In this document: positions 1 to 64,000 of the stretch, piece after piece
Layout: each line of letters begins with the position of its first letter
Numbering within the stretch: position 1 is the first letter of the stretch
DNA from: Neomicrococcus aestuarii
GTDB lineage: Bacteria > Actinomycetota > Actinomycetes > Actinomycetales > Micrococcaceae
NCBI RefSeq assembly: GCF_014201135.1
Contig: NZ_JACHDR010000001.1
Location: 372,001 to 436,000 of the forward strand
Length of the DNA stretch: 64,000 nt
Direction: 5' to 3'
Notes under the pieces: generated by a model
Seen by the model: the letters and a program-made list of their open reading frames with translations, nothing else
Database searches by the model: none
What the model was told of the DNA's origin: nothing
Program-made: the position numbers and the translations under genes

Positions 1-1
1 C

Positions 2-361
2 AAGATCGCCGTGGGCCTCGATGTCCGCGGCACCACCCTCGCAGCGCGTGGCTGGACCAAGGAAGGCGGAGATCTCTGGGAGGTCTTGCAGCGCCTTGAG
101 GACGCTGGCTGCGCTCGCTACGTGGTCACCGACGTCACCAAGGACGGAACCCTTCGCGGCCCCAACGTTGAGCTCTTGAAGCAGATGACGGAAAAGACCT
201 CGAAACCAATCGTCGCTTCCGGCGGCATCTCTAGCCTCGACGACCTTCGTGTTCTCCGCGAGCTGGTCCCGTTCGGCGTCGAAGGCGCCATTGTGGGCAA
301 AGCCCTCTACGCTGGCCGCTTCACGCTTCCTGAAGCACTCGATGTAGCCGGACGCCGCTAA
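2..361 (+). CDS. priA: PriA phosphoribosyl isomerase A, 3' part
   Basis: C-terminal 119 residues of the (beta/alpha)8-barrel isomerase that converts ProFAR in histidine synthesis; in actinobacteria the same enzyme usually also serves as TrpF in tryptophan synthesis. The frame is open from base 2, so the gene begins outside the window. Visible landmarks are VGLDVRG near the start, the [13 protein letters not shown] loop that carries the second catalytic aspartate in this family, and the phosphate-binding stretches VASGGISS and [12 protein letters not shown]. The HisA/TrpF dual role is inferred from lineage and cannot be read from this part alone. Followed after 42 bp by an sseB-like gene, a pairing common in Micrococcaceae. 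Confidence 0.93.
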
Positions 362-403
362 ATCTCGTTTTAGCGGTCGCACGCTCACGCAACGAAAGAA
401 CTC

Positions 404-1321
404 ATGTCGCACGATCACTCCCACGCCCACGGCGCTGAACGACACCTGCCCGGACACATCGCTGCCGCGTTGGCTCGGGCCGGTCAAGCCACGGACTCCG
501 CTGGCGTGCCGTGGGCAGGGCGTGATCTCACCGACTCTGCGGATCCTCAGCACCAGTTCGAAAATGACAACGGCTTAGCCGTTCCGGAACTAGACAGTGC
601 CGTGACGGAGTTCATCACCAGTGCTCCACCGAGCACCGCTGCGGACATCGCTGAGGCCGAGCAAAAGATAGTCGGTGCTCTGGCCCGCGCCCGCGTCTTC
701 GTACCGGTCGTGGCAGAGCTGGCCGAAGGTGGACTCGGGGAACACGGTTTCGCCGAGGATAAGTCCTCAGACATGGCACTCGTGTGGCTTCAAGCTCCTG
801 ACGGACGCAAAGCGCTTCCGATCTTTAGCGCGGTTGACCGGCTCACGCAGTGGCACCCGGAAGCGCGCCCCGTTGCCGTGTACGCAGCACGCGCAGCCCT
901 CAGCGCCGTTGCGGAAGAAGCGCAGTTGTTGGTCTTGGACCCCGGCTGCAACGGAACCTTCGTGGTGCGCCGACCCGCTGTGTGGTCGCTGGCCCAACAG
1001 CAAGAGTGGACGCCCAGCTACATCGATCAAGACCTTCAAAAGAGCCTGGACCAGATCGCCCAGAACGAACCTCTGGTGGACGCGCTCGAGATCTCTCCTG
1101 GTCGAGGCGTTACCTCCCACAGCAGCACAGGCACTGTTCTTCCCGGGGGCGGAGCAGGACCCGAAGTACTCGTCACGGTGCACGTCACGGACGGCATCAC
1201 CGCCGAACAAGCTCAACTTGTTGCCCAATCGGTGGCTCGAAAACTAGGTGAGACTCAAGCTTTTGCGCTCGCAGTTGATACGGTCGAGCTGAGTGTCGCC
1301 CGCGGCCCGGCAATGTTCTAA
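404..1321 (+). CDS. SseB family protein
   Basis: 305 residues. The N-terminal His-rich stretch (HDHSHAHGAERHLPGHIAAAL) is followed by an SseB N-terminal-type domain at about residues 60-200, recognisable from IVGALARARVFVPVV, then MALVWLQAPDGRKALPIFSAVDRLTQWHP and LLVLDPGCNGTFVVRRPAVWSLA. The C-terminal third resembles the SseB C-terminal region. SseB proteins were named from enhanced serine sensitivity in E. coli; the biochemical role is unsettled, so none is claimed here. The His-rich N-terminus could bind metal, but that is speculation. Sits between priA and an MFS gene in the same direction. Confidence 0.8.
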   Translation: MSHDHSHAHGAERHLPGHIAAALARAGQATDSAGVPWAGRDLTDSADPQHQFENDNGLAVPELDSAVTEFITSAPPSTAADIAEAEQKIVGALARARVFVPVVAELAEGGLGEHGFAEDKSSDMALVWLQAPDGRKALPIFSAVDRLTQWHPEARPVAVYAARAALSAVAEEAQLLVLDPGCNGTFVVRRPAVWSLAQQQEWTPSYIDQDLQKSLDQIAQNEPLVDALEISPGRGVTSHSSTGTVLPGGGAGPEVLVTVHVTDGITAEQAQLVAQSVARKLGETQAFALAVDTVELSVARGPAMF

Positions 1322-1410
1322 CGCCGGCACCTCGGCTACACATCTGTAACTACCTCTCGCAGCTGACATCTTGCAGCTGAAACCTCGAAGCAGAAACACG
1401 GAGCGGTTCG

Positions 1411-2793
1411 TTGAACTTCGATCGCTATAAACAGGTCCTCTCCATCCCCGGCATCCCCATGCTCCTGGTGGTGGGTCTGATTGCCCGATTCCCGCACGCT
1501 GCGGCCGGGGTCATGCTGACCCTGCACGTAGCCCAGACCCTCGGTAAGGACTGGGCTAGCGCCGGACTGGTCGGCGCTATCTTCACGGTCGGTATTGCGG
1601 TGGGCTCTCCGTGGCGCGGTCGTTCCATCGACGTCAAAGGACTCCGCCGAGCACTCATTCCTTCGATCATCGGCGAAGCTACCCTCTGGAGCATCGCCCC
1701 GCATGTGAACTTCGAGTGGCTTTTGCTCTTGGTGTTCCTCGGCGGTTTGTTCGCGCTTCCGGTGTTCTCCGTGCTGCGTCAGGCCTTGAGCATTCTGGCC
1801 ACGGGTCCCATGCGTCGCTCCGCCTACGCCCTCGATGCCATCACTACCGAGGTGGTGTTCATGACGGGTCCAGGCATCGCAGCCCTCGTGGCAACCATGA
1901 TTTCCACCACCGTCGGCCTCACAGCGATCGGCATTGCCAGCTCGCTGGCGGGCATCATCTTGATGATCACCAACCCGCCGACGCGCTCACAAAGCGCCGA
2001 CGCAGTGGGGGGCTCTGACGAGGACACGGATTCAAGAGACTTGGGAGTCTTCAACGAACTGGCGGCCTCCACCACGATGGGTGGTGCAGCAAGTGCCAGC
2101 GCGGATGTCTCTGACGAGGTCGCCGCAGCTACTGGAACGTTGCCGATCCTGCGACCGTTGTCGCCGCGACGTCGTCGTCTGCAAAAAATGCGCCAGCGGG
2201 TGCAAACGCGGGTGGGGGAGAAGCTCAGCTCGGAATTCGCGTGGGTCACTCCAGCGGTGATCGGTTTGCTGGTGGTCTCTGCTGCGGCGGGACTGTTGTT
2301 TGCTGGCTCCGATGTTGACATCGTTGCGGTCAGCCAAGCTGTGGGCCAATCCTCGGACATCTGGTTTGTCTTCGTGTGCTGGTCCGGCGCCTCGCTGATC
2401 GGCGGTCTGATTTACGGTGCGCAGTCTCGGCGAATCAATCCGGTGTGGTTGCTGCTCGCCATGGCCGCGCTGACAATTCCGGCCGTCTTCGCCACGAGCG
2501 TCTGGACCTTGGGCCCGCTCATGATTCTTCCGGGTCTTGTCTGCGCCCCGCTGTTGTCCTCCGCCTCTGAGAACATTGCTGAGCTCGTGGATGAGGAACG
2601 ACGTGGTGAGGCCATGGGCTGGTACGGTTCCGCAATGACCGCCGGTTCTGCCGTGGGCGCCCCGGGTGCCGGAATCTTCATTGACCTGATGGGTCCTGGT
2701 TACGGCTTCATGGCCGTGGGTATAGCGGGCGTGATCCTTGGCTTGTTCTCATTCCTGGCCGTTAAAGTACGACGCCGCCGGCTCGCTTCGTGA
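1411..2793 (+). CDS. MFS transporter
   Basis: 460-residue polytopic membrane protein with about 12 hydrophobic segments in two halves of six, as in major facilitator permeases. The halves are joined by a long charged cytoplasmic loop (about residues 190-285) with an Arg-rich patch (SPRRRRLQKMRQR). The first half carries the loop GSPWRGRSIDVKGLRR between TM2 and TM3, a version of the family motif GxxxDrxGrr. Starts on TTG, preceded by a GGAGCGG ribosome site. Substrate is unknown; single-polypeptide drug or metabolite efflux is the usual inference. The 3' end overlaps a hairpin that may be its terminator. Confidence 0.85.
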   Translation: MNFDRYKQVLSIPGIPMLLVVGLIARFPHAAAGVMLTLHVAQTLGKDWASAGLVGAIFTVGIAVGSPWRGRSIDVKGLRRALIPSIIGEATLWSIAPHVNFEWLLLLVFLGGLFALPVFSVLRQALSILATGPMRRSAYALDAITTEVVFMTGPGIAALVATMISTTVGLTAIGIASSLAGIILMITNPPTRSQSADAVGGSDEDTDSRDLGVFNELAASTTMGGAASASADVSDEVAAATGTLPILRPLSPRRRRLQKMRQRVQTRVGEKLSSEFAWVTPAVIGLLVVSAAAGLLFAGSDVDIVAVSQAVGQSSDIWFVFVCWSGASLIGGLIYGAQSRRINPVWLLLAMAALTIPAVFATSVWTLGPLMILPGLVCAPLLSSASENIAELVDEERRGEAMGWYGSAMTAGSAVGAPGAGIFIDLMGPGYGFMAVGIAGVILGLFSFLAVKVRRRRLAS

Positions 2794-2813
2794 GCGAAAC
2801 CGACGGCGTCGTA
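2768..2813 (+). terminator. Hairpin at end of MFS gene
   Basis: TACGACGCCG at 2768 pairs with CGGCGTCGTA ending at 2813, and an inner arm CTCGC/GAGCG flanks a TTCGT loop. The stem overlaps the last codons of the MFS gene and lies between convergent genes, so it could stop transcription from both sides. There is no clear T-tract. Confidence 0.5.
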
Positions 2814-2827
2814 GGGGTTACGAAAGA

Positions 2828-3253
2828 TTAGTTAACTGGTCCGGTGAACTTCTCGCCCGGGCCCTTGCCTGGCTCGTCCTGGATCAGGGAAGCTTCGCGG
2901 AACGCCAACTGAAGCGTACGGAGGCCATCGCGCAACGGACGAGCGTGCTGGTTGCCCACCTCTGGAGCACCAGCGGTAATCAGACCGGCAAGAGCGGTGA
3001 TGAGCTTGCGGGCTTCGTCGAGGTCCTTAAGCTCTTCAGCGTCTGGGCCTTCAGCCAAGCCAAGCTTCACAGCAGCGGCACTCATGAGGTGCACAGCAGC
3101 GGTGGTGATCACCTCGACCGCCGGAACTTCAGCGATATCGCGGATCTTGTCCGCATCGGTAGCTGAAGCGGAAGGGTGTGGAGTGTTGTGAGCGTGCGGC
3201 TCCTGGTGAGCTGCGGCGTCGTACTCAAAGTGAGAAGCGGAAGGTGAAGTCAT
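2828..3253 (-). CDS. DUF1844 domain-containing protein
   Basis: 141 residues from the methionine of MTSPSASHFEYD; an in-frame ATG 57 bp upstream (3310) gives a longer form without a better ribosome site. The core DIAEVPAVEVITTAAVHLMSAAAVKLGLAEG and DLDEARKLITALAGLITAG matches the DUF1844 pattern found in actinobacteria and other phyla. Function is unknown. In many actinobacterial genomes a DUF1844 gene lies divergently from or near infC, as here, which supports the family assignment but not a role. Cytoplasmic, no signal peptide. Confidence 0.85.
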   Translation of the reverse strand: MTSPSASHFEYDAAAHQEPHAHNTPHPSASATDADKIRDIAEVPAVEVITTAAVHLMSAAAVKLGLAEGPDAEELKDLDEARKLITALAGLITAGAPEVGNQHARPLRDGLRTLQLAFREASLIQDEPGKGPGEKFTGPVN

Positions 3254-3325
3254 GCCGCCCAGTTTTTCACAATCTTGAAGCGAAGATGTACGCAAGGTGT
3301 CCCACGGCACGCTCCCAGCCCCTAA

Positions 3326-3355
3326 TTCGCTCGCACGTGAAGTTATGTGTAGAAT
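3326..3355 (+). promoter_or_regulatory. Candidate promoter of the infC operon
   Basis: A -10-like TAGAAT at 3350-3355 lies 18 bp downstream of a weak TTCGCT at 3326-3331. It sits about 190 bp before the infC start and would produce a long structured leader. The -35 match is poor, so the call rests mainly on the -10 and position. Confidence 0.35.
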
Positions 3356-3359
3356 TGAC

Positions 3360-3547
3360 CGAGCAAGTGGAGGCCTCCTCCCACCCGCAGTCGCCCCCGG
3401 GCGTCCGGGTCATTTCGGACCAGCTGAGATGCTGGCGGTTGACAATAGTCACCACCGATTTTCTTGAGGCCTTCGTCTGCACTGCAGCCGGGGGCCTTTC
3501 CCGTTGCAGGAAAAGTACTAAAACTGTACCGAACAACAGGAGTTCAC
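3360..3547 (+). promoter_or_regulatory. Structured 5' leader of infC-rpmI-rplT
   Basis: About 190 nt without a gene before infC. It can form several short hairpins: GTCCG/CGGAC around 3402-3420, CCAGC/GCTGG around 3420-3435, and a longer CTGCA...TGCAG arm pair around 3476-3509. Operons of IF-3, L35 and L20 are classically autoregulated through their leaders in other bacteria; whether this leader acts that way is an inference. Confidence 0.4.
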
Positions 3548-4918
3548 ATCAGCGATCCACGCATTAACGATCGAATCCGCGCCACAGAGGTTCGATTGGT
3601 TGGGCCAAACGGCGAGCAGGCCGGCATCCAGCCGATTGAAGTAGCTCTTCGCCTGGCCCTTGAGGCTGATCTTGATTTGGTGGAGGTGGCGCCTAACGCC
3701 AACCCTCCCGTGTGCAAGTTGATGGACTTTGGCAAGTACAAGTACGAAGCCGCTGTCAAGGCGCGCGAGGCGCGTAAGAACCAAACGAACACGGTCCTCA
3801 AGGAGATCCGTTTCCGTCTGAAGATTGACAAGCACGACTACGAGACCAAGACCGGTCACGCCGCACGCTTCCTAGCTGCAGGTGACAAGGTCAAGGCCAT
3901 GATTCAGTTCCGTGGCCGTGAGCAGCAGCGCCCCGAAATGGGCATTCGCTTGCTTGAAAAGTTTGCAGAAGATGTCGCAGCCGTAGGCATTGTTGAGTCC
4001 AGCCCACGCATCGATGGCCGCAACATGGTCATGGTGATTGGTCCGCTCAAGAACAAGGCTGAAGCTAAGGCAGAAGCTCGTCGCCAGGCACAGCGTGAGA
4101 ATGATCGCGCGAAGGCTAACGGCGAAAAGGTGAAGCTTGACACGGAAAACCCGGAAAGCATCGGGCAGTCCATGGGGGATTCGCTCTCTGAGGACATGAA
4201 GGCAAAGCTTGCTGCAGTTTCCGGAGCAGACGCCGACGCCGCAACTGACGCGGTTGATGCAGAAGTTCCTGCCGAGGTAGCAACCGAGCAGCAGGAAACT
4301 GCAGCACCGGTTGAGACCGAAGCACCAGTAGAAGCTGCTGCTGAGGAAGAGAAGCCAAAGGCTGTCGAGATTCCAAAGTTCGAACTCGATCCGTCCTTGC
4401 CGCCACTGCCTCCTCGCCCGCAGACCCGTCCGTCCTCGCGACCTGCAGCCGCTTCACCGCGTGCCGCTGGCGTCACGAAGGCAGCACCGGGTGGCTCCCG
4501 CTCCGGCGGCCCACGTTCTTCGGGCCCACGTTCGGGTTCCGGCGCTCCACGCTCCGGAGATCGTTACGGAAGCGATCGCCCAGGTTCGGATCGCTCAGAT
4601 CGCCCCACCAGCGATCGCTCGAGCAGCGACCGTTCCGGTAGCGATCGTCCAAGCAGTGACCGTCCACAGAGCAGCGGCCGTCCAACGTCTGCTCCACGTG
4701 CAGCAAGCGGCTCCGCTCCGGCACCGGGCAGTGCACCTCGCCCAGCCGCAGCAGCACCACGGCCAAGCGTGACGCCAAAGCCAGCAACGGGCGCTGCAAA
4801 GCCAGCCGCTCCAAGGCCGGGCGGCGCACCAAAGCCAGCTCCGAAGCCAGCGGGTGCAGCTAAGCCTGCAGCTCGACCGGCCACGAAGCCAGCACCAAAG
4901 CCTAAGTCGGATTCCTAA
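3548..4918 (+). CDS. infC: Translation initiation factor IF-3 with long C-terminal extension, AUC start
   Basis: Residues 1-180 are a full IF-3: N domain [23 protein letters not shown] and [27 protein letters not shown], linker EARKNQ, then the C domain ending in [20 protein letters not shown]-3 binds the 30S subunit and proofreads start codon selection. Homologues begin at this ISDPRIND point, where the codon is ATC with AGGAG five bases upstream. An upstream in-frame ATG at 3464 has no ribosome site and adds 28 unrelated residues. AUC/AUU starts underlie IF-3 autoregulation in other bacteria. Residues 185-456 are an Ala/Pro/Glu-rich then Ser-Asp-Arg-rich low-complexity tail, more than doubling the usual ~180-200 residues. 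Confidence 0.93.
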
Positions 4919-5078
4919 TCGGTGTGGCCACCGCTGCAAAGCGGTGGCCCGCTTGAGGGAAAACGGACTTTCCAGAGGAATCTGATTCCTCGATAGACCA
5001 AGCGATCCTCGCGCGAGAATCGCTCAAGATCCTCGGTACTGCCTGCAGTACTGAGAACACGTAAGGAGAACGGCGGAT

Positions 5079-5273
5079 ATGCCGAAGTTCAAGACTCACA
5101 GTGGCGCTAAGAAGCGCTTCAAGGTAACCGGTTCCGGCAAGCTGAAGCGTCAGCAAGCAAACCGCCGTCACTACCTCGAGCACAAGCCATCGACGTTGAC
5201 CCGTCGCCTCGCCGGCGATCGCATCGTCTCTAAGGCAGACACCAAGACCATCAAGCGGATGCTCGGTCTCTAA
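5079..5273 (+). CDS. rpmI: 50S ribosomal protein L35
   Basis: 64 residues, normal length for bL35: [36 protein letters not shown], then [14 protein letters not shown] at the end. Basic, cytoplasmic, part of the large ribosomal subunit. Preceded by a strong AAGGAGAA ribosome site. It lies 160 bp after infC and 99 bp before rplT in the universal infC-rpmI-rplT order. Confidence 0.98.
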
Positions 5274-5372
5274 GTCCAAAAACCTTGGGGTGTTTGCCCC
5301 AGCCCATTCGATCGCCGAAGGTCACCAGCAATAACGCGGGACTGAGTAGGCCAAAGTCAAAGGAGTACACAC

Positions 5373-6095
5373 GTGGCACGTGTGAAGCGGGCGGTCAACG
5401 CCCACAAGAAGCGTCGCGTCGTTCTGGAACGCGCAAAGGGTTACCGCGGTCAGCGTTCGCGCTTGTACCGCAAGGCGAAGGAGCAGTTGCTTCACTCGTT
5501 CGTCTACAGCTTCAACGACCGTCGTAAGCGTAAGGGCGACTTCCGTCGCTTGTGGATCCAGCGCATCAACGCTGCATCCCGCGCCAACGGCATGACCTAC
5601 AACCGTCTCATCCAGGGCCTGAAGGCTGCTGAGGTTGAGGTTGACCGCCGCATGCTTGCTGAGTTGGCTGTTTCTGACGCCACTGCATTCGCTGCATTGG
5701 TGAAGGTTGCAAAGTCCGCTCTTCCAGCAGACGTTAACGCTCCAGCTGATAAGTCCGCAAAGAAGGCTTCTTCCGCTAAGGCTACGAAGGCTGCTGCTGT
5801 GAAGGTTGTTTCCGCAGCTCCTGCAAAGGCTGAGGCTCCTGCCAAGGAAGAAGCTCCTGCAGCTGCTTCCAAGGAGTCTGAGATCGCTGGCGCCGTCAAG
5901 GCTGTTGAAGGCGAAGCCGCTCCTGAGGGCTTTGTTATCAAGGGCAACTCACAGTCCAACAAGTACCACGTTCCGGGCTCCACCTGGTACGAGCAGACCC
6001 AGGCTGAGTACTGGTTCGAGACCATCGAAGCCGCTAAGGCTGCAGGCTTCGAGCCTGCCGGTGGCGAGTCCCGCCAGCAGATGCCACAGGCCTAA
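5373..6095 (+). CDS. rplT: 50S ribosomal protein L20 with C-terminal 'sunset'-like domain
   Basis: GTG start. Residues 1-118 are a complete bL20 ([38 protein letters not shown], then [24 protein letters not shown]), an early-assembly 23S rRNA-binding protein. Usual length is about 117-130, but this protein has 240. After a Lys/Ala/Glu-rich linker (119-184) comes [19 protein letters not shown] (185-203) and [28 protein letters not shown] (204-231). That pattern matches the short domain, called 'sunset' in some annotations, that follows other actinobacterial proteins. Domain identity is from memory of the pattern G-x-I-K-G-N...YH.PGs..Y..T..E.wF.t.eeA..AGf. Last gene before a strong terminator. 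Confidence 0.95.
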
Positions 6096-6143
6096 GGCTT
6101 ACTTTTCACGAGTATCTAGGCTCTAGCGTCTACACGCTTTCGT

Positions 6144-6187
6144 AAAGGACGAAATCCCTTCGGGGGTTTCGTCCTTTGCTTTTGTCC
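6144..6187 (+). terminator. Terminator of infC-rpmI-rplT
   Basis: AAAGGACGAAATCCC, loop TTCG, then GGGGTTTCGTCCTTT (6144-6177), followed by GCTTTTG. Long stem with a stable UUCG tetraloop. Confidence 0.9.
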
Positions 6188-6268
6188 AGCCACACAAATT
6201 TTCCCGGGTCTGCCCATAGCCCCGACCTCTTGTCCGCGTCCGCGCGGATCCTCACTTAAGGTGAATGT

Positions 6269-7228
6269 ATGTCCTTTGGTAATCACGAAATCATGTCCAA
6301 CCCGCGTGCTGACCGCGTGCGCGATATCGCTCGTCTGAGCAACGCGCGGGAACGCTCCAAGCGCGGTGAGTTCTTGGCCGAAGGGCCGCAAGCGGTGCGG
6401 GAGGCGTTGCGTCGCCACCACGAGCTCGAGGCAGCTGGGAAGACCGGTGTGGTTCACACGGTCTACGCCACGAGCGTGGGCATTGGGCGTCTTGAGGAAC
6501 TCGCAGATCCCAACAACAGCGACCTGGTCCGCCAAGTGACGCCGGAAGTGTTGGCGGCGATGGCTGATACCGTGACCCCGCAGGGCATGGTGGCAGTGTG
6601 CCGCATGGATGTGTCCTCGCTCGAGGATATGGTGGCGCGGGCGCCACGTTTGGTCGCGGTGTTGTGCCGCGTGCAGGATCCTGGAAACGCTGGCACGATC
6701 GTGCGCGCCGCGGATGCCGCCGGCGCCGACGCCATGGTGATTACCGCTGGAAGCGTTGACATTTTCAACCCTAAGGCGGTCCGTTCAACGGCCGGTTCGC
6801 TGTTCCACATGCCAGTAGTCACGGGTGCGAGCACCGAAGACGTCGTGGCTGCGCTCAAGGCAGCAGGCGTACAGATTTTGGCTGCCGACGGCTACGGTTC
6901 TTTCGATTTGGATGAGCTGCAAGAAGAGAGCGTACGACGACGCACGCTTGCGTCCGGTGCCGCACCTTCGATCGACGCCGTGGAAACGCAAGACGGCTCC
7001 GGATCGCAAGGGGACTCCGAAACGCAAGGCAGCGTCGTCGTCCTAGAAAACCCGACGACCTGGCTTTTCGGAAACGAAGCGCAAGGCCTCAACGACGAAG
7101 AATTGGCGCTAGCAGACGCCCGCGTTGCCGTGCCTCTGTATGGAATTGCAGAGTCATTGAATGTGGGAACCGCCGCAACCGTGTGCTTGTACGCTTCCGC
7201 GCGCGCTCAGCGCCGCTCAAACCGATAG
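6269..7228 (+). CDS. TrmH/SpoU family RNA methyltransferase
   Basis: 319 residues. N-terminal substrate-binding part (RDIARLSNARERSKRGEFLAEGPQAVREAL) then a SPOUT fold: LCRVQDPGNAGTIVRAADAAGADAMVI (motif 1), KAVRSTAGSLFHMPV, LFGNEAQGLNDEE (motif 2) and VPLYGIAESLNVGTAATVCLYA (motif 3), the last two forming the AdoMet-binding trefoil knot. The family 2'-O-methylates ribose in rRNA or tRNA; the target nucleotide cannot be read from sequence. The conserved position downstream of rplT in actinobacteria suggests a 23S rRNA target. ATG at 6269; an alternative ATG at 6293 (MSNPRAD) is equally plausible. About 50 residues of variable insert lie between motifs 1 and 2. Confidence 0.92.
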   Translation: MSFGNHEIMSNPRADRVRDIARLSNARERSKRGEFLAEGPQAVREALRRHHELEAAGKTGVVHTVYATSVGIGRLEELADPNNSDLVRQVTPEVLAAMADTVTPQGMVAVCRMDVSSLEDMVARAPRLVAVLCRVQDPGNAGTIVRAADAAGADAMVITAGSVDIFNPKAVRSTAGSLFHMPVVTGASTEDVVAALKAAGVQILAADGYGSFDLDELQEESVRRRTLASGAAPSIDAVETQDGSGSQGDSETQGSVVVLENPTTWLFGNEAQGLNDEELALADARVAVPLYGIAESLNVGTAATVCLYASARAQRRSNR

Positions 7229-7270
7229 CATTTCACAGGACGAACTTTTCACTAAGAGACAAGGAATCAC

Positions 7271-8224
7271 ATGGCTGCTTCAGGGGGCACCAAAGCGGTG
7301 GTCGCGGCACTCGCCGCCAACCTGACCATCGCACTGTTCAAATTCATTGCGTATTTCTTGACGTTTTCGTCATCGATGCTGGCCGAAGCGATCCACTCGC
7401 TCGCTGACTCCGGCAACCAGGTATTGCTGTTGCTCGGTGGTAAACGCGCCGCTCGGCAAGCAAGCCCAGAGCACCCGTTCGGTTACGGACGCGAACGCTA
7501 CATTTACTCGTTCATCGTTTCCATTGTGCTGTTCTCCGTCGGTGGCCTTTTTGCACTGTACGAGGCGTACCAAAAGTGGAGCCACCCGCACGCTATCGAA
7601 GGACAGTGGTGGTGGGTTCCCCTCGCCGTGCTGGTTGGCGCCATCATCGCCGAAAGCCTGTCTTTCCGCACCGCAATCATCGAATCGAACCACGTGCGTG
7701 GAAATCGTTCATGGGTGAAGTTCATCAAGACCGCAAAGTCTCCTGAACTTCCCGTGATCTTGTTGGAAGACCTTGGCGCCTTGTTGGGCTTGGTCTTCGC
7801 GCTTGCTGGTGTCTCTTTGACACTCGTGACCGGCAACGGCATCTGGGATGCGATCGGCACCGGCATGATTGGTCTCTTGCTCGTGACCATCGCCATCGTC
7901 CTGGCTGTGGAGACGAAGTCCTTGCTCTTGGGCGAATCTGCAACCAAGGAAAACGTGCGTGAGATTGAGAATGCTATCCAGAGCGATGGCACCGACATCA
8001 TTCACCTCAAGACCTTGCACTTGGGCCCAGAAGAACTCCTCGTTGCCGCAAAGATCTCCGTGCCGGAGCACTCGACCGGCGCTGAGGTGGCACAGGTGAT
8101 TGATGACGCCGAGGTTCGTATCCGTGCGGCGGTTCCTATTGCACGCGTGATCTACCTCGAGCCTGACATCAAGCGTGAAGGTCACGTTCCTGCGACCGAA
8201 GACGCCACTGTCACGCATGGCTAA
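7271..8224 (+). CDS. Cation diffusion facilitator family transporter
   Basis: 317 residues with six hydrophobic segments: residues about 8-28 (VVAALAANLTIALFKFIAYFLT), one near 37-55, 78-98, 115-130, 158-180 and 190-212, then a cytoplasmic C-terminal domain. TM2 has the metal-site pattern HSLAD. In TM5 the usual HxxxD is replaced by EDLGA, as in the SLC30A9/TMEM163-like branch, so zinc export is not certain. Function is proton-coupled divalent metal transport by family. Its end overlaps the mutT start by 8 bp, suggesting translational coupling. Confidence 0.88.
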   Translation: MAASGGTKAVVAALAANLTIALFKFIAYFLTFSSSMLAEAIHSLADSGNQVLLLLGGKRAARQASPEHPFGYGRERYIYSFIVSIVLFSVGGLFALYEAYQKWSHPHAIEGQWWWVPLAVLVGAIIAESLSFRTAIIESNHVRGNRSWVKFIKTAKSPELPVILLEDLGALLGLVFALAGVSLTLVTGNGIWDAIGTGMIGLLLVTIAIVLAVETKSLLLGESATKENVREIENAIQSDGTDIIHLKTLHLGPEELLVAAKISVPEHSTGAEVAQVIDDAEVRIRAAVPIARVIYLEPDIKREGHVPATEDATVTHG

Positions 8225-8639
8225 TCTCAAGCAGATTGTGGGCGCTGCGATTGTTGATTCGATCGCGGCGCCCACGCGTCTTTTAGTAGCCCGCCGCTCC
8301 GCACCGCCCGCCCTTGCCGGACTCTGGGAATTTCCGGGCGGGAAAGTGGAACCGGGAGAGACGTGTGAAAACGCGTTGCTCCGGGAGATCCGCGAAGAAC
8401 TCGGGGTAACGGTGACCCTGGGTGCAGAGCTTGTTGGGCCGATTGATCAGGGCTGGCCCCTCAACGAATCCGCCGTGATGCGCGTGTGGTTTGCTGAAGT
8501 GACTGACGGGGGAGTCCCTGAGGCGCTCGAAGATCACGACGAGCTACGCTGGATTGACCTGGCCGGCGAAGAAGCACTCGAGCTGGATTGGATTCCAGCC
8601 GACTACCCGATTGTGCGTGAGCTCCTCAGATCACTCTGA
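8217..8639 (+). CDS. mutT: MutT-type (8-oxo-dGTP) Nudix hydrolase
   Basis: 140 residues from ATG at 8217, inside the end of the CDF gene. Begins MANLKQIVGAAIVD; the phrase LLVARRSAPPALAGLWEFPGGKVEPGE is typical of MutT proteins. The Nudix box runs from GGKVEPGE to REIREELGV at about residues 42-65, with all consensus Gly/Glu/Arg residues present. These enzymes sanitise oxidised nucleotides; substrate is assigned by overall resemblance. An upstream in-frame ATG at 8175 would only extend into the CDF frame overlap and is less likely. Confidence 0.9.
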   Translation: MANLKQIVGAAIVDSIAAPTRLLVARRSAPPALAGLWEFPGGKVEPGETCENALLREIREELGVTVTLGAELVGPIDQGWPLNESAVMRVWFAEVTDGGVPEALEDHDELRWIDLAGEEALELDWIPADYPIVRELLRSL

Positions 8640-8690
8640 AGTTTCATTCTCTTTCGCTCGGTGACATTTATCCGGCGCTCTTAAAGTGCA

Positions 8691-8735
8691 GTGGCGGTCC
8701 AGTACACAGCCTTTCGGCAATTACTGGACCGCCAC
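8691..8735 (-). terminator. Perfect 14-bp hairpin after mutT
   Basis: GTGGCGGTCCAGTA at 8691-8704 pairs perfectly with TACTGGACCGCCAC at 8722-8735. The loop contains an inner hairpin that reads GCC-GAAA-GGC on the minus strand (GNRA tetraloop) and GCC-TTTC-GGC on the plus strand. It lies between convergent genes and lacks a clear T-tract. It could terminate mutT or be part of a minus-strand RNA. Confidence 0.6.
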
Positions 8736-8786
8736 CGGCTTCATAGGCTTTCACCGTAGAAGCTGAGCTTCCCTTCTCACACTTCT

Positions 8787-8836
8787 ATTAGAAATCATGT
8801 TCTAAGAGAAGTCAAGTATATCTAGAACATGATTTC
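8787..8836 (-). promoter_or_regulatory. Orphan promoter inside a 14-bp inverted repeat
   Basis: Inverted repeat GAAATCATGTTCTA (8791-8804) and TAGAACATGATTTC (8823-8836), perfect over 14 bp with an 18-nt gap. On the minus strand TTGACT (8815-8810) and TCTAAT (8792-8787) are 17 bp apart, a good -35/-10 pair. The promoter points at no protein gene, only at the 8691-8735 hairpin. The repeat may be a repressor operator. Confidence 0.4.
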
Positions 8837-8875
8837 GATCATGGTGACCCCCGCCCTCCGCGAGAGTGGCAGGGG

Positions 8876-8899
8876 ACGTAAGCTGCGTCGTCGTACTAG
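8876..8899. repeat. Copy of AAGCTGCGTCGTCGTAC motif
   Basis: The intergenic sequence GTAAGCTGCGTCGTCGTACTAG recurs exactly at 34832-34853 and with changes at 17803, 30533, 33988 (reverse) and 62971 (reverse). Confidence 0.5.
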
Positions 8900-8917
8900 C
8901 TGCGTCCTGCCAGCCGC

Positions 8918-9601
8918 CTACACGAGCGCGAACTCCACCCGCAGGCTCACCGTGTGAGAAATTTCCCCGCCCAGAACAGGCATATCTGCGGACTGAACCG
9001 CAGCACTCTTGAACTCTCGCGCCAACGGAACGGGCGCGGAATCTTCGACACCTTCCTTGATGGAGACCACAGCCCCCAGCTTCCGCTGCGCCAAAGCCGC
9101 CAATTGCGTGGCCCTCGCGAGCGCTTCGGCGAACGCCATCTCGCGAGCCGTGATGATCGCATCGCCAACCGAGGCTGTGTAATACTCGACGCCGCCAATT
9201 CGCGCGGTATCCCCACCAGCGGATATCGCCGCAGAAAGTACCGCGGCCACCGCATCAAGAGGAACATCCGTGGCGGTCACCGTGACCGAGGCAAGGTAGC
9301 CCACCACCACAGAACGGTTCTCGAGCCACTGAACATCAGGGTTCACGCCGATGGACGCCGTGGAAATCCGAGCGTTCGGTGCCGCCTCGCGAACGGCGGG
9401 GATCACCTGCTGAGCCACGCTCGAAACGCTCTGAAAAGCGCCCGCCGCGGTGTCAGCACGCGTTTCGAGGGGAATGAACACAGTGGCGCTATCGGGGCTC
9501 GTGGGGCCAACGCCAACACCTTGGACCGAAATAGTGTGGGAGGAAGAACCGCTCGTGCTGGGATCCCACGCGTGATCTTGCGGAGTGTTGTTCGAGCTCA
9601 A
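8918..9601 (-). CDS. SIMPL domain (DUF541) protein
   Basis: 227 residues, no signal peptide. The SIMPL pattern is visible: ISVQGVGVGPTSPDSATVFIPLETRADTAAGAFQSVSS, then NPDVQWLENRSVVVGYLASVTVTA, GGVEYY and ARATQLAALAQRKLGAVVSIKEG. The family takes its name from signalling molecule interaction with mouse pelle-like kinase; bacterial members are mostly uncharacterised and many are periplasmic or oligomeric, so no function is claimed. The stop codon of the upstream zincin-like gene at 9598 overlaps its start by 4 bp, so the two are probably co-transcribed. Confidence 0.8.
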   Translation of the reverse strand: MSSNNTPQDHAWDPSTSGSSSHTISVQGVGVGPTSPDSATVFIPLETRADTAAGAFQSVSSVAQQVIPAVREAAPNARISTASIGVNPDVQWLENRSVVVGYLASVTVTATDVPLDAVAAVLSAAISAGGDTARIGGVEYYTASVGDAIITAREMAFAEALARATQLAALAQRKLGAVVSIKEGVEDSAPVPLAREFKSAAVQSADMPVLGGEISHTVSLRVEFALV

Positions 9602-10101
9602 AGAGGCCGCCTTCCATTCGTGTTGTGTGGATGAGAGCTGTGCTGACGGGAACGAAGAGCCGCGACGAGGCTCCTGGTGGGCTGTTCGCGGTAGCCGCCC
9701 GCTTGAAGGCCGGCGAAGCGTTCAAAAGGATTGCGGGAGGCGGGATCGCCCGTACGCAACAAAGACCAAGCGACGCCCGCGAAATACAAAGGGAAAAACG
9801 GAAGCCCCAAACACGCAACGTACTGCCAAGAATGCCGCGCCTCGTGAGCCAGCAAAGCTGGGACTTCCCGCGGTTCTGCAAAGTGAGGCCGGAAGAAAAT
9901 GACGTTGCCCACCGTGAAAGCCCCAGCGATAGGCAGTCGGGGACGGTAATTCTTTGCGAGGATCAAGCCCTCGGGGCCCCACTCGAGATCGCACCGGGAC
10001 ACCGCAGCCATGATCAGCCCCAATGGCGTTGCCAGATTCACGGTGTTAAGCACCGCCCTCAGAGCGTGACGAGTCTGCACGTGTTCAGTATAGGGAGCCA
10101 T
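9598..10101 (-). CDS. Hypothetical protein with HExxH motif
   Basis: 167 residues if started at MAPYTEHVQTRHAL; an upstream ATG at 10197 would add 32 residues encoded by a short direct-repeat tract and is less convincing. Contains ILAKNYRPRLPIAGAFTVGNVIFFRPHF and LLAHEARHSWQYVACLGLPFFPLYFAG. HEARH fits the zincin HExxH signature, and the following hydrophobic stretch could be a membrane segment. It may be a small metalloprotease-like or metal-binding membrane protein; no characterised homologue comes to mind. It is translationally coupled to the SIMPL gene (4-bp overlap). Confidence 0.6.
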   Translation of the reverse strand: MAPYTEHVQTRHALRAVLNTVNLATPLGLIMAAVSRCDLEWGPEGLILAKNYRPRLPIAGAFTVGNVIFFRPHFAEPREVPALLAHEARHSWQYVACLGLPFFPLYFAGVAWSLLRTGDPASRNPFERFAGLQAGGYREQPTRSLVAALRSRQHSSHPHNTNGRRPL

Positions 10102-10125
10102 AAGTAGAGGAAGCGGGGTTTGCCT

Positions 10126-10170
10126 GAGCCCTACTACTACGAGCCCTACTAGCACCGGCCCTACTGGCAC
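10126..10170. repeat. Short direct repeats GAGCCCTACTA
   Basis: Three copies of (G/C)CCCTACT(A/G) spaced about 16 nt apart, immediately upstream of the zincin-like gene on its coding side. They may mark replication slippage or a regulatory site. Confidence 0.4.
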
Positions 10171-10213
10171 GGGCAGGTCACGTCTCGGTAGGTGCACGTA
10201 CCCTCTGGGGTGC

Positions 10214-10591
10214 TTAGTCTGATTCGAGCGAGTGCGCGAAGCGGATCAAGTTCCCGTCGCCATCCACGTGGGCGCCTTCGCGCAGGTTGTACTCGGTGTC
10301 CTGCGGCGTCATGGTGGGGCATTCGTAGCCCACATCGGCGGTGGCTGCTTGCCATTCATTCGCCAGCACATCAGCATCGTCGACGTACACGAACACCGAG
10401 GAGAAGTTCATCTCCGGATCCAGATCGTCGTACTCCCAAAAGTGGAGATTGATGTGGTCGCGACGAGCGTAAGCATAGGCTTCATCACCGGCGTAAGTAG
10501 TGACGCGGAAGCCTAGGAGCTCGTAGTGGCGCACGGCGCGTTCGAGGTCAGAAACGGGAAAGACTGCTGCGGACGATTGCAGGATGGCCAT
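10214..10591 (-). CDS. VOC family / bleomycin resistance-like protein
   Basis: 125 residues, the length of a single VOC-fold protein. Begins MAILQSSAAVFPVSDLERAVRHYELLGFRV, the usual first beta-alpha-beta unit. It continues with DHINLHFWEYDD (candidate metal or ligand histidines), FVYVDDADVLANEW and REGAHVDGDGNLIRFAHSL, where DGNLIRF is the typical end of these domains. Relatives bind bleomycin-type drugs or catalyse small-molecule reactions; which one applies is not decidable. It probably acts as a homodimer. Monocistronic, divergent from pcp. Confidence 0.85.
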   Translation of the reverse strand: MAILQSSAAVFPVSDLERAVRHYELLGFRVTTYAGDEAYAYARRDHINLHFWEYDDLDPEMNFSSVFVYVDDADVLANEWQAATADVGYECPTMTPQDTEYNLREGAHVDGDGNLIRFAHSLESD

Positions 10592-10720
10592 ACAGTGAGC
10601 CTAAAACAGCCGCTCGTTCGAGGATGACCCATTTGGGCCGTGTTCGATATGAATTCACGACAAGTTCACTTGTGGAGAGGGCTCAGACCTTTCAAATCTT
10701 CGAGACAGTATGCTTCAGAA

Positions 10721-11404
10721 ATGATTCTTCTGACCGGATTTGAACCTTTCGGGGATCATTCCACCAATCCCAGTGCGGAGGCTGTGCGCCTCGCAGCCGA
10801 GGTGTTGTCGCAACGAGGTATCCGTGCGAGGGCCGAGATACTGCCCGTCACTTTCGAAGGATCGTCGATGGCGCTCGAACATTTGGTGAAGGGCTCTGAG
10901 CTAAAGCTAGAGCCAGAGCCAGGGCGAGAGCGGGACCAAGAACAAGCGCGAGCGCAAGAGTGGGAGCTCATCGTGTGTGTCGGCGTCGCCGGTGGCCGGG
11001 ACAAGGTAAGCCTGGAGCGCGTAGCGATCAACGTGGATGACGCGCGCATTCCTGATAACGACGGCGCCGCTCCCGTGGATGAGCCCATCGTCCCTGACGG
11101 TCCGGCAGCGTACTTCTCGCGACTGCCGCTCAAACGCGGTCTCTTAGCAATTCAAGACACTGGGGTGCCGGTGGAGGTTTCAAACTCTGCAGGCACGTAC
11201 GTGTGCAATCACGTGTTCTACGAACTGATGCATTTGTTGCGGGATCGGCCAGCAGTTCCGGCCGGATTCGTCCACGTTCCGGTGGCGGAGAACATCAGTG
11301 AGCAGGACGCCGCGCGAGCAATCGTTGCACTCGTTGAAACAACACTCGCTGCCCACCGCGCGCAGCTAGACGACGTCAAGGTGACTGCGGGAACCGAAGA
11401 TTAG
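10721..11404 (+). CDS. pcp: Pyroglutamyl-peptidase I
   Basis: 227 residues from MILLTGFEPFGDHSTNPS; an in-frame ATG at 10640 lies in sequence unlike the family. Cysteine peptidase of family C15 that removes N-terminal pyroglutamate. The triad is visible: Glu in the VGVAGGRDKVSLERVAINV region, Cys in SNSAGTYVCNHVFYELMH, and His in GFVHVPV. A highly charged insert (LKLEPEPGRERDQEQARAQEWE, about residues 65-86) occurs between the core strands, and its DNA has short CAGAGC/CGAGAG repeats. Cytoplasmic. Only a weak ribosome site is visible. Confidence 0.9.
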   Translation: MILLTGFEPFGDHSTNPSAEAVRLAAEVLSQRGIRARAEILPVTFEGSSMALEHLVKGSELKLEPEPGRERDQEQARAQEWELIVCVGVAGGRDKVSLERVAINVDDARIPDNDGAAPVDEPIVPDGPAAYFSRLPLKRGLLAIQDTGVPVEVSNSAGTYVCNHVFYELMHLLRDRPAVPAGFVHVPVAENISEQDAARAIVALVETTLAAHRAQLDDVKVTAGTED

Positions 11405-11549
11405 AGCCGCTCACGTTGGATAGGTCCAAGATGCCAAAACAGGGGAAGCGAGGTCCCGGAGAAGGATCTGTGGATAAAGGGAGACCGAACTGCGGATGTC
11501 TACTAGTCTGGAATTCCAAGGAAAATCTTGGGCCTATGACAGGGGAAAC

Positions 11550-12353
11550 ATGAAAAAGTCCGCGAAAATAGTCCCGCTCTTGCTAGCGATGGTCTTCTTG
11601 CTCACTGGCTGCGTCAAGATGAACATGGACTTTGTGGTCAACGCTGACGACACTGCCGACTTGTCCATGATCATGGCCGTCGAAAAGGAAACGCTGGACG
11701 GGCAATCCTTTGACGACTTTCTGAACCAATACGCGGGTGGATCCGATCCATTCGAAGGACTGCCTGAGAACGCCACCAAGGAAGCCTATTCGGATGACAA
11801 GTTCGAAGGTTACCGGGTTCGTCTTGAAGACCAGCCGCTTGCGGACGTCCTGAACGAATCGACCACGAGCACCTCGGGCAAGATCGAGCACCGCGACGGC
11901 AAGTTCTTCGTGGAAACATCCCCTATGGACCTGGGCGAGAATTCCAGCCAAGCGCGCTTGGTGTTTACCGAAGCCACTATGTCCTTCACCTTCCCTGGAA
12001 AGATTGTGTCCGCGACGGATGGCGGCACGATCGAAGGCAACAAGGTCACCTACAATATTTTCGATCTTCAAGACGGCGCCGTTCTCTCCATCGAGGCAGA
12101 AGATTCCAGCGGACCAAACCTCACCTGGTTGTGGTGGGTCCTGGGTGGCGTTGTTCTGCTGGCGCTCGCAGCGCTCGTGTGGGTATTGACGCGCCGCAAG
12201 GCGAAGAACGACGCCGCAGCTACAGTTGCTGAAGGCGCTACCGTTCCGGCGGTCCCGACTAACGCTCCAGCCACCGTGGTTCCGCCTGTTCCGGATCACG
12301 CACCAACTGTGAAGCCTCGCGATACTGACACTGACGCTCACGACGCCAAGTAG
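11550..12353 (+). CDS. LppM family (DUF3153) lipoprotein
   Basis: 267 residues from ATG at 11550, which has AGGGGAA just upstream; an upstream ATG at 11496 places extra residues before the signal peptide. Lipoprotein signal MKKSAKIVPLLLAMVFLLTGC with lipobox LTGC, so it is predicted to be exported and lipid-anchored. The body matches LppM: VKMNMDFVVNADDTADLSMIMAVEKE, SDDKFEGYRVRLED, ARLVFTEATMSFTFPGKI and EGNKVTYNIFDLQDGAVLSIEAE. A C-terminal membrane segment (WLWWVLGGVVLLALAALVWVLTRRK) and a Pro/Ala tail follow. Mycobacterial LppM affects phagosome behaviour; here only surface localisation is inferred. Confidence 0.87.
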   Translation: MKKSAKIVPLLLAMVFLLTGCVKMNMDFVVNADDTADLSMIMAVEKETLDGQSFDDFLNQYAGGSDPFEGLPENATKEAYSDDKFEGYRVRLEDQPLADVLNESTTSTSGKIEHRDGKFFVETSPMDLGENSSQARLVFTEATMSFTFPGKIVSATDGGTIEGNKVTYNIFDLQDGAVLSIEAEDSSGPNLTWLWWVLGGVVLLALAALVWVLTRRKAKNDAAATVAEGATVPAVPTNAPATVVPPVPDHAPTVKPRDTDTDAHDAK

Positions 12354-12447
12354 GTTGCTCAGGCTCGCGACGATCAGTCGGTTCACGGCTGAATCTCAGA
12401 TTGTGCAGCTGATGGCTGAGATACTCAGCGCTTTCGGCGGCACGAAT

Positions 12448-12476
12448 TTAGCGCGGCCCCTCCGCGCGACTAAACT
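12448..12476 (+). promoter_or_regulatory. Candidate pheST promoter
   Basis: TTTAGC (12448-12453) and TAAACT (12471-12476) are separated by 17 bp, about 40 bp before pheS. The spacer contains the small hairpin GCGCGG/CCGCGC. The match to consensus is modest. Confidence 0.35.
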
Positions 12477-12514
12477 TGAAACGCATCTATCCACGTCTCG
12501 AAGGCTACTGACGC

Positions 12515-13573
12515 ATGTCTGAAAACCCCACAGCAACAATTCCGCATCCCACTGACGAAACAGCCATCAACGCGGCGGTTGAGGCAGCGATTGCGGCGTT
12601 TGAGGCGGCCACTGATCTCGAAGAGCTCAAAGCCGCTCGTCTCGCTCACACGGGGGAGAAGGCCCCACTGACTCTCGCCAACCGTGAAATCGGAAAGCTG
12701 GAGAAGTCTGACAAGGCCATCGCCGGCAAGCTTTTGGGTGGAGGACGTGGTCGAGTGCAAAAGGCGCTTGCAGTTCGCACCGAAGTTCTTGAAGCTGAGC
12801 ACGCTGAGAAGCTCTTGGTTGAGGAAACCGTGGACGTCACCGCAGCGCCGCGTCGTCGTCGTGTGGGTGCACGCCACCCGCTCTCCGTCTTGCAAGAGCG
12901 CGTTTCCGACATCTTCGTGGGTATGGGTTGGGAAATTGCCGAAGGTCCAGAAGTAGAACACGAGTGGTTCAACTTCGACTCCTTGAACTTCAAGCCGGAT
13001 CACCCTGCGCGCGAAATGCAGGACACCTTCTTCGTGGATCCACCAGAGGCCCACTTGGTGCTGCGCACGCACACCTCACCGGTGCAGACCCGCTCGATGC
13101 TTGAGCGCGAACTCCCGGTCTACGTGTTGTGCCCGGGACGTACGTTCCGCACCGACGAGCTCGATTCCACTCACACCCCGGTGTTCCACCAGTTTGAAGG
13201 CCTTGCCGTTGACAAGGGCCTGACCATGGCGGATCTGCGCGGAACGCTGGAGCACTTTGCTCGTCAGATGTTCGGCGAAGAAGCCAAGATTCGTCTGCGC
13301 CCGGCTTACTTCCCGTTCACCGAGCCATCCGCCGAGCTAGACATTTGGCACCCAGGTGCCAAGGGCGGTCCTCGCTGGATCGAGTGGGGTGGCTGCGGCA
13401 TGGTGAACCCCAACGTGTTGCGTGCTTCGGGAATCGACCCAGACGTGTACACCGGTTTTGCTTTCGGTATGGGCATCGAGCGCACGCTCATGTTCCGCAA
13501 TGACGTTTCTGATATGCGCGACATGATCGAAGGCGATGTCCGCTTCAGCCAGCACTTCGGGATGGAGATCTAA
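12515..13573 (+). CDS. pheS: Phenylalanine-tRNA ligase alpha subunit
   Basis: 352 residues, normal for bacterial PheS. An N-terminal coiled coil (about 1-90) is followed by the class II catalytic core: [28 protein letters not shown] (motif 1), [14 protein letters not shown] and [27 protein letters not shown] (motif 2), and [17 protein letters not shown] at the end (motif 3). Works as an (alpha-beta)2 enzyme with PheT to charge tRNA-Phe. The stop is 3 bp before the pheT ATG, so the subunits are co-translated. Confidence 0.98.
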
Positions 13574-13576
13574 TTC

Positions 13577-16126
13577 ATGCGAATTCCACTTTCATGGTTG
13601 CGCGAATACGCGCAGGTACCAGCAGACGCAACTGCTGAAGACGTCATGGCTGACCTGGTTAAGGTTGGCCTCGAAGAAGAGGACGTACACCGACCTCTCG
13701 ATGAAATCTCTGGCCCCATTGTGGTGGGCCAGGTCCTTGACCTCGTCAAGGAAGAGCAGAGCAACGGCAAGACCATCAACTGGTGCCACGTCCGCGTAGT
13801 TCCAGAAGGCCAAGAGCAGACCCTCACCGGCGACGGTATTGACCCGAGCGGTGTGCAGGGAATTGTGTGTGGAGCCCACAACTTCGAGGTCGGGGACAAG
13901 GTAGTTGTCACCCTTCCCGGAGCCGTTTTGCCAGGTGATTTCCGCATTGCACCCCGTAAGACCTACGGACACGTTTCTGCGGGCATGATCGCTTCCGTCC
14001 GTGAACTCGGTATTGGCGATGACCACGATGGCATCTTGGTGCTCTCACGCATCGGTCTTGACCCGGAGCTCGGCACCGATGTGCTGGAACTCTTGGGACT
14101 TCGCGATGAAGCTGCAGAAATCAACGTCACCCCTGACCGCGGCTATTGCTTCTCGATCCGCGGCGTCGCCCGCGAGTACGCACTCGCCACCAACACGGTC
14201 TTCACCGATCCCGTAGCCCAGGTCACCGCCCCTGCAGCCACCACCGACGGCTACCCAGTACGCCTCGAAGACCAGAACCCGATCTACGGCGTTCCCGGTT
14301 GCGATCGCTTCGTTGCCCGAGTGGTGCGCGGCGTGGATCCCAGCAAGCCAACCCCACCGTGGATGGCCTCCCGTCTTCGCTTGGCAGGAATGCGCTCGAT
14401 CTCCTTGATCGTGGACATCTCCAACTACGTCATGCTCGAATTCGGTCAGCCACTGCACTTCTACGATGCAGACAAGCTCCAAGGACCCATCGTGGTGCGC
14501 CGCGCAAACGCCGGCGAAAAGCTCACCACGCTCGATGAGAAGGTCCGCGAGCTGAGCACCGAAGATCTGCTCATCACGGATGATCGCGGGGCCATTGGCC
14601 TTGCAGGCGTCATGGGTGGGGCTGAGACGGAAGTCGGAGACTCTACCGTCAACGTCCTGATCGAATCCGCACACTTCGATTCGGTATCCATGGGCCGCAC
14701 GCGCCGTCGCCATAAGCTTCCTTCCGAAGCTTCAAAGCGCAACGAGCGTGGCGTGGACTGGGAGATTGCAGACGAGGCCGCTCAGCGTGCCATCGACCTG
14801 CTGGTAGAGCTCGCCGGTGGAACGCCGGATGCAGCCATCACGGATGCAGGTGCTCGTCCCGAAGCCACCACGATTGATCTGGAAATGTCCTTCCCAGGCA
14901 AGCTAATCGGCGTCGATTACACGCCAGCACAGATTATCGACGTCCTCACCTCCTTGGGCGCAACCGTCGAGGGTGACGCGTCAAGCGAGACCCTTCGCGT
15001 GACCGCTCCATCCTGGCGTCCTGACCTGGAAACCCGCGAAGACCTCGTTGAGGAAATCGCGCGACTCGTGGGCTACGACCAGATCCCGGCAACTCTTCCC
15101 ACCGCCCCTCCGGGCCGCGGATTGACGCGTGCGCAAGCACAGCGTCGTCGTGTGCTCCAGTCGTTGGCAGATGAAGGTTTGACCGAGACGCTGGCCTACC
15201 CGTTCGTGTCCGCCGCACAGAACAACCTGTTCGGCACGCCAACGGCCGATGAGTCAGTCAACGCGATCAAGCTTGTGAACCCCATCTCCGCAGAGTTCGG
15301 CTTCATGCGTGCCTCCGTACTTCCGGGCTTGTTGGACACTGCGCGACGCAACTACTCGCGCGGCTTCCGCGATCTGGCCCTGTACGAGGGCGGACTCGTG
15401 TTCTTGCCTGGCGACACCGTAGGAACCGCCACGTTGCCCCCACTGGGGCAGCTGCCGTCGGAGGAAGTCCTCGAGGACCTGTTCTCGAGCGTTCCAGACC
15501 AGCCATGGCACGTAGCTGCCGTGCTGATCGGTCACGACACCGCTCCGGGCGCAGGACTGACGCCTCGCCCGTTTGAGTGGTCTGACGCGCTCGATGTTGC
15601 CCGCTCCGTGGGCGATGTCCTCGGCGTAGAACTCGTGGTCACTCAGGGTCAGCACCATGCCTTCCACCCAGGACGCACCGCGCAGCTGTCGCTGCCTAAC
15701 GGTGACGTCGTTGGCTACGCAGGCGAATTGCACCCGAAGGTTCTTCAAGAGCTGGATCTTCCGGCTCGCACCGTGGTCATGGAAGTGAACGCTGAAGCGA
15801 TGTTTGAGGCTGCCGCGGATGTCATCGTGGCAACTCCGCTCTCCACGTTCCCACCGACCACCCAGGACGTAGCTCTGGTAGTGGATCGTGGCGTGGTGGC
15901 TCAAGACGTCCTCAGCGCTTTGCGCGAAGGCGCCGGCGAGCTCCTCGAAGACGTGTCCTTGTTCGACGTCTACGAAGGCCCAGGCATCGACGAAGGCAAG
16001 AAGTCCTTGGCCTTCGGCCTTCGCTTCCGTGCCAACGATCGCACGCTCACCGCTGACGAGGCCTCCGAGTCTCGTGCGGCAGCCGTAGCGCTTGCCGCTG
16101 AGCGATTCGGTGCCGTCCAGCGCTAG
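13577..16126 (+). CDS. pheT: Phenylalanine-tRNA ligase beta subunit
   Basis: 849 residues, slightly above the usual ~800. Domain order is visible: B1 with an EMAPII-like tRNA-binding fold (PIVVGQVLDLVKEEQSNGKTINWCHV, VCGAHNFEVGDKVVVTLPGAVLPG), B3/B4 editing region (MRSISLIVDISNYVMLEFGQPLHFYDADKL, GLAGVMGGAETEV), B5, catalytic-like core (SAEFGFMRASVLPGLLDTARRN, LALYEGG) and a C-terminal FDX-ACB anticodon-binding domain (TPLSTFPPTTQDVALVVDRGV, SLAFGLRFRANDRTLTADEA). Ends before a bidirectional hairpin shared with ppk2. Confidence 0.98.
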   Translation: MRIPLSWLREYAQVPADATAEDVMADLVKVGLEEEDVHRPLDEISGPIVVGQVLDLVKEEQSNGKTINWCHVRVVPEGQEQTLTGDGIDPSGVQGIVCGAHNFEVGDKVVVTLPGAVLPGDFRIAPRKTYGHVSAGMIASVRELGIGDDHDGILVLSRIGLDPELGTDVLELLGLRDEAAEINVTPDRGYCFSIRGVAREYALATNTVFTDPVAQVTAPAATTDGYPVRLEDQNPIYGVPGCDRFVARVVRGVDPSKPTPPWMASRLRLAGMRSISLIVDISNYVMLEFGQPLHFYDADKLQGPIVVRRANAGEKLTTLDEKVRELSTEDLLITDDRGAIGLAGVMGGAETEVGDSTVNVLIESAHFDSVSMGRTRRRHKLPSEASKRNERGVDWEIADEAAQRAIDLLVELAGGTPDAAITDAGARPEATTIDLEMSFPGKLIGVDYTPAQIIDVLTSLGATVEGDASSETLRVTAPSWRPDLETREDLVEEIARLVGYDQIPATLPTAPPGRGLTRAQAQRRRVLQSLADEGLTETLAYPFVSAAQNNLFGTPTADESVNAIKLVNPISAEFGFMRASVLPGLLDTARRNYSRGFRDLALYEGGLVFLPGDTVGTATLPPLGQLPSEEVLEDLFSSVPDQPWHVAAVLIGHDTAPGAGLTPRPFEWSDALDVARSVGDVLGVELVVTQGQHHAFHPGRTAQLSLPNGDVVGYAGELHPKVLQELDLPARTVVMEVNAEAMFEAAADVIVATPLSTFPPTTQDVALVVDRGVVAQDVLSALREGAGELLEDVSLFDVYEGPGIDEGKKSLAFGLRFRANDRTLTADEASESRAAAVALAAERFGAVQR

Positions 16127-16139
16127 CAGCTCCAAATAC

Positions 16140-16192
16140 GCGAAGACCGCCCGTTCCCCCAAACTGATACAGGGGGAGCGGGCGGTCCGCGT
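16140..16192. terminator. Bidirectional terminator pheT / ppk2
   Basis: GACCGCCCGTTCCCCC (from 16145) pairs with GGGGGAGCGGGCGGTC (to 16187) across an 11-nt loop, with outer CGCG/CGCG extension. It sits between convergent pheT and ppk2; TTT follows on the plus strand. Confidence 0.85.
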
Positions 16193-16219
16193 TTAAGCGT
16201 GCTGCTGAGAAGGCTGGCC

Positions 16220-17125
16220 TTAGAACTCTTCGCCTTCGGCAATGACGTTCGCGGCCGGACCGAGGATCTTGGGATCCGGGGAACCTACAATTGCGTGGTC
16301 CTTGCCCGTGTACTCAAACAAGCTCAAGACGTGGCGCATCGCAGCCAAACGCGCACGCTTCTTGTCATTGGATTTCACCACGGTCCACGGCGCGTGATCC
16401 GTGTCCGTCTGAACGAACATGTTCTCTTTGGCTTCGGTGTAGTCGTCCCACTTGTCCAAGGACGCGATGTCCATGGGGGAGAGCTTCCACTGACGCACGG
16501 GATCGATCTGGCGGATCGTGAAGCGCGTGAGCTGCTCTTGCTTGGAAACGGAGAACCAGAACTTGACCAGCGAAATGCCATCATCCACGATCAGCTTCTC
16601 AAACGCAGGAGTCTGGCGCACAAAGAGGTCGTAGTCTTCGCGCGTGCAAAAGCGCATCACGCGTTCCACGCCGGCGCGGTTGTACCAAGAGCGGTCGAAC
16701 ATCACGATCTCACCTGCGGATGGGAAATGTTCGATGTAGCGCTGGTAGTACCATTGCGTGGTTTCGCGTTCGCTCGGCTTCTCCAGCGCCACTACGCGGG
16801 CGCCGCGCGGATTTAGGTGCTCGGTGAAACGCTTGATGGTGCCGCCCTTGCCGGCAGCGTCGCGGCCTTCGAACACCAAAATGATGCGGTGGCCATATTC
16901 TTTGACCCAGTTCTGGAGCTTGATGAGCTCCACTTGGAGCTGGCGCTTTTCGAACTCGTACTGGTCGCGCGGCATGCGTTCCTCGTACGGGTAACCCTCG
17001 CGCCAAGTCTCCACCATGTTGCCTTCTGGCGTGAGCAAGACGGGATCGTCGTCGTCATCGTCAACAACGGTGTAGCCCAAGAATTTAGGATCGAGTGTGG
17101 GGGCGATAGTTTTAGAAACGGTCAC
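16220..17125 (-). CDS. ppk2: Polyphosphate kinase 2
   Basis: 301 residues, one PPK2 domain. Walker A FEGRDAAGKGGTIKRFTEHLNPRG, lid and Walker B region EIVMFDRSWYNRAGVERVMRFCTREDYDLF, and ASLDKWDDYTEAKENMFVQTDTDHAPW. Members transfer phosphate between polyphosphate and nucleoside diphosphates or monophosphates. The single-domain length and motifs fit class I (NDP to NTP), but subclass is not certain from reading. Divergent from the PPTase gene with 35 bp between starts, so promoters overlap. Confidence 0.93.
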   Translation of the reverse strand: MTVSKTIAPTLDPKFLGYTVVDDDDDDPVLLTPEGNMVETWREGYPYEERMPRDQYEFEKRQLQVELIKLQNWVKEYGHRIILVFEGRDAAGKGGTIKRFTEHLNPRGARVVALEKPSERETTQWYYQRYIEHFPSAGEIVMFDRSWYNRAGVERVMRFCTREDYDLFVRQTPAFEKLIVDDGISLVKFWFSVSKQEQLTRFTIRQIDPVRQWKLSPMDIASLDKWDDYTEAKENMFVQTDTDHAPWTVVKSNDKKRARLAAMRHVLSLFEYTGKDHAIVGSPDPKILGPAANVIAEGEEF

Positions 17126-17160
17126 AAGCGTTGATGGTAGAAAAAGGATATGAACAATAG

Positions 17161-17913
17161 GTGAACTTAGCTTCTGAGGGTTTCCCCGCTTCCCAATACG
17201 ACGCCGCAGCCTTGGCTCTCGCTGATATCTTGCCGTCTGCGTGGCTTACGAGGGCGGAAGAACGGCGTGCGGAACAGCTGGGGGCGGCCGGTGAGCGCTT
17301 TGTGGCGGGCAGGCTTGCGGCTCGTCAGATGGCTAGCGTGATCCTCGGCCTTCCTGCACCTGAGTTGCGTATCGTCTCGCGCTGCGAAGGCTGTGGGTCA
17401 GACGAGCACGGGGTTCCGGAAATTGTGGGACCGCTCCACCGTGGCGAACCAACGCGATGGCATTCGAGCCTGTCGCGAAGTGATACGCACGTGATACTGG
17501 GTGTGGTCCTGACACCAGTTCAGGAGCTTGCGGGCCGCGTGTCCATCGGGGTGGACCTGACGAGTACGGACGCCCGGCATGAGCGAATCCTGGCCGAGCT
17601 AGACCCCTCCTTCTTTGAAGAGGAAGAACTCTGGGACGTCCCAACTCGTGCTCAGTGGTGGGCTATGAAAGAGGCGTTCGGGAAGGCACAGGGAACAGGA
17701 ATCGTTCCTCACGTCCCTAACATTTTGGGGCCGCAAGGGTTCAGCACTGCGGAGATCTCCTCCGCCCACCGCAGCCCAGTATTACCGAGCGTTCCCGGGC
17801 ACGTAAGCTGCGGCGTCGTACTGCAAAAGTATGCCCACGAAACGTCAGCACATAGCGAAATCGCAGACCGAAACGGCTCAGAAACGGAACGGCGGCAGCT
17901 TTTCCTCAAATAG
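17161..17913 (+). CDS. 4'-phosphopantetheinyl transferase superfamily protein
   Basis: 250 residues, GTG start with AAAAGGA upstream. Shows the Sfp-type layout: ERFVAGRLAARQMASVILG (the substrate-binding Arg pair near residue 45), HSSLSRSDTHVILGVV, then the two magnesium/catalytic motifs GVDLTS (about residue 138) and WWAMKEAFGKAQG (about residue 163). Such enzymes load the phosphopantetheine arm of CoA onto carrier-protein serines. It is encoded convergently with the peptidase/synthetase pair at 17878-23159, whose carrier domain is the obvious client. The last 36 bp overlap the 3' end of the M1 peptidase gene. A variant copy of the AAGCTGCG repeat falls within its 3' coding end. Confidence 0.85.
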   Translation: MNLASEGFPASQYDAAALALADILPSAWLTRAEERRAEQLGAAGERFVAGRLAARQMASVILGLPAPELRIVSRCEGCGSDEHGVPEIVGPLHRGEPTRWHSSLSRSDTHVILGVVLTPVQELAGRVSIGVDLTSTDARHERILAELDPSFFEEEELWDVPTRAQWWAMKEAFGKAQGTGIVPHVPNILGPQGFSTAEISSAHRSPVLPSVPGHVSCGVVLQKYAHETSAHSEIADRNGSETERRQLFLK

Positions 17914-19236
17914 CCACGGCTTCAGCACGGCCTTCGCGGAATAGCCGCGCGGTCCGTGAGAATCCACGTGCTTGACGAACTGGCGGTAGGTCACGTTGTC
18001 ATGCGCCTTGCGGCGCGTCCAATCACGCAGCATGCCAAAGAACCGCTGATCGCCCATGGTGCGGCGCAGCGCATGAAGAGCCAGAGCGCCGCGCTTGTAG
18101 ACGCGATCGTCGAAGAGATCCTTGGGGCCAGGATCGCCCACCGTGATGTTCTGAGACTGCAACCACAGAGCAGACCACGCCCGGTGTGCGCGACCGTGGG
18201 CGTTCGTGGAGCCGGACGCTTCCGACCACAACCACTCTGCGTAGCACGCGAAGCCTTCATGCAACCAAATGTCGTCCCAGCGGCCCACTGTGAGTGAGTT
18301 GCCGAACCACTGGTGAGAGAGCTCGTGCGCAATGAGGCGTTGCGACTCCCAGCCCGTGGTGAGGTGATTCTTGCCGAAAATGGACATGCCCTGAGCCTCT
18401 AGAGGGATCTCTAGGTTGTCATCGGCAACCACCACTTGATAGTTCGGGAACGGGTACGGGCCAAAGAATTTCGAGAACGCCGTAACCATGTCCGTTTGCT
18501 TCGCGAACGCTCGCTTTGCAGCCGAGGTCAGCCCAGGGGAGACCGCGGCGTACTGCTGCGTGGTCTTTGCGCCCACCTTGGAACGGCCAAGATTGACGAC
18601 CTCGTAGCGGCCAATCTGAAGCGTGGCGAGGTAGGTAGCCATGGGCTGGTGAACCTCATAGGACCACACTTCGCGGCTGGACTTGCGCGAATGATCGATC
18701 AACTTGCCGTTAGCGATAGCGCGATAACCGGTATCCGTAGCAATCGTGATGCGGTACGTAGCCTTCTGGCTGGGGTGATCGTTGCACGGGAACCACGTGG
18801 GCGCGCCGTCGGGCTGGCCAGCTACCAAGATGCCATCGGTGAGTTCTTCCCAGCCTACTTCGCCCCAGGTGCCGCGACGGGGCTTGGGATTGCCACCGTA
18901 GCGGATGTCGATCTCAAACTTCTCGCCTTCGCTCAGCGATGACGGCACGTGGATGACCAGCTTGTCATTCTTGTGCGTGAACTTCTTGATTTTCTTGCCG
19001 TCAACGGCCACCTTGATCACGGACAGTCCGGCAAGGTCCAGCTCAATCTTGGAGAGCTTTTCCTCTGCCCGTGCCACAATCACCGCGCGACCATCCAGCC
19101 GATTCCCGGCCAGTGAGCACTCCAACTCAAGCGCGTAGTGCGCCACGGTGTAGGCGTTGCTACCGGCGGACGGAAGATAGGGGTCTGGAATGAGAGGCAC
19201 GTTGTGGGCTCGTGTTGCTTTCTTCTTGGGACTCAT
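17878..19236 (-). CDS. M1 family zinc metallopeptidase
   Basis: 452 residues from MSPKKKATRAHNVPLIPDPYLP. Gluzincin motif HELSHQWFGN with the downstream glutamate in WLHEGFACYAEWLW completes HExxH-18-E, and the exopeptidase-type GMSIF (GxMEN position) lies upstream. An N-terminal beta domain (residues 30-200) and catalytic domain are present; the long C-terminal domain of full aminopeptidase N is missing, as in short M1 proteins. No signal peptide is visible. Its ATG overlaps the stop of the Pls-type synthetase (ATGA), implying coupled translation. Epsilon-poly-lysine producers make degrading enzymes of this aminopeptidase type near pls, so a Pld-like role is plausible but unproven. Confidence 0.88.
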   Translation of the reverse strand: MSPKKKATRAHNVPLIPDPYLPSAGSNAYTVAHYALELECSLAGNRLDGRAVIVARAEEKLSKIELDLAGLSVIKVAVDGKKIKKFTHKNDKLVIHVPSSLSEGEKFEIDIRYGGNPKPRRGTWGEVGWEELTDGILVAGQPDGAPTWFPCNDHPSQKATYRITIATDTGYRAIANGKLIDHSRKSSREVWSYEVHQPMATYLATLQIGRYEVVNLGRSKVGAKTTQQYAAVSPGLTSAAKRAFAKQTDMVTAFSKFFGPYPFPNYQVVVADDNLEIPLEAQGMSIFGKNHLTTGWESQRLIAHELSHQWFGNSLTVGRWDDIWLHEGFACYAEWLWSEASGSTNAHGRAHRAWSALWLQSQNITVGDPGPKDLFDDRVYKRGALALHALRRTMGDQRFFGMLRDWTRRKAHDNVTYRQFVKHVDSHGPRGYSAKAVLKPWLFEEKLPPFRF

Positions 19237-22200
19237 CCGCGAAGGGTGTCTCCGGTCTGAGGATTCAGGGTCATCGGGCCGCCCCACGGGTGGACAGGGT
19301 TACCCATCCAGTACGTTGAGGCGGGGATTGACTCGCCGCGCATCACCAAGGATGCGGGTCCCACAGTGGCTGAACTTCCAAGCTCGGCGGCCGGGAGGAT
19401 CACCCCATGCGGACCCATCGTGGCGCCGTCGTCTAAGACCACCGTATCAATCGCCATGACGCGGTCGTGGAACAAGTGCGTCTGAACCACCGTGCCGCGG
19501 TTCACGGTGCTGGAATCGCCGAGGGTAACGAGGTCAGCCTCGGGCAGCCAGTAGCTTTCGCACCACACGCCGTGACCAATCTTGGCGCCAAGAGCGCGAA
19601 GCCACCACACCAGCGCTGGGGTGCCGGACGCGCTGCGCGCGAACCACGGAGCACACACCATTTCGATGAACACGTCCACCACTTCGTTGCGCCAAATAAA
19701 GGAGCTCCACAAGGGGTGTTCGCCGGCCTTGATGCGTCCCACCAAGACCCACTTCGCAATGATCGCAATGGTTCCAGCCACTGCGCCAGCAGCCACCAGA
19801 ACGGCGCCGGATAGCACTGCCGCGATCAGATAGTTCGTGGATTCGGCCACGAAATCTAGGGCCAGCAGAACTCCGGCGGCGACCGCCACGGACACCATCA
19901 TGGGGATAGCGCGGCAGATCTCCCACGCAGCGCGCATGAGCTTGAGCTTGCGCGGCGGGTTGTAGGTCAACTCCACGTCCGCCTCCACGTTGGTACGGCG
20001 CAGACGGGTGGGAGGGGAGCCCAGCCAGGAGGAGCCTGCCTTGGCCTTGTTGGGCGTGGCGGACAAGACGGCCACCAGGGAATTCTTCGGGACACGACGG
20101 CCAGCTGCCGCAATACCCGAGTTACCGAGGAAGGACTTCTTACCGACCTTCGCCGGGGCCACGTGCATCCAACCGCCGCCGAGTTCGTAGGAAGCCACCA
20201 TGGTGTCATCAGCCAAGAAGGCGCCGGAACCAATCGTCGTCATCTTGGGAATCAAGAGGACGGTAGATGCTTCGACATTCTGTCCCACCTTGGCGCCGAG
20301 CAGGCGAAGCCAGATAGGGGTGAAGAGGGAAGCATAGATCGGGAAGAGAAGATCGCGTGCCATGTCCAAAAGACGCTCGGTGGCCCACACTGCCCAGCCG
20401 GTGGTGCTGCGGACAGGATGCCAACCTTCCTTGATGAAGACACCCAAGAAACGAACGGTCGCCAGGATGACCAGCGCGTTGACCAGGAACCAGACGATGG
20501 CAGCCAAAGGCACAGCAATGAACACCTGAACCCACGCTTCGGCAAGGGACTCGTGACCGCTCAAGAACGGAACCGTCACCGCGATAGCAGCCACCACGGA
20601 GATGAACGGAACCATCGCAAGGACTGCACTTGCCGCGCCAAAGAGCGCCGTGCGCCACCAACCACCCGGGGCGGCCGTCTCCGGCCACGGGGTCTTGGCT
20701 TTGCCGGACCGGCGAGCAGGCGAACCCGCGTAGGCGAACCCACCCTTGACGTGACCTTCCACGGCGGAGCCCGCGTGAACGTCCGCAAAGTCGCCCACGA
20801 CCGAACCCGGCATGAGAGTCGAGCGGGTGGCAATGTTCGCGAAGGAACCCACCTTGACCGGTCCCACGTGCACCTTGTCGCCATCAATCCAGTAACCGGA
20901 CAGGTCAACTTCGGGTTCAATGGATGCGCCCTTGCCCACGGTCAGCATGCCGGTGACGGGCGGAACGGAGTGCAAGTTCACGTCTTGGCCGATTTTCGCT
21001 CCGAGGGCGCGGGCGTAGTACGGCACCCACGGTGCTGACGCGAGTGACACTGGATCGATCAAATCGGCGATGTGCTCAGCAAGCCACAAGCGCAAGTGCC
21101 ATTTACCCGAGCGCGGGTAGGTTCCGGGCTGGAGTCCACGCAAGAGCAAACGCGCGGAGATCACGGCCAGGCCCATGCGTCCCAGCGGCGAGACGAAGAC
21201 GATCCACAGCGCGAGGACCCACCACCAAGAAATCGCTGGGGCGCCGGGAAGGATTCCCCACATGCCCAGCAAGTTGTTGCCGGCGATCAAATAGGTCAGC
21301 CAACGCATGCCCACCAAGACGAAGAGCAGGACGCTCATGAGTGTCTGGAAGAACTGCGCCTTGCGCGTCGTGCGTGCAACGTCGCGCGGTTCCACCGGGG
21401 CGGAGACGGTCGAGCCGGTCACGAACTCGATGAGTGAGCCCACGCGAGCGTGCGAGTAGATATCGCCTACCGTGACCTCGGGGTAGCGGCGACGCAAGAC
21501 GGAGACCAGCTGGGCCGCCGAGAGCGAACCGCCGCCTGCAGTGAAGAAGTCGTCATCAAGGCTCGCCACCGGCGTGCCCAAAATATTGCCCCAGGACTCG
21601 GCCACGTAGCGCGATGCCTCGTCCAGGTTGTTGAGATCAAACGAAGAATCGTTGGACGCCGCACCCGGCAAAGGCCACGGAAGCGCGTTGCGGTCCACCT
21701 TGCCGCTGGTCTTCGTGGGGAGCGAATCCACCACGGTCAACAACGGGATCAAGGGAGCTGGGAGGACCTCGGAGAGCTGATCGCGCGCTGCGCCGACGTC
21801 GTACGAATCAAGAAGTGAGGCCTCGGGCGCCAAGTAACCCACCAAAATCTGGTTACCAGCGGCGGTGGTCTTCACGGCAGCCGCGGCACCATGAATTCCG
21901 GGCAGCGCCTGCATTGCGGAGTCAATTTCGCCCAGTTCAATGCGGCGTCCGCCGAGTTTGACCTGCTCGTCCATGCGACCGACGAACAAAAGTCCAGCGG
22001 GATCGTTGACCACAAGGTCACCGGAACGGTAGGCGCGCTCCCAGCCCAGCGTGGGGAAAGGCGCGTACTTCTCAGCATCCTTCGCCGGGTCCAAGTAGCG
22101 GGCAAGCCCTACGCCACCGATGATGAGCTGGCCGGATTCGCCATCAGCCACCGGCACGCCCTCTTCGTTGACCACGGCGAGATCCCAGCCGTCCAACGGC

Positions 22201-23159
22201 AGGCCGATCCGCACTGGTCCCTCACCGGTCATCTGCGCGCCACAGGCCACCACGGTTGCTTCAGTGGGGCCGTAGGTGTTCCACAGTTCGCGGTCCTCGG
22301 TGGCCAAGCGGGCGGCAAGTTCTGGCGGGCATGCTTCGCCGCCGAAGATCAGTAGTCGAACGTTTTCAAGCGCTTCGGCGGGCCACAAAGCAGCCAGCGT
22401 GGGCACGGTGGAGACTGCGGTGATGCCCTTGGTGATGAGCCAGGGTCCCAAGTCCATGCCGGAGCGAACCAACGAGCGCGGGGCGGGAACCAAACATGCG
22501 CCGTGGCGCCATGCGAGCCACATCTCTTCACACGAAGCATCAAAAGCTACGGACAATCCGGCCAGCACACGGTCGCCTGGACCCAGCGGCTCGGCCTGCA
22601 AAAACATGCGGGCCTCGGCGTCAACAAAAGCTGCGGCGGAACGGTGGGACACCGCAACGCCCTTGGGGGTGCCCGTAGAACCGGACGTGAAAATGATCCA
22701 CGCGTCGTCCGTGCCTTCGGGCATTCGTGGCGCAGGGTGCGGCTTCACGATGTCTTTCGGGACCACAATCTTCGCGGATTCCCCGCGCATGATGCCCTTG
22801 ACCTTGGCTTCGGAGAACACGGTCTTGGCACGTTCGTCTGGATCATCGGCGTCCACCGGTACGTATGCCGCGCCGATCCACATAGTGGCAAGGATGGCGA
22901 TGTACAGCTCTTTCGTGCCCGAGGGGATGCGAATACCTACTCGGTCACCGGCGCCGATTCCTGCCTCGTGCAGGTTTCGGGCTGTCGCTTTGATGGCTTT
23001 GATGAGCTCGGAGTACGTCAGCTCCGTCTTTCCGTCATCAAGGGCAGGCGCGTCAGGGTGCGCGGTAGCGGTGGCGTTGAGAATATCGACGAGCGTGCGT
23101 GGTTCTGGGGCACGCTCGGAACCCGGAAATTGAGGCGAATAAACGGGCGAAATGGTCAC
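19233..23159 (-). CDS. Pls/PosA-type single-module NRPS, candidate epsilon-poly-lysine synthetase
   Basis: 1308 residues, close to the ~1319 of Streptomyces Pls. GTG start with AAGGA eight bases upstream. Adenylation domain (25-500): A3 FTSGSTGTPKGV, A4 FDASCEEMW, A5 NTYGPTEATV, A7 YRSGDLV, A8 GRMDEQVKLGGRRIELGEID, A10 PTKTSGKVDR (Lys487). Carrier domain (510-585): FFTAGGGSLSA, arm site Ser545. The rest alternates six membrane segments in three pairs (near 605-670, 830-910, 1090-1150) with left-handed beta-helix acyltransferase-like repeats (KIGQDVNLHS, HVGPVKVGSFANIATRS, KVGQNVEAST, KIGHGVWCES), the architecture of iterative poly-amino-acid synthetases. The specificity pocket read by alignment to GrsA is DAESIGTVVK. 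Confidence 0.92.
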   Translation of the reverse strand: MTISPVYSPQFPGSERAPEPRTLVDILNATATAHPDAPALDDGKTELTYSELIKAIKATARNLHEAGIGAGDRVGIRIPSGTKELYIAILATMWIGAAYVPVDADDPDERAKTVFSEAKVKGIMRGESAKIVVPKDIVKPHPAPRMPEGTDDAWIIFTSGSTGTPKGVAVSHRSAAAFVDAEARMFLQAEPLGPGDRVLAGLSVAFDASCEEMWLAWRHGACLVPAPRSLVRSGMDLGPWLITKGITAVSTVPTLAALWPAEALENVRLLIFGGEACPPELAARLATEDRELWNTYGPTEATVVACGAQMTGEGPVRIGLPLDGWDLAVVNEEGVPVADGESGQLIIGGVGLARYLDPAKDAEKYAPFPTLGWERAYRSGDLVVNDPAGLLFVGRMDEQVKLGGRRIELGEIDSAMQALPGIHGAAAAVKTTAAGNQILVGYLAPEASLLDSYDVGAARDQLSEVLPAPLIPLLTVVDSLPTKTSGKVDRNALPWPLPGAASNDSSFDLNNLDEASRYVAESWGNILGTPVASLDDDFFTAGGGSLSAAQLVSVLRRRYPEVTVGDIYSHARVGSLIEFVTGSTVSAPVEPRDVARTTRKAQFFQTLMSVLLFVLVGMRWLTYLIAGNNLLGMWGILPGAPAISWWWVLALWIVFVSPLGRMGLAVISARLLLRGLQPGTYPRSGKWHLRLWLAEHIADLIDPVSLASAPWVPYYARALGAKIGQDVNLHSVPPVTGMLTVGKGASIEPEVDLSGYWIDGDKVHVGPVKVGSFANIATRSTLMPGSVVGDFADVHAGSAVEGHVKGGFAYAGSPARRSGKAKTPWPETAAPGGWWRTALFGAASAVLAMVPFISVVAAIAVTVPFLSGHESLAEAWVQVFIAVPLAAIVWFLVNALVILATVRFLGVFIKEGWHPVRSTTGWAVWATERLLDMARDLLFPIYASLFTPIWLRLLGAKVGQNVEASTVLLIPKMTTIGSGAFLADDTMVASYELGGGWMHVAPAKVGKKSFLGNSGIAAAGRRVPKNSLVAVLSATPNKAKAGSSWLGSPPTRLRRTNVEADVELTYNPPRKLKLMRAAWEICRAIPMMVSVAVAAGVLLALDFVAESTNYLIAAVLSGAVLVAAGAVAGTIAIIAKWVLVGRIKAGEHPLWSSFIWRNEVVDVFIEMVCAPWFARSASGTPALVWWLRALGAKIGHGVWCESYWLPEADLVTLGDSSTVNRGTVVQTHLFHDRVMAIDTVVLDDGATMGPHGVILPAAELGSSATVGPASLVMRGESIPASTYWMGNPVHPWGGPMTLNPQTGDTLRG

Positions 23160-23330
23160 GAAAGCAATCCTTGGTCAAAGGTCCCAGACCGTGGCGCTTC
23201 GGCAAACCGCTTGAGCTGTTTGTTGAAGTTGCCCCGGCGGGGATCACGGTTACGCGAAAAAAGTGAAACTCCAACCGGCGGCCGTAGCTACCAGCCGGGG
23301 GACTAGCTCAAGAACATCGTGCGTAAACAG

Positions 23331-24293
23331 TTACGGTACTAAGACTAGTTTGCCAGTGGTGCCACGTGACTCAAGGTCATGATGCGCCTTCTTCGCGTCG
23401 CTTAGCGGGTATTGCCCGCCAATGCGGACATCAAGTTTACCGCTTGCAACTAGGGAAAACAGCTCATGTCCGCGCCACTCTACTTCCTCGGCGTCCAGAA
23501 GGTAGTCCTTGAGCGTGGGACGCGTGAAGAACAGAGAACCCGCGGCGTTGAAGCGCTGTAGGTTCACCGGCGGCACCTGTCCTGACGCTCCACCAAAGAG
23601 AACTAGCATGCCGCGGCGGCGCAAAGAGGCCAATGAACCGTCAAAGGTATCCTTGCCAATTCCGTCGTACACCACGTCCGCTCCGCGCCCGTTCGTGATC
23701 TCGCGCACTGTGCCGGGAATGTCGTCATATTCAAGGACATAATCCGCGCCGGCGCCCTTCGCGAGTTCTCGCTTTTCCGTGGTTGACGCCGTCGTAATCA
23801 CCGTGGCGCCCTTCATCTTGAGCAATTGCGTCAACAGCAGACCCACGCCGCCAGCGCCCGCGTACGTCAAGACAACGTCGCCTTCTTTGACCGGGTAGCT
23901 CGAATTGATGAGGTAGTGCGCCGTCATACCTTGCAAGGGGAGTGCCGCAGCTTCGACGTCGCTCACGCCGTCCGGGACCGCTACTACGTGAGCGGCGTCC
24001 GCCACGAAGTATTCCGCGTAGGTGCTGACGCCTTGAGCAGTGGCCACGCGGGCGCCGACAGCAAGGTTCTTCACGCCGTCCCCGAGCGCCACGACGCGCC
24101 CGGCGCCCTCAGTTCCCACGATCGCGGGGTACGAAATGTTGTAGACGCCACTGCGCTCGTACGTTTCAATGAAGTTGACGCCAGTGCCGACGGTCTCGAT
24201 GAGTACCTGACCGGGTGCTGGAGTTGGTTCTGGAACGTCGACGTATTCGAGGACCTCGGGGCCGCCCGCTTGAGAAACATGAATTGCTTTCAT
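23331..24293 (-). CDS. Quinone oxidoreductase, zinc-independent MDR family
   Basis: 320 residues. N-terminal GroES-like part (MKAIHVSQAGGPEVLEYVDVPEPTPAPGQVLIETVGTGVNFIETYERSGVY), then a Rossmann fold with AGAGGVGLLLTQLLKMKGATVI and GRGADVVYDGIGKDTFDGSL. The catalytic-zinc cysteines of alcohol dehydrogenases are absent, as in QOR. NADPH-dependent one-electron reduction of quinones is the family activity. The gene is divergent from argC with 85 bp between starts, so the ArgR-like boxes there could also touch its promoter. Confidence 0.92.
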   Translation of the reverse strand: MKAIHVSQAGGPEVLEYVDVPEPTPAPGQVLIETVGTGVNFIETYERSGVYNISYPAIVGTEGAGRVVALGDGVKNLAVGARVATAQGVSTYAEYFVADAAHVVAVPDGVSDVEAAALPLQGMTAHYLINSSYPVKEGDVVLTYAGAGGVGLLLTQLLKMKGATVITTASTTEKRELAKGAGADYVLEYDDIPGTVREITNGRGADVVYDGIGKDTFDGSLASLRRRGMLVLFGGASGQVPPVNLQRFNAAGSLFFTRPTLKDYLLDAEEVEWRGHELFSLVASGKLDVRIGGQYPLSDAKKAHHDLESRGTTGKLVLVP

Positions 24294-24325
24294 GCACTCA
24301 ACTTATCCGAGTAGCCCGCGCGAGT

Positions 24326-24368
24326 CATTCAATGCATAAATATTAGTAGTCGTGCATAAATTCGGGTA
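24326..24368 (+). promoter_or_regulatory. Paired ARG boxes upstream of argC
   Basis: Two TGCATAA-containing half-similar sites, TTCAATGCATAAATATTAG and CGTGCATAATTCGG, with TGCATA starting at 24334 and 24354 (20 nt apart). The same pair and the same spacing occur before argG. A-T rich islands in GC-rich DNA fit ArgR operators. Confidence 0.75.
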
Positions 24369-24378
24369 GGGTTTATTT

Positions 24379-25413
24379 ATGAGTTTAAGGGTTGCTGTTT
24401 CCGGGGCCTCTGGTTATGCAGGCGGCGAAGTGTTGCGATTGCTCTTGCAACACCCCGCCGTAGAGATCGGTGCGATCACCGCGCATAGCAATGCGGGCCA
24501 AAAGCTAGGCACGCTCCAACCGCACTTGTTCGCGCTCGCAGACCGAGTGCTCGAAGACACCACGGCGGAGGTCCTCTCTGGACACGACGTCGTCTTCCTC
24601 GCACTGCCGCACGGAGCCTCCGGCGAAATCGCTGCACAACTGCCAGAGAACACCCTCGTGATCGATGCCGGTGCCGATCACCGCCTTGAATCCGCGAGCG
24701 CATGGGAGCAGTTCTACGGCTCTCCTCACGCGGGGACGTGGCCGTACGGTCTGCCTGAACTTCCTGGCCAGCGCGAGAAACTTCGAGGCACCACACGCAT
24801 CGCCGTGCCCGGTTGCTACCCCACTAGCGCTCAACTTTCCCTCGTGCCCGGCTTCGCGGCTGGCTTGTTGGAACCCGAAGACGTAGTAATTGTCTCCGCT
24901 TCCGGAACCTCGGGGGCGGGAAAGTCCCTCAAGACCCACTTGTTGGGTTCTGAAGTCATGAACGGCATGAGCCCGTACGGCGTGGGTGGCGTTCACCGTC
25001 ACACTCCCGAAATGGAGCAAGGCTTTAGCGCCGCTGCCGGCGAGCCGGTCACGGTGTCCTTTACTCCTACGTTGGCGCCGATGCCGCGAGGAATTATTAC
25101 GACGGCGACCGCTCGCCTTAAGGACAAAACGGTAGACCCAGCCCGCGTGCGTCAGGCATGGGTGGAGGCGTACGCGGACGAACAGTTCGTGCATGTCCTG
25201 CCAGAGGGGCAGTGGCCGAACACCAAGATGGTGTTGGGTTCCAACCACGTTGCGCTTCAGCTTGCCGTCGATTCCCGCGTGGGCCGCGTTGTGGTGACCA
25301 CCGTGATCGATAACCTCACCAAGGGCACCGCCGGAGGTGCCGTCCAATCAATGAATATCGCTCTGGGCCTTGAAGAGACCCTTGGCTTGAACGGAGTAGG
25401 ACTCGCCCCATGA
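24379..25413 (+). CDS. argC: N-acetyl-gamma-glutamyl-phosphate reductase
   Basis: 344 residues. Third step of arginine synthesis, NADPH-dependent reduction of N-acetylglutamyl phosphate. Nucleotide-binding start [22 protein letters not shown], catalytic cysteine in [15 protein letters not shown]-terminal histidine region [12 protein letters not shown] and the dimerisation stretch [12 protein letters not shown]. First gene of argCJBDFR; its start follows ArgR-like boxes by about 15 nt. The stop overlaps argJ (ATGA). Confidence 0.97.
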
Positions 25414-26621
25414 GTTTCCTAGAATCATTCCTCGCAGAGAACAACTTGCCGTCCACCACGCTGTTGGGCGTCGCAGATCCGAAGGGCTTCCGTGCCGCGG
25501 GTGTGCCAGCCGGCTTGAAGTCGACCGGTAAGCCGGACGTCTCCCTGGTGGTGAACGACGGCCCCGAGCACCACGCCGCCGCCGTTTTCACCTCCAACCG
25601 AGTTGCCGCCGCGCCCGTGATCTGGTCCCGCCAGGTGGTCTCGGACGGCCGTGCTGACGCCGTGCTGTTGAACTCCGGTGGCGCCAACGCGTGCACGGGA
25701 CCGCAGGGTTTCCAGAACACCCATGCCTCCGCCGAAAAGACCGCTGAGCTCTTGGGCATCTCCGCCGGGGACGTATTGGTGTGCTCTACCGGTTTGATCG
25801 GCGAGCAGTTGCCGATGGATAAGATCTTCGCCGGTACCACTGACGCTCACGCGCGGCTGGCCTCCGGTGAAGAAGCGAGCGCGGCCGCCGCTGCTGGCAT
25901 CATGACCACGGATACTGTGTCCAAGCGGGCCGGTTTCGAAGGCTCCGGTTACCTCATTGGCGGAATGGCCAAGGGTGCTGGAATGCTCGCCCCTGCGCTT
26001 GCCACCATGCTCGTGGTCATCACGACAGACGCTGTGCTGGAGCCGGCCCAGTTGGATGCGGCTTTGCGGGCAGCCTGCGCTGTGAGCTTTGATCGCGCTG
26101 ATGCAGACGGCTGCATGTCCACCAACGACACCGTGATCCTCATGGCCTCGGGCGCGTCAGGCGTGACCCCGGATGTCGAAGAATTCACGAAGGGTCTGAC
26201 GGCCACGTGCGTTGATTTGGCGTTGCAGTTGATGCACGACGCCGAAGGCGCGTCTCACGAGATCGCCGTGCGGACCTTCAACGCGGCTTCCGTGGATGAT
26301 GCTCTCGAGGTTTCTCGTGCAGTGAGCCGTTCCAACCTGTTCAAGACGGCGATCTTCGGTAATGACCCCAACTGGGGCCGCGTGCTTTCCGCTACGGGCA
26401 CTACCAAGGCTGCGTTTGAGCCCGAGAACCTCAACGTGTTCATGAACGGAGTCCAGGTCTGCCGTAACGGTGGACTGGGCGAGGACCGCTCGCTCGTGGA
26501 CCTGAGCGGACGCAACGTCACGGTGGATATTGACCTGCGAGCGGGTTCCGAGGAAGCCACCATCTGGACCAACGACCTCACGCACGAATACGTGCATGAG
26601 AACTCCGCTTACTCCAGCTGA
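25410..26621 (+). CDS. argJ: Glutamate N-acetyltransferase / amino-acid N-acetyltransferase
   Basis: 403 residues. Recycles the acetyl group from N-acetylornithine to glutamate; many bacterial ArgJ also use acetyl-CoA. The self-cleavage site is in [21 protein letters not shown] (around residue 198), where the Thr of ATM becomes the nucleophile of the beta chain. Other family signatures are [26 protein letters not shown]-like text ([19 protein letters not shown]) and [15 protein letters not shown]. Overlaps argC by 4 bp. Confidence 0.97.
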
Positions 26622-26688
26622 GAGTCTGCCGAAGCGAGCCCACCGGTCCGTGAAGGACGCCACCCCACGAACATCTTTGGAAAGAATC

Positions 26689-27663
26689 ATGGATATTTCC
26701 CACGAAACGCAAGAGCAAAAGAAGGCGCAAGCGCTCATTGAAGCGCTTCCGTGGATCCAGCGATTCTCCGGCAAGCGCATGGTCATCAAGTACGGCGGCA
26801 ACGCCATGATCAACGATGATCTCCGACGTGCGTTCGCTGAGGACATCGTGTTCTTGCACCATGCCGGCATTCACCCGATTGTGGTGCACGGCGGCGGACC
26901 GCAGATCAACTCCATGTTGGACCGGTTGGGCATCGAATCGGAGTTCAAGGGTGGCCTGAGAGTCACCACGAGCGAGGCCATGGACGTGGTCCGCATGGTG
27001 CTCACTGGCCAGGTGGGCCGTGAACTCGTGGGATTGATCAATTCGCACGGCCGCTACGCGGTGGGCTTCTCCGGGGAAGACGCAGGACTGTTGCGCGCCA
27101 AGCGCACCGGCACTGTGGTTGACGGCGAAGAGGTGGATTTGGGCCTCGTGGGTGAAGTGACCTCTGTGGACCCCAGCGCCATCGTGGACTTGGTAGATTC
27201 CGGGCGTATCCCGGTGATCTCTTCCGTCGCCCCGGAGATCGGCCCGGATGGAAACCTCACAGGCGACGTGCTCAACGTCAACGCGGACACCGCTGCCGCT
27301 GAACTTGCGGCAGCACTTGGCGCTGAGAAGCTCGTGATCCTGACGGATGTCGAGGGACTGTACGCGGAGTGGCCCAACAAGGATTCACTCATCTCCATGC
27401 TGAGCGCCAGCGAGCTGCGAGACATGATGCCAAGCCTCGAATCCGGCATGATCCCCAAAATGGCTGCGTGCCTGAAAGCCATCGACTCCGGCGTCCCACA
27501 AACGCACATCGTGGACGGGCGCCAGCCGCACTCCATCCTTTTGGAAATCTTCACCGCCGAAGGCATCGGAACCCTCGTGGTCCCGGACGCGCACTCCGCC
27601 GTCGCCGGCGGACAGACTTCGCAAGAACACTCTTCACAAGCAGAAAATGGTGCCAACGCATGA
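26689..27663 (+). CDS. argB: Acetylglutamate kinase
   Basis: 324 residues from [26 protein letters not shown], with GGAAAG before ATG; an in-frame ATG at 26530 lies inside argJ and is rejected. Amino acid kinase fold: VIKYGGNAM (ATP phosphate loop), [54 protein letters not shown]. Phosphorylates N-acetylglutamate and is usually feedback-inhibited by arginine in this lineage. The stop overlaps argD (ATGA). Confidence 0.97.
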
Positions 27664-28895
27664 CCTCCGCTGAACTCACCAACGCAGCCCTGACCGAGCA
27701 ATACCAAGACCACCTTCTGGGTGTCTTTGGCACTCCCCAGCGCGTGCTTTCCAAAGGCAAAGGCGCCAAGGTGTGGGACGCAGACGGAAACAAGTACCTG
27801 GACTTGTTGGCCGGTATCGCAGTCAACGCACTGGGTCACGCCCACCCCCGCTGGGTGAAAGCCGTGAGCGATCAGGCCGCCACGCTCGCCCACGTATCCA
27901 ACTTCTTCGCCTCCGAGCCACAAATCGCGCTCGCCACGAAGATCCTCGAACTCGCGAAAGCTCCCGAGGGCTCTCGAGTCTTCTTCACAAACTCGGGGAC
28001 CGAGGCGAACGAGGCCGCTTTCAAGCTGGCTCGTCGCAACGCCGGAACCGAAGAGAAGCCACGCACCCGCATTCTGGCGCTGGAAAACTCTTTTCACGGA
28101 CGCACCATGGGCGCTCTCGCGCTCACCTGGAAGGAAGCGTACCGCGCCCCCTTTGAACCACTGCCCGGTGGCGTCGAGTTCATCCCCGCCGGCGACATCG
28201 ACGCGCTCACGGCGGCCCTGGATGACACTGTTCAAGCAGTTTTCATCGAACCGATCCAGGGTGAAGCCGGTGTCGTGGAACTTCCTGAGGGATACCTTGA
28301 GGCCGCTCGCGAACTCACCACTGCGGCGAGCGCCTTGTTGATTGTGGACGAAGTGCAAACCGGCATTGGCCGCACGGGACAGTGGTTCGCTTCATCGAAC
28401 ATCGTCCCGGACGCCATGACGCTCGCGAAGGGCCTCGGCGGTGGATTCCCCATCGGAGCCCTCGTGACTTTCGGAGAGACGAACTCCCACTTGCTCTCCG
28501 CCGGCCAGCACGGAACCACGTTCGGTGGAAACCCTCTGGCCTCCGCCGCCGCACTGGCAACACTTACGGTGATCGAAGACGACAACCTCATTGATCACGC
28601 TCAACAGCTTGGCAAGTGGATCACCGCTCAGCTCGAGCAGCTGGACTTCGTGACGGACGTCCACGGACGCGGCCTGCTGATTGGCTTTGACCTGGACGTT
28701 GACGCATCGGCTGCCGTGGTTACCGCGGCGCTCGAGCACGGGTTCATTGTCAACGCGCCCACGCCAAAGACCATCCGCTTGGCGCCACCGCTGGTACTCA
28801 CTCAAGAAGAGGCGCAAACCTTCATCGACGAGCTACCGATGATCTACCGCCGCGCCACGGCCAACCTGTCCGCACCATCCGCATCCAAGAAGTAG
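27660..28895 (+). CDS. argD: Acetylornithine aminotransferase
   Basis: 411 residues, PLP-dependent class III transaminase converting N-acetylglutamate semialdehyde to N-acetylornithine. Starts [20 protein letters not shown] at the ATG overlapping the argB stop. [30 protein letters not shown] (cofactor phosphate), [14 protein letters not shown], and the Schiff-base lysine in [15 protein letters not shown] are visible. Followed after 13 bp by argF. Confidence 0.97.
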
Positions 28896-28908
28896 GGGAG
28901 ACTCGCTC

Positions 28909-29874
28909 ATGACTACAACCGCAGCAACTACGGCACCTGCCGTCCGCCACTTCCTGGTAGATACGGACCTCACCCCAGCGGAGCAGCGCGAAGTCCTTGA
29001 CCTTGCACTCGAGCTCAAGAAGGACCGCTGGGCTCGCACCCCTTACAAGGGTCCCCAGACGGTCGCGATCATCTTTGATAAGACCTCCACTCGAACGCGC
29101 GTGTCCTTCACGGCAGGCGTTGCCGACTTGGGTGGACAGCCGCTCATCATCAACCCCGGCGAAGCTCAGCTGGGCGCTAAGGAATCCATCGCGGACTCCG
29201 CTCGCGTGTTCTCCCGCATGGTGTCCACCGTGGTGTGGCGTACCTTCGAACAATCCAACGTCGAAGAGATGGCCCAATACTCCACGGTGCCCGTCATCAA
29301 CGCCCTCACGGATGACTACCACCCGTGCCAACTGCTGGCGGACCTCGTGACCGTCCGCGAACACAAGGGCGAACTAGCTGGCCTGACCATGACGTACTTG
29401 GGGGACGCCGCCAACAACATGGCGAACTCCTACTTGCTCGCCGGTGTCACCGCAGGCATGCACGTGCGCATTGCTGGCCCCGAGGGCTACTTGCCAGCCG
29501 AGCACGTGGTGAAGGCCGCTGAAGAACGCGCGAAGGAAACTGGCGGTTCGGTGCTCATCACCACGGATCCCGTCGAAGCACTCAAAGACGCAGACGTCGT
29601 TGCCACGGACACCTGGATCTCCATGGGGCAAGAAGCGGAGAAGGAACTTCGCCTCACTCTCTTCAGCGATTACGCCGTGACGACGGAAGCGATGAAGCAC
29701 GCGAAAGCAGACGCCGTCGTCCTGCATTGCCTTCCCGCCTACCGCGGCTACGAAATTGAAGCGGACGTCATCGACGGACCGCAATCGGTGGTCTGGGACG
29801 AAGCAGAGAACCGCCTGCACGCTCAAAAAGCGCTCATGGTGTGGCTCATGGAAAAGTCTGGGTTGGCCCGATGA
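28909..29874 (+). CDS. argF: Ornithine carbamoyltransferase
   Basis: 321 residues. Makes citrulline from ornithine and carbamoyl phosphate. Carbamoyl-phosphate site FDKTSTRTRVSF, TRMVSTVVWRTFEQ-like helix (FSRMVSTVVWRTFEQSNVE), HPCQLLADLVTV, the ornithine-binding DTWISMGQE and the signature HCLPAYRGYEI near the C-terminus. AGGGGAG precedes ATG. The stop overlaps the argR start (ATGA). Confidence 0.98.
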   Translation: MTTTAATTAPAVRHFLVDTDLTPAEQREVLDLALELKKDRWARTPYKGPQTVAIIFDKTSTRTRVSFTAGVADLGGQPLIINPGEAQLGAKESIADSARVFSRMVSTVVWRTFEQSNVEEMAQYSTVPVINALTDDYHPCQLLADLVTVREHKGELAGLTMTYLGDAANNMANSYLLAGVTAGMHVRIAGPEGYLPAEHVVKAAEERAKETGGSVLITTDPVEALKDADVVATDTWISMGQEAEKELRLTLFSDYAVTTEAMKHAKADAVVLHCLPAYRGYEIEADVIDGPQSVVWDEAENRLHAQKALMVWLMEKSGLAR

Positions 29875-30497
29875 AACCCGACGAGAACCTCAGCATCTTC
29901 GGCGGCATGATGCTCGGCGGAGCGGGCGGACTGGGCGCGGGCGGACTGGGCACAACCGGACTTGGTGGCGCACCAGGTCACGCGACGCCAGCGGCTAACG
30001 CTCAGCCAGCCACCAAGACGGCCCGCCAAGCACGCATCAAGGCACTGTTGAAAGCCACCTATGTGCGCTCGCAGTCCGAACTCGCTGAACTTTTGGCGTT
30101 GGACGGCGTGCAGGTCACGCAAGCCACGCTGTCTCGCGACCTCGTGGAGCTCGGCGCTATCCGCGTCCGCGGTGAAGACGGCGGCTTGGTCTACGCGTTG
30201 CGCTCCGAGGGCGGGGATCCCACGCCTAAGGCCGGCGTGAGCCAAGAGGTTCTCGACGCACGACTCGCCAAATTGTGCGCGGAGCTGCTGGTTACGGCTG
30301 AGGCTTCGGGAAATATCGTGGTGCTCCGGACGCCGCCGGGTGCCGCCAATTTCCTGGCGCTCGCGATCGATCATTCGGTGCTGCCCGCGATCCTGGGCAC
30401 TATCGCCGGCGATGACACTGTTATGGTCATCACCCGCGATCCGCTCGGGGGCGAGGCCATGGCGAACCGATTCCTCGAACTCGCTGCCATGCAGTAA
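29871..30497 (+). CDS. argR: Arginine repressor ArgR with Gly-rich N-terminal extension
   Basis: 208 residues from MKPDENLSIFGGMM; usual ArgR is about 150-170. After a 40-residue Gly/Leu/Thr-rich segment comes the winged helix (TARQARIKALLKATYVRSQSELAELLALDGVQVTQATLSRDLVELGA) and the arginine-binding hexamerisation domain (GNIVVLRTPPGAANFLALAIDHSVLPAILGTIAGDDTVMVI). It should bind the paired boxes before argC and argG. Coupled to argF by a 4-bp overlap. A start further in, after the Gly-rich part, lacks a ribosome site. Confidence 0.94.
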   Translation: MKPDENLSIFGGMMLGGAGGLGAGGLGTTGLGGAPGHATPAANAQPATKTARQARIKALLKATYVRSQSELAELLALDGVQVTQATLSRDLVELGAIRVRGEDGGLVYALRSEGGDPTPKAGVSQEVLDARLAKLCAELLVTAEASGNIVVLRTPPGAANFLALAIDHSVLPAILGTIAGDDTVMVITRDPLGGEAMANRFLELAAMQ

Positions 30498-30518
30498 TTG
30501 CCTTAAACGGAACCGGGG

Positions 30519-30565
30519 ACGACGACGCAACTCAAGCTGCGTCGTCGTCCCCGGTAATTTTTTGG
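30519..30565 (+). terminator. Terminator of argCJBDFR
   Basis: CCGGGGACGACGACGCA pairs perfectly with TGCGTCGTCGTCCCCGG over 17 bp across an ACTCAAGC loop, followed by TAATTTTTTGGTTTT. The right arm contains the CTGCGTCGTCGT repeat motif seen elsewhere. Confidence 0.9.
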
Positions 30566-30567
30566 TT

Positions 30568-31014
30568 TTACTTCCCCAAAATATCCTCGGCGCTCACTCC
30601 GAAGGCGGCAGCCGTGGCGCGGGCGCTCTGGGCTCCGAGATCGGGATCAGCACCGTGGTCCATGAGGAACTGCATCATGGGGCGATCGTTACGGAAGACC
30701 GCACAGGTCAGGGCTGATTGCTCGCGGGCGTTCATCTCGTTGACGTTCGCACCCACTTGCACCAGAGCACGAACCAAAGACAAGTGACCGTTGTAAGCGG
30801 CCAGAATCAAGAAGGTGTCACCCTTGTCATTCTTGATGTCTGCGGGAATGCCCTGTCGAATGAGTTCGGCGAGGCGTTCGTCGCCGGCTCGAGCCATGTC
30901 AAAAGTTTGTTGGACGAAGGCTAGCTGTTCCGGGGAAAGTCCGGAAGGATTGTCGTTAGGCATGCTGATTGCGCGTTCGAAGTCGTCATCGTGCTGTGAA
31001 TCCGCTGTCGTCAT
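30568..31014 (-). CDS. Ankyrin repeat protein
   Basis: 148 residues. Two to three ankyrin units are readable: GIPADIKNDKGDTFLILAAYNGHLSLVRALVQVGANVNEMN, then REQSALTCAVFRNDRPMMQFLMDHGADPDLG. This implies a protein-binding role with an unknown partner. Small soluble ankyrin proteins of this size are common near metabolic genes in actinobacteria. ATG at 31014; an alternative start is MPNDNPSG at 30963. Divergent from argG, with the ArgR-like boxes between them. Confidence 0.85.
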   Translation of the reverse strand: MTTADSQHDDDFERAISMPNDNPSGLSPEQLAFVQQTFDMARAGDERLAELIRQGIPADIKNDKGDTFLILAAYNGHLSLVRALVQVGANVNEMNAREQSALTCAVFRNDRPMMQFLMDHGADPDLGAQSARATAAAFGVSAEDILGK

Positions 31015-31044
31015 ATCTCCAGATTACGGCACGAGAGGCGTCAA

Positions 31045-31090
31045 TTGACGCGCGGACTGCATATATATGTATAATCGTGCATAACAATAC
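31045..31090 (+). promoter_or_regulatory. argG promoter overlapped by paired ARG boxes
   Basis: TTGACG (31045-31050) and TATAAT (31070-31075), with a 19-bp spacer. ARG boxes: TGCATA at 31058 and 31078, 20 nt apart, as before argC, with a shared CGTGCATAA. The boxes cover the -10, so ArgR would block polymerase. Confidence 0.75.
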
Positions 31091-31174
31091 GGTGGCGATT
31101 CGGTGCCGAATGAAGCCACTGAATTAACTGCTGTACTACTTACTGAAACAAGTTACTCAACAAAGGGGTGTGGA

Positions 31175-32389
31175 GTGAAGGATCGCGTAATCCTCGCTTA
31201 CTCAGGCGGACTCGATACGTCAGTCGCCATCGGCTGGATTGCTGAAGCAACCGGCGCTGAAGTCATCGCCGTTGCGGTGGACGTGGGACAGGGCGGCGAA
31301 TCGCTCGAGACCATCCGCCAGCGCGCCCTCGGCTGCGGTGCAGTGGAAGCCTACGTGGCTGACGCTCGCGATGAATTCGCTGAGGAGTACTGCATGCCAG
31401 CGCTCAAGGCGAACTCGCTCTACATGGACGCTTACCCATTGGTGTCCGCGCTCAGCCGCCCCGTGATCGTCAAGCACCTCGTGAAGGCCGCTAAGCAGTT
31501 CGGCGCCACCACGGTTTCCCACGGTTGCACCGGTAAGGGTAATGACCAGGTTCGCTTCGAAGTGGGCATCCAGACCCTCGGCCCGGACCTCAAGTGCATC
31601 GCACCGGTTCGCGACCTCGCGCTGACCCGCGAGAAGGCTATTGACTACGCGGAGAAGAACAACCTCCCCATCGTCACCACCAAGAAGAACCCCTTCTCCA
31701 TTGACCAGAACGTCTGGGGTCGCGCCGTTGAGACGGGCTTCCTCGAAGACATCTGGAACGGTCCTACCAAGGACGTGTACGACTACACCGCCAGCCCAGA
31801 ATTCCCGCCGGCACCGGATGTCGTCACGATCGAATTCAAGCAGGGCATCCCTGTTGCCATCGACGGCAACGCTGTCACCCCGCTGCAGGCCATCGAAGAA
31901 CTGAACCGCCGCGCAGGCGCTCAGGGCGTGGGCCGCATCGACATCGTTGAAGACCGCCTCGTGGGCATTAAGTCCCGCGAGATCTACGAAGCTCCAGGCG
32001 CCATGGCCTTGATTGCAGCGCACAAGGAACTCGAGAACGTCACGGTGGAGCGCGAGCTCGCCCGCTTCAAGAAGACTGTTGGCCAGCGCTGGACCGAATT
32101 GGTTTACGACGGACAGTGGTTCTCCCCGCTCAAGCGCTCCCTCGATGCTTTCATCGAAGACACCCAGCAGCACGTCAACGGCGAAATCCGTCTTGAACTG
32201 CACGGTGGACGCGCCACGGTTCAGGGCCGCCGCTCCTCGAGCTCGCTGTACGACTTCAACTTGGCTACCTACGACGAAGGCGATGCCTTCGACCAGTCCA
32301 GCGCTCGTGGATTCATTGACATCTACGGCCTCTCTTCCAAGGTTGCTACCGAGCGCGATGAGCGCGTAGCGTCCAACGAAGCTAAGTAA
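31175..32389 (+). CDS. argG: Argininosuccinate synthase
   Basis: 404 residues from GTG at 31175, preceded by AAAGGGG; homologues start at this MKDR(V/I)[11 protein letters not shown] point, so the in-frame ATG at 31103 is too early. ATP pyrophosphatase loop [47 protein letters not shown] and the C-terminal region [26 protein letters not shown]. Joins citrulline and aspartate. Separated from the argC operon by the divergent ankyrin gene and has its own operator. Confidence 0.97.
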
Positions 32390-32424
32390 CGCAACACTTT
32401 AGTGATGCAACGGCGCTTCCGTAG

Positions 32425-33978
<1,554 letters not shown>

Positions 33979-33987
33979 TTCTAAGGA

Positions 33988-34003
33988 GTACGACGACGCA
34001 GCG
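33988..34003 (-). repeat. Inverted copy of AAGCTGCGTCGTCGTACT motif
   Basis: AGTACGACGACGCAGC, reverse complement of the motif copy at 34837. The two face each other across the maleylpyruvate isomerase-like gene. Confidence 0.45.
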
Positions 34004-34058
34004 CGGCCCACGCGGTCGCGTTGCGGACATCACAGTCCTGATTGATTAGGCTGTGGTC

Positions 34059-34835
34059 ATGACTACCGCCGTACTTTTTGATCCGTCCGCTACCGCGCAA
34101 GTGATCGACACGTTCCACCACGCTTTCACGCTGTACAAGCGACACTTGGAAAAGCTCCCGGCGGAGTCCTTCGGCCAGCCTTCGAACTTGCCCGAGTGGA
34201 AGAACGCCCATGTCATTGCGCACGTTGATAACTTCTCGCGCGGCGTTCTGAACCAGCTCGAAGCAGCCAAGCTGGGCGAGTTCCGCGACTTTTACGAGGG
34301 CGGTCAGGACGAGCGAAATCGCAGGATTGAGCTCGGGGCGCTCATGCAGCCAGAGGCGTTGCGGACGCGAGCACTTGAATCCATGACAGGAGTCTTCGAG
34401 GCGCTGTCAACGGCGGACGATGCTTATCTGGATCAGCCCACACGCTTTCAAGGTTCCATTCGCCGCATCATGCTCGCCTGCATTCGCGAGTACGGCATTC
34501 ACTCCGTGGATCTCAAAAAGGGCGCCCAGCCCATCGACTGGACGCAAGAGATGGTCCGCCACTACATCGACTTCGGTGAGAAGCGAGTGCCCGACTCCAT
34601 CAAGCTCAACCTGCAGCGCCTCGGTGGTCAGTCCCACGTAATCGGCCACGGCGATCGCACCATCGTGGTGCAAGGCTTGGACTTTGATATCGCCACATGG
34701 CTCATGGGCAGAAACCCCTCAGGACAAATTCGCGCCACCGCAGCAGCAGACGGCGTCGCCCTACCCGAGCTCTTGCCGTGGCCAAAACCGCACCTCCTGA
34801 CGCCGGACGAAGAGCGAACCCTGGCACCCGAGTAA
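34059..34835 (+). CDS. Maleylpyruvate isomerase-like, mycothiol-dependent enzyme family protein
   Basis: 258 residues. DinB-like four-helix fold features: FHHAFTLYKRHLEKLPAESFGQPSNLPEWKNAHVIAHVDNFSRG, then IREYGIHSVDL. The histidines in AHVIAHVDN and GIHSVD fit the metal triad of the mycothiol-dependent maleylpyruvate isomerase/DinB superfamily. The C-terminal half (VQGLDFDIATWLMGRNPSGQI) resembles the SCP2-like tail of these proteins. Substrate unknown; probably a mycothiol S-transferase or isomerase. ATG at 34059; a GTG two codons earlier is also possible. Flanked on both sides by inverted copies of the CTGCGTCGTCG repeat. Confidence 0.78.
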   Translation: MTTAVLFDPSATAQVIDTFHHAFTLYKRHLEKLPAESFGQPSNLPEWKNAHVIAHVDNFSRGVLNQLEAAKLGEFRDFYEGGQDERNRRIELGALMQPEALRTRALESMTGVFEALSTADDAYLDQPTRFQGSIRRIMLACIREYGIHSVDLKKGAQPIDWTQEMVRHYIDFGEKRVPDSIKLNLQRLGGQSHVIGHGDRTIVVQGLDFDIATWLMGRNPSGQIRATAAADGVALPELLPWPKPHLLTPDEERTLAPE

Positions 34836-34853
34836 GCTGCGTCGTCGTACTAG
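34832..34853 (+). repeat. Copy of AAGCTGCGTCGTCGTAC motif
   Basis: GTAAGCTGCGTCGTCGTACTAG, identical over 22 nt to 8878-8899. It starts at the stop codon of the preceding gene. Confidence 0.5.
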
Positions 34854-34947
34854 AAATACTGCGTACCTATCACCTGTCTGCGCTAAGTGACCACCAAGTG
34901 AATTGCAGGTAAACCGCCCGTTTGACTAATGGTTGTAGGGTAGACGG

Positions 34948-35484
34948 GTGCAATTCGAGACCGAGTCTATTTCGCAGCTGATTGATCGGCTGGCCGCTGT
35001 TGTTCCGGATTATCCAGAACCGGGGGTTTCTTTTAAGGATCTGACACCCGTGTTTGCGGATCCTGTCGGCTTTCGCCGCATCGTGGATTCCATCGTGGAT
35101 CCCTTCCGCGGCACCTTTGACCTGATCGCTGGTCTTGAGGCACGCGGCTTCATCTTGGCGTCCGCGGCAGCCTATGCCACCGGAACCGGAATGCTGACCA
35201 TTCGCAAAAAGGGAAAACTCCCGCGCGAGATCCTGGCCGAGTCCTACCAACTCGAGTACGGCGAAGCCACCCTCGAGGTTCACCGCGATGACATCCCCTC
35301 CGGCACTCGCGTGCTGGTCTTGGACGATGTGCTCGCCACCGGCGGAACCCTCAACGCCTCCACCAAGCTCATTGAACGAGCAGGCGGAGTGGTCGTGGGA
35401 ATCGGCGTGGTGATGGAACTTGAAGACCTCGGCGGACGCGGAAGATTGCCGGGCCGTCACATCCATTCCTTAAGCGCAGTCTGA
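34948..35484 (+). CDS. apt: Adenine phosphoribosyltransferase
   Basis: 178 residues, GTG start. Salvages adenine to AMP using PRPP. YPEPGVSFKDLTPVFADP, LIAGLEARGFILASAAAY, KKGKLPREILAESYQLEYGEA and the PRPP motif VLVLDDVLATGGTLNAS are in the expected places. In many actinobacteria apt sits in the secDF-apt-rel block; here it stands 45 bp before helD instead. Confidence 0.95.
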   Translation: MQFETESISQLIDRLAAVVPDYPEPGVSFKDLTPVFADPVGFRRIVDSIVDPFRGTFDLIAGLEARGFILASAAAYATGTGMLTIRKKGKLPREILAESYQLEYGEATLEVHRDDIPSGTRVLVLDDVLATGGTLNASTKLIERAGGVVVGIGVVMELEDLGGRGRLPGRHIHSLSAV

Positions 35485-35528
35485 GGCGCGTAAAATTGAC
35501 TGTCCGCGAGCATGAGCAAAGGGGAACG

Positions 35529-37820
35529 ATGGACCGCATCGAAAGCTTGCCCACCGATCACGTGCGATCCATAGAGGCAGAGCGGACCTACGTCCACGGC
35601 CTCTATGAGCGACTCGACGAGTTGCGCGCGGAGAAGGAAACTCAGCTCGCGAAGGTGCGTAAGGCTGGCGCCGTAGGCACCATGCAGAACGCCACCGAAC
35701 GCGACGCCTTCGCCACCATGTACGAGGACCGCCTGACGCAACTCAACGCGGTGGAAGATCGCTTGGTGTTTGGCCGGTTGGACTTCGATCCGAAGGACGA
35801 CGGCGCCACCCCGGATCCGCGATACATCGGCCGCATTGGGTTGACCTCCGAGGATCAGACGCGACTCATGGTGGACTGGCGCGCACCGGAATCCAGTGCG
35901 TTCTACCAAGCCACAGCTTTCGAACGACGCAACGTGCGCCGCCGCCGGCACCTGATCCTGAAGGGCCGCGACGTCATTGGCGTTGAAGACGACGTCCTCG
36001 ACTCCTCCCTCCTTGCCGACGGTGAATCGTTGCAGGGCGGTGGAGCGTTGCTGGCGGCTGTGAGCCAACGCCGTACCGGACGCATGGCGGACATCGTTGC
36101 CACCATTCAGTCCGAACAGGACCGCATTATTCGCTCACCACAACAAGGTGTGCTGGTGGTTCAGGGCGGTCCGGGAACCGGTAAGACCGCAGTGGCGTTG
36201 CACCGTGCCGCGTACTTGCTCTACGAACACCGCGAGCGTTTGAAGTCCGCAGGCGTGCTGTTGGTGGGTCCGTCCGCATCCTTCATGACCTACATTGAGC
36301 GCGTGCTGCCGTCCCTCGGTGAGACCGGCGTGGTGATGGCGAGCGTTGGACGACTCATGCCAGGCATCAAGGCCATCCCCGAAAAGGACCGCCTGACAGC
36401 CCGCGTCAAGGGACGCCTCGAGATGGTGGATTTCGTCGCAAACGCAGTGGCCGAACGTCAACGGACGTTCCCTTCCGCGCGCTTCGTCAAGGTGGAAGGA
36501 ACCACCTTGAAGATTTCGCCAAAGCTGGTCAAGCGTGCGCGGGACAAAGCACGAGCCACCGGCAAGCCGCATAACCAGGCCCGTGAGACCTTCGTCAAGA
36601 TTATGGTGCGCGAACTCGCGGACCAGCTCAAGGACAAGCTCGAGAAGTCCTCTGGTGGCGGCAACAATGTGGACCGTTCGTACCTCACCGAGGACGTACG
36701 CGCCTCACGGGATGTGCGCATCGCGCTGAACTTGTGCTGGATGCCGTTGACGCCTGAAAAGCTGTTGTCTGACATCTATGCGAATCCCGAGCGTTTGGCT
36801 TGGGCTGCCCCGTTCTTGAAGAAGAAGGAACGCGCGGCGTTGTACCGCGAGCGTGGCAGCGCCTGGACCGAAGCCGATGTCCCGTTGTTGGACGAAGCTG
36901 CTGAGTTGTTGGGGGAGTACGACTCTTCCAACGGCCGCCAAAAGGCAAACCAGGAATCCGATGATGCCCGCGACTTGGCAAATGCTGAGCAAGCACTGCG
37001 GAACGTTGATGCCATGCTTGCCGAATACGGTATCGACGGCGTCTTGTCCGCCGAAGAGCTTGCTGCGTTCAACCAGGTTTCGGAGACGTCCTTTACCGCC
37101 GCCGAGCGTGCGTCGATGGACCGCACGTGGGCCTACGGGCACGTGGTGGTAGACGAGGCTCAAGAGCTTTCGCCGATGCAGTGGCGTTTGCTCATGCGCC
37201 GTTGCCCCATGAAGTCCTTCACGATCGTGGGAGATATTGCGCAAGCAAGCTCCGCGAGTGCGTCAAAGAGCTGGTCTCAAGCGCTCGAGCCATTTGTTGA
37301 GGACCGTTTCCGCCTTGAGGAACTGACCGTCAACTACCGCACGCCGAAGCAGATTGCGAAGTCCGCAACTCGCATGGCCCGGGCCGCCGGCTTGTCCGTG
37401 TCTGCGCCCGAAGCTGTCCGCAAGGGCGACTGGCCGCCGATCATCACCCTTGCCTCCGAAGGTGAGCTGATGGCGACCCTCCGTGAAGCATTGCCAGTCG
37501 AAGTTGAACTCGCTGAGGGCGGCATGGTGGCGATCATTGCTCCACAGCAGCTTTTGCGCGAGACTCGCGCGGTTGCGGCCGAGATGTTTGGCGCACGTGT
37601 GGGAACTGGTTCCGGTGCCTTGGATCAGGACATTGTGGTGACATCGACGAGCGATGCCAAGGGCCTCGAATATGACATCGTCATCATTCTTGAGCCTGCC
37701 GCAATTGTTGAGGAGTCCGGTGGGTCAGTGGGATCACTCTATGTGGCCATGACCCGTCCTACTCAGCGACTGCGCATTCTGGCTGAGCAAGAGATTCCAG
37801 CGGGCATCGTTAAGGAATAG
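35529..37820 (+). CDS. helD: HelD-type superfamily 1 helicase / RNAP recycling ATPase
   Basis: 763 residues from ATG at 35529 with GGGGAA upstream. The N-terminal coiled coil (about 10-80: YVHGLYERLDELRAEKETQLAKV) inserts into the RNAP secondary channel in characterised HelD. Next come IGLTSEDQTRLMVDWRAPESSAFYQAT, Walker A VQGGPGTGKTAVALHRAAYLLY, VLLVGPSASFMTYIERVLPSLGE, Walker B HVVVDEAQELSPMQWRLLMRR, and late motifs VNYRTPKQIAKSA and VTSTSDAKGLEYDIVIIL. Length and spacing fit the actinobacterial class II form, which removes RNAP from DNA and can protect it from rifampicin. Identity of this member's targets is inferred. Confidence 0.9.
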   Translation: MDRIESLPTDHVRSIEAERTYVHGLYERLDELRAEKETQLAKVRKAGAVGTMQNATERDAFATMYEDRLTQLNAVEDRLVFGRLDFDPKDDGATPDPRYIGRIGLTSEDQTRLMVDWRAPESSAFYQATAFERRNVRRRRHLILKGRDVIGVEDDVLDSSLLADGESLQGGGALLAAVSQRRTGRMADIVATIQSEQDRIIRSPQQGVLVVQGGPGTGKTAVALHRAAYLLYEHRERLKSAGVLLVGPSASFMTYIERVLPSLGETGVVMASVGRLMPGIKAIPEKDRLTARVKGRLEMVDFVANAVAERQRTFPSARFVKVEGTTLKISPKLVKRARDKARATGKPHNQARETFVKIMVRELADQLKDKLEKSSGGGNNVDRSYLTEDVRASRDVRIALNLCWMPLTPEKLLSDIYANPERLAWAAPFLKKKERAALYRERGSAWTEADVPLLDEAAELLGEYDSSNGRQKANQESDDARDLANAEQALRNVDAMLAEYGIDGVLSAEELAAFNQVSETSFTAAERASMDRTWAYGHVVVDEAQELSPMQWRLLMRRCPMKSFTIVGDIAQASSASASKSWSQALEPFVEDRFRLEELTVNYRTPKQIAKSATRMARAAGLSVSAPEAVRKGDWPPIITLASEGELMATLREALPVEVELAEGGMVAIIAPQQLLRETRAVAAEMFGARVGTGSGALDQDIVVTSTSDAKGLEYDIVIILEPAAIVEESGGSVGSLYVAMTRPTQRLRILAEQEIPAGIVKE

Positions 37821-37855
37821 CTCGTTTTGTAAACCTCGTTGGTACCCTAGAAAGC

Positions 37856-39178
37856 GTGTCAGTGAACGAAATCCCCTTGGTAGAAGATGAAATTCGCAAT
37901 GATCCGTCATTTGCGAATGTGTGGCAAGAACTCAAGTGGCGTGGCTTGGTCCACGTTTCCACGGATGAGGCCGCGCTTGAAGAAGCGTTGTCCGGAGAGC
38001 CCATCACCTACTATTGCGGTTTCGATCCCACGGCGCCTTCCTTGCACCTTGGCAACCTGGTCCAGCTCTTGGTCATGCGCCGGCTGCAGCTTGCCGGCCA
38101 CAAGCCACTTGGACTCGTAGGTGGGTCTACTGGATTGATTGGTGACCCCCGCCAGACGGCAGAGCGCGTGCTCAACACCAAGGAAACCGTGGCCGAGTGG
38201 GTCGCGAAGCTTCAGGCACAAGTACGGCGCTTCCTCTCCTTTGAAGGGGAGAACGCTGCTCGCATGGTGAACAACCTGGACTGGACGGCTCCGTTGTCTG
38301 CTTTGGACTTCTTGCGTGACATCGGAAAGAACTTCCGCGTGGGCACCATGATCAAGAAGGAAACTGTTGCGGCGCGCTTGAACTCCGATGAAGGTATTAG
38401 CTACACCGAGTTCAGCTACCAGATCCTGCAAGGCATGGATTACTTGGAGCTGCACCGTCAGTACGGCTGCGTATTGCAGAGCGGTGGATCCGATCAGTGG
38501 GGCAACCTCACCTCAGGAACCGAGCTCATCCGTAAGGTCGAGGGCAAGCATGTTCACGCCCTGGGTACCCCGTTGATCACTAACTCCGATGGCACCAAGT
38601 TCGGTAAGAGCGAGGGCAACGCCATCTGGCTGGATCCGACGATGTGCTCGCCGTACACGTTCTACCAGTTCTGGCTTAACACGTCCGATGCTGATGTGAT
38701 CTCTCGACTCAAGGTCTTCACGTTCAAAACCCGCGAAGAAATCGAGGCGCTCGAGACCGCTGTAGCAGAGCGTCCACACACGCGTGAAGCTCAGCGCGCT
38801 TTGGCCTTTGCCGTGACTGCGTTTGTTCATGGCGTTGAAGCAACGAAGAACGTGATCGCTGCATCGGCAGCTGTATTCGGTCAGGGTGAACTTGCTGGAA
38901 TTGACGCTGATACCTTGAAGGCAGCTACGGCGGAACTTCCTTTTGCTGTTGTTCCCGTGAACGAAACCGGAATTATTGATCTCTTGGTGAGCTCAGGTCT
39001 TTCGAAGTCTAAGTCGGAAGCTCGCCGCACGGTGGGCGAAGGCGGAGCTTACGTCAACAACAACAAGATCTCTGATCCTGAACAGGTCATCGGCACCGAG
39101 GATTTGCTGCACGGCAAGTACTTGCTGATCCGTCGCGGAAAGAAGAACCTTGCTTTTGTGGAAGTTCAAGCTTCCTAA
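37856..39178 (+). CDS. tyrS: Tyrosine-tRNA ligase
   Basis: 440 residues, GTG start. Class I synthetase: HIGH-type PSLHLGNLVQLLVMRRLQ, tyrosine pocket YCGFDPTAPS and QILQGMDYLELHRQYG, KMSKS-type KFGKSEGNAIWL, and a C-terminal S4-like RNA-binding domain (VSSGLSKSKSEARRTVGEGGAYVNNNKI). 35 bp after helD; ends before a strong terminator upstream of the rRNA operon. Confidence 0.97.
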   Translation: MSVNEIPLVEDEIRNDPSFANVWQELKWRGLVHVSTDEAALEEALSGEPITYYCGFDPTAPSLHLGNLVQLLVMRRLQLAGHKPLGLVGGSTGLIGDPRQTAERVLNTKETVAEWVAKLQAQVRRFLSFEGENAARMVNNLDWTAPLSALDFLRDIGKNFRVGTMIKKETVAARLNSDEGISYTEFSYQILQGMDYLELHRQYGCVLQSGGSDQWGNLTSGTELIRKVEGKHVHALGTPLITNSDGTKFGKSEGNAIWLDPTMCSPYTFYQFWLNTSDADVISRLKVFTFKTREEIEALETAVAERPHTREAQRALAFAVTAFVHGVEATKNVIAASAAVFGQGELAGIDADTLKAATAELPFAVVPVNETGIIDLLVSSGLSKSKSEARRTVGEGGAYVNNNKISDPEQVIGTEDLLHGKYLLIRRGKKNLAFVEVQAS

Positions 39179-39233
39179 GAAAGCGCAAAACATAATCTGT
39201 TTCATATAAAGCGAAATAGAAATACGTAACTAC

Positions 39234-39282
39234 AACGGCTGGGCCGGCGGAGAATGAACCGCCGGCCCAGCCGTTTTTGTTG
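39234..39282 (+). terminator. tyrS terminator
   Basis: AACGGCTGGGCCGGCGG and CCGCCGGCCCAGCCGTT form a perfect 17-bp stem around AGAATGAA, then TTTTTGTTG. Confidence 0.95.
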
Positions 39283-39373
39283 CCGCTGCGCACTTTCACC
39301 CGATTCATCAACACGCCCTTGAACCTGGGGGACTGGCCCAATCGAAACCCGAACTGCTGCAGGCGGCGAGCCT

Positions 39374-39480
39374 GTGATCCAGTTCGCAATCAAAGAGTTC
39401 AAGCGGGATGGCGTTTGGCAGCTGATGCCCGCGCACCCAGACGAAGAAGCGAACCCCCAATTTTCCGCGTGTTTTGGGGC
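39374..39480 (+). pseudogene. Possible gene fragment upstream of rrn
   Basis: From GTG at 39374 the frame reads IQFAIKEFKRDGVWQLMPAHPDEEANPQ, which looks like genuine coding sequence. It then runs into G/T-rich non-coding DNA, with the frame open to 39601. No family recognised. It may be the start of a gene truncated by rearrangement at the rrn flank, or chance. Confidence 0.3.
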
Positions 39481-39528
39481 TTGTTGGGGTGTGGGGGTGG
39501 GTGCGACACGCCCGGGGTGTTGTGTGAT

Positions 39529-39557
39529 TTGTGGTGTGGGTGGAAAGTGGGTAAAGT
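39529..39557 (+). promoter_or_regulatory. Candidate rrn promoter P1
   Basis: TTGTGG (39529-39534), 17 bp, TAAAGT (39552-39557) within a G/T-rich stretch about 420 bp before 16S. Confidence 0.45.
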
Positions 39558-39717
39558 TTTCATCTGTCGCCGCGAGGAGAACGGGTCGGAAGGCTTGTTG
39601 ATTCGGGTGGCCAATCCACTAAAAATCTTTGAGGGTTGAGTTCTTGTTGCCTTTTATGGGTGGTGGGGGTGAGATTGTCGGGGTTTTTCGTTGAGGTCAG
39701 GCTCACATAAAGTGAAT

Positions 39718-39746
39718 TTGACGGAAACGAAAAAGGGTTGTAAATT
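39718..39746 (+). promoter_or_regulatory. Main rrn promoter
   Basis: TTGACG (39718-39723), 17-bp spacer, TAAATT (39741-39746), about 230 bp before 16S. The leader that follows (39755-39978) contains TGTTTGAGATCTCAATAG and a GTGGTGGTGT arm. That arm can pair with ACACCACCA after the 16S gene (about 41518) as the RNase III-type processing stem. Confidence 0.8.
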
Positions 39747-39978
39747 AGATAAGTCGCCAAGGCGGAAACGGAAAAAAGAATTATCCGTGAATGTTTGGCT
39801 GATGTCTGTTGTTTGAGATCTCAATAGTGTGTCATGTTTGTTGATACCGAAGTTTTTTCGGTAATAACTGCTGATGATGAATCCGTTTTGGGTTTGTTGT
39901 TGGTTTTTTATTGCTGGGTTTGAATTTGGTGCCATCGATCACGCGTTTTCCCGTGTGGTGTGGTGGTGTCTGTATTTT

Positions 39979-45116
<5,138 letters not shown>

Positions 45117-45336
45117 ACACCCCAACACACACCGTGTGAAAAATGGGGGAGAACATTCCAGCAGAAAAGCTGCCGCGTCCACCATACAGCACCGAAACAA
45201 CAAACCACCCCCACACCCGAACACACAACGTGTGAACGGGAACCGTGCAAACGGTTCAGTGAGGGGTAGACACCACACCATGTGTGAATACTTGAACCCA
45301 ACACCACAACATGTGGAACGTTGCTGGTTCGCCAAA

Positions 45337-45455
45337 GTTACGGCGGCCATAGCGTGGGGGAAACGCCCGGACCCATCCCGAACCCGGAAGCTAAGACCCA
45401 CAGCGCCAATGGTACTGCACCCGGGAGGGTGTGGGAGAGTAGGACACCGCCGGAC
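45337..45455 (+). rRNA. rrf: 5S ribosomal RNA
   Basis: About 119 nt. Starts GTTACGGCGGCCATAGCG and ends GTAGGACACCGCCGGAC; the ends pair (GGCGG/CCGCC). CCCATCCCGAACCCGGAAG and GGTACTGCACCCGGGAGGGT are typical. The 220-nt spacer after 23S (45117-45336) holds no other gene. Confidence 0.95.
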
Positions 45456-45465
45456 AACCCTTACA

Positions 45466-45560
45466 GGAAGACCCCCACAACGACGTGAGGGTCTTCCACA
45501 CTGTAACCACTGGAAACAGACCGCAATGAGCATCCTTTTTTGGGTGCTCATTGTCGTTTA
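45466..45560 (+). terminator. Tandem rrn terminators
   Basis: First hairpin GGAAGACCC (45466) / GGGTCTTCC (to 45497). Second CAATGAGCATCC, loop of Ts, GGTGCTCATTG (45524-45553). Double terminators are usual for rRNA operons. Confidence 0.85.
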
Positions 45561-45956
45561 ACTAGTGCAACGCAGCGTTCTTATTCCCTCGTGCGTAACC
45601 TGCTGCAGCGGCAAATCAGCCAAAAAGTCTTTTCCCAAGCTGGGCGTAACTGGCAGGTTGATGCCCAACCCAAGCCACGTCGTCGTATTGGATGCGGTTT
45701 CTACCGGGACTGAGAAAGGCCTTGTCAACGACGTTATTCTTGTACGATTGCCCAGCGCTTGTCATATTCGGGGTGAGTTCCAGACAGGTCTATTGTCAGT
45801 TTCTGTGCCACCTGTAATCTGTCTTCGGACACTAGACGCCCGCTGATTTCGAGACGCACATTAGCAACTCGATCAACCGGTCCGTCGTCCGTTGACGCTG
45901 CCAGGACGATGGTGCTACGAATCCGAGTTAGCGGTTCATTTCAGAGGGAGAAACGT
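45561..45956. other. Intergenic region, no gene seen
   Basis: About 400 bp between the rrn terminators and the interrupted carboxypeptidase gene. Short open frames here have no recognisable protein features or ribosome sites. It contains CCACGTCGTCGTATTGG at 45677, a weak relative of the dispersed CTGCGTCGTCGTAC motif. Confidence 0.5.
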
Positions 45957-46327
45957 ATGGTCACTTCGCGTCGTGTGCTTTTGAAAAGCATAGGAAGCGC
46001 GGCAGTAGTGGGTGCAAGCGCCGTTGTTTTGGCGACGCCCAGTGGCGCACTGACGGCAGGAACCACGATCACAGGTCTGAATCTGCGTTCCTCCTATACG
46101 GTAAACTCCACGATTTTGGCAGTAGTGCCGGCGGGAACTGTGGTCTACCCCTATCTCACCTACAACGTCTGGCACAAGATCTACTATCTTGTAAAACTTG
46201 GCTGGGTCTCCGCAAAGTACGTCAGCACACCGACGACCGTGGTGGGCGGTCGCGAAGTTGAAATTACAGAGGACTATGAACCGTCCCGGGTTTGATGCCG
46301 CTATCTTCTGTGAGAAAGATAGTGACT

Positions 46328-46639
46328 ATGCCCAAGCAGTTCCCGCCCGAAGTTCGTGACCGTGCAGTGCGCATGACCATGGATCGGTTGTCCGAATACC
46401 CGTCTGTCTATGCTGCCTGCAAGGCACTGGCCCCGAAGCTCGGGGTGGGCCCTGAATCGCTCCGGCGCTGGGTTGTCCAGGCTCAGATCGATGCCGGTGA
46501 GAAGACCGGACCAAGCACTGATGAGTTGGAGGAAATCAAGCGGCTCCGGGCTGAGGTGCGGGACTTGAAAGAGTCTAACGAGATCCTGAAACAGGCCTCG
46601 ATTTTCTTCGCGAGGGAGCTCGACCCTCGCCGCCGTTGA
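46328..46639 (+). CDS. IS3-family transposase OrfA
   Basis: 103 residues from MPKQFPPEVRDRAVRMTMDRL. Helix-turn-helix region (AACKALAPKLGVGPESLRRWVVQAQID) followed by a leucine-zipper coiled coil (TDELEEIKRLRAEVRDLKESNEILKQASIFFARE). This DNA-binding part recognises the IS ends. It is normally joined to OrfB by programmed -1 frameshifting: the OrfB frame is open from 46579, and a T-run at 46602-46605 (GATTTTCTTC) in the overlap is the candidate slip site. Confidence 0.93.
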   Translation: MPKQFPPEVRDRAVRMTMDRLSEYPSVYAACKALAPKLGVGPESLRRWVVQAQIDAGEKTGPSTDELEEIKRLRAEVRDLKESNEILKQASIFFARELDPRRR

Positions 46640-47616
46640 TCTGTCGATTCATCGACGAAATGCGCGCTGAAGGTTACGCGGTCGAGTCGATCTGTGCCGT
46701 CCTGCGGGAGCAGGGCGTGCGGGTCGCCGCACGAACCTACCGGGCGTGGAAGAAACGCCTTCCAGCCCTGCGCACCATCGAAGACGCCCGCCTCACCGAT
46801 GCACTTCGTGCTGTGAAAGTCCCCGACGCGAAGGGACGCCCCCGTCCCGAGATCATCTACGGACGGCGGAAAATGACACAGTGGCTGCGCCGTAACGGCT
46901 TCCCGGAAGCCTCCAAACACACCGTGGACCGGCTCATGCGCGAAGAAGGCATGAACGGGCTCGTCAGAGGCCGCAAGACCCGCACCACCATCCCCGGCAA
47001 GGACGGCCGCCGTGCCGGGGACCTGGTGAACCGGGACTTCACCGCCGCGGCTCCGAACCAGATCTGGGTCACTGATTTTACGTACGTCCCGGTCTACTCC
47101 GGATTCGTCTACGTTGCCCTGGTCATCGACCTGTATTCCCGGGCGATCCTCGGCTGGGAAACTTCAACCGTCAAGGACACCGCGTTTGTCGAACACTGCC
47201 TGCGGATGGCCTTGTGGCGGCGCGAACACACCGGCCGCCCGGCACCGACGGGACTAATTCACCACAGCGATGCCGGAAGCCAGTACACCTCGATCCGGTA
47301 CACCGACACCCTGGCCTTGGAGGGCCTACAACCGTCCATTGGCAGCGTTGGTGACGCCTATGACAACGCAGCAGCCGAGACCGTGATGGGGTTGTTCAAG
47401 AACGAGGCCGTTGCGAAGGATTCACCGTTCCGCAGCGGGGCGTTGAAGACCGAAACCGACGTCATGGAAATCGTCTTCGAGTGGGTCCACTGGTACAACA
47501 ACGAACGCCTGCATTCCGCCCTGGACCACCAAACGCCAGAGGAATACGAGCAGACATATTATGATCTACAAACCAGCTCGTTACCCGACGACGCCGCCAA
47601 CAAACAAGCGGCATGA
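46636..47616 (+). CDS. IS3-family transposase OrfB, rve integrase
   Basis: 326 residues if started at TTG 46636, which overlaps the OrfA stop; more likely made as the OrfAB fusion. HTH_21-type N-terminal region (FIDEMRAEGYAVESICAVLREQGVRVAARTYRAW, YGRRKMTQWLRRNGF) then the DDE catalytic core: first D in WVTDFTYVPVYSGFVYVALVIDLYSR, second D in LIHHSDAGSQYTSIRY, E in AAAETVMGLFKNEAV. The C-terminal WVHWYNNERLHSALDHQTPEEYE is typical of the family. All acidic residues are present. Confidence 0.95.
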   Translation: MICRFIDEMRAEGYAVESICAVLREQGVRVAARTYRAWKKRLPALRTIEDARLTDALRAVKVPDAKGRPRPEIIYGRRKMTQWLRRNGFPEASKHTVDRLMREEGMNGLVRGRKTRTTIPGKDGRRAGDLVNRDFTAAAPNQIWVTDFTYVPVYSGFVYVALVIDLYSRAILGWETSTVKDTAFVEHCLRMALWRREHTGRPAPTGLIHHSDAGSQYTSIRYTDTLALEGLQPSIGSVGDAYDNAAAETVMGLFKNEAVAKDSPFRSGALKTETDVMEIVFEWVHWYNNERLHSALDHQTPEEYEQTYYDLQTSSLPDDAANKQAA

Positions 47617-48387
47617 TTCCCGGGACGGTTCACTACACCTCCAACAGAGCAGGCCTGACAGATCGGTACTGGACGACGCCGTCCCTGACACCGCTTCTGG
47701 TGTCGGTCGCTGGAGCAGTTCGTATCAGCGATGTCCCGGCGAACTCAGTGGTTTACCGCGATCCGGTCAACGAAAAGCTCGGAGGCGAAGTGCCTGGGTG
47801 GTTCTTTGTCCGTACACAAGGTGCATCGGGTTGGATGGAAGCGTCCGTCTTGGCACGGACCAGCACAGCACGCACCAGTAACACTTTAGGGTGGACCAGA
47901 ACTCTGATTCTGAGCGTTCCAAACGGAACCCTTGCGGCAAAGCATCTGGTCGCCATCCCCTGGGATCCAGAAAAGACCCTGATTGCAGCACCAGCCCTCG
48001 CTGATCTGACGCGGTTGAACAACGCTTTCAAAGTGAAATTCGCGAAGAATCTGGATGTCGATCTTGCGAACCGTACGCTCGGTACGCAGCGCTATCTGTA
48101 TGAGGATTTAGGTCCCTATATTGCGGCCAAACCTGGCACCTCTAACCATGGTTGGGGCATGGCAATTGATGTTCCAGAGACTTTTGAGTATTCCTTCGAC
48201 GGGGCGTACTACAAGTGGTTGAAGGCAAACTCCTACAAGTGCAACTGGATTCATAGGACCAACCTTGAGCAGTATCGCGCCGACGGTTCCTTGAATCCCT
48301 ATGCTGAGTCGTGGCACTTCGAATACGTCGGCAAATAGTTCAGGGAAATTTCTTGAGGTACGTCGAAAGCCGCCGACGCCCCTCTTT

Positions 48388-48894
48388 CTATGCGTTCGTG
48401 GCTTCAAAACGGAGAATCTTCTCTTTGAGTTCTGTTCCGAAGAGATAGTTTCCGGCGGATCCGTCTGTTCTCACCACTCGGTGACACGGAACCACGAGGG
48501 CCACCAGATTTCTTGCGCACGTGCTTGCCGCTGCGCGAACAGCAGCGGGGCGGCCCGCCTCTGCCGCGAACTGGCTATACGTTAGTGGTTCGCCGGGTGC
48601 GATGCTTCGAAGCGTCTTCCAACATTGCTGTGAGAATTCAGTTCCCGACTGACGCACCGTGAAACGGTTCAGCGCCTCTAGATTCCCCGCTGCGTAATCC
48701 TGAATCCAAGCTCGTTCAGGGGCTTCCGCCGCCTCGTCTACCTGCGGCAATTGCTGATGAGCCGATGGCATCCGGGCGATGAGCTCCTCGAGAGAGCCGA
48801 ACCCGGAAGCGAGCACGGCACGGTCGGAACTATCCAGCACCATGTGAAATGGCTCGTTGAACAAAGGCTCGGTGATGATCATGAGTGCATTCAC
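48388..48894 (-). CDS. ogt: Methylated-DNA-protein-cysteine methyltransferase
   Basis: 168 residues from GTG at 48894, which overlaps the stop of the upstream ada-alkA gene (GTGA). A longer in-frame ATG at 48969 would lie inside that gene. Carries the active site VVPCHRVV near residue 138, the Asn hinge region and the Arg-finger helix (RPAAVRAAASTCARNLVALV). Transfers alkyl groups from O6-guanine to its own cysteine. Operon partner of the Ada-AlkA fusion: direct reversal plus base excision of alkylated DNA. Confidence 0.93.
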   Translation of the reverse strand: MNALMIITEPLFNEPFHMVLDSSDRAVLASGFGSLEELIARMPSAHQQLPQVDEAAEAPERAWIQDYAAGNLEALNRFTVRQSGTEFSQQCWKTLRSIAPGEPLTYSQFAAEAGRPAAVRAAASTCARNLVALVVPCHRVVRTDGSAGNYLFGTELKEKILRFEATNA

Positions 48895-50420
48895 TGCTCG
48901 GTGCTCTTCTTTCTCTGAAGTTCGAATTCCCACAAGTGCATGGCGGCGTATCCGCGCCAGGGTTTCCACGCTTCTGCCATGGTTCCAACGATTCGGGAGG
49001 AGGGTGCCCCTAGTGCTCGCTGAATGACCAGATCGCTCGCGGGAAAGGCGTCGGGATCAGCGAGGCATCGCATGGCGATGTACTCCACTGTCCACGGACC
49101 AATTCCGCGAATCGCATGAAGATGTTGCCTCACTGAGGCGGGATCTTCAGAAGTATCAAACGAGACATCTTTTACGAGGGCTCGAATGAGCGTCGAGAGG
49201 GTCTCCGAGCGGGCTCTCGTGAGTCCAATTGCTGCCTGAAACTCTAGCGGCGGGATCGCTTGAAGATCTGAAAGAGCCGGAAATGCATACCAGCCATCCC
49301 GTGAACTCTGTCCGAAATTTTCTATAAATCGAGTCTGGAACGTTCGCGCTGCGGCGAGGGAAACTTGCTGGCCCAGGACTGTAAAGATCGACGTCTCATA
49401 AGGATTAAGTGATCCTGGTATTCGAATTCCAGGACGAGCGGAAACCAGCGGATGAAGAATTTCACTGGATCTCAGTGCTGTGCCGATGATGGTGGGGTCC
49501 GCATCGAGGTCCAGCCATCTCCTGAGGTTTTGCAGAATGGGTGGAAGTCCACTGAGGTCCGGGACTTCGAGCTGCACGTGCACACTGTCTCCGCTGACGT
49601 TAGCGGGTAGGGACACTTTTCCAATGCCGTTCTCAAGATCAAGAACCCTGGTGAAGGTAGCTGGCGTGCCGTCGTTGCTCGCTGGGCTAAAAATCTCCCG
49701 TCCGCGAACCGTGTGCCTTTCAAAGAATCCGAACATTGCGTCTATATCGTACGGGGGCCGGAATTTCAGGCGAAGCGATAGCTGAAGGCTTTCGCTGCTT
49801 GCATTCCGCAACTCGGCCGTCCCCTTCTGAACGGTCGCCTCCTGGGCGCTAGAAGCGCGACGCAACTGAGACGGCGTCGTACCGTATTCCAGAGCCATGG
49901 TGTCATTGAACTGGCGAATGCTGCCAAAGCCCGCGGCATAGGCGATTTCCGTCATGGAAAGGTGCGTTTGCTCAATTAATAGGCGCGCGATTTGAGACCT
50001 GCGCGTCTGATTTAGTTGCGAAGGCGTCGCTCCCACCTTTTCAATGAAGAGCCTATGTAAATGCCTTTCGCTCACACCCATTTTCTCGGCCAGTCCCGAA
50101 ATTCCTTGAGTGTCTACGAACCCTGCACGGATAGCTCGAATTGCGCAGCTGACAAGGTCGGATCCCGAATCCCATTCTCGAGACCCTGGCAATGCGTCTG
50201 GACGACACCTTTTGCACGCTCGAAAGCCTGCGGCCACAGCTCCCGCAGCAGTGCGGAAGTAGTGACAATTGTGGGGCAACGGCGTGCGGGCGGGGCACGA
50301 TGGGCGGCAATAAATTCCCGTGGTGCGAACGCCGAGGTAGAAACGGCCATCGAAACGGCTGTCGCGGCTATCGACCGCGGCAAAGCACACCTCTGGATCC
50401 AGTTCCTGATCAATCATCAC
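48891..50420 (-). CDS. Ada N-terminal/AraC regulator fused to AlkA 3-methyladenine glycosylase
   Basis: 509 residues. N-terminal Ada zinc domain with four cysteines at about 38, 42, 69 and 72 (GIYCRPSCPARTP, ACKRCRP), the methylphosphotriester acceptor. AraC helix-turn-helix pair at 95-190 (GISGLAEKMGVSERHLHRLFIEKVG, EIAYAAGFGSIRQFNDTMALEYG). C-terminal AlkA (210-505): N-domain YDIDAMFGFFERHTVRGRE, HhH region LHAIRGIGPWTVEYIAMRCLADPDAFPASD, with the catalytic Asp in FPASDLVIQ. A sensor-regulator that is also a repair glycosylase, as in many actinobacteria. Likely controls its own operon with ogt. Confidence 0.94.
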   Translation of the reverse strand: MMIDQELDPEVCFAAVDSRDSRFDGRFYLGVRTTGIYCRPSCPARTPLPHNCHYFRTAAGAVAAGFRACKRCRPDALPGSREWDSGSDLVSCAIRAIRAGFVDTQGISGLAEKMGVSERHLHRLFIEKVGATPSQLNQTRRSQIARLLIEQTHLSMTEIAYAAGFGSIRQFNDTMALEYGTTPSQLRRASSAQEATVQKGTAELRNASSESLQLSLRLKFRPPYDIDAMFGFFERHTVRGREIFSPASNDGTPATFTRVLDLENGIGKVSLPANVSGDSVHVQLEVPDLSGLPPILQNLRRWLDLDADPTIIGTALRSSEILHPLVSARPGIRIPGSLNPYETSIFTVLGQQVSLAAARTFQTRFIENFGQSSRDGWYAFPALSDLQAIPPLEFQAAIGLTRARSETLSTLIRALVKDVSFDTSEDPASVRQHLHAIRGIGPWTVEYIAMRCLADPDAFPASDLVIQRALGAPSSRIVGTMAEAWKPWRGYAAMHLWEFELQRKKSTEQ

Positions 50421-50590
50421 TATTCAAGTGTGCGTTGTTAGAGAGATCTGCGCTAGCGGAAATCGGACATGGCTGTGAGAAGCGATGCATCTTTTACCCG
50501 AACGGCTGTTCCCCGGCGCAAATTCGCTCAGTGCACTAGAATTTAGGGAGTTCACCGGGAGTTTTCCCGTTTTCCTTCGAAAGGTTTTAC

Positions 50591-52855
50591 ATGTCACGTC
50601 ACGATTCCGAGAATAACGACGCCGCCAACGAGCGGCGTCGAGAGTCGGGTGATTCCCGCTCGGATCGGCCGAGGCGAGAATTTGTAGCACGCGGAGATCG
50701 CCCGCAACGAAGCGGAGGCGACCGCAACGAGTCCAACGATCGTCGTGGATTCTCCGGAAACCGCGGCTTCAGCGGCTCACGTGAAGGTGGCCGCGAAGAT
50801 CGCGGTCAGGGCTTCCGCGGAGAAAGCCAAGGCGGCGGCGAGCGAGGCTTCCAGCGTCGCGATGACCGCAGTGAAGGTTTCCAGCGCCGCGACGATCGTG
50901 GCGACCGTCCATCGTTCGGCGACCGCAACGACCGTGGCGGTTTCAAGCCGCGTGAGGATCGCGGAGATCGTCCGTTCCAGCGTCGCGATGATCGCGGTGG
51001 CCGTCCGTCGTTTGGTGATCGTAACGACCGTGGTGGATTCAAGCCGCGTGAAGATCGTGGCGAGCGTCCGTCCTTCGGCGACCGCAACGACCGTGGCTTC
51101 CAGCGTCGCGATGATCGTGCCGGTGGGGGAGAGCGCCGTTCGTTCGGTAACCGCGACAGCCGTGGTGAAGGTTTCCAGCGTCGCGATGACCGCGGCGGCC
51201 GTCCGTCCTTCGGTGACCGCAACGATCGCGGTGGTTTCAAGCCGCGTGAGGATCGTGGGGATCGTCCGTTCCAGCGTCGTGAAGACCGTGGAGATCGCCC
51301 GTCGTTTGGTGATCGCAATGACCGCGGTGGTTTCAAGCCGCGTGAGGATCGTGGGGATCGTCCGTTCCAGCGTCGTGAAGACCGCGGTGACCGCCCATCG
51401 TTTGGTGACCGCGACAACCGTGGCCCTCGTCGTGACGATCGCGGTGACCGTCCGTCGTTTGGTGACCGCGACAACCGTGGCCCTCGTCGTGATGACCGTG
51501 GCGGCCGTCCATCTTTCGGTGATCGCAATGACCGTGGTGGTTTTAAGTCGCGTGAGGATCGTGGAGATCGTCCGTTCCAGCGCCGTGAAGACCGCGGTGA
51601 CCGTCCGTCGTTTGGTGATCGTGACAACCGCGGCCCACGCAACTTCGCTCCTCGCGATGACCAAGAGCGCGGTTCACGCCCTGAGCAGCCACGATTCCGC
51701 AAGCAGGAGTCAGGCCGTTCGCGCGATGATTTCAACCGTGATGATCGGGATTCGACCTTCGTTCGCGAAGACCGCCCAGGCTACCGTCCATTCGATGATG
51801 GCGAGCGGGGCCAGCGCACGCACAATCCAGCGGATTTGCGTTCGTCCAACCGTCCGGACCGTCCCAAGTCCCCAGATATTGATGCTGACGTGACGGGCAA
51901 GGAGCTTGACCGCTTTACGCGCGCCGAGCTTCGTTACCTCGATGACAAGAACGTTGAGTGGGTGTCTAAGCACCTCGTGATGGCTGGCCGTCTCATGGAT
52001 GAAGATCCGGAGATGGCGTACGAGCACGCTATTGCTGCAAGCCGCCGTGGCGGCCGCGTTGCCGTGGTTCGCGAAGCTGTGGGCCTCACGGCCTACAACA
52101 AGGGCGATTACCACGAGGCGCTGCGCGAACTGCGCACGTTCCGTCGCATTAGCGGCTCCAACATTCACTTGGCTCTCATGGCCGATTGCGAACGCGGATT
52201 GGGTCGACCTGAAAAGGCTCTCGAGACGATTCACAGCGAGGCTGCGGAGGAGCTCGACGTTCCTACCAAGGTGGAGCTTGCGATTGTTGCTTCGGGTGCT
52301 CAGCAGGACCTTGGCAACCTTGAGGCTGCCATCGCCGAGCTGGAGATTCCTCAGTTGGATATCAACCGCGCATTCTCTTTCAGCCCTCGCTTGTTTGAGG
52401 CTTACGCAGACGTCCTTGAGAAAGCTGATCGCGCTGAGGACGCCGTGAAGTGGCGTAACCAGATCAAGGTGGCCGAGTCTGCTTTGGGTATGGGTGAATT
52501 TGAGGAGCCAGAGATCGTTGACCTCGTTGAGGACGACGACGCAGCTGAAGACCGCGAAGGCGCTCAGGACACGCCGGGCGAGTCGGATGATGCCGAAGCT
52601 ACCGGCGCTCCTTCCGCTTACGGCAACGGTTACGAAGGCGACAACGCGTCAAGCGATGACATTGAGGACGAGGACGAGGACGACTTCGAGTCCGACGACG
52701 TCCTGTCCGGTGAAGAATCTGACGACGAAGATTCAGAGGATGAAGACTCGGATGACGAGGAATCTGACGATGAAGAGTCTGATCAGGATGATTCTGAGGA
52801 CGACTCGGAGAGCTTCGTGGCCGCTCCTGAATCAGACGAGCCTACTGAAAAGTGA
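50591..52855 (+). CDS. RG-repeat TPR-like protein with acidic tail
   Basis: 754 residues in three parts. Residues 1-425 are disordered and Arg/Gly/Asp-rich, with nine exact RPSFGDR units in longer blocks (DRPSFGDRNDRGGFKPREDRG, DRPFQRREDRG), mirrored by ~60-120 bp DNA repeats at 50880-51640. Residues 430-640 are helical and TPR-like (RAELRYLDDKNVEWVSKHLVMAGRLMDEDPEMAYEHAIAASRR, YNKGDYHEALRELRTFRR, LGRPEKALETIHSEA). Residues 645-754 are nearly all Asp/Glu/Ser. A homologue stands before the HAD-tlyA-nadK-recN-pyrG block in related genera. Function unknown; arginine-rich low complexity suggests RNA binding or condensate formation. The stop overlaps the HAD start. Confidence 0.85.
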   Translation: MSRHDSENNDAANERRRESGDSRSDRPRREFVARGDRPQRSGGDRNESNDRRGFSGNRGFSGSREGGREDRGQGFRGESQGGGERGFQRRDDRSEGFQRRDDRGDRPSFGDRNDRGGFKPREDRGDRPFQRRDDRGGRPSFGDRNDRGGFKPREDRGERPSFGDRNDRGFQRRDDRAGGGERRSFGNRDSRGEGFQRRDDRGGRPSFGDRNDRGGFKPREDRGDRPFQRREDRGDRPSFGDRNDRGGFKPREDRGDRPFQRREDRGDRPSFGDRDNRGPRRDDRGDRPSFGDRDNRGPRRDDRGGRPSFGDRNDRGGFKSREDRGDRPFQRREDRGDRPSFGDRDNRGPRNFAPRDDQERGSRPEQPRFRKQESGRSRDDFNRDDRDSTFVREDRPGYRPFDDGERGQRTHNPADLRSSNRPDRPKSPDIDADVTGKELDRFTRAELRYLDDKNVEWVSKHLVMAGRLMDEDPEMAYEHAIAASRRGGRVAVVREAVGLTAYNKGDYHEALRELRTFRRISGSNIHLALMADCERGLGRPEKALETIHSEAAEELDVPTKVELAIVASGAQQDLGNLEAAIAELEIPQLDINRAFSFSPRLFEAYADVLEKADRAEDAVKWRNQIKVAESALGMGEFEEPEIVDLVEDDDAAEDREGAQDTPGESDDAEATGAPSAYGNGYEGDNASSDDIEDEDEDDFESDDVLSGEESDDEDSEDEDSDDEESDDEESDQDDSEDDSESFVAAPESDEPTEK

Positions 52856-53907
52856 CTCAATCAGATGCTCTGATTGAGCGTTTTGATGCCGTTCTGTCCG
52901 ATTTGGACGGGGTGGTGTACGCCGGTGCCGGCGCAATTCCTGGAGCGCCTGAAGCGCTTCAGGAATGCGCCCGGCGCGGGTTGCACGTAGCTTTCATTAC
53001 GAACAACGCGTCGCGTTCACCGCGTCAAGTGGCCGAACATCTGCAAGAGCTTGGTGCGCCGGCTACTGAGGACACCGTGCTTGGCTCAGCTGATGCTGGC
53101 GTACAACTACTGGTGGATGAAGTTGCACGGTTCGGTCAGACTCCGCAACAGCTCGGCACCGTTGTGGTGGCCGGCTCCGCCTACCTAGAACAACAGGTGC
53201 GAAAAGCCGGGTTTACCGCGGTGCGTGCTCAAGAGGCTGACGGCACCCTCACATACGGCGCGGTGATTCAGGGCTTTGATCCGTCGTTGTCCTGGCTAGA
53301 TTTGGCGAACGCCTCCTTCGCCATCAACCGCGGAGCGCTGTGGGTGGCCACCAATACGGACTTCACCATTCCACGTGCGGAAGGCATCGCTCCCGGTAAC
53401 GGAGCACTGGTCAACGCTGTGGCGATGGCGACGGGAAAGCGGCCAGTGGTCGCCGGAAAACCGGAACCCGTCATGTTCAATCAGGCTGCTCGACAACTGA
53501 ATGCCTCGAAGCCAGTGGTTTTGGGCGATCGACTTGATACGGACATCAGGGGCGGCAATGCTGCCAACATTCCCACCGTCTTAGTGCTCACGGGCATCGA
53601 CTCGGTGGAGACTGCACTGGCAGCTGTTACGGAAGAGCGTCCCACGTTCATCCTGAACACCCTCACCGAGCTTTTCGAAACGTACGAGCCCGCCGAACCA
53701 GCCTCCGAAGACGCTCATAATTCCTGGACATGCGGGCCCTGGACGGCGGAATTCGATCCTGAAAGTGAAACGATAACGCTAGTGGGGGATTCACCGAACT
53801 CCGGCAAGCAGGACGTCAGAGCCTGGCGCGCAGCGTGTGCTGCGTACTGGAATGCCGTTCCGCACCAGCCGGAGCAACGCAGTCCCCACATAGTTTTTGT
53901 CCCATAA
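52852..53907 (+). CDS. HAD superfamily IIA (NagD-like) phosphatase
   Basis: 351 residues, GTG start overlapping the TPR gene stop (GTGA). HAD motif I DAVLSDLDGVVYAGAGAIPGAPEAL, motif II in VAFITNNASRSP, motif III/IV in KPEPVMFNQAARQL and VVLGDRLDTDIRGGNAANIPTVLVLTG. About 80 extra residues at the C-terminus (from ETYEPAEPASEDAHNSW) form an appended domain ending in AWRAACAAYWNAVPHQPEQRS. Substrate unknown; relatives include glycerol-phosphate and nucleotide phosphatases. Confidence 0.9.
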   Translation: MTQSDALIERFDAVLSDLDGVVYAGAGAIPGAPEALQECARRGLHVAFITNNASRSPRQVAEHLQELGAPATEDTVLGSADAGVQLLVDEVARFGQTPQQLGTVVVAGSAYLEQQVRKAGFTAVRAQEADGTLTYGAVIQGFDPSLSWLDLANASFAINRGALWVATNTDFTIPRAEGIAPGNGALVNAVAMATGKRPVVAGKPEPVMFNQAARQLNASKPVVLGDRLDTDIRGGNAANIPTVLVLTGIDSVETALAAVTEERPTFILNTLTELFETYEPAEPASEDAHNSWTCGPWTAEFDPESETITLVGDSPNSGKQDVRAWRAACAAYWNAVPHQPEQRSPHIVFVP

Positions 53908-53935
53908 GAACTCGCAGTAAAAGGAAGCGATCCGC

Positions 53936-54088
53936 ATTAACGATCCAGCACTCAGTGAACTGATCGACCGTGCAAACCAACTAGGAAAGAGCCCCTTGGA
54001 AGGCCGTCCTGAGGAATATCACAAGATCCTCGATGACCTCCAGGCTCACCTGAACCGATCCCCACAGGGTCCACACGCTTCTAGCTAG
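53936..54088 (+). CDS. Small 50-residue protein, apparent AUU start
   Basis: Reads I(M)NDPALSELIDRANQLGK, then SPLEGRPEEYHKILDDLQA and HLNRSPQGPHASS, stop TAG at 54086. AAGGAAG at 53921-53927 lies 8 nt before ATT 53936. An in-frame stop TAA lies at 53919-53921, and no ATG, GTG or TTG occurs in the first 20 codons, so ATT (or ATC 53930, too close to the ribosome site) is the best start. Two amphipathic helices are likely (residues 4-16 and 27-43). It sits alone between the HAD phosphatase and tlyA, where related genomes carry a similar short gene. Function unknown. Confidence 0.65.
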   Translation: MNDPALSELIDRANQLGKSPLEGRPEEYHKILDDLQAHLNRSPQGPHASS

Positions 54089-54150
54089 AACGACCCTAGC
54101 GAACCTGCAGCCACCCATCCCTGACCGCACTTTTCGTTGTAAGGATCACC

Positions 54151-54945
54151 GTGAATGAACGCCTCGATCAAGCGCTCGTGGCGAGAGGCCTCGCGCGCTC
54201 TCGAACGGTTGCGGCGAAACTCGTCGCCGAGGGAACGGTGTCCATCAACGGTGTGACCGCAACGAAAGCATCGCAGTCCGTCGAGGAATCTGACGTCCTA
54301 GACGTCGCCGAGAATGAGACGACCCAGTTTGTCTCTCGCGCCGGCCACAAACTCCACGGAGCACTCGAAGCACTTCAAGACATCACCGTGGCAGGAAAGC
54401 GGTGCCTCGACGCGGGGGCCAGCACGGGCGGATTCACGGATGTGTTGCTCCGACGAGGAGCTCGGGAGGTCGCAGCCGTGGACGTGGGGCACGGGCAGCT
54501 CGTGGACGAACTTCGCCACGACGATCGTGTTCATGTGTACGAAGGACTCAACGTTCGCTACATGAACCCGGAAGATATCGGCGGGCCAGTAGACCTGACG
54601 GTTGGCGATCTTTCTTTTATTTCGCTCAACCTTGTCCTGGAGCCGCTAGCGAAGGCAACTAAGCCGAGCGGCGACGTCGTACTGATGATCAAGCCCCAAT
54701 TTGAAGTGGGCCGCGAGGCTCTCGCAAGAGACGGCGTGGTCAGCTCGCCCGAACAGCGCCGCCGGGCCGTAGAACGAGTGGTGACGCGCGCTCAGGAGGT
54801 TGGATTGCGTGTGAACCGGCTCGAGCGAAGCCCGTTGCCGGGTCAAGATGGCAACCGTGAATTCTTTGCCTGGTTCACGGTTTCCACAGAAACGCGGCCC
54901 GAAGCGGATCTCAGCCTAATGCTGGAACAACTTGACTATTCTTGA
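54151..54945 (+). CDS. tlyA: TlyA family rRNA 2'-O-methyltransferase
   Basis: 264 residues, GTG start (MNERLDQALVARGLARSRTVAAKLVAEGTVSING). The N-terminal S4 RNA-binding domain (1-60) is followed by an RrmJ-type methylase: AdoMet loop CLDAGASTGGFTDVLLRRGAREVAAVDVGHGQL, DLTVGDLSFISL and VVLMIKPQFEVGRE. The mycobacterial enzyme methylates 16S C1409 and 23S C1920 and so confers capreomycin sensitivity. Here it precedes nadK and recN in the conserved order. Confidence 0.93.
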   Translation: MNERLDQALVARGLARSRTVAAKLVAEGTVSINGVTATKASQSVEESDVLDVAENETTQFVSRAGHKLHGALEALQDITVAGKRCLDAGASTGGFTDVLLRRGAREVAAVDVGHGQLVDELRHDDRVHVYEGLNVRYMNPEDIGGPVDLTVGDLSFISLNLVLEPLAKATKPSGDVVLMIKPQFEVGREALARDGVVSSPEQRRRAVERVVTRAQEVGLRVNRLERSPLPGQDGNREFFAWFTVSTETRPEADLSLMLEQLDYS

Positions 54946-55054
54946 CCTGAACCACGCTTGAACTGAATGACGAGCAACAGATTTCCCGGATCGAAACTGA
55001 CAGAGGTTAGAGTTTCATACTGAATGGAACGTAGCTTCGAATGGAAAGGCACGA

Positions 55055-56073
55055 ATGCGGCACATTTTGGTCCTCGCGCACACTGGTCGAAGCGAGGCAG
55101 TTCAATCGGCCGTAGACACGTGCCACCAGCTTGTTTCCGCCGGTTTGATGCCCGTGATTCGCGCCGCTGATCTTGACTGCATTCTGGAAGCAGAACCGAG
55201 CCTCGTTGACGTGGTTAAAGTTCTGGATCGGGATGTGCCACTCGACGAGATCGAACTCGGCATGGTCCTTGGTGGAGATGGCACCATTCTGCGTTCCGCT
55301 GAGATCGTTCGCGACGCCAACCCGCCGATGTTGGGCGTCAATCTGGGGCACGTAGGTTTCCTCGCGGAGAGCGAGCACACTGAGCTCACTCAGGCCGTGC
55401 AGCGAGTCGTCAATCGTCAATACGTCGTGGAAGAGCGCATGACCATTGACGTGGAAGTGTGGCTTGACCACCAGAAGATCGCTCACACGTGGGCGCTCAA
55501 TGAAGCAACCGTCGAAAAAGCAGACCGAGAGCGCATGCTCGAAGTGGTTATTGAAGTAGACGCCAACCCCATCAGCACCTTCGGTTGCGACGGTGTGGTC
55601 ATGGCAACCCCCACCGGTTCCACGGCGTATGCGTTTTCTGCTGGAGGACCTGTGGTGTGGCCAGAGGTGTCCGCGTTGGTGATGGTCCCGATTGCGGCTC
55701 ACGCGCTGTTCGCAAAGCCGCTAGTGGTCTCTCCAGCCTCCACCATGGCGGTCGAAGTGCTCACCCGGACGGATGCTCAGGGTGTTTTGTGGTGCGATGG
55801 TCGACGCACCGTCGAATTACCCCCGGGCGCCCGCGTAGAAGTGACTCGCTCCGCCTTCCCCGTGCGCCTAGCCCGCTTGAGCGAAACACCGTTCGCCGAA
55901 CGCCTCGTTCGCAAATTCGAATTGCCCATCAAGGGCTGGCGCGGACCCGTCCCTACCACGTCACGGGATACGCCGACCACGGCAATTCCTGTGATCCGCG
56001 AAGCTGACGTGGTGGAACCGCCGCACAACACCGAACGACTCCAATACCTACCGGGGCATCACAACAACACGCC

Positions 56074-56077
<4 letters not shown>
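55055..56077 (+). CDS. nadK: NAD kinase
   Basis: 340 residues. Phosphorylates NAD to NADP. GGDGT motif in MVLGGDGTILRSAEIVRDANPPMLGVNLGHVGFLAE, second conserved block NEATVEKADRERMLEV, and FGCDGVVMATPTGSTAYAFSAGGPVVWPE. The C-terminal 40 residues (VPTTSRDTPTTAIPVIREAD) form a variable tail. The stop overlaps the recN start (ATGA). Confidence 0.96.
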
Positions 56078-59516
<3,439 letters not shown>

Positions 59517-59522
59517 TGTGAC

Positions 59523-59553
59523 GCTGGCGGTTTTCCACGTGAGAACCGCCAGC
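59523..59553 (+). terminator. Hairpin after pyrG
   Basis: GCTGGCGGTT (59523) pairs with AACCGCCAGC (to 59553) around TTCCACGTGAG, followed by TGCAAAAACTC. No strong T-tract, so termination may be partial before the Nudix gene. Confidence 0.55.
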
Positions 59554-59582
59554 TGCAAAAACTCTCAAGGAAGACTCTCCTC

Positions 59583-60241
59583 ATGACGATTCAGGACCGC
59601 GCAGTCAACTTTCCAGTGGCCTCGCGGTCCGTCGTGTATGAGGGCCGTGTCTGGAACATTGTTCATGACAAGTTCGTGTTCCCAGACACGGTGAGACTCT
59701 CGGCAGGGACTACATTGATCACCCCGGTGCCGTGGCGGTCGTGGCTCTTGATGAGCAAGACCGTGTCCTCATGATTGAGCAGTACCGGCAACCCGTGGGC
59801 ATGTACCTTTGGGAAGTGCCCGCAGGTTTGTTGGATATCGCCGGCGAGGATCCATTGACCGCCGCGCAGCGCGAGCTCTTCGAAGAGGCCGATGTTCGAG
59901 CCGACGAGTGGCACGTGCTGGTGGATCAGTTCAACTCTCCGGGCTCCTCAGCCGAAGCGTTGCGCATCTTCTTGGCACAGGAAATCCATGAGATTCCAGA
60001 GAGTGAGCGCTTCACCCGTGACGGTGAGGAAGCCTCCATGGAGCTTCGCTGGGTGCAATTTGCCGAAGCGCTTGATGCAGTGATGGACGGCCGGATTCAT
60101 AACCCCAGCGCTGTGAGTGGACTGATGGCCTTGTTCGTTGCCAAACAGCGCGGCCTGGATGCGCTCCGCGAACCGGACGCTGACTGGAGTGCGCACCCCG
60201 CCTTCCGCGATCAGACTTCACCCAGCGCTCAGGACGCATGA
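59583..60241 (+). pseudogene. ADP-ribose pyrophosphatase-type Nudix hydrolase with apparent frameshift
   Basis: The first frame (59583-59692) reads MTIQDRAVNFPVASRSVVYEGRVWNIVHDKFVFPDT. The frame one base back then continues (from 59690) GETLGRDYIDHPGAVAVVALDEQDRVLM to the stop at 60241, with the Nudix region VPAGLLDIAGEDPLTAAQRELFEEADV. The joined reading DT-GETLGRDYIDHPGAVAV is exactly what this family shows, so one G seems missing at ACGGTGAG (59688-59695; ACGGGTGAG expected). This is either a real inactivating change or a sequence error. Relatives split ADP-ribose. The stop overlaps xerD (ATGA). Confidence 0.85.
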
Positions 60242-61173
60242 ATCAGCTGCGCCGCGAACTTGAATCCTACGTTCAACACGTCGCGATCGAGCGCGGGCTA
60301 GCCAAGAACACGGTCGCCGCCTACCGGCGCGATCTTGAGCGGTACGTAGCGTTTCTTGAGAACCGTGGCGTTCAGCGCGCCGAAGATGTCACGCGCGCCG
60401 AGGTCACCACGTTCGCCCAAGACATTCGCGACGGTGCGGACGGGGGAGCCCCACTGAGCGCACGCTCGGCGGCGCGCACGGTGGTTGCGGTGCGTGGGCT
60501 CCATAAATTTTGGGTGCTCGAAGGTACGACGACGGATAACCCAGCGTCCGAGGTCCAGCCACCTTCTGTGGGGCAGCGGCTGCCTAAAGCACTGACGATC
60601 GATGAAGTGCGACGCATTCTTGAAGCTACCGAGAACGAAACGCCTGCCGGGCTTCGTGACAGGGCGCTCTTGGAGTTCTTGTATTCCACGGGCGCACGTA
60701 TTTCTGAGGCAGTGTCACTGGATGTGGATGACGTATTCGTGGATCAGCAAGGTCCTGGCCCTGGCATGGTGCGCGTTCGCGGTAAGGGTTCCAAAGAGCG
60801 CATTGTTCCCATGGGCAGTTTCGCCCTCGAGGCGCTCAATAACTATTTGGTGCGCACGCGACCGCTCCTTGTTGCTAAGGGCAAAGGCACCCCAGCGCTC
60901 TTTTTGAATCTCCGGGGTGGGCGCCTCTCCCGACAGTCCGCCTGGACCATCATTCAGCACGCTGCCGAGCGCGCGCAGATCGGCAAGGAAGTCTCCCCGC
61001 ACACCATGCGGCACTCCTTTGCCACTCACTTGCTTCAAGGCGGCGCGGACGTCCGCGTGGTTCAAGAGCTCCTTGGACACGCGTCCGTCACCACAACTCA
61101 GGTGTACACGCACGTCACCGTGGACACGCTGCGTGAAATCTACGCGTCCGCTCACCCAAGAGCTCGTCTCTAG
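60238..61173 (+). CDS. xerD: Tyrosine recombinase XerD
   Basis: 311 residues. SAM-like N-terminal domain (SYVQHVAIERGLAKNTVAAYRRDLERYVAFLE) and a catalytic domain with R in YSTGARISEAVSLDVDDV, K in GKGSKERIVPMG, HxxR in VSPHTMRHSFATHLLQGGADVRVVQELLGH, and the nucleophile Tyr in TTTQVYTHVTVD. Resolves chromosome dimers at dif together with XerC; the position after pyrG and the Nudix gene is conserved in actinobacteria. Confidence 0.95.
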   Translation: MNQLRRELESYVQHVAIERGLAKNTVAAYRRDLERYVAFLENRGVQRAEDVTRAEVTTFAQDIRDGADGGAPLSARSAARTVVAVRGLHKFWVLEGTTTDNPASEVQPPSVGQRLPKALTIDEVRRILEATENETPAGLRDRALLEFLYSTGARISEAVSLDVDDVFVDQQGPGPGMVRVRGKGSKERIVPMGSFALEALNNYLVRTRPLLVAKGKGTPALFLNLRGGRLSRQSAWTIIQHAAERAQIGKEVSPHTMRHSFATHLLQGGADVRVVQELLGHASVTTTQVYTHVTVDTLREIYASAHPRARL

Positions 61174-61313
61174 CACGCTCCTTCGCACTCCCTAGTATCG
61201 CCGCCAAAATCTTTGGGTTGAACTGTCAGATTTTCCGGACTGTCGGACATATCTGCAGTAAGACTCAGAGTAGCTATCAATGGGGATGGCCGGTCGCCAG
61301 CGAAGGGGGAGTA

Positions 61314-61409
61314 GTGAGCGTTCAATATGAGCAAGACGTCAACACGTTATATCAGCGCCATGCTTCAACCAGGATCTCACCGACCGTGTGGTCGCACGAG
61401 CACCTCTGA
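61314..61409 (+). pseudogene. Remnant of a sigma factor gene
   Basis: From GTG 61314, preceded by AAGGGGGA, the frame reads MSVQYEQDVNTLYQRHASTRIS and stops after 31 residues. QDVNTLYQRHA matches the start QDIDSLYQRHA of the intact sigma factor at 63096, and the ribosome-site region is similar too. After position 12-18 the similarity is lost. It looks like the 5' stub of a former paralogue. Confidence 0.7.
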
Positions 61410-61443
61410 CTAACGGTCTTGCGGCGTCCAATGATCTAGCGCT

Positions 61444-61686
61444 GTGACCACCACGGATACTGACGGCAACGAGCGCACGAATCTTCGATTCCTGCCGCAG
61501 GATCAGCCAGTGACGGGATCAGGGTGCGACTATCCGGAACTTATCGAGACACCGAGCGGCTCGTGGACTGCGGATTTTGGCCGATTCTACGGATTCGTGT
61601 CAGAGGATGAAGTCAGCCAGTTCGTTGACTCTCAGGAGTGGGCTGACCTGATTCGTCTTGCTAATTCTCTGCAGCGCACCCAGTAG
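61444..61686 (+). pseudogene. Fragment related to the secreted protein at 61826
   Basis: 80 codons. Its end, EVSQFVDSQEWADLIRLANSLQRTQ, parallels the C-terminus of the next gene (ELNSFTKSVAWQDIVRFAGSLQFS). The earlier part GCDYPELIETPSGSWTADFGRFYGF also fits a terminal module. No signal peptide; the GTG start at 61444 has no good ribosome site. It is best read as the decayed C-terminal piece of a duplicate; a small expressed protein is a less likely alternative. Confidence 0.6.
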
Positions 61687-61825
61687 ATCCCGGCGGTAAT
61701 CAGGGATGTCGTCGTCGTTATCAAAAATTTATCTTGGCTAGTGTCAAGAAAATACTTTTGTCAGACATATAGAGAGTGACGGGGCGCACACAAAGCTCCT
61801 CGCGCTCTCTCTGAAAGGCACGATC

Positions 61826-62947
61826 ATGACGGAACACTCCACCCAAGATTGGCGTATTCGTAATGCCATTGCTGGCGTAGCGGTATCTTCGCTCCTCGCG
61901 GCATCCTTCATCCCCTCGGCAGCAGCTGCAGCTCCAACTGCACCGGCACAACTTGCTTCAGGAGCTTCTACTTCCTCACCGGCGGCGACCGTCGAAGAAG
62001 TCGGCATCGAGTTGCCTGAAGGACTTCAGTCGGCTCATGACTCAGTCTTCTGGGCCGATAACGAGGCCTGCGCCTCCTTCTCCTTTGCGTCCATCGATGG
62101 TCCGTACACGAATTCCTCCAGCCCAGTGCTCGGTTGCGTTGACGGGTACGTGGCATTCCTCAACAAGAGCGAGGAATACTACGTGCAACTCTCTGAGGAT
62201 GAAATTGACGGCGACTACACTCGCGTGATGTTCGCCTACCATGACGGCGATGCATGGACCCTGCACGGGGACTTTGCGTACGTCTGGCCGTACCCGTTCT
62301 TGCGCACCTTAACAAATGCCACGGGACCTGCGCTCGAACAAGAAATGGAAGACCAGCTCCTCAATGCGGGAATCTGGGTTCCAAACATGAATCAGCTTGT
62401 GGGCCCGAACACCGCAATGTGGACCTCCAACGAACCGGCCGATTCGTGGTCGAGGCAAGATTTGCCCGGACAGCCTGGCGTGTCCGCCGAGATTCGTGAT
62501 GACTGGACTATCTACAGGAATCTTTGGTCCGAGGGCACACCTGACATGATCATGGACCGCTTCGGCAATTATCACCTGTCCGTGTTCCACACCGATTCCT
62601 CGGTAGAAACTCCGAGCGAATGCAATGGGCCGATTGGGGACTACCGCATTGTGAAATCCGCTGAGTTGGGACTGACGTCCAACGGCGAGAAGGTCAAAGT
62701 GGCACTCGTTTCCATTACCGAAGAGGGAATCGTAAGCCACCGAGTGGTGTTGCTTCCTGGATCAGCAACGAAGTCCGGCGAACTGTGTGTCCTTAACGGA
62801 TGGTTGAACATCGACGGCCACGGTTCCATGGATCCCACCATCATGAGTGGTGTCCGATTTGATTCCAAGAAAGAACTCAATTCCTTCACGAAGTCAGTTG
62901 CGTGGCAGGACATTGTTCGCTTCGCTGGCAGCCTGCAATTCAGTTAG
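61826..62947 (+). CDS. Secreted protein of unknown function
   Basis: 373 residues with a signal peptide (WRIRNAIAGVAVSSLLAASFIPSAAAAAP, cleavage likely near residue 36), followed by an Ala/Pro/Thr/Ser linker and a mature domain. The domain is rich in Trp, Asp and Tyr (DSVFWADNEACASFSFASIDGPY, MFAYHDGDAWTLHGDFAYVWPYPFLR) with four to six cysteines likely forming disulphides. No family recognised. The terminal module resembles the fragment at 61444. ATG 61826 has GAAAGG upstream. It stands between a dead and a live sigma factor gene, suggesting an extracytoplasmic stress or sensing role; that is inference. Confidence 0.75.
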   Translation: MTEHSTQDWRIRNAIAGVAVSSLLAASFIPSAAAAAPTAPAQLASGASTSSPAATVEEVGIELPEGLQSAHDSVFWADNEACASFSFASIDGPYTNSSSPVLGCVDGYVAFLNKSEEYYVQLSEDEIDGDYTRVMFAYHDGDAWTLHGDFAYVWPYPFLRTLTNATGPALEQEMEDQLLNAGIWVPNMNQLVGPNTAMWTSNEPADSWSRQDLPGQPGVSAEIRDDWTIYRNLWSEGTPDMIMDRFGNYHLSVFHTDSSVETPSECNGPIGDYRIVKSAELGLTSNGEKVKVALVSITEEGIVSHRVVLLPGSATKSGELCVLNGWLNIDGHGSMDPTIMSGVRFDSKKELNSFTKSVAWQDIVRFAGSLQFS

Positions 62948-62970
62948 TTCAGTTCAGGTGCACTCTTCAT

Positions 62971-63037
62971 GACGACGGCGCAGCTTGCGACCGTAGGCCA
63001 GCTGTAGTTGGTCAGGGGTTGCGGGCTGCGTCGTTGC
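62971..63037. repeat. Hairpin made of CTGCG-CGTCG motif copies
   Basis: GACGACGGCGCAGCTTGCG (62971-62989), the reverse of the AAGCTGCGNCGTCGT motif, can pair with GCTGCGTCGTTGC (63025-63037). It lies between the secreted-protein gene and the sigma gene and may end the former transcript. Confidence 0.45.
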
Positions 63038-63095
63038 GTGAGGGGTTGCTTTCATCGCACGTTTTGCAAGGATGAGAAGGAGGTAGGGGGCAGAC

Positions 63096-63626
63096 ATGGA
63101 TACGGTCCAGGATATTGATTCGTTGTATCAACGCCACGCGGTCACTGTTCAGCGGTTCATTTATCGCCGCGTGTTCAACGTTGACGATGCGAACGAACTC
63201 ACCAACGACGTGTTTCGCGTTGCGTGGCAGAAGCGGCAAGCCGGCACCGAGATTGATATCGCGTGGCTGGTGGTCACGGCTAAGAATCTCATTCTGAACA
63301 TGCAGCGCGGTTCCTATCGCGAAGTGCGTTTGCGCGACCGGCTCAAAGAATCCGCGCTCCTTACAGCGCGTCCTCACGATTCGGGAATCAGCGGCGAAGT
63401 GGGCGAAGTACTTGACCAATTGCGCGAGCGGGATCGCGAGATCCTGATCCTGGCGTACTGGGACGGACTGCGAGCGGCAGATTTAGCGAAGGTGCTGGAC
63501 TGCAGCGAAGGGACCGCTGCCACACGGCTTAATAGGGCACGGCAAGCCTTCGCTAAGAAGGCCCCTGCTCATCTCATGAATCCATCAACCGCGCACACCA
63601 CGCGCCACGGCAAGGAGGAGGTGTAA
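63096..63626 (+). CDS. Sigma-70 family (ECF-type) sigma factor
   Basis: 176 residues, ATG with AAGGAGG upstream. Region 2 at about 1-75 (DIDSLYQRHAVTVQRFIYRRVFNVDDANELTNDVFRVAWQKR, WLVVTAKNLILNMQRG) and region 4 at 105-160 (QLRERDREILILAYWDGLRAADLAKVLDCSEGTAATRLNRARQAFAKK), with no regions 1 or 3, as in ECF factors. The downstream gene, whose strong AAGGAGGAGG site lies inside this gene's end, encodes a membrane-anchored partner. Targets unknown; neighbours suggest envelope genes. Confidence 0.9.
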   Translation: MDTVQDIDSLYQRHAVTVQRFIYRRVFNVDDANELTNDVFRVAWQKRQAGTEIDIAWLVVTAKNLILNMQRGSYREVRLRDRLKESALLTARPHDSGISGEVGEVLDQLRERDREILILAYWDGLRAADLAKVLDCSEGTAATRLNRARQAFAKKAPAHLMNPSTAHTTRHGKEEV

Positions 63627-63630
63627 CACC

Positions 63631-64000
63631 ATGGATCGCATCGAAGAACTTATGAAAAATTCAGATCCTGCTCGAGGTATCCCCACTCCGGGTCCTCTCA
63701 ACTTGGAACCACCTCACCCAGATGGATCGCAAGGTTTCATTCCCACATTCGTGGAAACCGCTGATCAGGCAACAGACACCGATTACGGACAAAAGTCTTG
63801 GTACAAGAAGCCGGCAGTATGGATTGCCGCTGTGGCCGCAGCCGCGGTCGTGGGAACCGTATGGGTGTTCAACCCCTTTGGTCTCAACAACACCTATCCG
63901 CTGCCGGGAGATAACTCCAGCGTGAGCTCAACAAGCGGGGCAGCCTCCGGTGACGCGGTCACCAATAGCTCGAGCACAAGCGGCTCCAGCGCCAATAGCT
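63631..64000 (+). CDS. Membrane-anchored partner of the sigma factor, cut by window end
   Basis: 123 codons visible. MDRIEELMKNSDPARGIPTPGPLNLEPPHPDGS is a cytoplasmic N-terminus, WYKKPAVWIAAVAAAAVVGTVWVFNPFGL (about residues 67-95) is one membrane segment, and then a Ser/Gly/Thr-rich extracellular linker begins (NSSVSSTSGAASGDAVTNSSST). The layout and the tight spacing (4 bp after the sigma stop) suggest an anti-sigma or sensor protein. It lacks the HxxxCxxC motif of ZAS anti-sigma factors in the visible part, so that role is tentative. Confidence 0.75.
   Translation, partial: MDRIEELMKNSDPARGIPTPGPLNLEPPHPDGSQGFIPTFVETADQATDTDYGQKSWYKKPAVWIAAVAAAAVVGTVWVFNPFGLNNTYPLPGDNSSVSSTSGAASGDAVTNSSSTSGSSANS

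Follow-up and report, generated by a model that had tools for sequence, protein, structure and literature searches.

A predicted ε-poly-L-lysine synthetase gene with overlapping M1 peptidase and linked phosphopantetheinyl transferase genes in Neomicrococcus aestuarii

ε-Poly-L-lysine is a natural food preservative, and its industrial production relies on Streptomyces. A gene for a synthetase of this general type lies within a 64,000-nucleotide stretch of the Neomicrococcus aestuarii genome (the window; contig NZ_JACHDR010000001.1), raising the question of which polymer this locus might produce and whether the two adjacent genes take part. An initial annotation had proposed that the synthetase, an M1 metallopeptidase and a phosphopantetheinyl transferase (PPTase) could together activate, polymerise and degrade one homopoly-amino acid. 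Our analysis supports a more specific reading, to which we assign a probability of roughly 0.85, namely that PPTase, Pls and M1 peptidase constitute a three-gene ε-poly-L-lysine module (Table 1).

In the mechanism we propose, the PPTase would attach 4'-phosphopantetheine to Ser545 of the Pls carrier domain, and the adenylation (A) domain would activate L-lysine as an adenylate and then load it. Three membrane-anchored C-terminal domains would couple the lysines one by one via the ε-amino group, and the polymer would presumably exit at the membrane, as is known for Streptomyces albulus Pls. The M1 peptidase would hydrolyse ε-poly-lysine, most likely on the cytoplasmic side (acting on leaked, aborted or re-entering chains) because hydropathy reveals no export signal.

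Table 1. Features of the predicted ε-poly-L-lysine locus and its borders (window coordinates; family, Micrococcaceae)
Feature	Position	Strand	Basis and remarks
pls, membrane-bound NRPS-like synthetase, predicted for ε-poly-L-lysine	19233..23159	-	1308 aa, GTG start; TIGR02353, 696.5 bits (cut-off 423.1)
Adenylation domain, Pls residues 17-500	21660..23111	-	7wew match, 665 bits; PF00501 at residues 29-354; pocket DAESIGTVVK by alignment, lysine type
Carrier (T) domain, Pls residues 518-580	21420..21608	-	PF00550, 37.6 bits; GGGSL motif with Ser545 (codon 21525-21527)
C-terminal Pls/PosA domain, residues 604-1289	19293..21350	-	TIGR02353, hydropathy, AlphaFold model; three paired-TM units, C domain after each
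M1 metallopeptidase, putative PldII counterpart	17878..19236	-	452 aa; PF01433, 98.8 bits; HExxH-x18-E intact (residues 304-327)
ATGA stop/start overlap of pls and peptidase gene	19233..19236	-	Read from sequence
Sfp-like 4'-phosphopantetheinyl transferase (PPTase)	17161..17913	+	250 aa; PF01648 (ACPS), 22.1 (under cut-off of 25); motifs; PPTase fold match
PPK2 polyphosphate kinase	16220..17125	-	PF03976, 336.8 bits; neighbour, not claimed for the unit; matched in 13/40 family loci
Presumed pheT-like gene, one syntenic border	13577..16126	+	Matched in 28/40 family loci
Zinc-binding dehydrogenase (quinone-oxidoreductase-like), other border	23331..24293	-	PF00107, PF08240; matched in 35/40 family loci
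Presumed argC-argJ-like genes, syntenic border	24379..26621	+	argC matched in 33/40, argJ in 32/40 family loci

Architecture of the locus and of the synthetase

The reading frames of the synthetase, peptidase and PPTase genes are all intact. As had been recognised from the outset, the Pls stop codon (19235-19233) overlaps the in-frame ATG of the peptidase gene (19236-19234), and the PPTase gene is convergent with the latter. The two convergent genes overlap by 36 bp at the 3' end of the peptidase gene. The outer border genes are ones that we take, from their sequences, to be pheT-like and argC-argJ-like. A scan of the locus for promoters and terminators yielded signals at the level of shuffled sequence, and an Rfam search gave no matches.

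Assignment of the large protein to the Pls type is borne out by its A domain, its carrier domain and a TIGR02353 score well above cut-off. Hydropathy places six transmembrane (TM) segments in three paired units (Pls residues ~603-669, 837-910 and 1080-1143), and the AlphaFold prediction for residues 600-1308 (pLDDT 70.5), in which helix groups alternate with short strands, agrees with this pairing. The C domains following these pairs had also been described as beta-helices. This is plausible and not firmly established because the PDB fold matches are weak, with none under an E-value of 0.001 (best 6.5e-3); seven of the 12 matches listed, the best three included, are acetyltransferases. The carrier serine is invariant across nine aligned sequences, and the only three carrier-domain matches in the genome are a 153-aa frame, Pls itself and a decayed pls copy.

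Substrate pocket and predicted product

The aligned ten-residue pocket of the synthetase equals that of S. albulus Pls (7wew) at every position, and because of this identity the predicted product is very probably ε-poly-L-lysine, synthesis itself likewise being predicted from sequence. Pockets were read by alignment for 45 rows, and thus for part of the 80 named loci. Alanine at pocket position 2 is reported to be the Pls (lysine) residue (PMC10522769). In an A-domain tree the synthetase falls with 7wew inside a 38-row clade (branch 100/100), not away from it, where 7wew is the sole characterised row and other types are uncharacterised proteins on long branches (L175, L176, L177 and L178). The suggestion that product formation would be new chemistry for this group did not survive: new homopolymer chemistry is rejected by the pocket identity, and the pls-peptidase pairing has already been published, as have Pls homologues in Arthrobacter, Glutamicibacter and Micrococcus (PMC8117764). 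An antiSMASH NAPAA (ε-polylysine-like) cluster has also been reported in Pseudarthrobacter (PMC12025171). The locus is thus largely ordinary, since its synthetase-peptidase pair was already known from related bacteria; the linked PPTase and the internal-looking peptidase are the less ordinary parts.

Two alternatives bear on the product. It is very unlikely that the enzyme polymerises ornithine, diaminobutyrate, diaminopropionate or β-lysine in place of L-lysine, as might be considered given that the Pls/PosA family makes several polymers (PMC10522769) and that another type, with pocket DFECLSVVTK, occurs within the same bacterial family (L018, L028 and L072). The ten shared pocket residues argue against it, in a comparison that had 7wew, and no β-lysine, ornithine, PDAP or PDAB enzyme, as its characterised member. 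PosA, the δ-poly-L-ornithine synthetase of Acinetobacter baumannii, has an A domain, a carrier and a terminal transmembrane domain in common with Pls, whereas its pocket is DMEHNGTVSK (PMC10522769). A further Pls/PosA-family member from Streptomyces sp. NBC_01527 (L175), whose poly-diaminobutyrate type is inferred from gene context, likewise differs, with pocket DFECLSAVTK, 34% A-domain identity and a separate branch; beside it lie a diaminobutyrate transaminase and an aspartate kinase, where the locus studied here has the M1 peptidase. Slightly less credible still is a silent or decaying relic that yields no product. Such a reading can draw on the same genome's extra pls copies, one decayed and one fragmentary, on the lack of any family match in 132 of 295 Micrococcaceae genomes, and on Corynebacterium variabile, whose pls reportedly gave ε-poly-L-lysine neither natively nor in C. 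glutamicum, where it was expressed, and only in S. coelicolor (PMC8117764). Set against these points, the three open frames are kept in a sister species (identities of 92% for the A domain, 88% for the Pls C-terminal part, 81% for M1 and 61% for the PPTase) and catalytic motifs are intact. The available part of the report on the C. variabile operon and its coryneform homologues mentions neither a PPTase nor a fixed locus, and says nothing of where the peptidase is located (PMC8117764).

If the ε-poly-L-lysine module is as we propose, a compact PPTase-peptidase-synthetase block from non-filamentous actinobacteria could serve as a practical enzyme source. As an idea only, linkage of a PPTase might help explain why pls can be expressed in a foreign host with no product.

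Linkage of the PPTase and location of the peptidase

The PPTase carries G-x-D and W-x-x-K-E-A-x-x-K, which are Sfp-type PPTase motifs, and the catalytic motifs are kept among its relatives. A fold search of the PDB with its structural model retrieves PPTases (best E 1.6e-6, with TM-scores of only ~0.4); a PDB sequence search gave no matches. The genome holds two PPTase matches in all. Among 40 sampled Micrococcaceae loci the PPTase is present in 37, two of which (L087 and L067) have another PPTase subfamily, and it occurs in 30 of the 80 named loci and thus is not universal. We found no report of a PPTase linked to the pls locus in the open-licence PMC literature.

A general Sfp-type enzyme placed there by chance is an improbable explanation. 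It would account for the PPTase profile matches in 44 of the 138 genomes (44 of all 295) that have no lysine-type A-domain match, for matches elsewhere in the genome in six of 16 pls-less genomes, and for one genome (G235, locus L184) that retains the PPTase without Pls. What speaks for a functional association is that a PPTase accompanies all seven Micrococcaceae loci in which the fetched stretch lacks both pheT and argC (L064, L065, L067, L069, L085, L086 and L089), sits at the other flank of pls in both L071 and L089, and is represented by a different subfamily beside the block in L087 (beyond PPK2), L105, L108, L115 and L067. It is also gone, along with M1 and pls, from empty sites. The remaining rival concerns the peptidase, which might be exported non-classically or be membrane-associated and protect from outside as in S. 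albulus, where PldII activity is reported at the cell surface (PMC9205021; PMC9223678). We consider this unlikely, though less so than chance placement of the PPTase, given that an export-like hydrophobic stretch occurs in only one of 121 readable peptidase N-terminal regions, and that one comes from a Streptomyces sister to 7wew in the A-domain tree.

Hydropathy likewise gives no export-like N-terminus for the peptidase of N. aestuarii, which for this reason looks cytoplasmic. The proposal that it provides self-protection like Pld is therefore weakened. That proposal has a mixed background, as PldII has been argued to be necessary for self-protection (PMC9223678), and inactivation of Pld/PldII is reported to leave production and chain length unaffected (PMC8506220); on this matter the literature is divided. 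With the peptidase looking cytoplasmic, the purpose of this coupled enzyme is in question again. No report on the location of this peptidase or on the rarity of export-like N-termini among such peptidases was found in the open-licence PMC literature.

Comparison with S. albulus, made for PldII via its literature and a Streptomyces homologue (L173), reveals the same synthetase architecture, pocket and placement of the peptidase gene directly after pls. The locus here differs in having a PPTase beside the block and a peptidase without an export-like N-terminus. We tentatively speculate that in Micrococcaceae the three genes could form an ancient unit, inherited vertically, that includes a dedicated PPTase and a peptidase working inside the cell. 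The polymer would then be turned over intracellularly and, beyond any use as a secreted antibiotic, would have a resident function related to stress, polyphosphate or surface binding. On this view the derived state would be the exported PldII found in S. albulus-like Streptomyces.

Distribution and synteny among relatives

The survey of Micrococcaceae agrees with the proposed grouping of the three genes. A Pls/PosA-family match is present in 163 of the 295 genomes, and, in counts that are not phylogenetically independent, lysine-type A domain and M1 occur together in 147 genomes, the A domain alone in 10, M1 alone in three and neither in 135. M1 is matched in all 40 sampled loci. Of the 80 named loci, 79 have an M1 open reading frame downstream of pls, and tblastn matches M1 over at least some length in every one of the 80.

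The position between pheT and argC is recurrent, both borders being matched in 28 of the 40 loci. Twelve comparable sites in relatives without pls lack M1, the PPTase and the C-terminal part of Pls without exception, and seven of these sites close to 78-229 bp; a pls fragment is left at one empty site (L191). The open-licence PMC literature, in searches not aimed at synteny, gave no report of this fixed place. A recent foreign island was also considered and rejected on account of these shared borders and of a GC content of 0.588-0.628 across 12-28 kb.

Not every pls is linked to an M1 gene. For two plasmid-borne lysine-type pls genes (L172 and L174), the annotation of the fetched stretch includes no M1. 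In a second lysine-type clade, M1 appears in three of nine loci, 3.4-3.7 kb beyond pls with other open reading frames between, as seen in a longest-ORF display that can miss genes. In L186, M1 lies inside the locus and is absent from that display.

Architecture of the three-gene locus

The initial annotation had placed three adjacent genes of the window, for a 4'-phosphopantetheinyl transferase (PPTase), an M1 metallopeptidase and a Pls-type synthetase (pls), in one cluster for a homopoly-amino acid. All three are open frames, and the pls stop codon overlaps the peptidase start as ATGA. An A domain and a carrier were detected in the synthetase, its Pls/PosA C-terminal domain is complete (696.5 bits; cut-off 423.1), and its best solved relative is the ε-poly-L-lysine (ε-PL) synthetase A domain in PDB entry 7wew (665 bits), which we take to be from S. 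albulus. Hydropathy resolves three hydrophobic units, each paired, and a predicted model of residues 600-1308 (pLDDT 70.5) alternates helices and short strands likewise. PDB fold matches of this C-terminal model are weak (best E 6.5e-3; acetyltransferases in 7 of the 12 listed), and support for the proposed beta-helix fold is weak. The PPTase has a Pfam score of 22.1, under the cut-off of 25. Ten residues (C75, H83, G84, P86, G130, D132, W167, E171, A172, K175) do not vary across two protein sets, of 22 and 20 members, which overlap in part. The predicted model (pLDDT 73.3) resembles Sfp and a human PPTase, at E 1.6e-6 to 3.5e-5 and with TM-scores of 0.38-0.44. A gene for PPK2 polyphosphate kinase adjoins the block; that polyphosphate might be linked with the polycation is only an idea.

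Features of the window and of other loci carrying Pls/PosA-type genes
Feature	Locus	Position	Strand	Length
Synthetase pls	window	19233-23159	minus	1308 aa
M1 peptidase	window	17878-19236	minus	
PPTase	window	17161-17913	plus	
PPK2	window	16220-17125		
Second lysine-type pls copy, split	L048 (G000:C1:243000-262000)	~8166-12056	minus	
Pls C-terminal remnant and HGSNAT_cat protein	L049 (G000:C1:1908000-1926000)	7126-9049	minus	474 aa (HGSNAT_cat protein)
PlsII with its dihydrodipicolinate synthase and HGSNAT_cat neighbours	L187	3468-10061		
PlsII with its dihydrodipicolinate synthase and HGSNAT_cat neighbours	L188	4678-11179		
PlsII with its dihydrodipicolinate synthase and HGSNAT_cat neighbours	L189	4684-10849		
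Pls/PosA synthetase with transaminase and aspartate kinase genes	L175 (Streptomyces sp. NBC_01527 plasmid)	4917-11636		
Pls/PosA synthetase with BPL-N and acyltransferase genes	L176 (Rhodococcus qingshengii plasmid)	3953-9983		

Substrate pocket and predicted product

The ten pocket residues, positioned by alignment, read DAESIGTVVK in both the window synthetase and 7wew. This pocket occurs in 31 of 45 aligned rows, with DAESIGTVIK in 7 and more divergent pockets in 7. Pocket position 2, as described in the accessible part of PMC10522769, is occupied by Ala in Pls, by Met in PosA (δ-poly-L-ornithine synthetase; DMEHNGTVSK) and by Phe in PDAP/PDAB synthetases. In an A-domain tree of the same rows, where characterised Pls is represented by one A domain only, the window synthetase groups with 7wew and with Streptomyces and Kitasatospora sequences in a clade of 38 rows, its branch supported at 100/100; the other seven rows fall outside, several as long branches. 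The proposed kinship with characterised Pls is thereby upheld, and from its sequence the window synthetase is predicted to make ε-PL.

The second lysine-type clade, PlsII, has DAESIGTVIK in 7/8 rows. Its members in L187-L189, each accompanied by a dihydrodipicolinate synthase (lysine pathway) and an HGSNAT_cat acyltransferase, possibly make a modified polylysine. Another Micrococcaceae type (L018, L028 and L072, with no M1 peptidase seen in the fetched stretches) has the pocket DFECLSVVTK, one residue off that of L175 (DFECLSAVTK), whose gene precedes those for diaminobutyrate transaminase and aspartate kinase. In L176, genes for a BPL-N protein and an HGSNAT-type acyltransferase follow the synthetase, and its pocket, DFEYLGTVTK, may denote a further product type. 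In the window's own genome, the split copy in L048 retains an A-domain piece (61% identical) and pieces like the HGSNAT-like acyltransferase of L049, beside presumably transposase-like, IS110-like frames; the L049 remnant adjoins its HGSNAT_cat protein near frames that we also take to be transposase-like.

Linkage and chromosomal place of pls, M1 and PPTase

The available portion of Jiang et al. 2021 (PMC8117764) describes an operon of pls and a peptidase gene in Corynebacterium variabile, ε-PL formation by S. coelicolor with the cloned C. variabile pls, and Pls homologues in Arthrobacter, Glutamicibacter and Micrococcus, and the accessible text of PMC12025171 reports a NAPAA cluster in Pseudarthrobacter; the window locus is therefore a new example of a kind already known. 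Searches of open-licence literature, which were not synteny-directed, gave no account of the PPTase link, fixed place, joint absence or cytoplasmic-looking peptidase.

Pls/PosA-family matches above cut-off occur in 163 of 295 same-family genomes and 22 of 32 genera. Among the first 31 loci (L006, L018-L047), an M1 motif lies downstream in all 27 with the lysine motif set, counting L044, which has all motifs except one; the four FDFSVEEI loci (L018, L019, L021, L028) lack it. Longer stretches were taken for the sister species and for 40 loci hand-picked across genera from a score-ranked listing of the family, and exclusion of L072 (other synthetase type) left 40 loci. The proposed three-gene set recurs here, with M1 in 40/40 and, using two profiles, some PPTase inside the fetched stretch in 37/40. 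The bordering genes match less uniformly (dehydrogenase 35, argC 33, argJ 32, pheT 28, PPK2 13; pheT and argC together 28). The orthologous PPTase profile accounts for 35 loci at E <=1e-3, leaving out L087 (0.0049); a different subfamily (PF17837 and PF01648 in L087) adjoins the block in L087, past PPK2, and in L067, next to M1. Neither profile found a PPTase in L051, L057 or L058.

Among the best 80 of at least 578 confirmed relatives from named genomes, covering Arthrobacter, Kocuria, Rhodococcus, Nocardia, Brevibacterium, Mycolicibacterium, Amycolatopsis and others, an M1 frame follows pls directly or within ~2 kb in 79; L137 alone departs from this, and its contig, of 7 kb, matches M1 in part. 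PPTase was found in 30 of these 80 (Micrococcaceae genera, Humibacillus, Compostimonas, Agreia, Plantibacter) and not in Rhodococcus, Nocardia or Mycolicibacterium, using Micrococcaceae-built profiles that may miss others. Pairing of pls with M1 as a strict rule is contradicted by L172 and L174, plasmid-borne lysine-type pls loci with no nearby M1 annotation, and by PlsII, which retains M1 loosely or not at all within the stretches seen: 3/9 loci, 3.4-3.7 kb past pls, in a longest-frame display, which may overlook genes; in L186, for example, M1 was placed by a separate search. In raw counts over 295 genomes that ignore phylogeny, at an A-domain threshold (1e-120) also admitting PlsII, lysine-type A domain and M1 co-occur in 147 (A domain only 10, M1 only 3, neither 135), and A domain and PPTase profile in 143 (14, 44 and 94, respectively). 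Of the three genomes counted as 'M1 only', G066 and G174 nonetheless have a Pls/PosA-family match. The window's genome has three carrier-domain matches (a 153-aa frame, Pls, the decayed pls) and two PPTase matches.

The empty site was sought in the first 16 of 20 listed pls-less genomes (16 genera), and the argC regions of 15 were fetched. Both pheT and the dehydrogenase matched in 12, and in these 12 fetched stretches neither M1, nor a PPTase by either profile, nor the C-terminal part of Pls was matched. Their border-to-border gaps are 78-229 bp in seven, 1.1-1.35 kb in three and 4.3-6.3 kb in two, against 5,966-9,334 bp in 28 pls-bearing loci with both borders (window, 7,205 bp). At one pls-less site, L191, loss of pls is indicated by a Pls A-domain piece (71% identity to residues 111-290) that remains between the borders. 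PPTase loss is not always tied to pls loss, because 6/16 pls-less genomes have a profile match elsewhere.

Location and role of the peptidase

The available sections of PMC9205021 and PMC9223678 place activity of PldII, the S. albulus counterpart, at the cell surface. A protective role for its producer is disputed between sources accessible in part: PMC9223678 argues for it, and PMC8506220 reports that PldII inactivation affected neither production nor chain length. Unlike PldII, the window peptidase probably acts in the cytoplasm, because its first 60 residues, with hydropathy no higher than 0.51, contain no export-like hydrophobic stretch. In 122 loci searched, 121 peptidase N-terminal regions were readable (L075, where the match begins late, was left out), and one has such a stretch: that of L173, a Streptomyces locus sister to 7wew in the A-domain tree, with a twin-arginine-like start.
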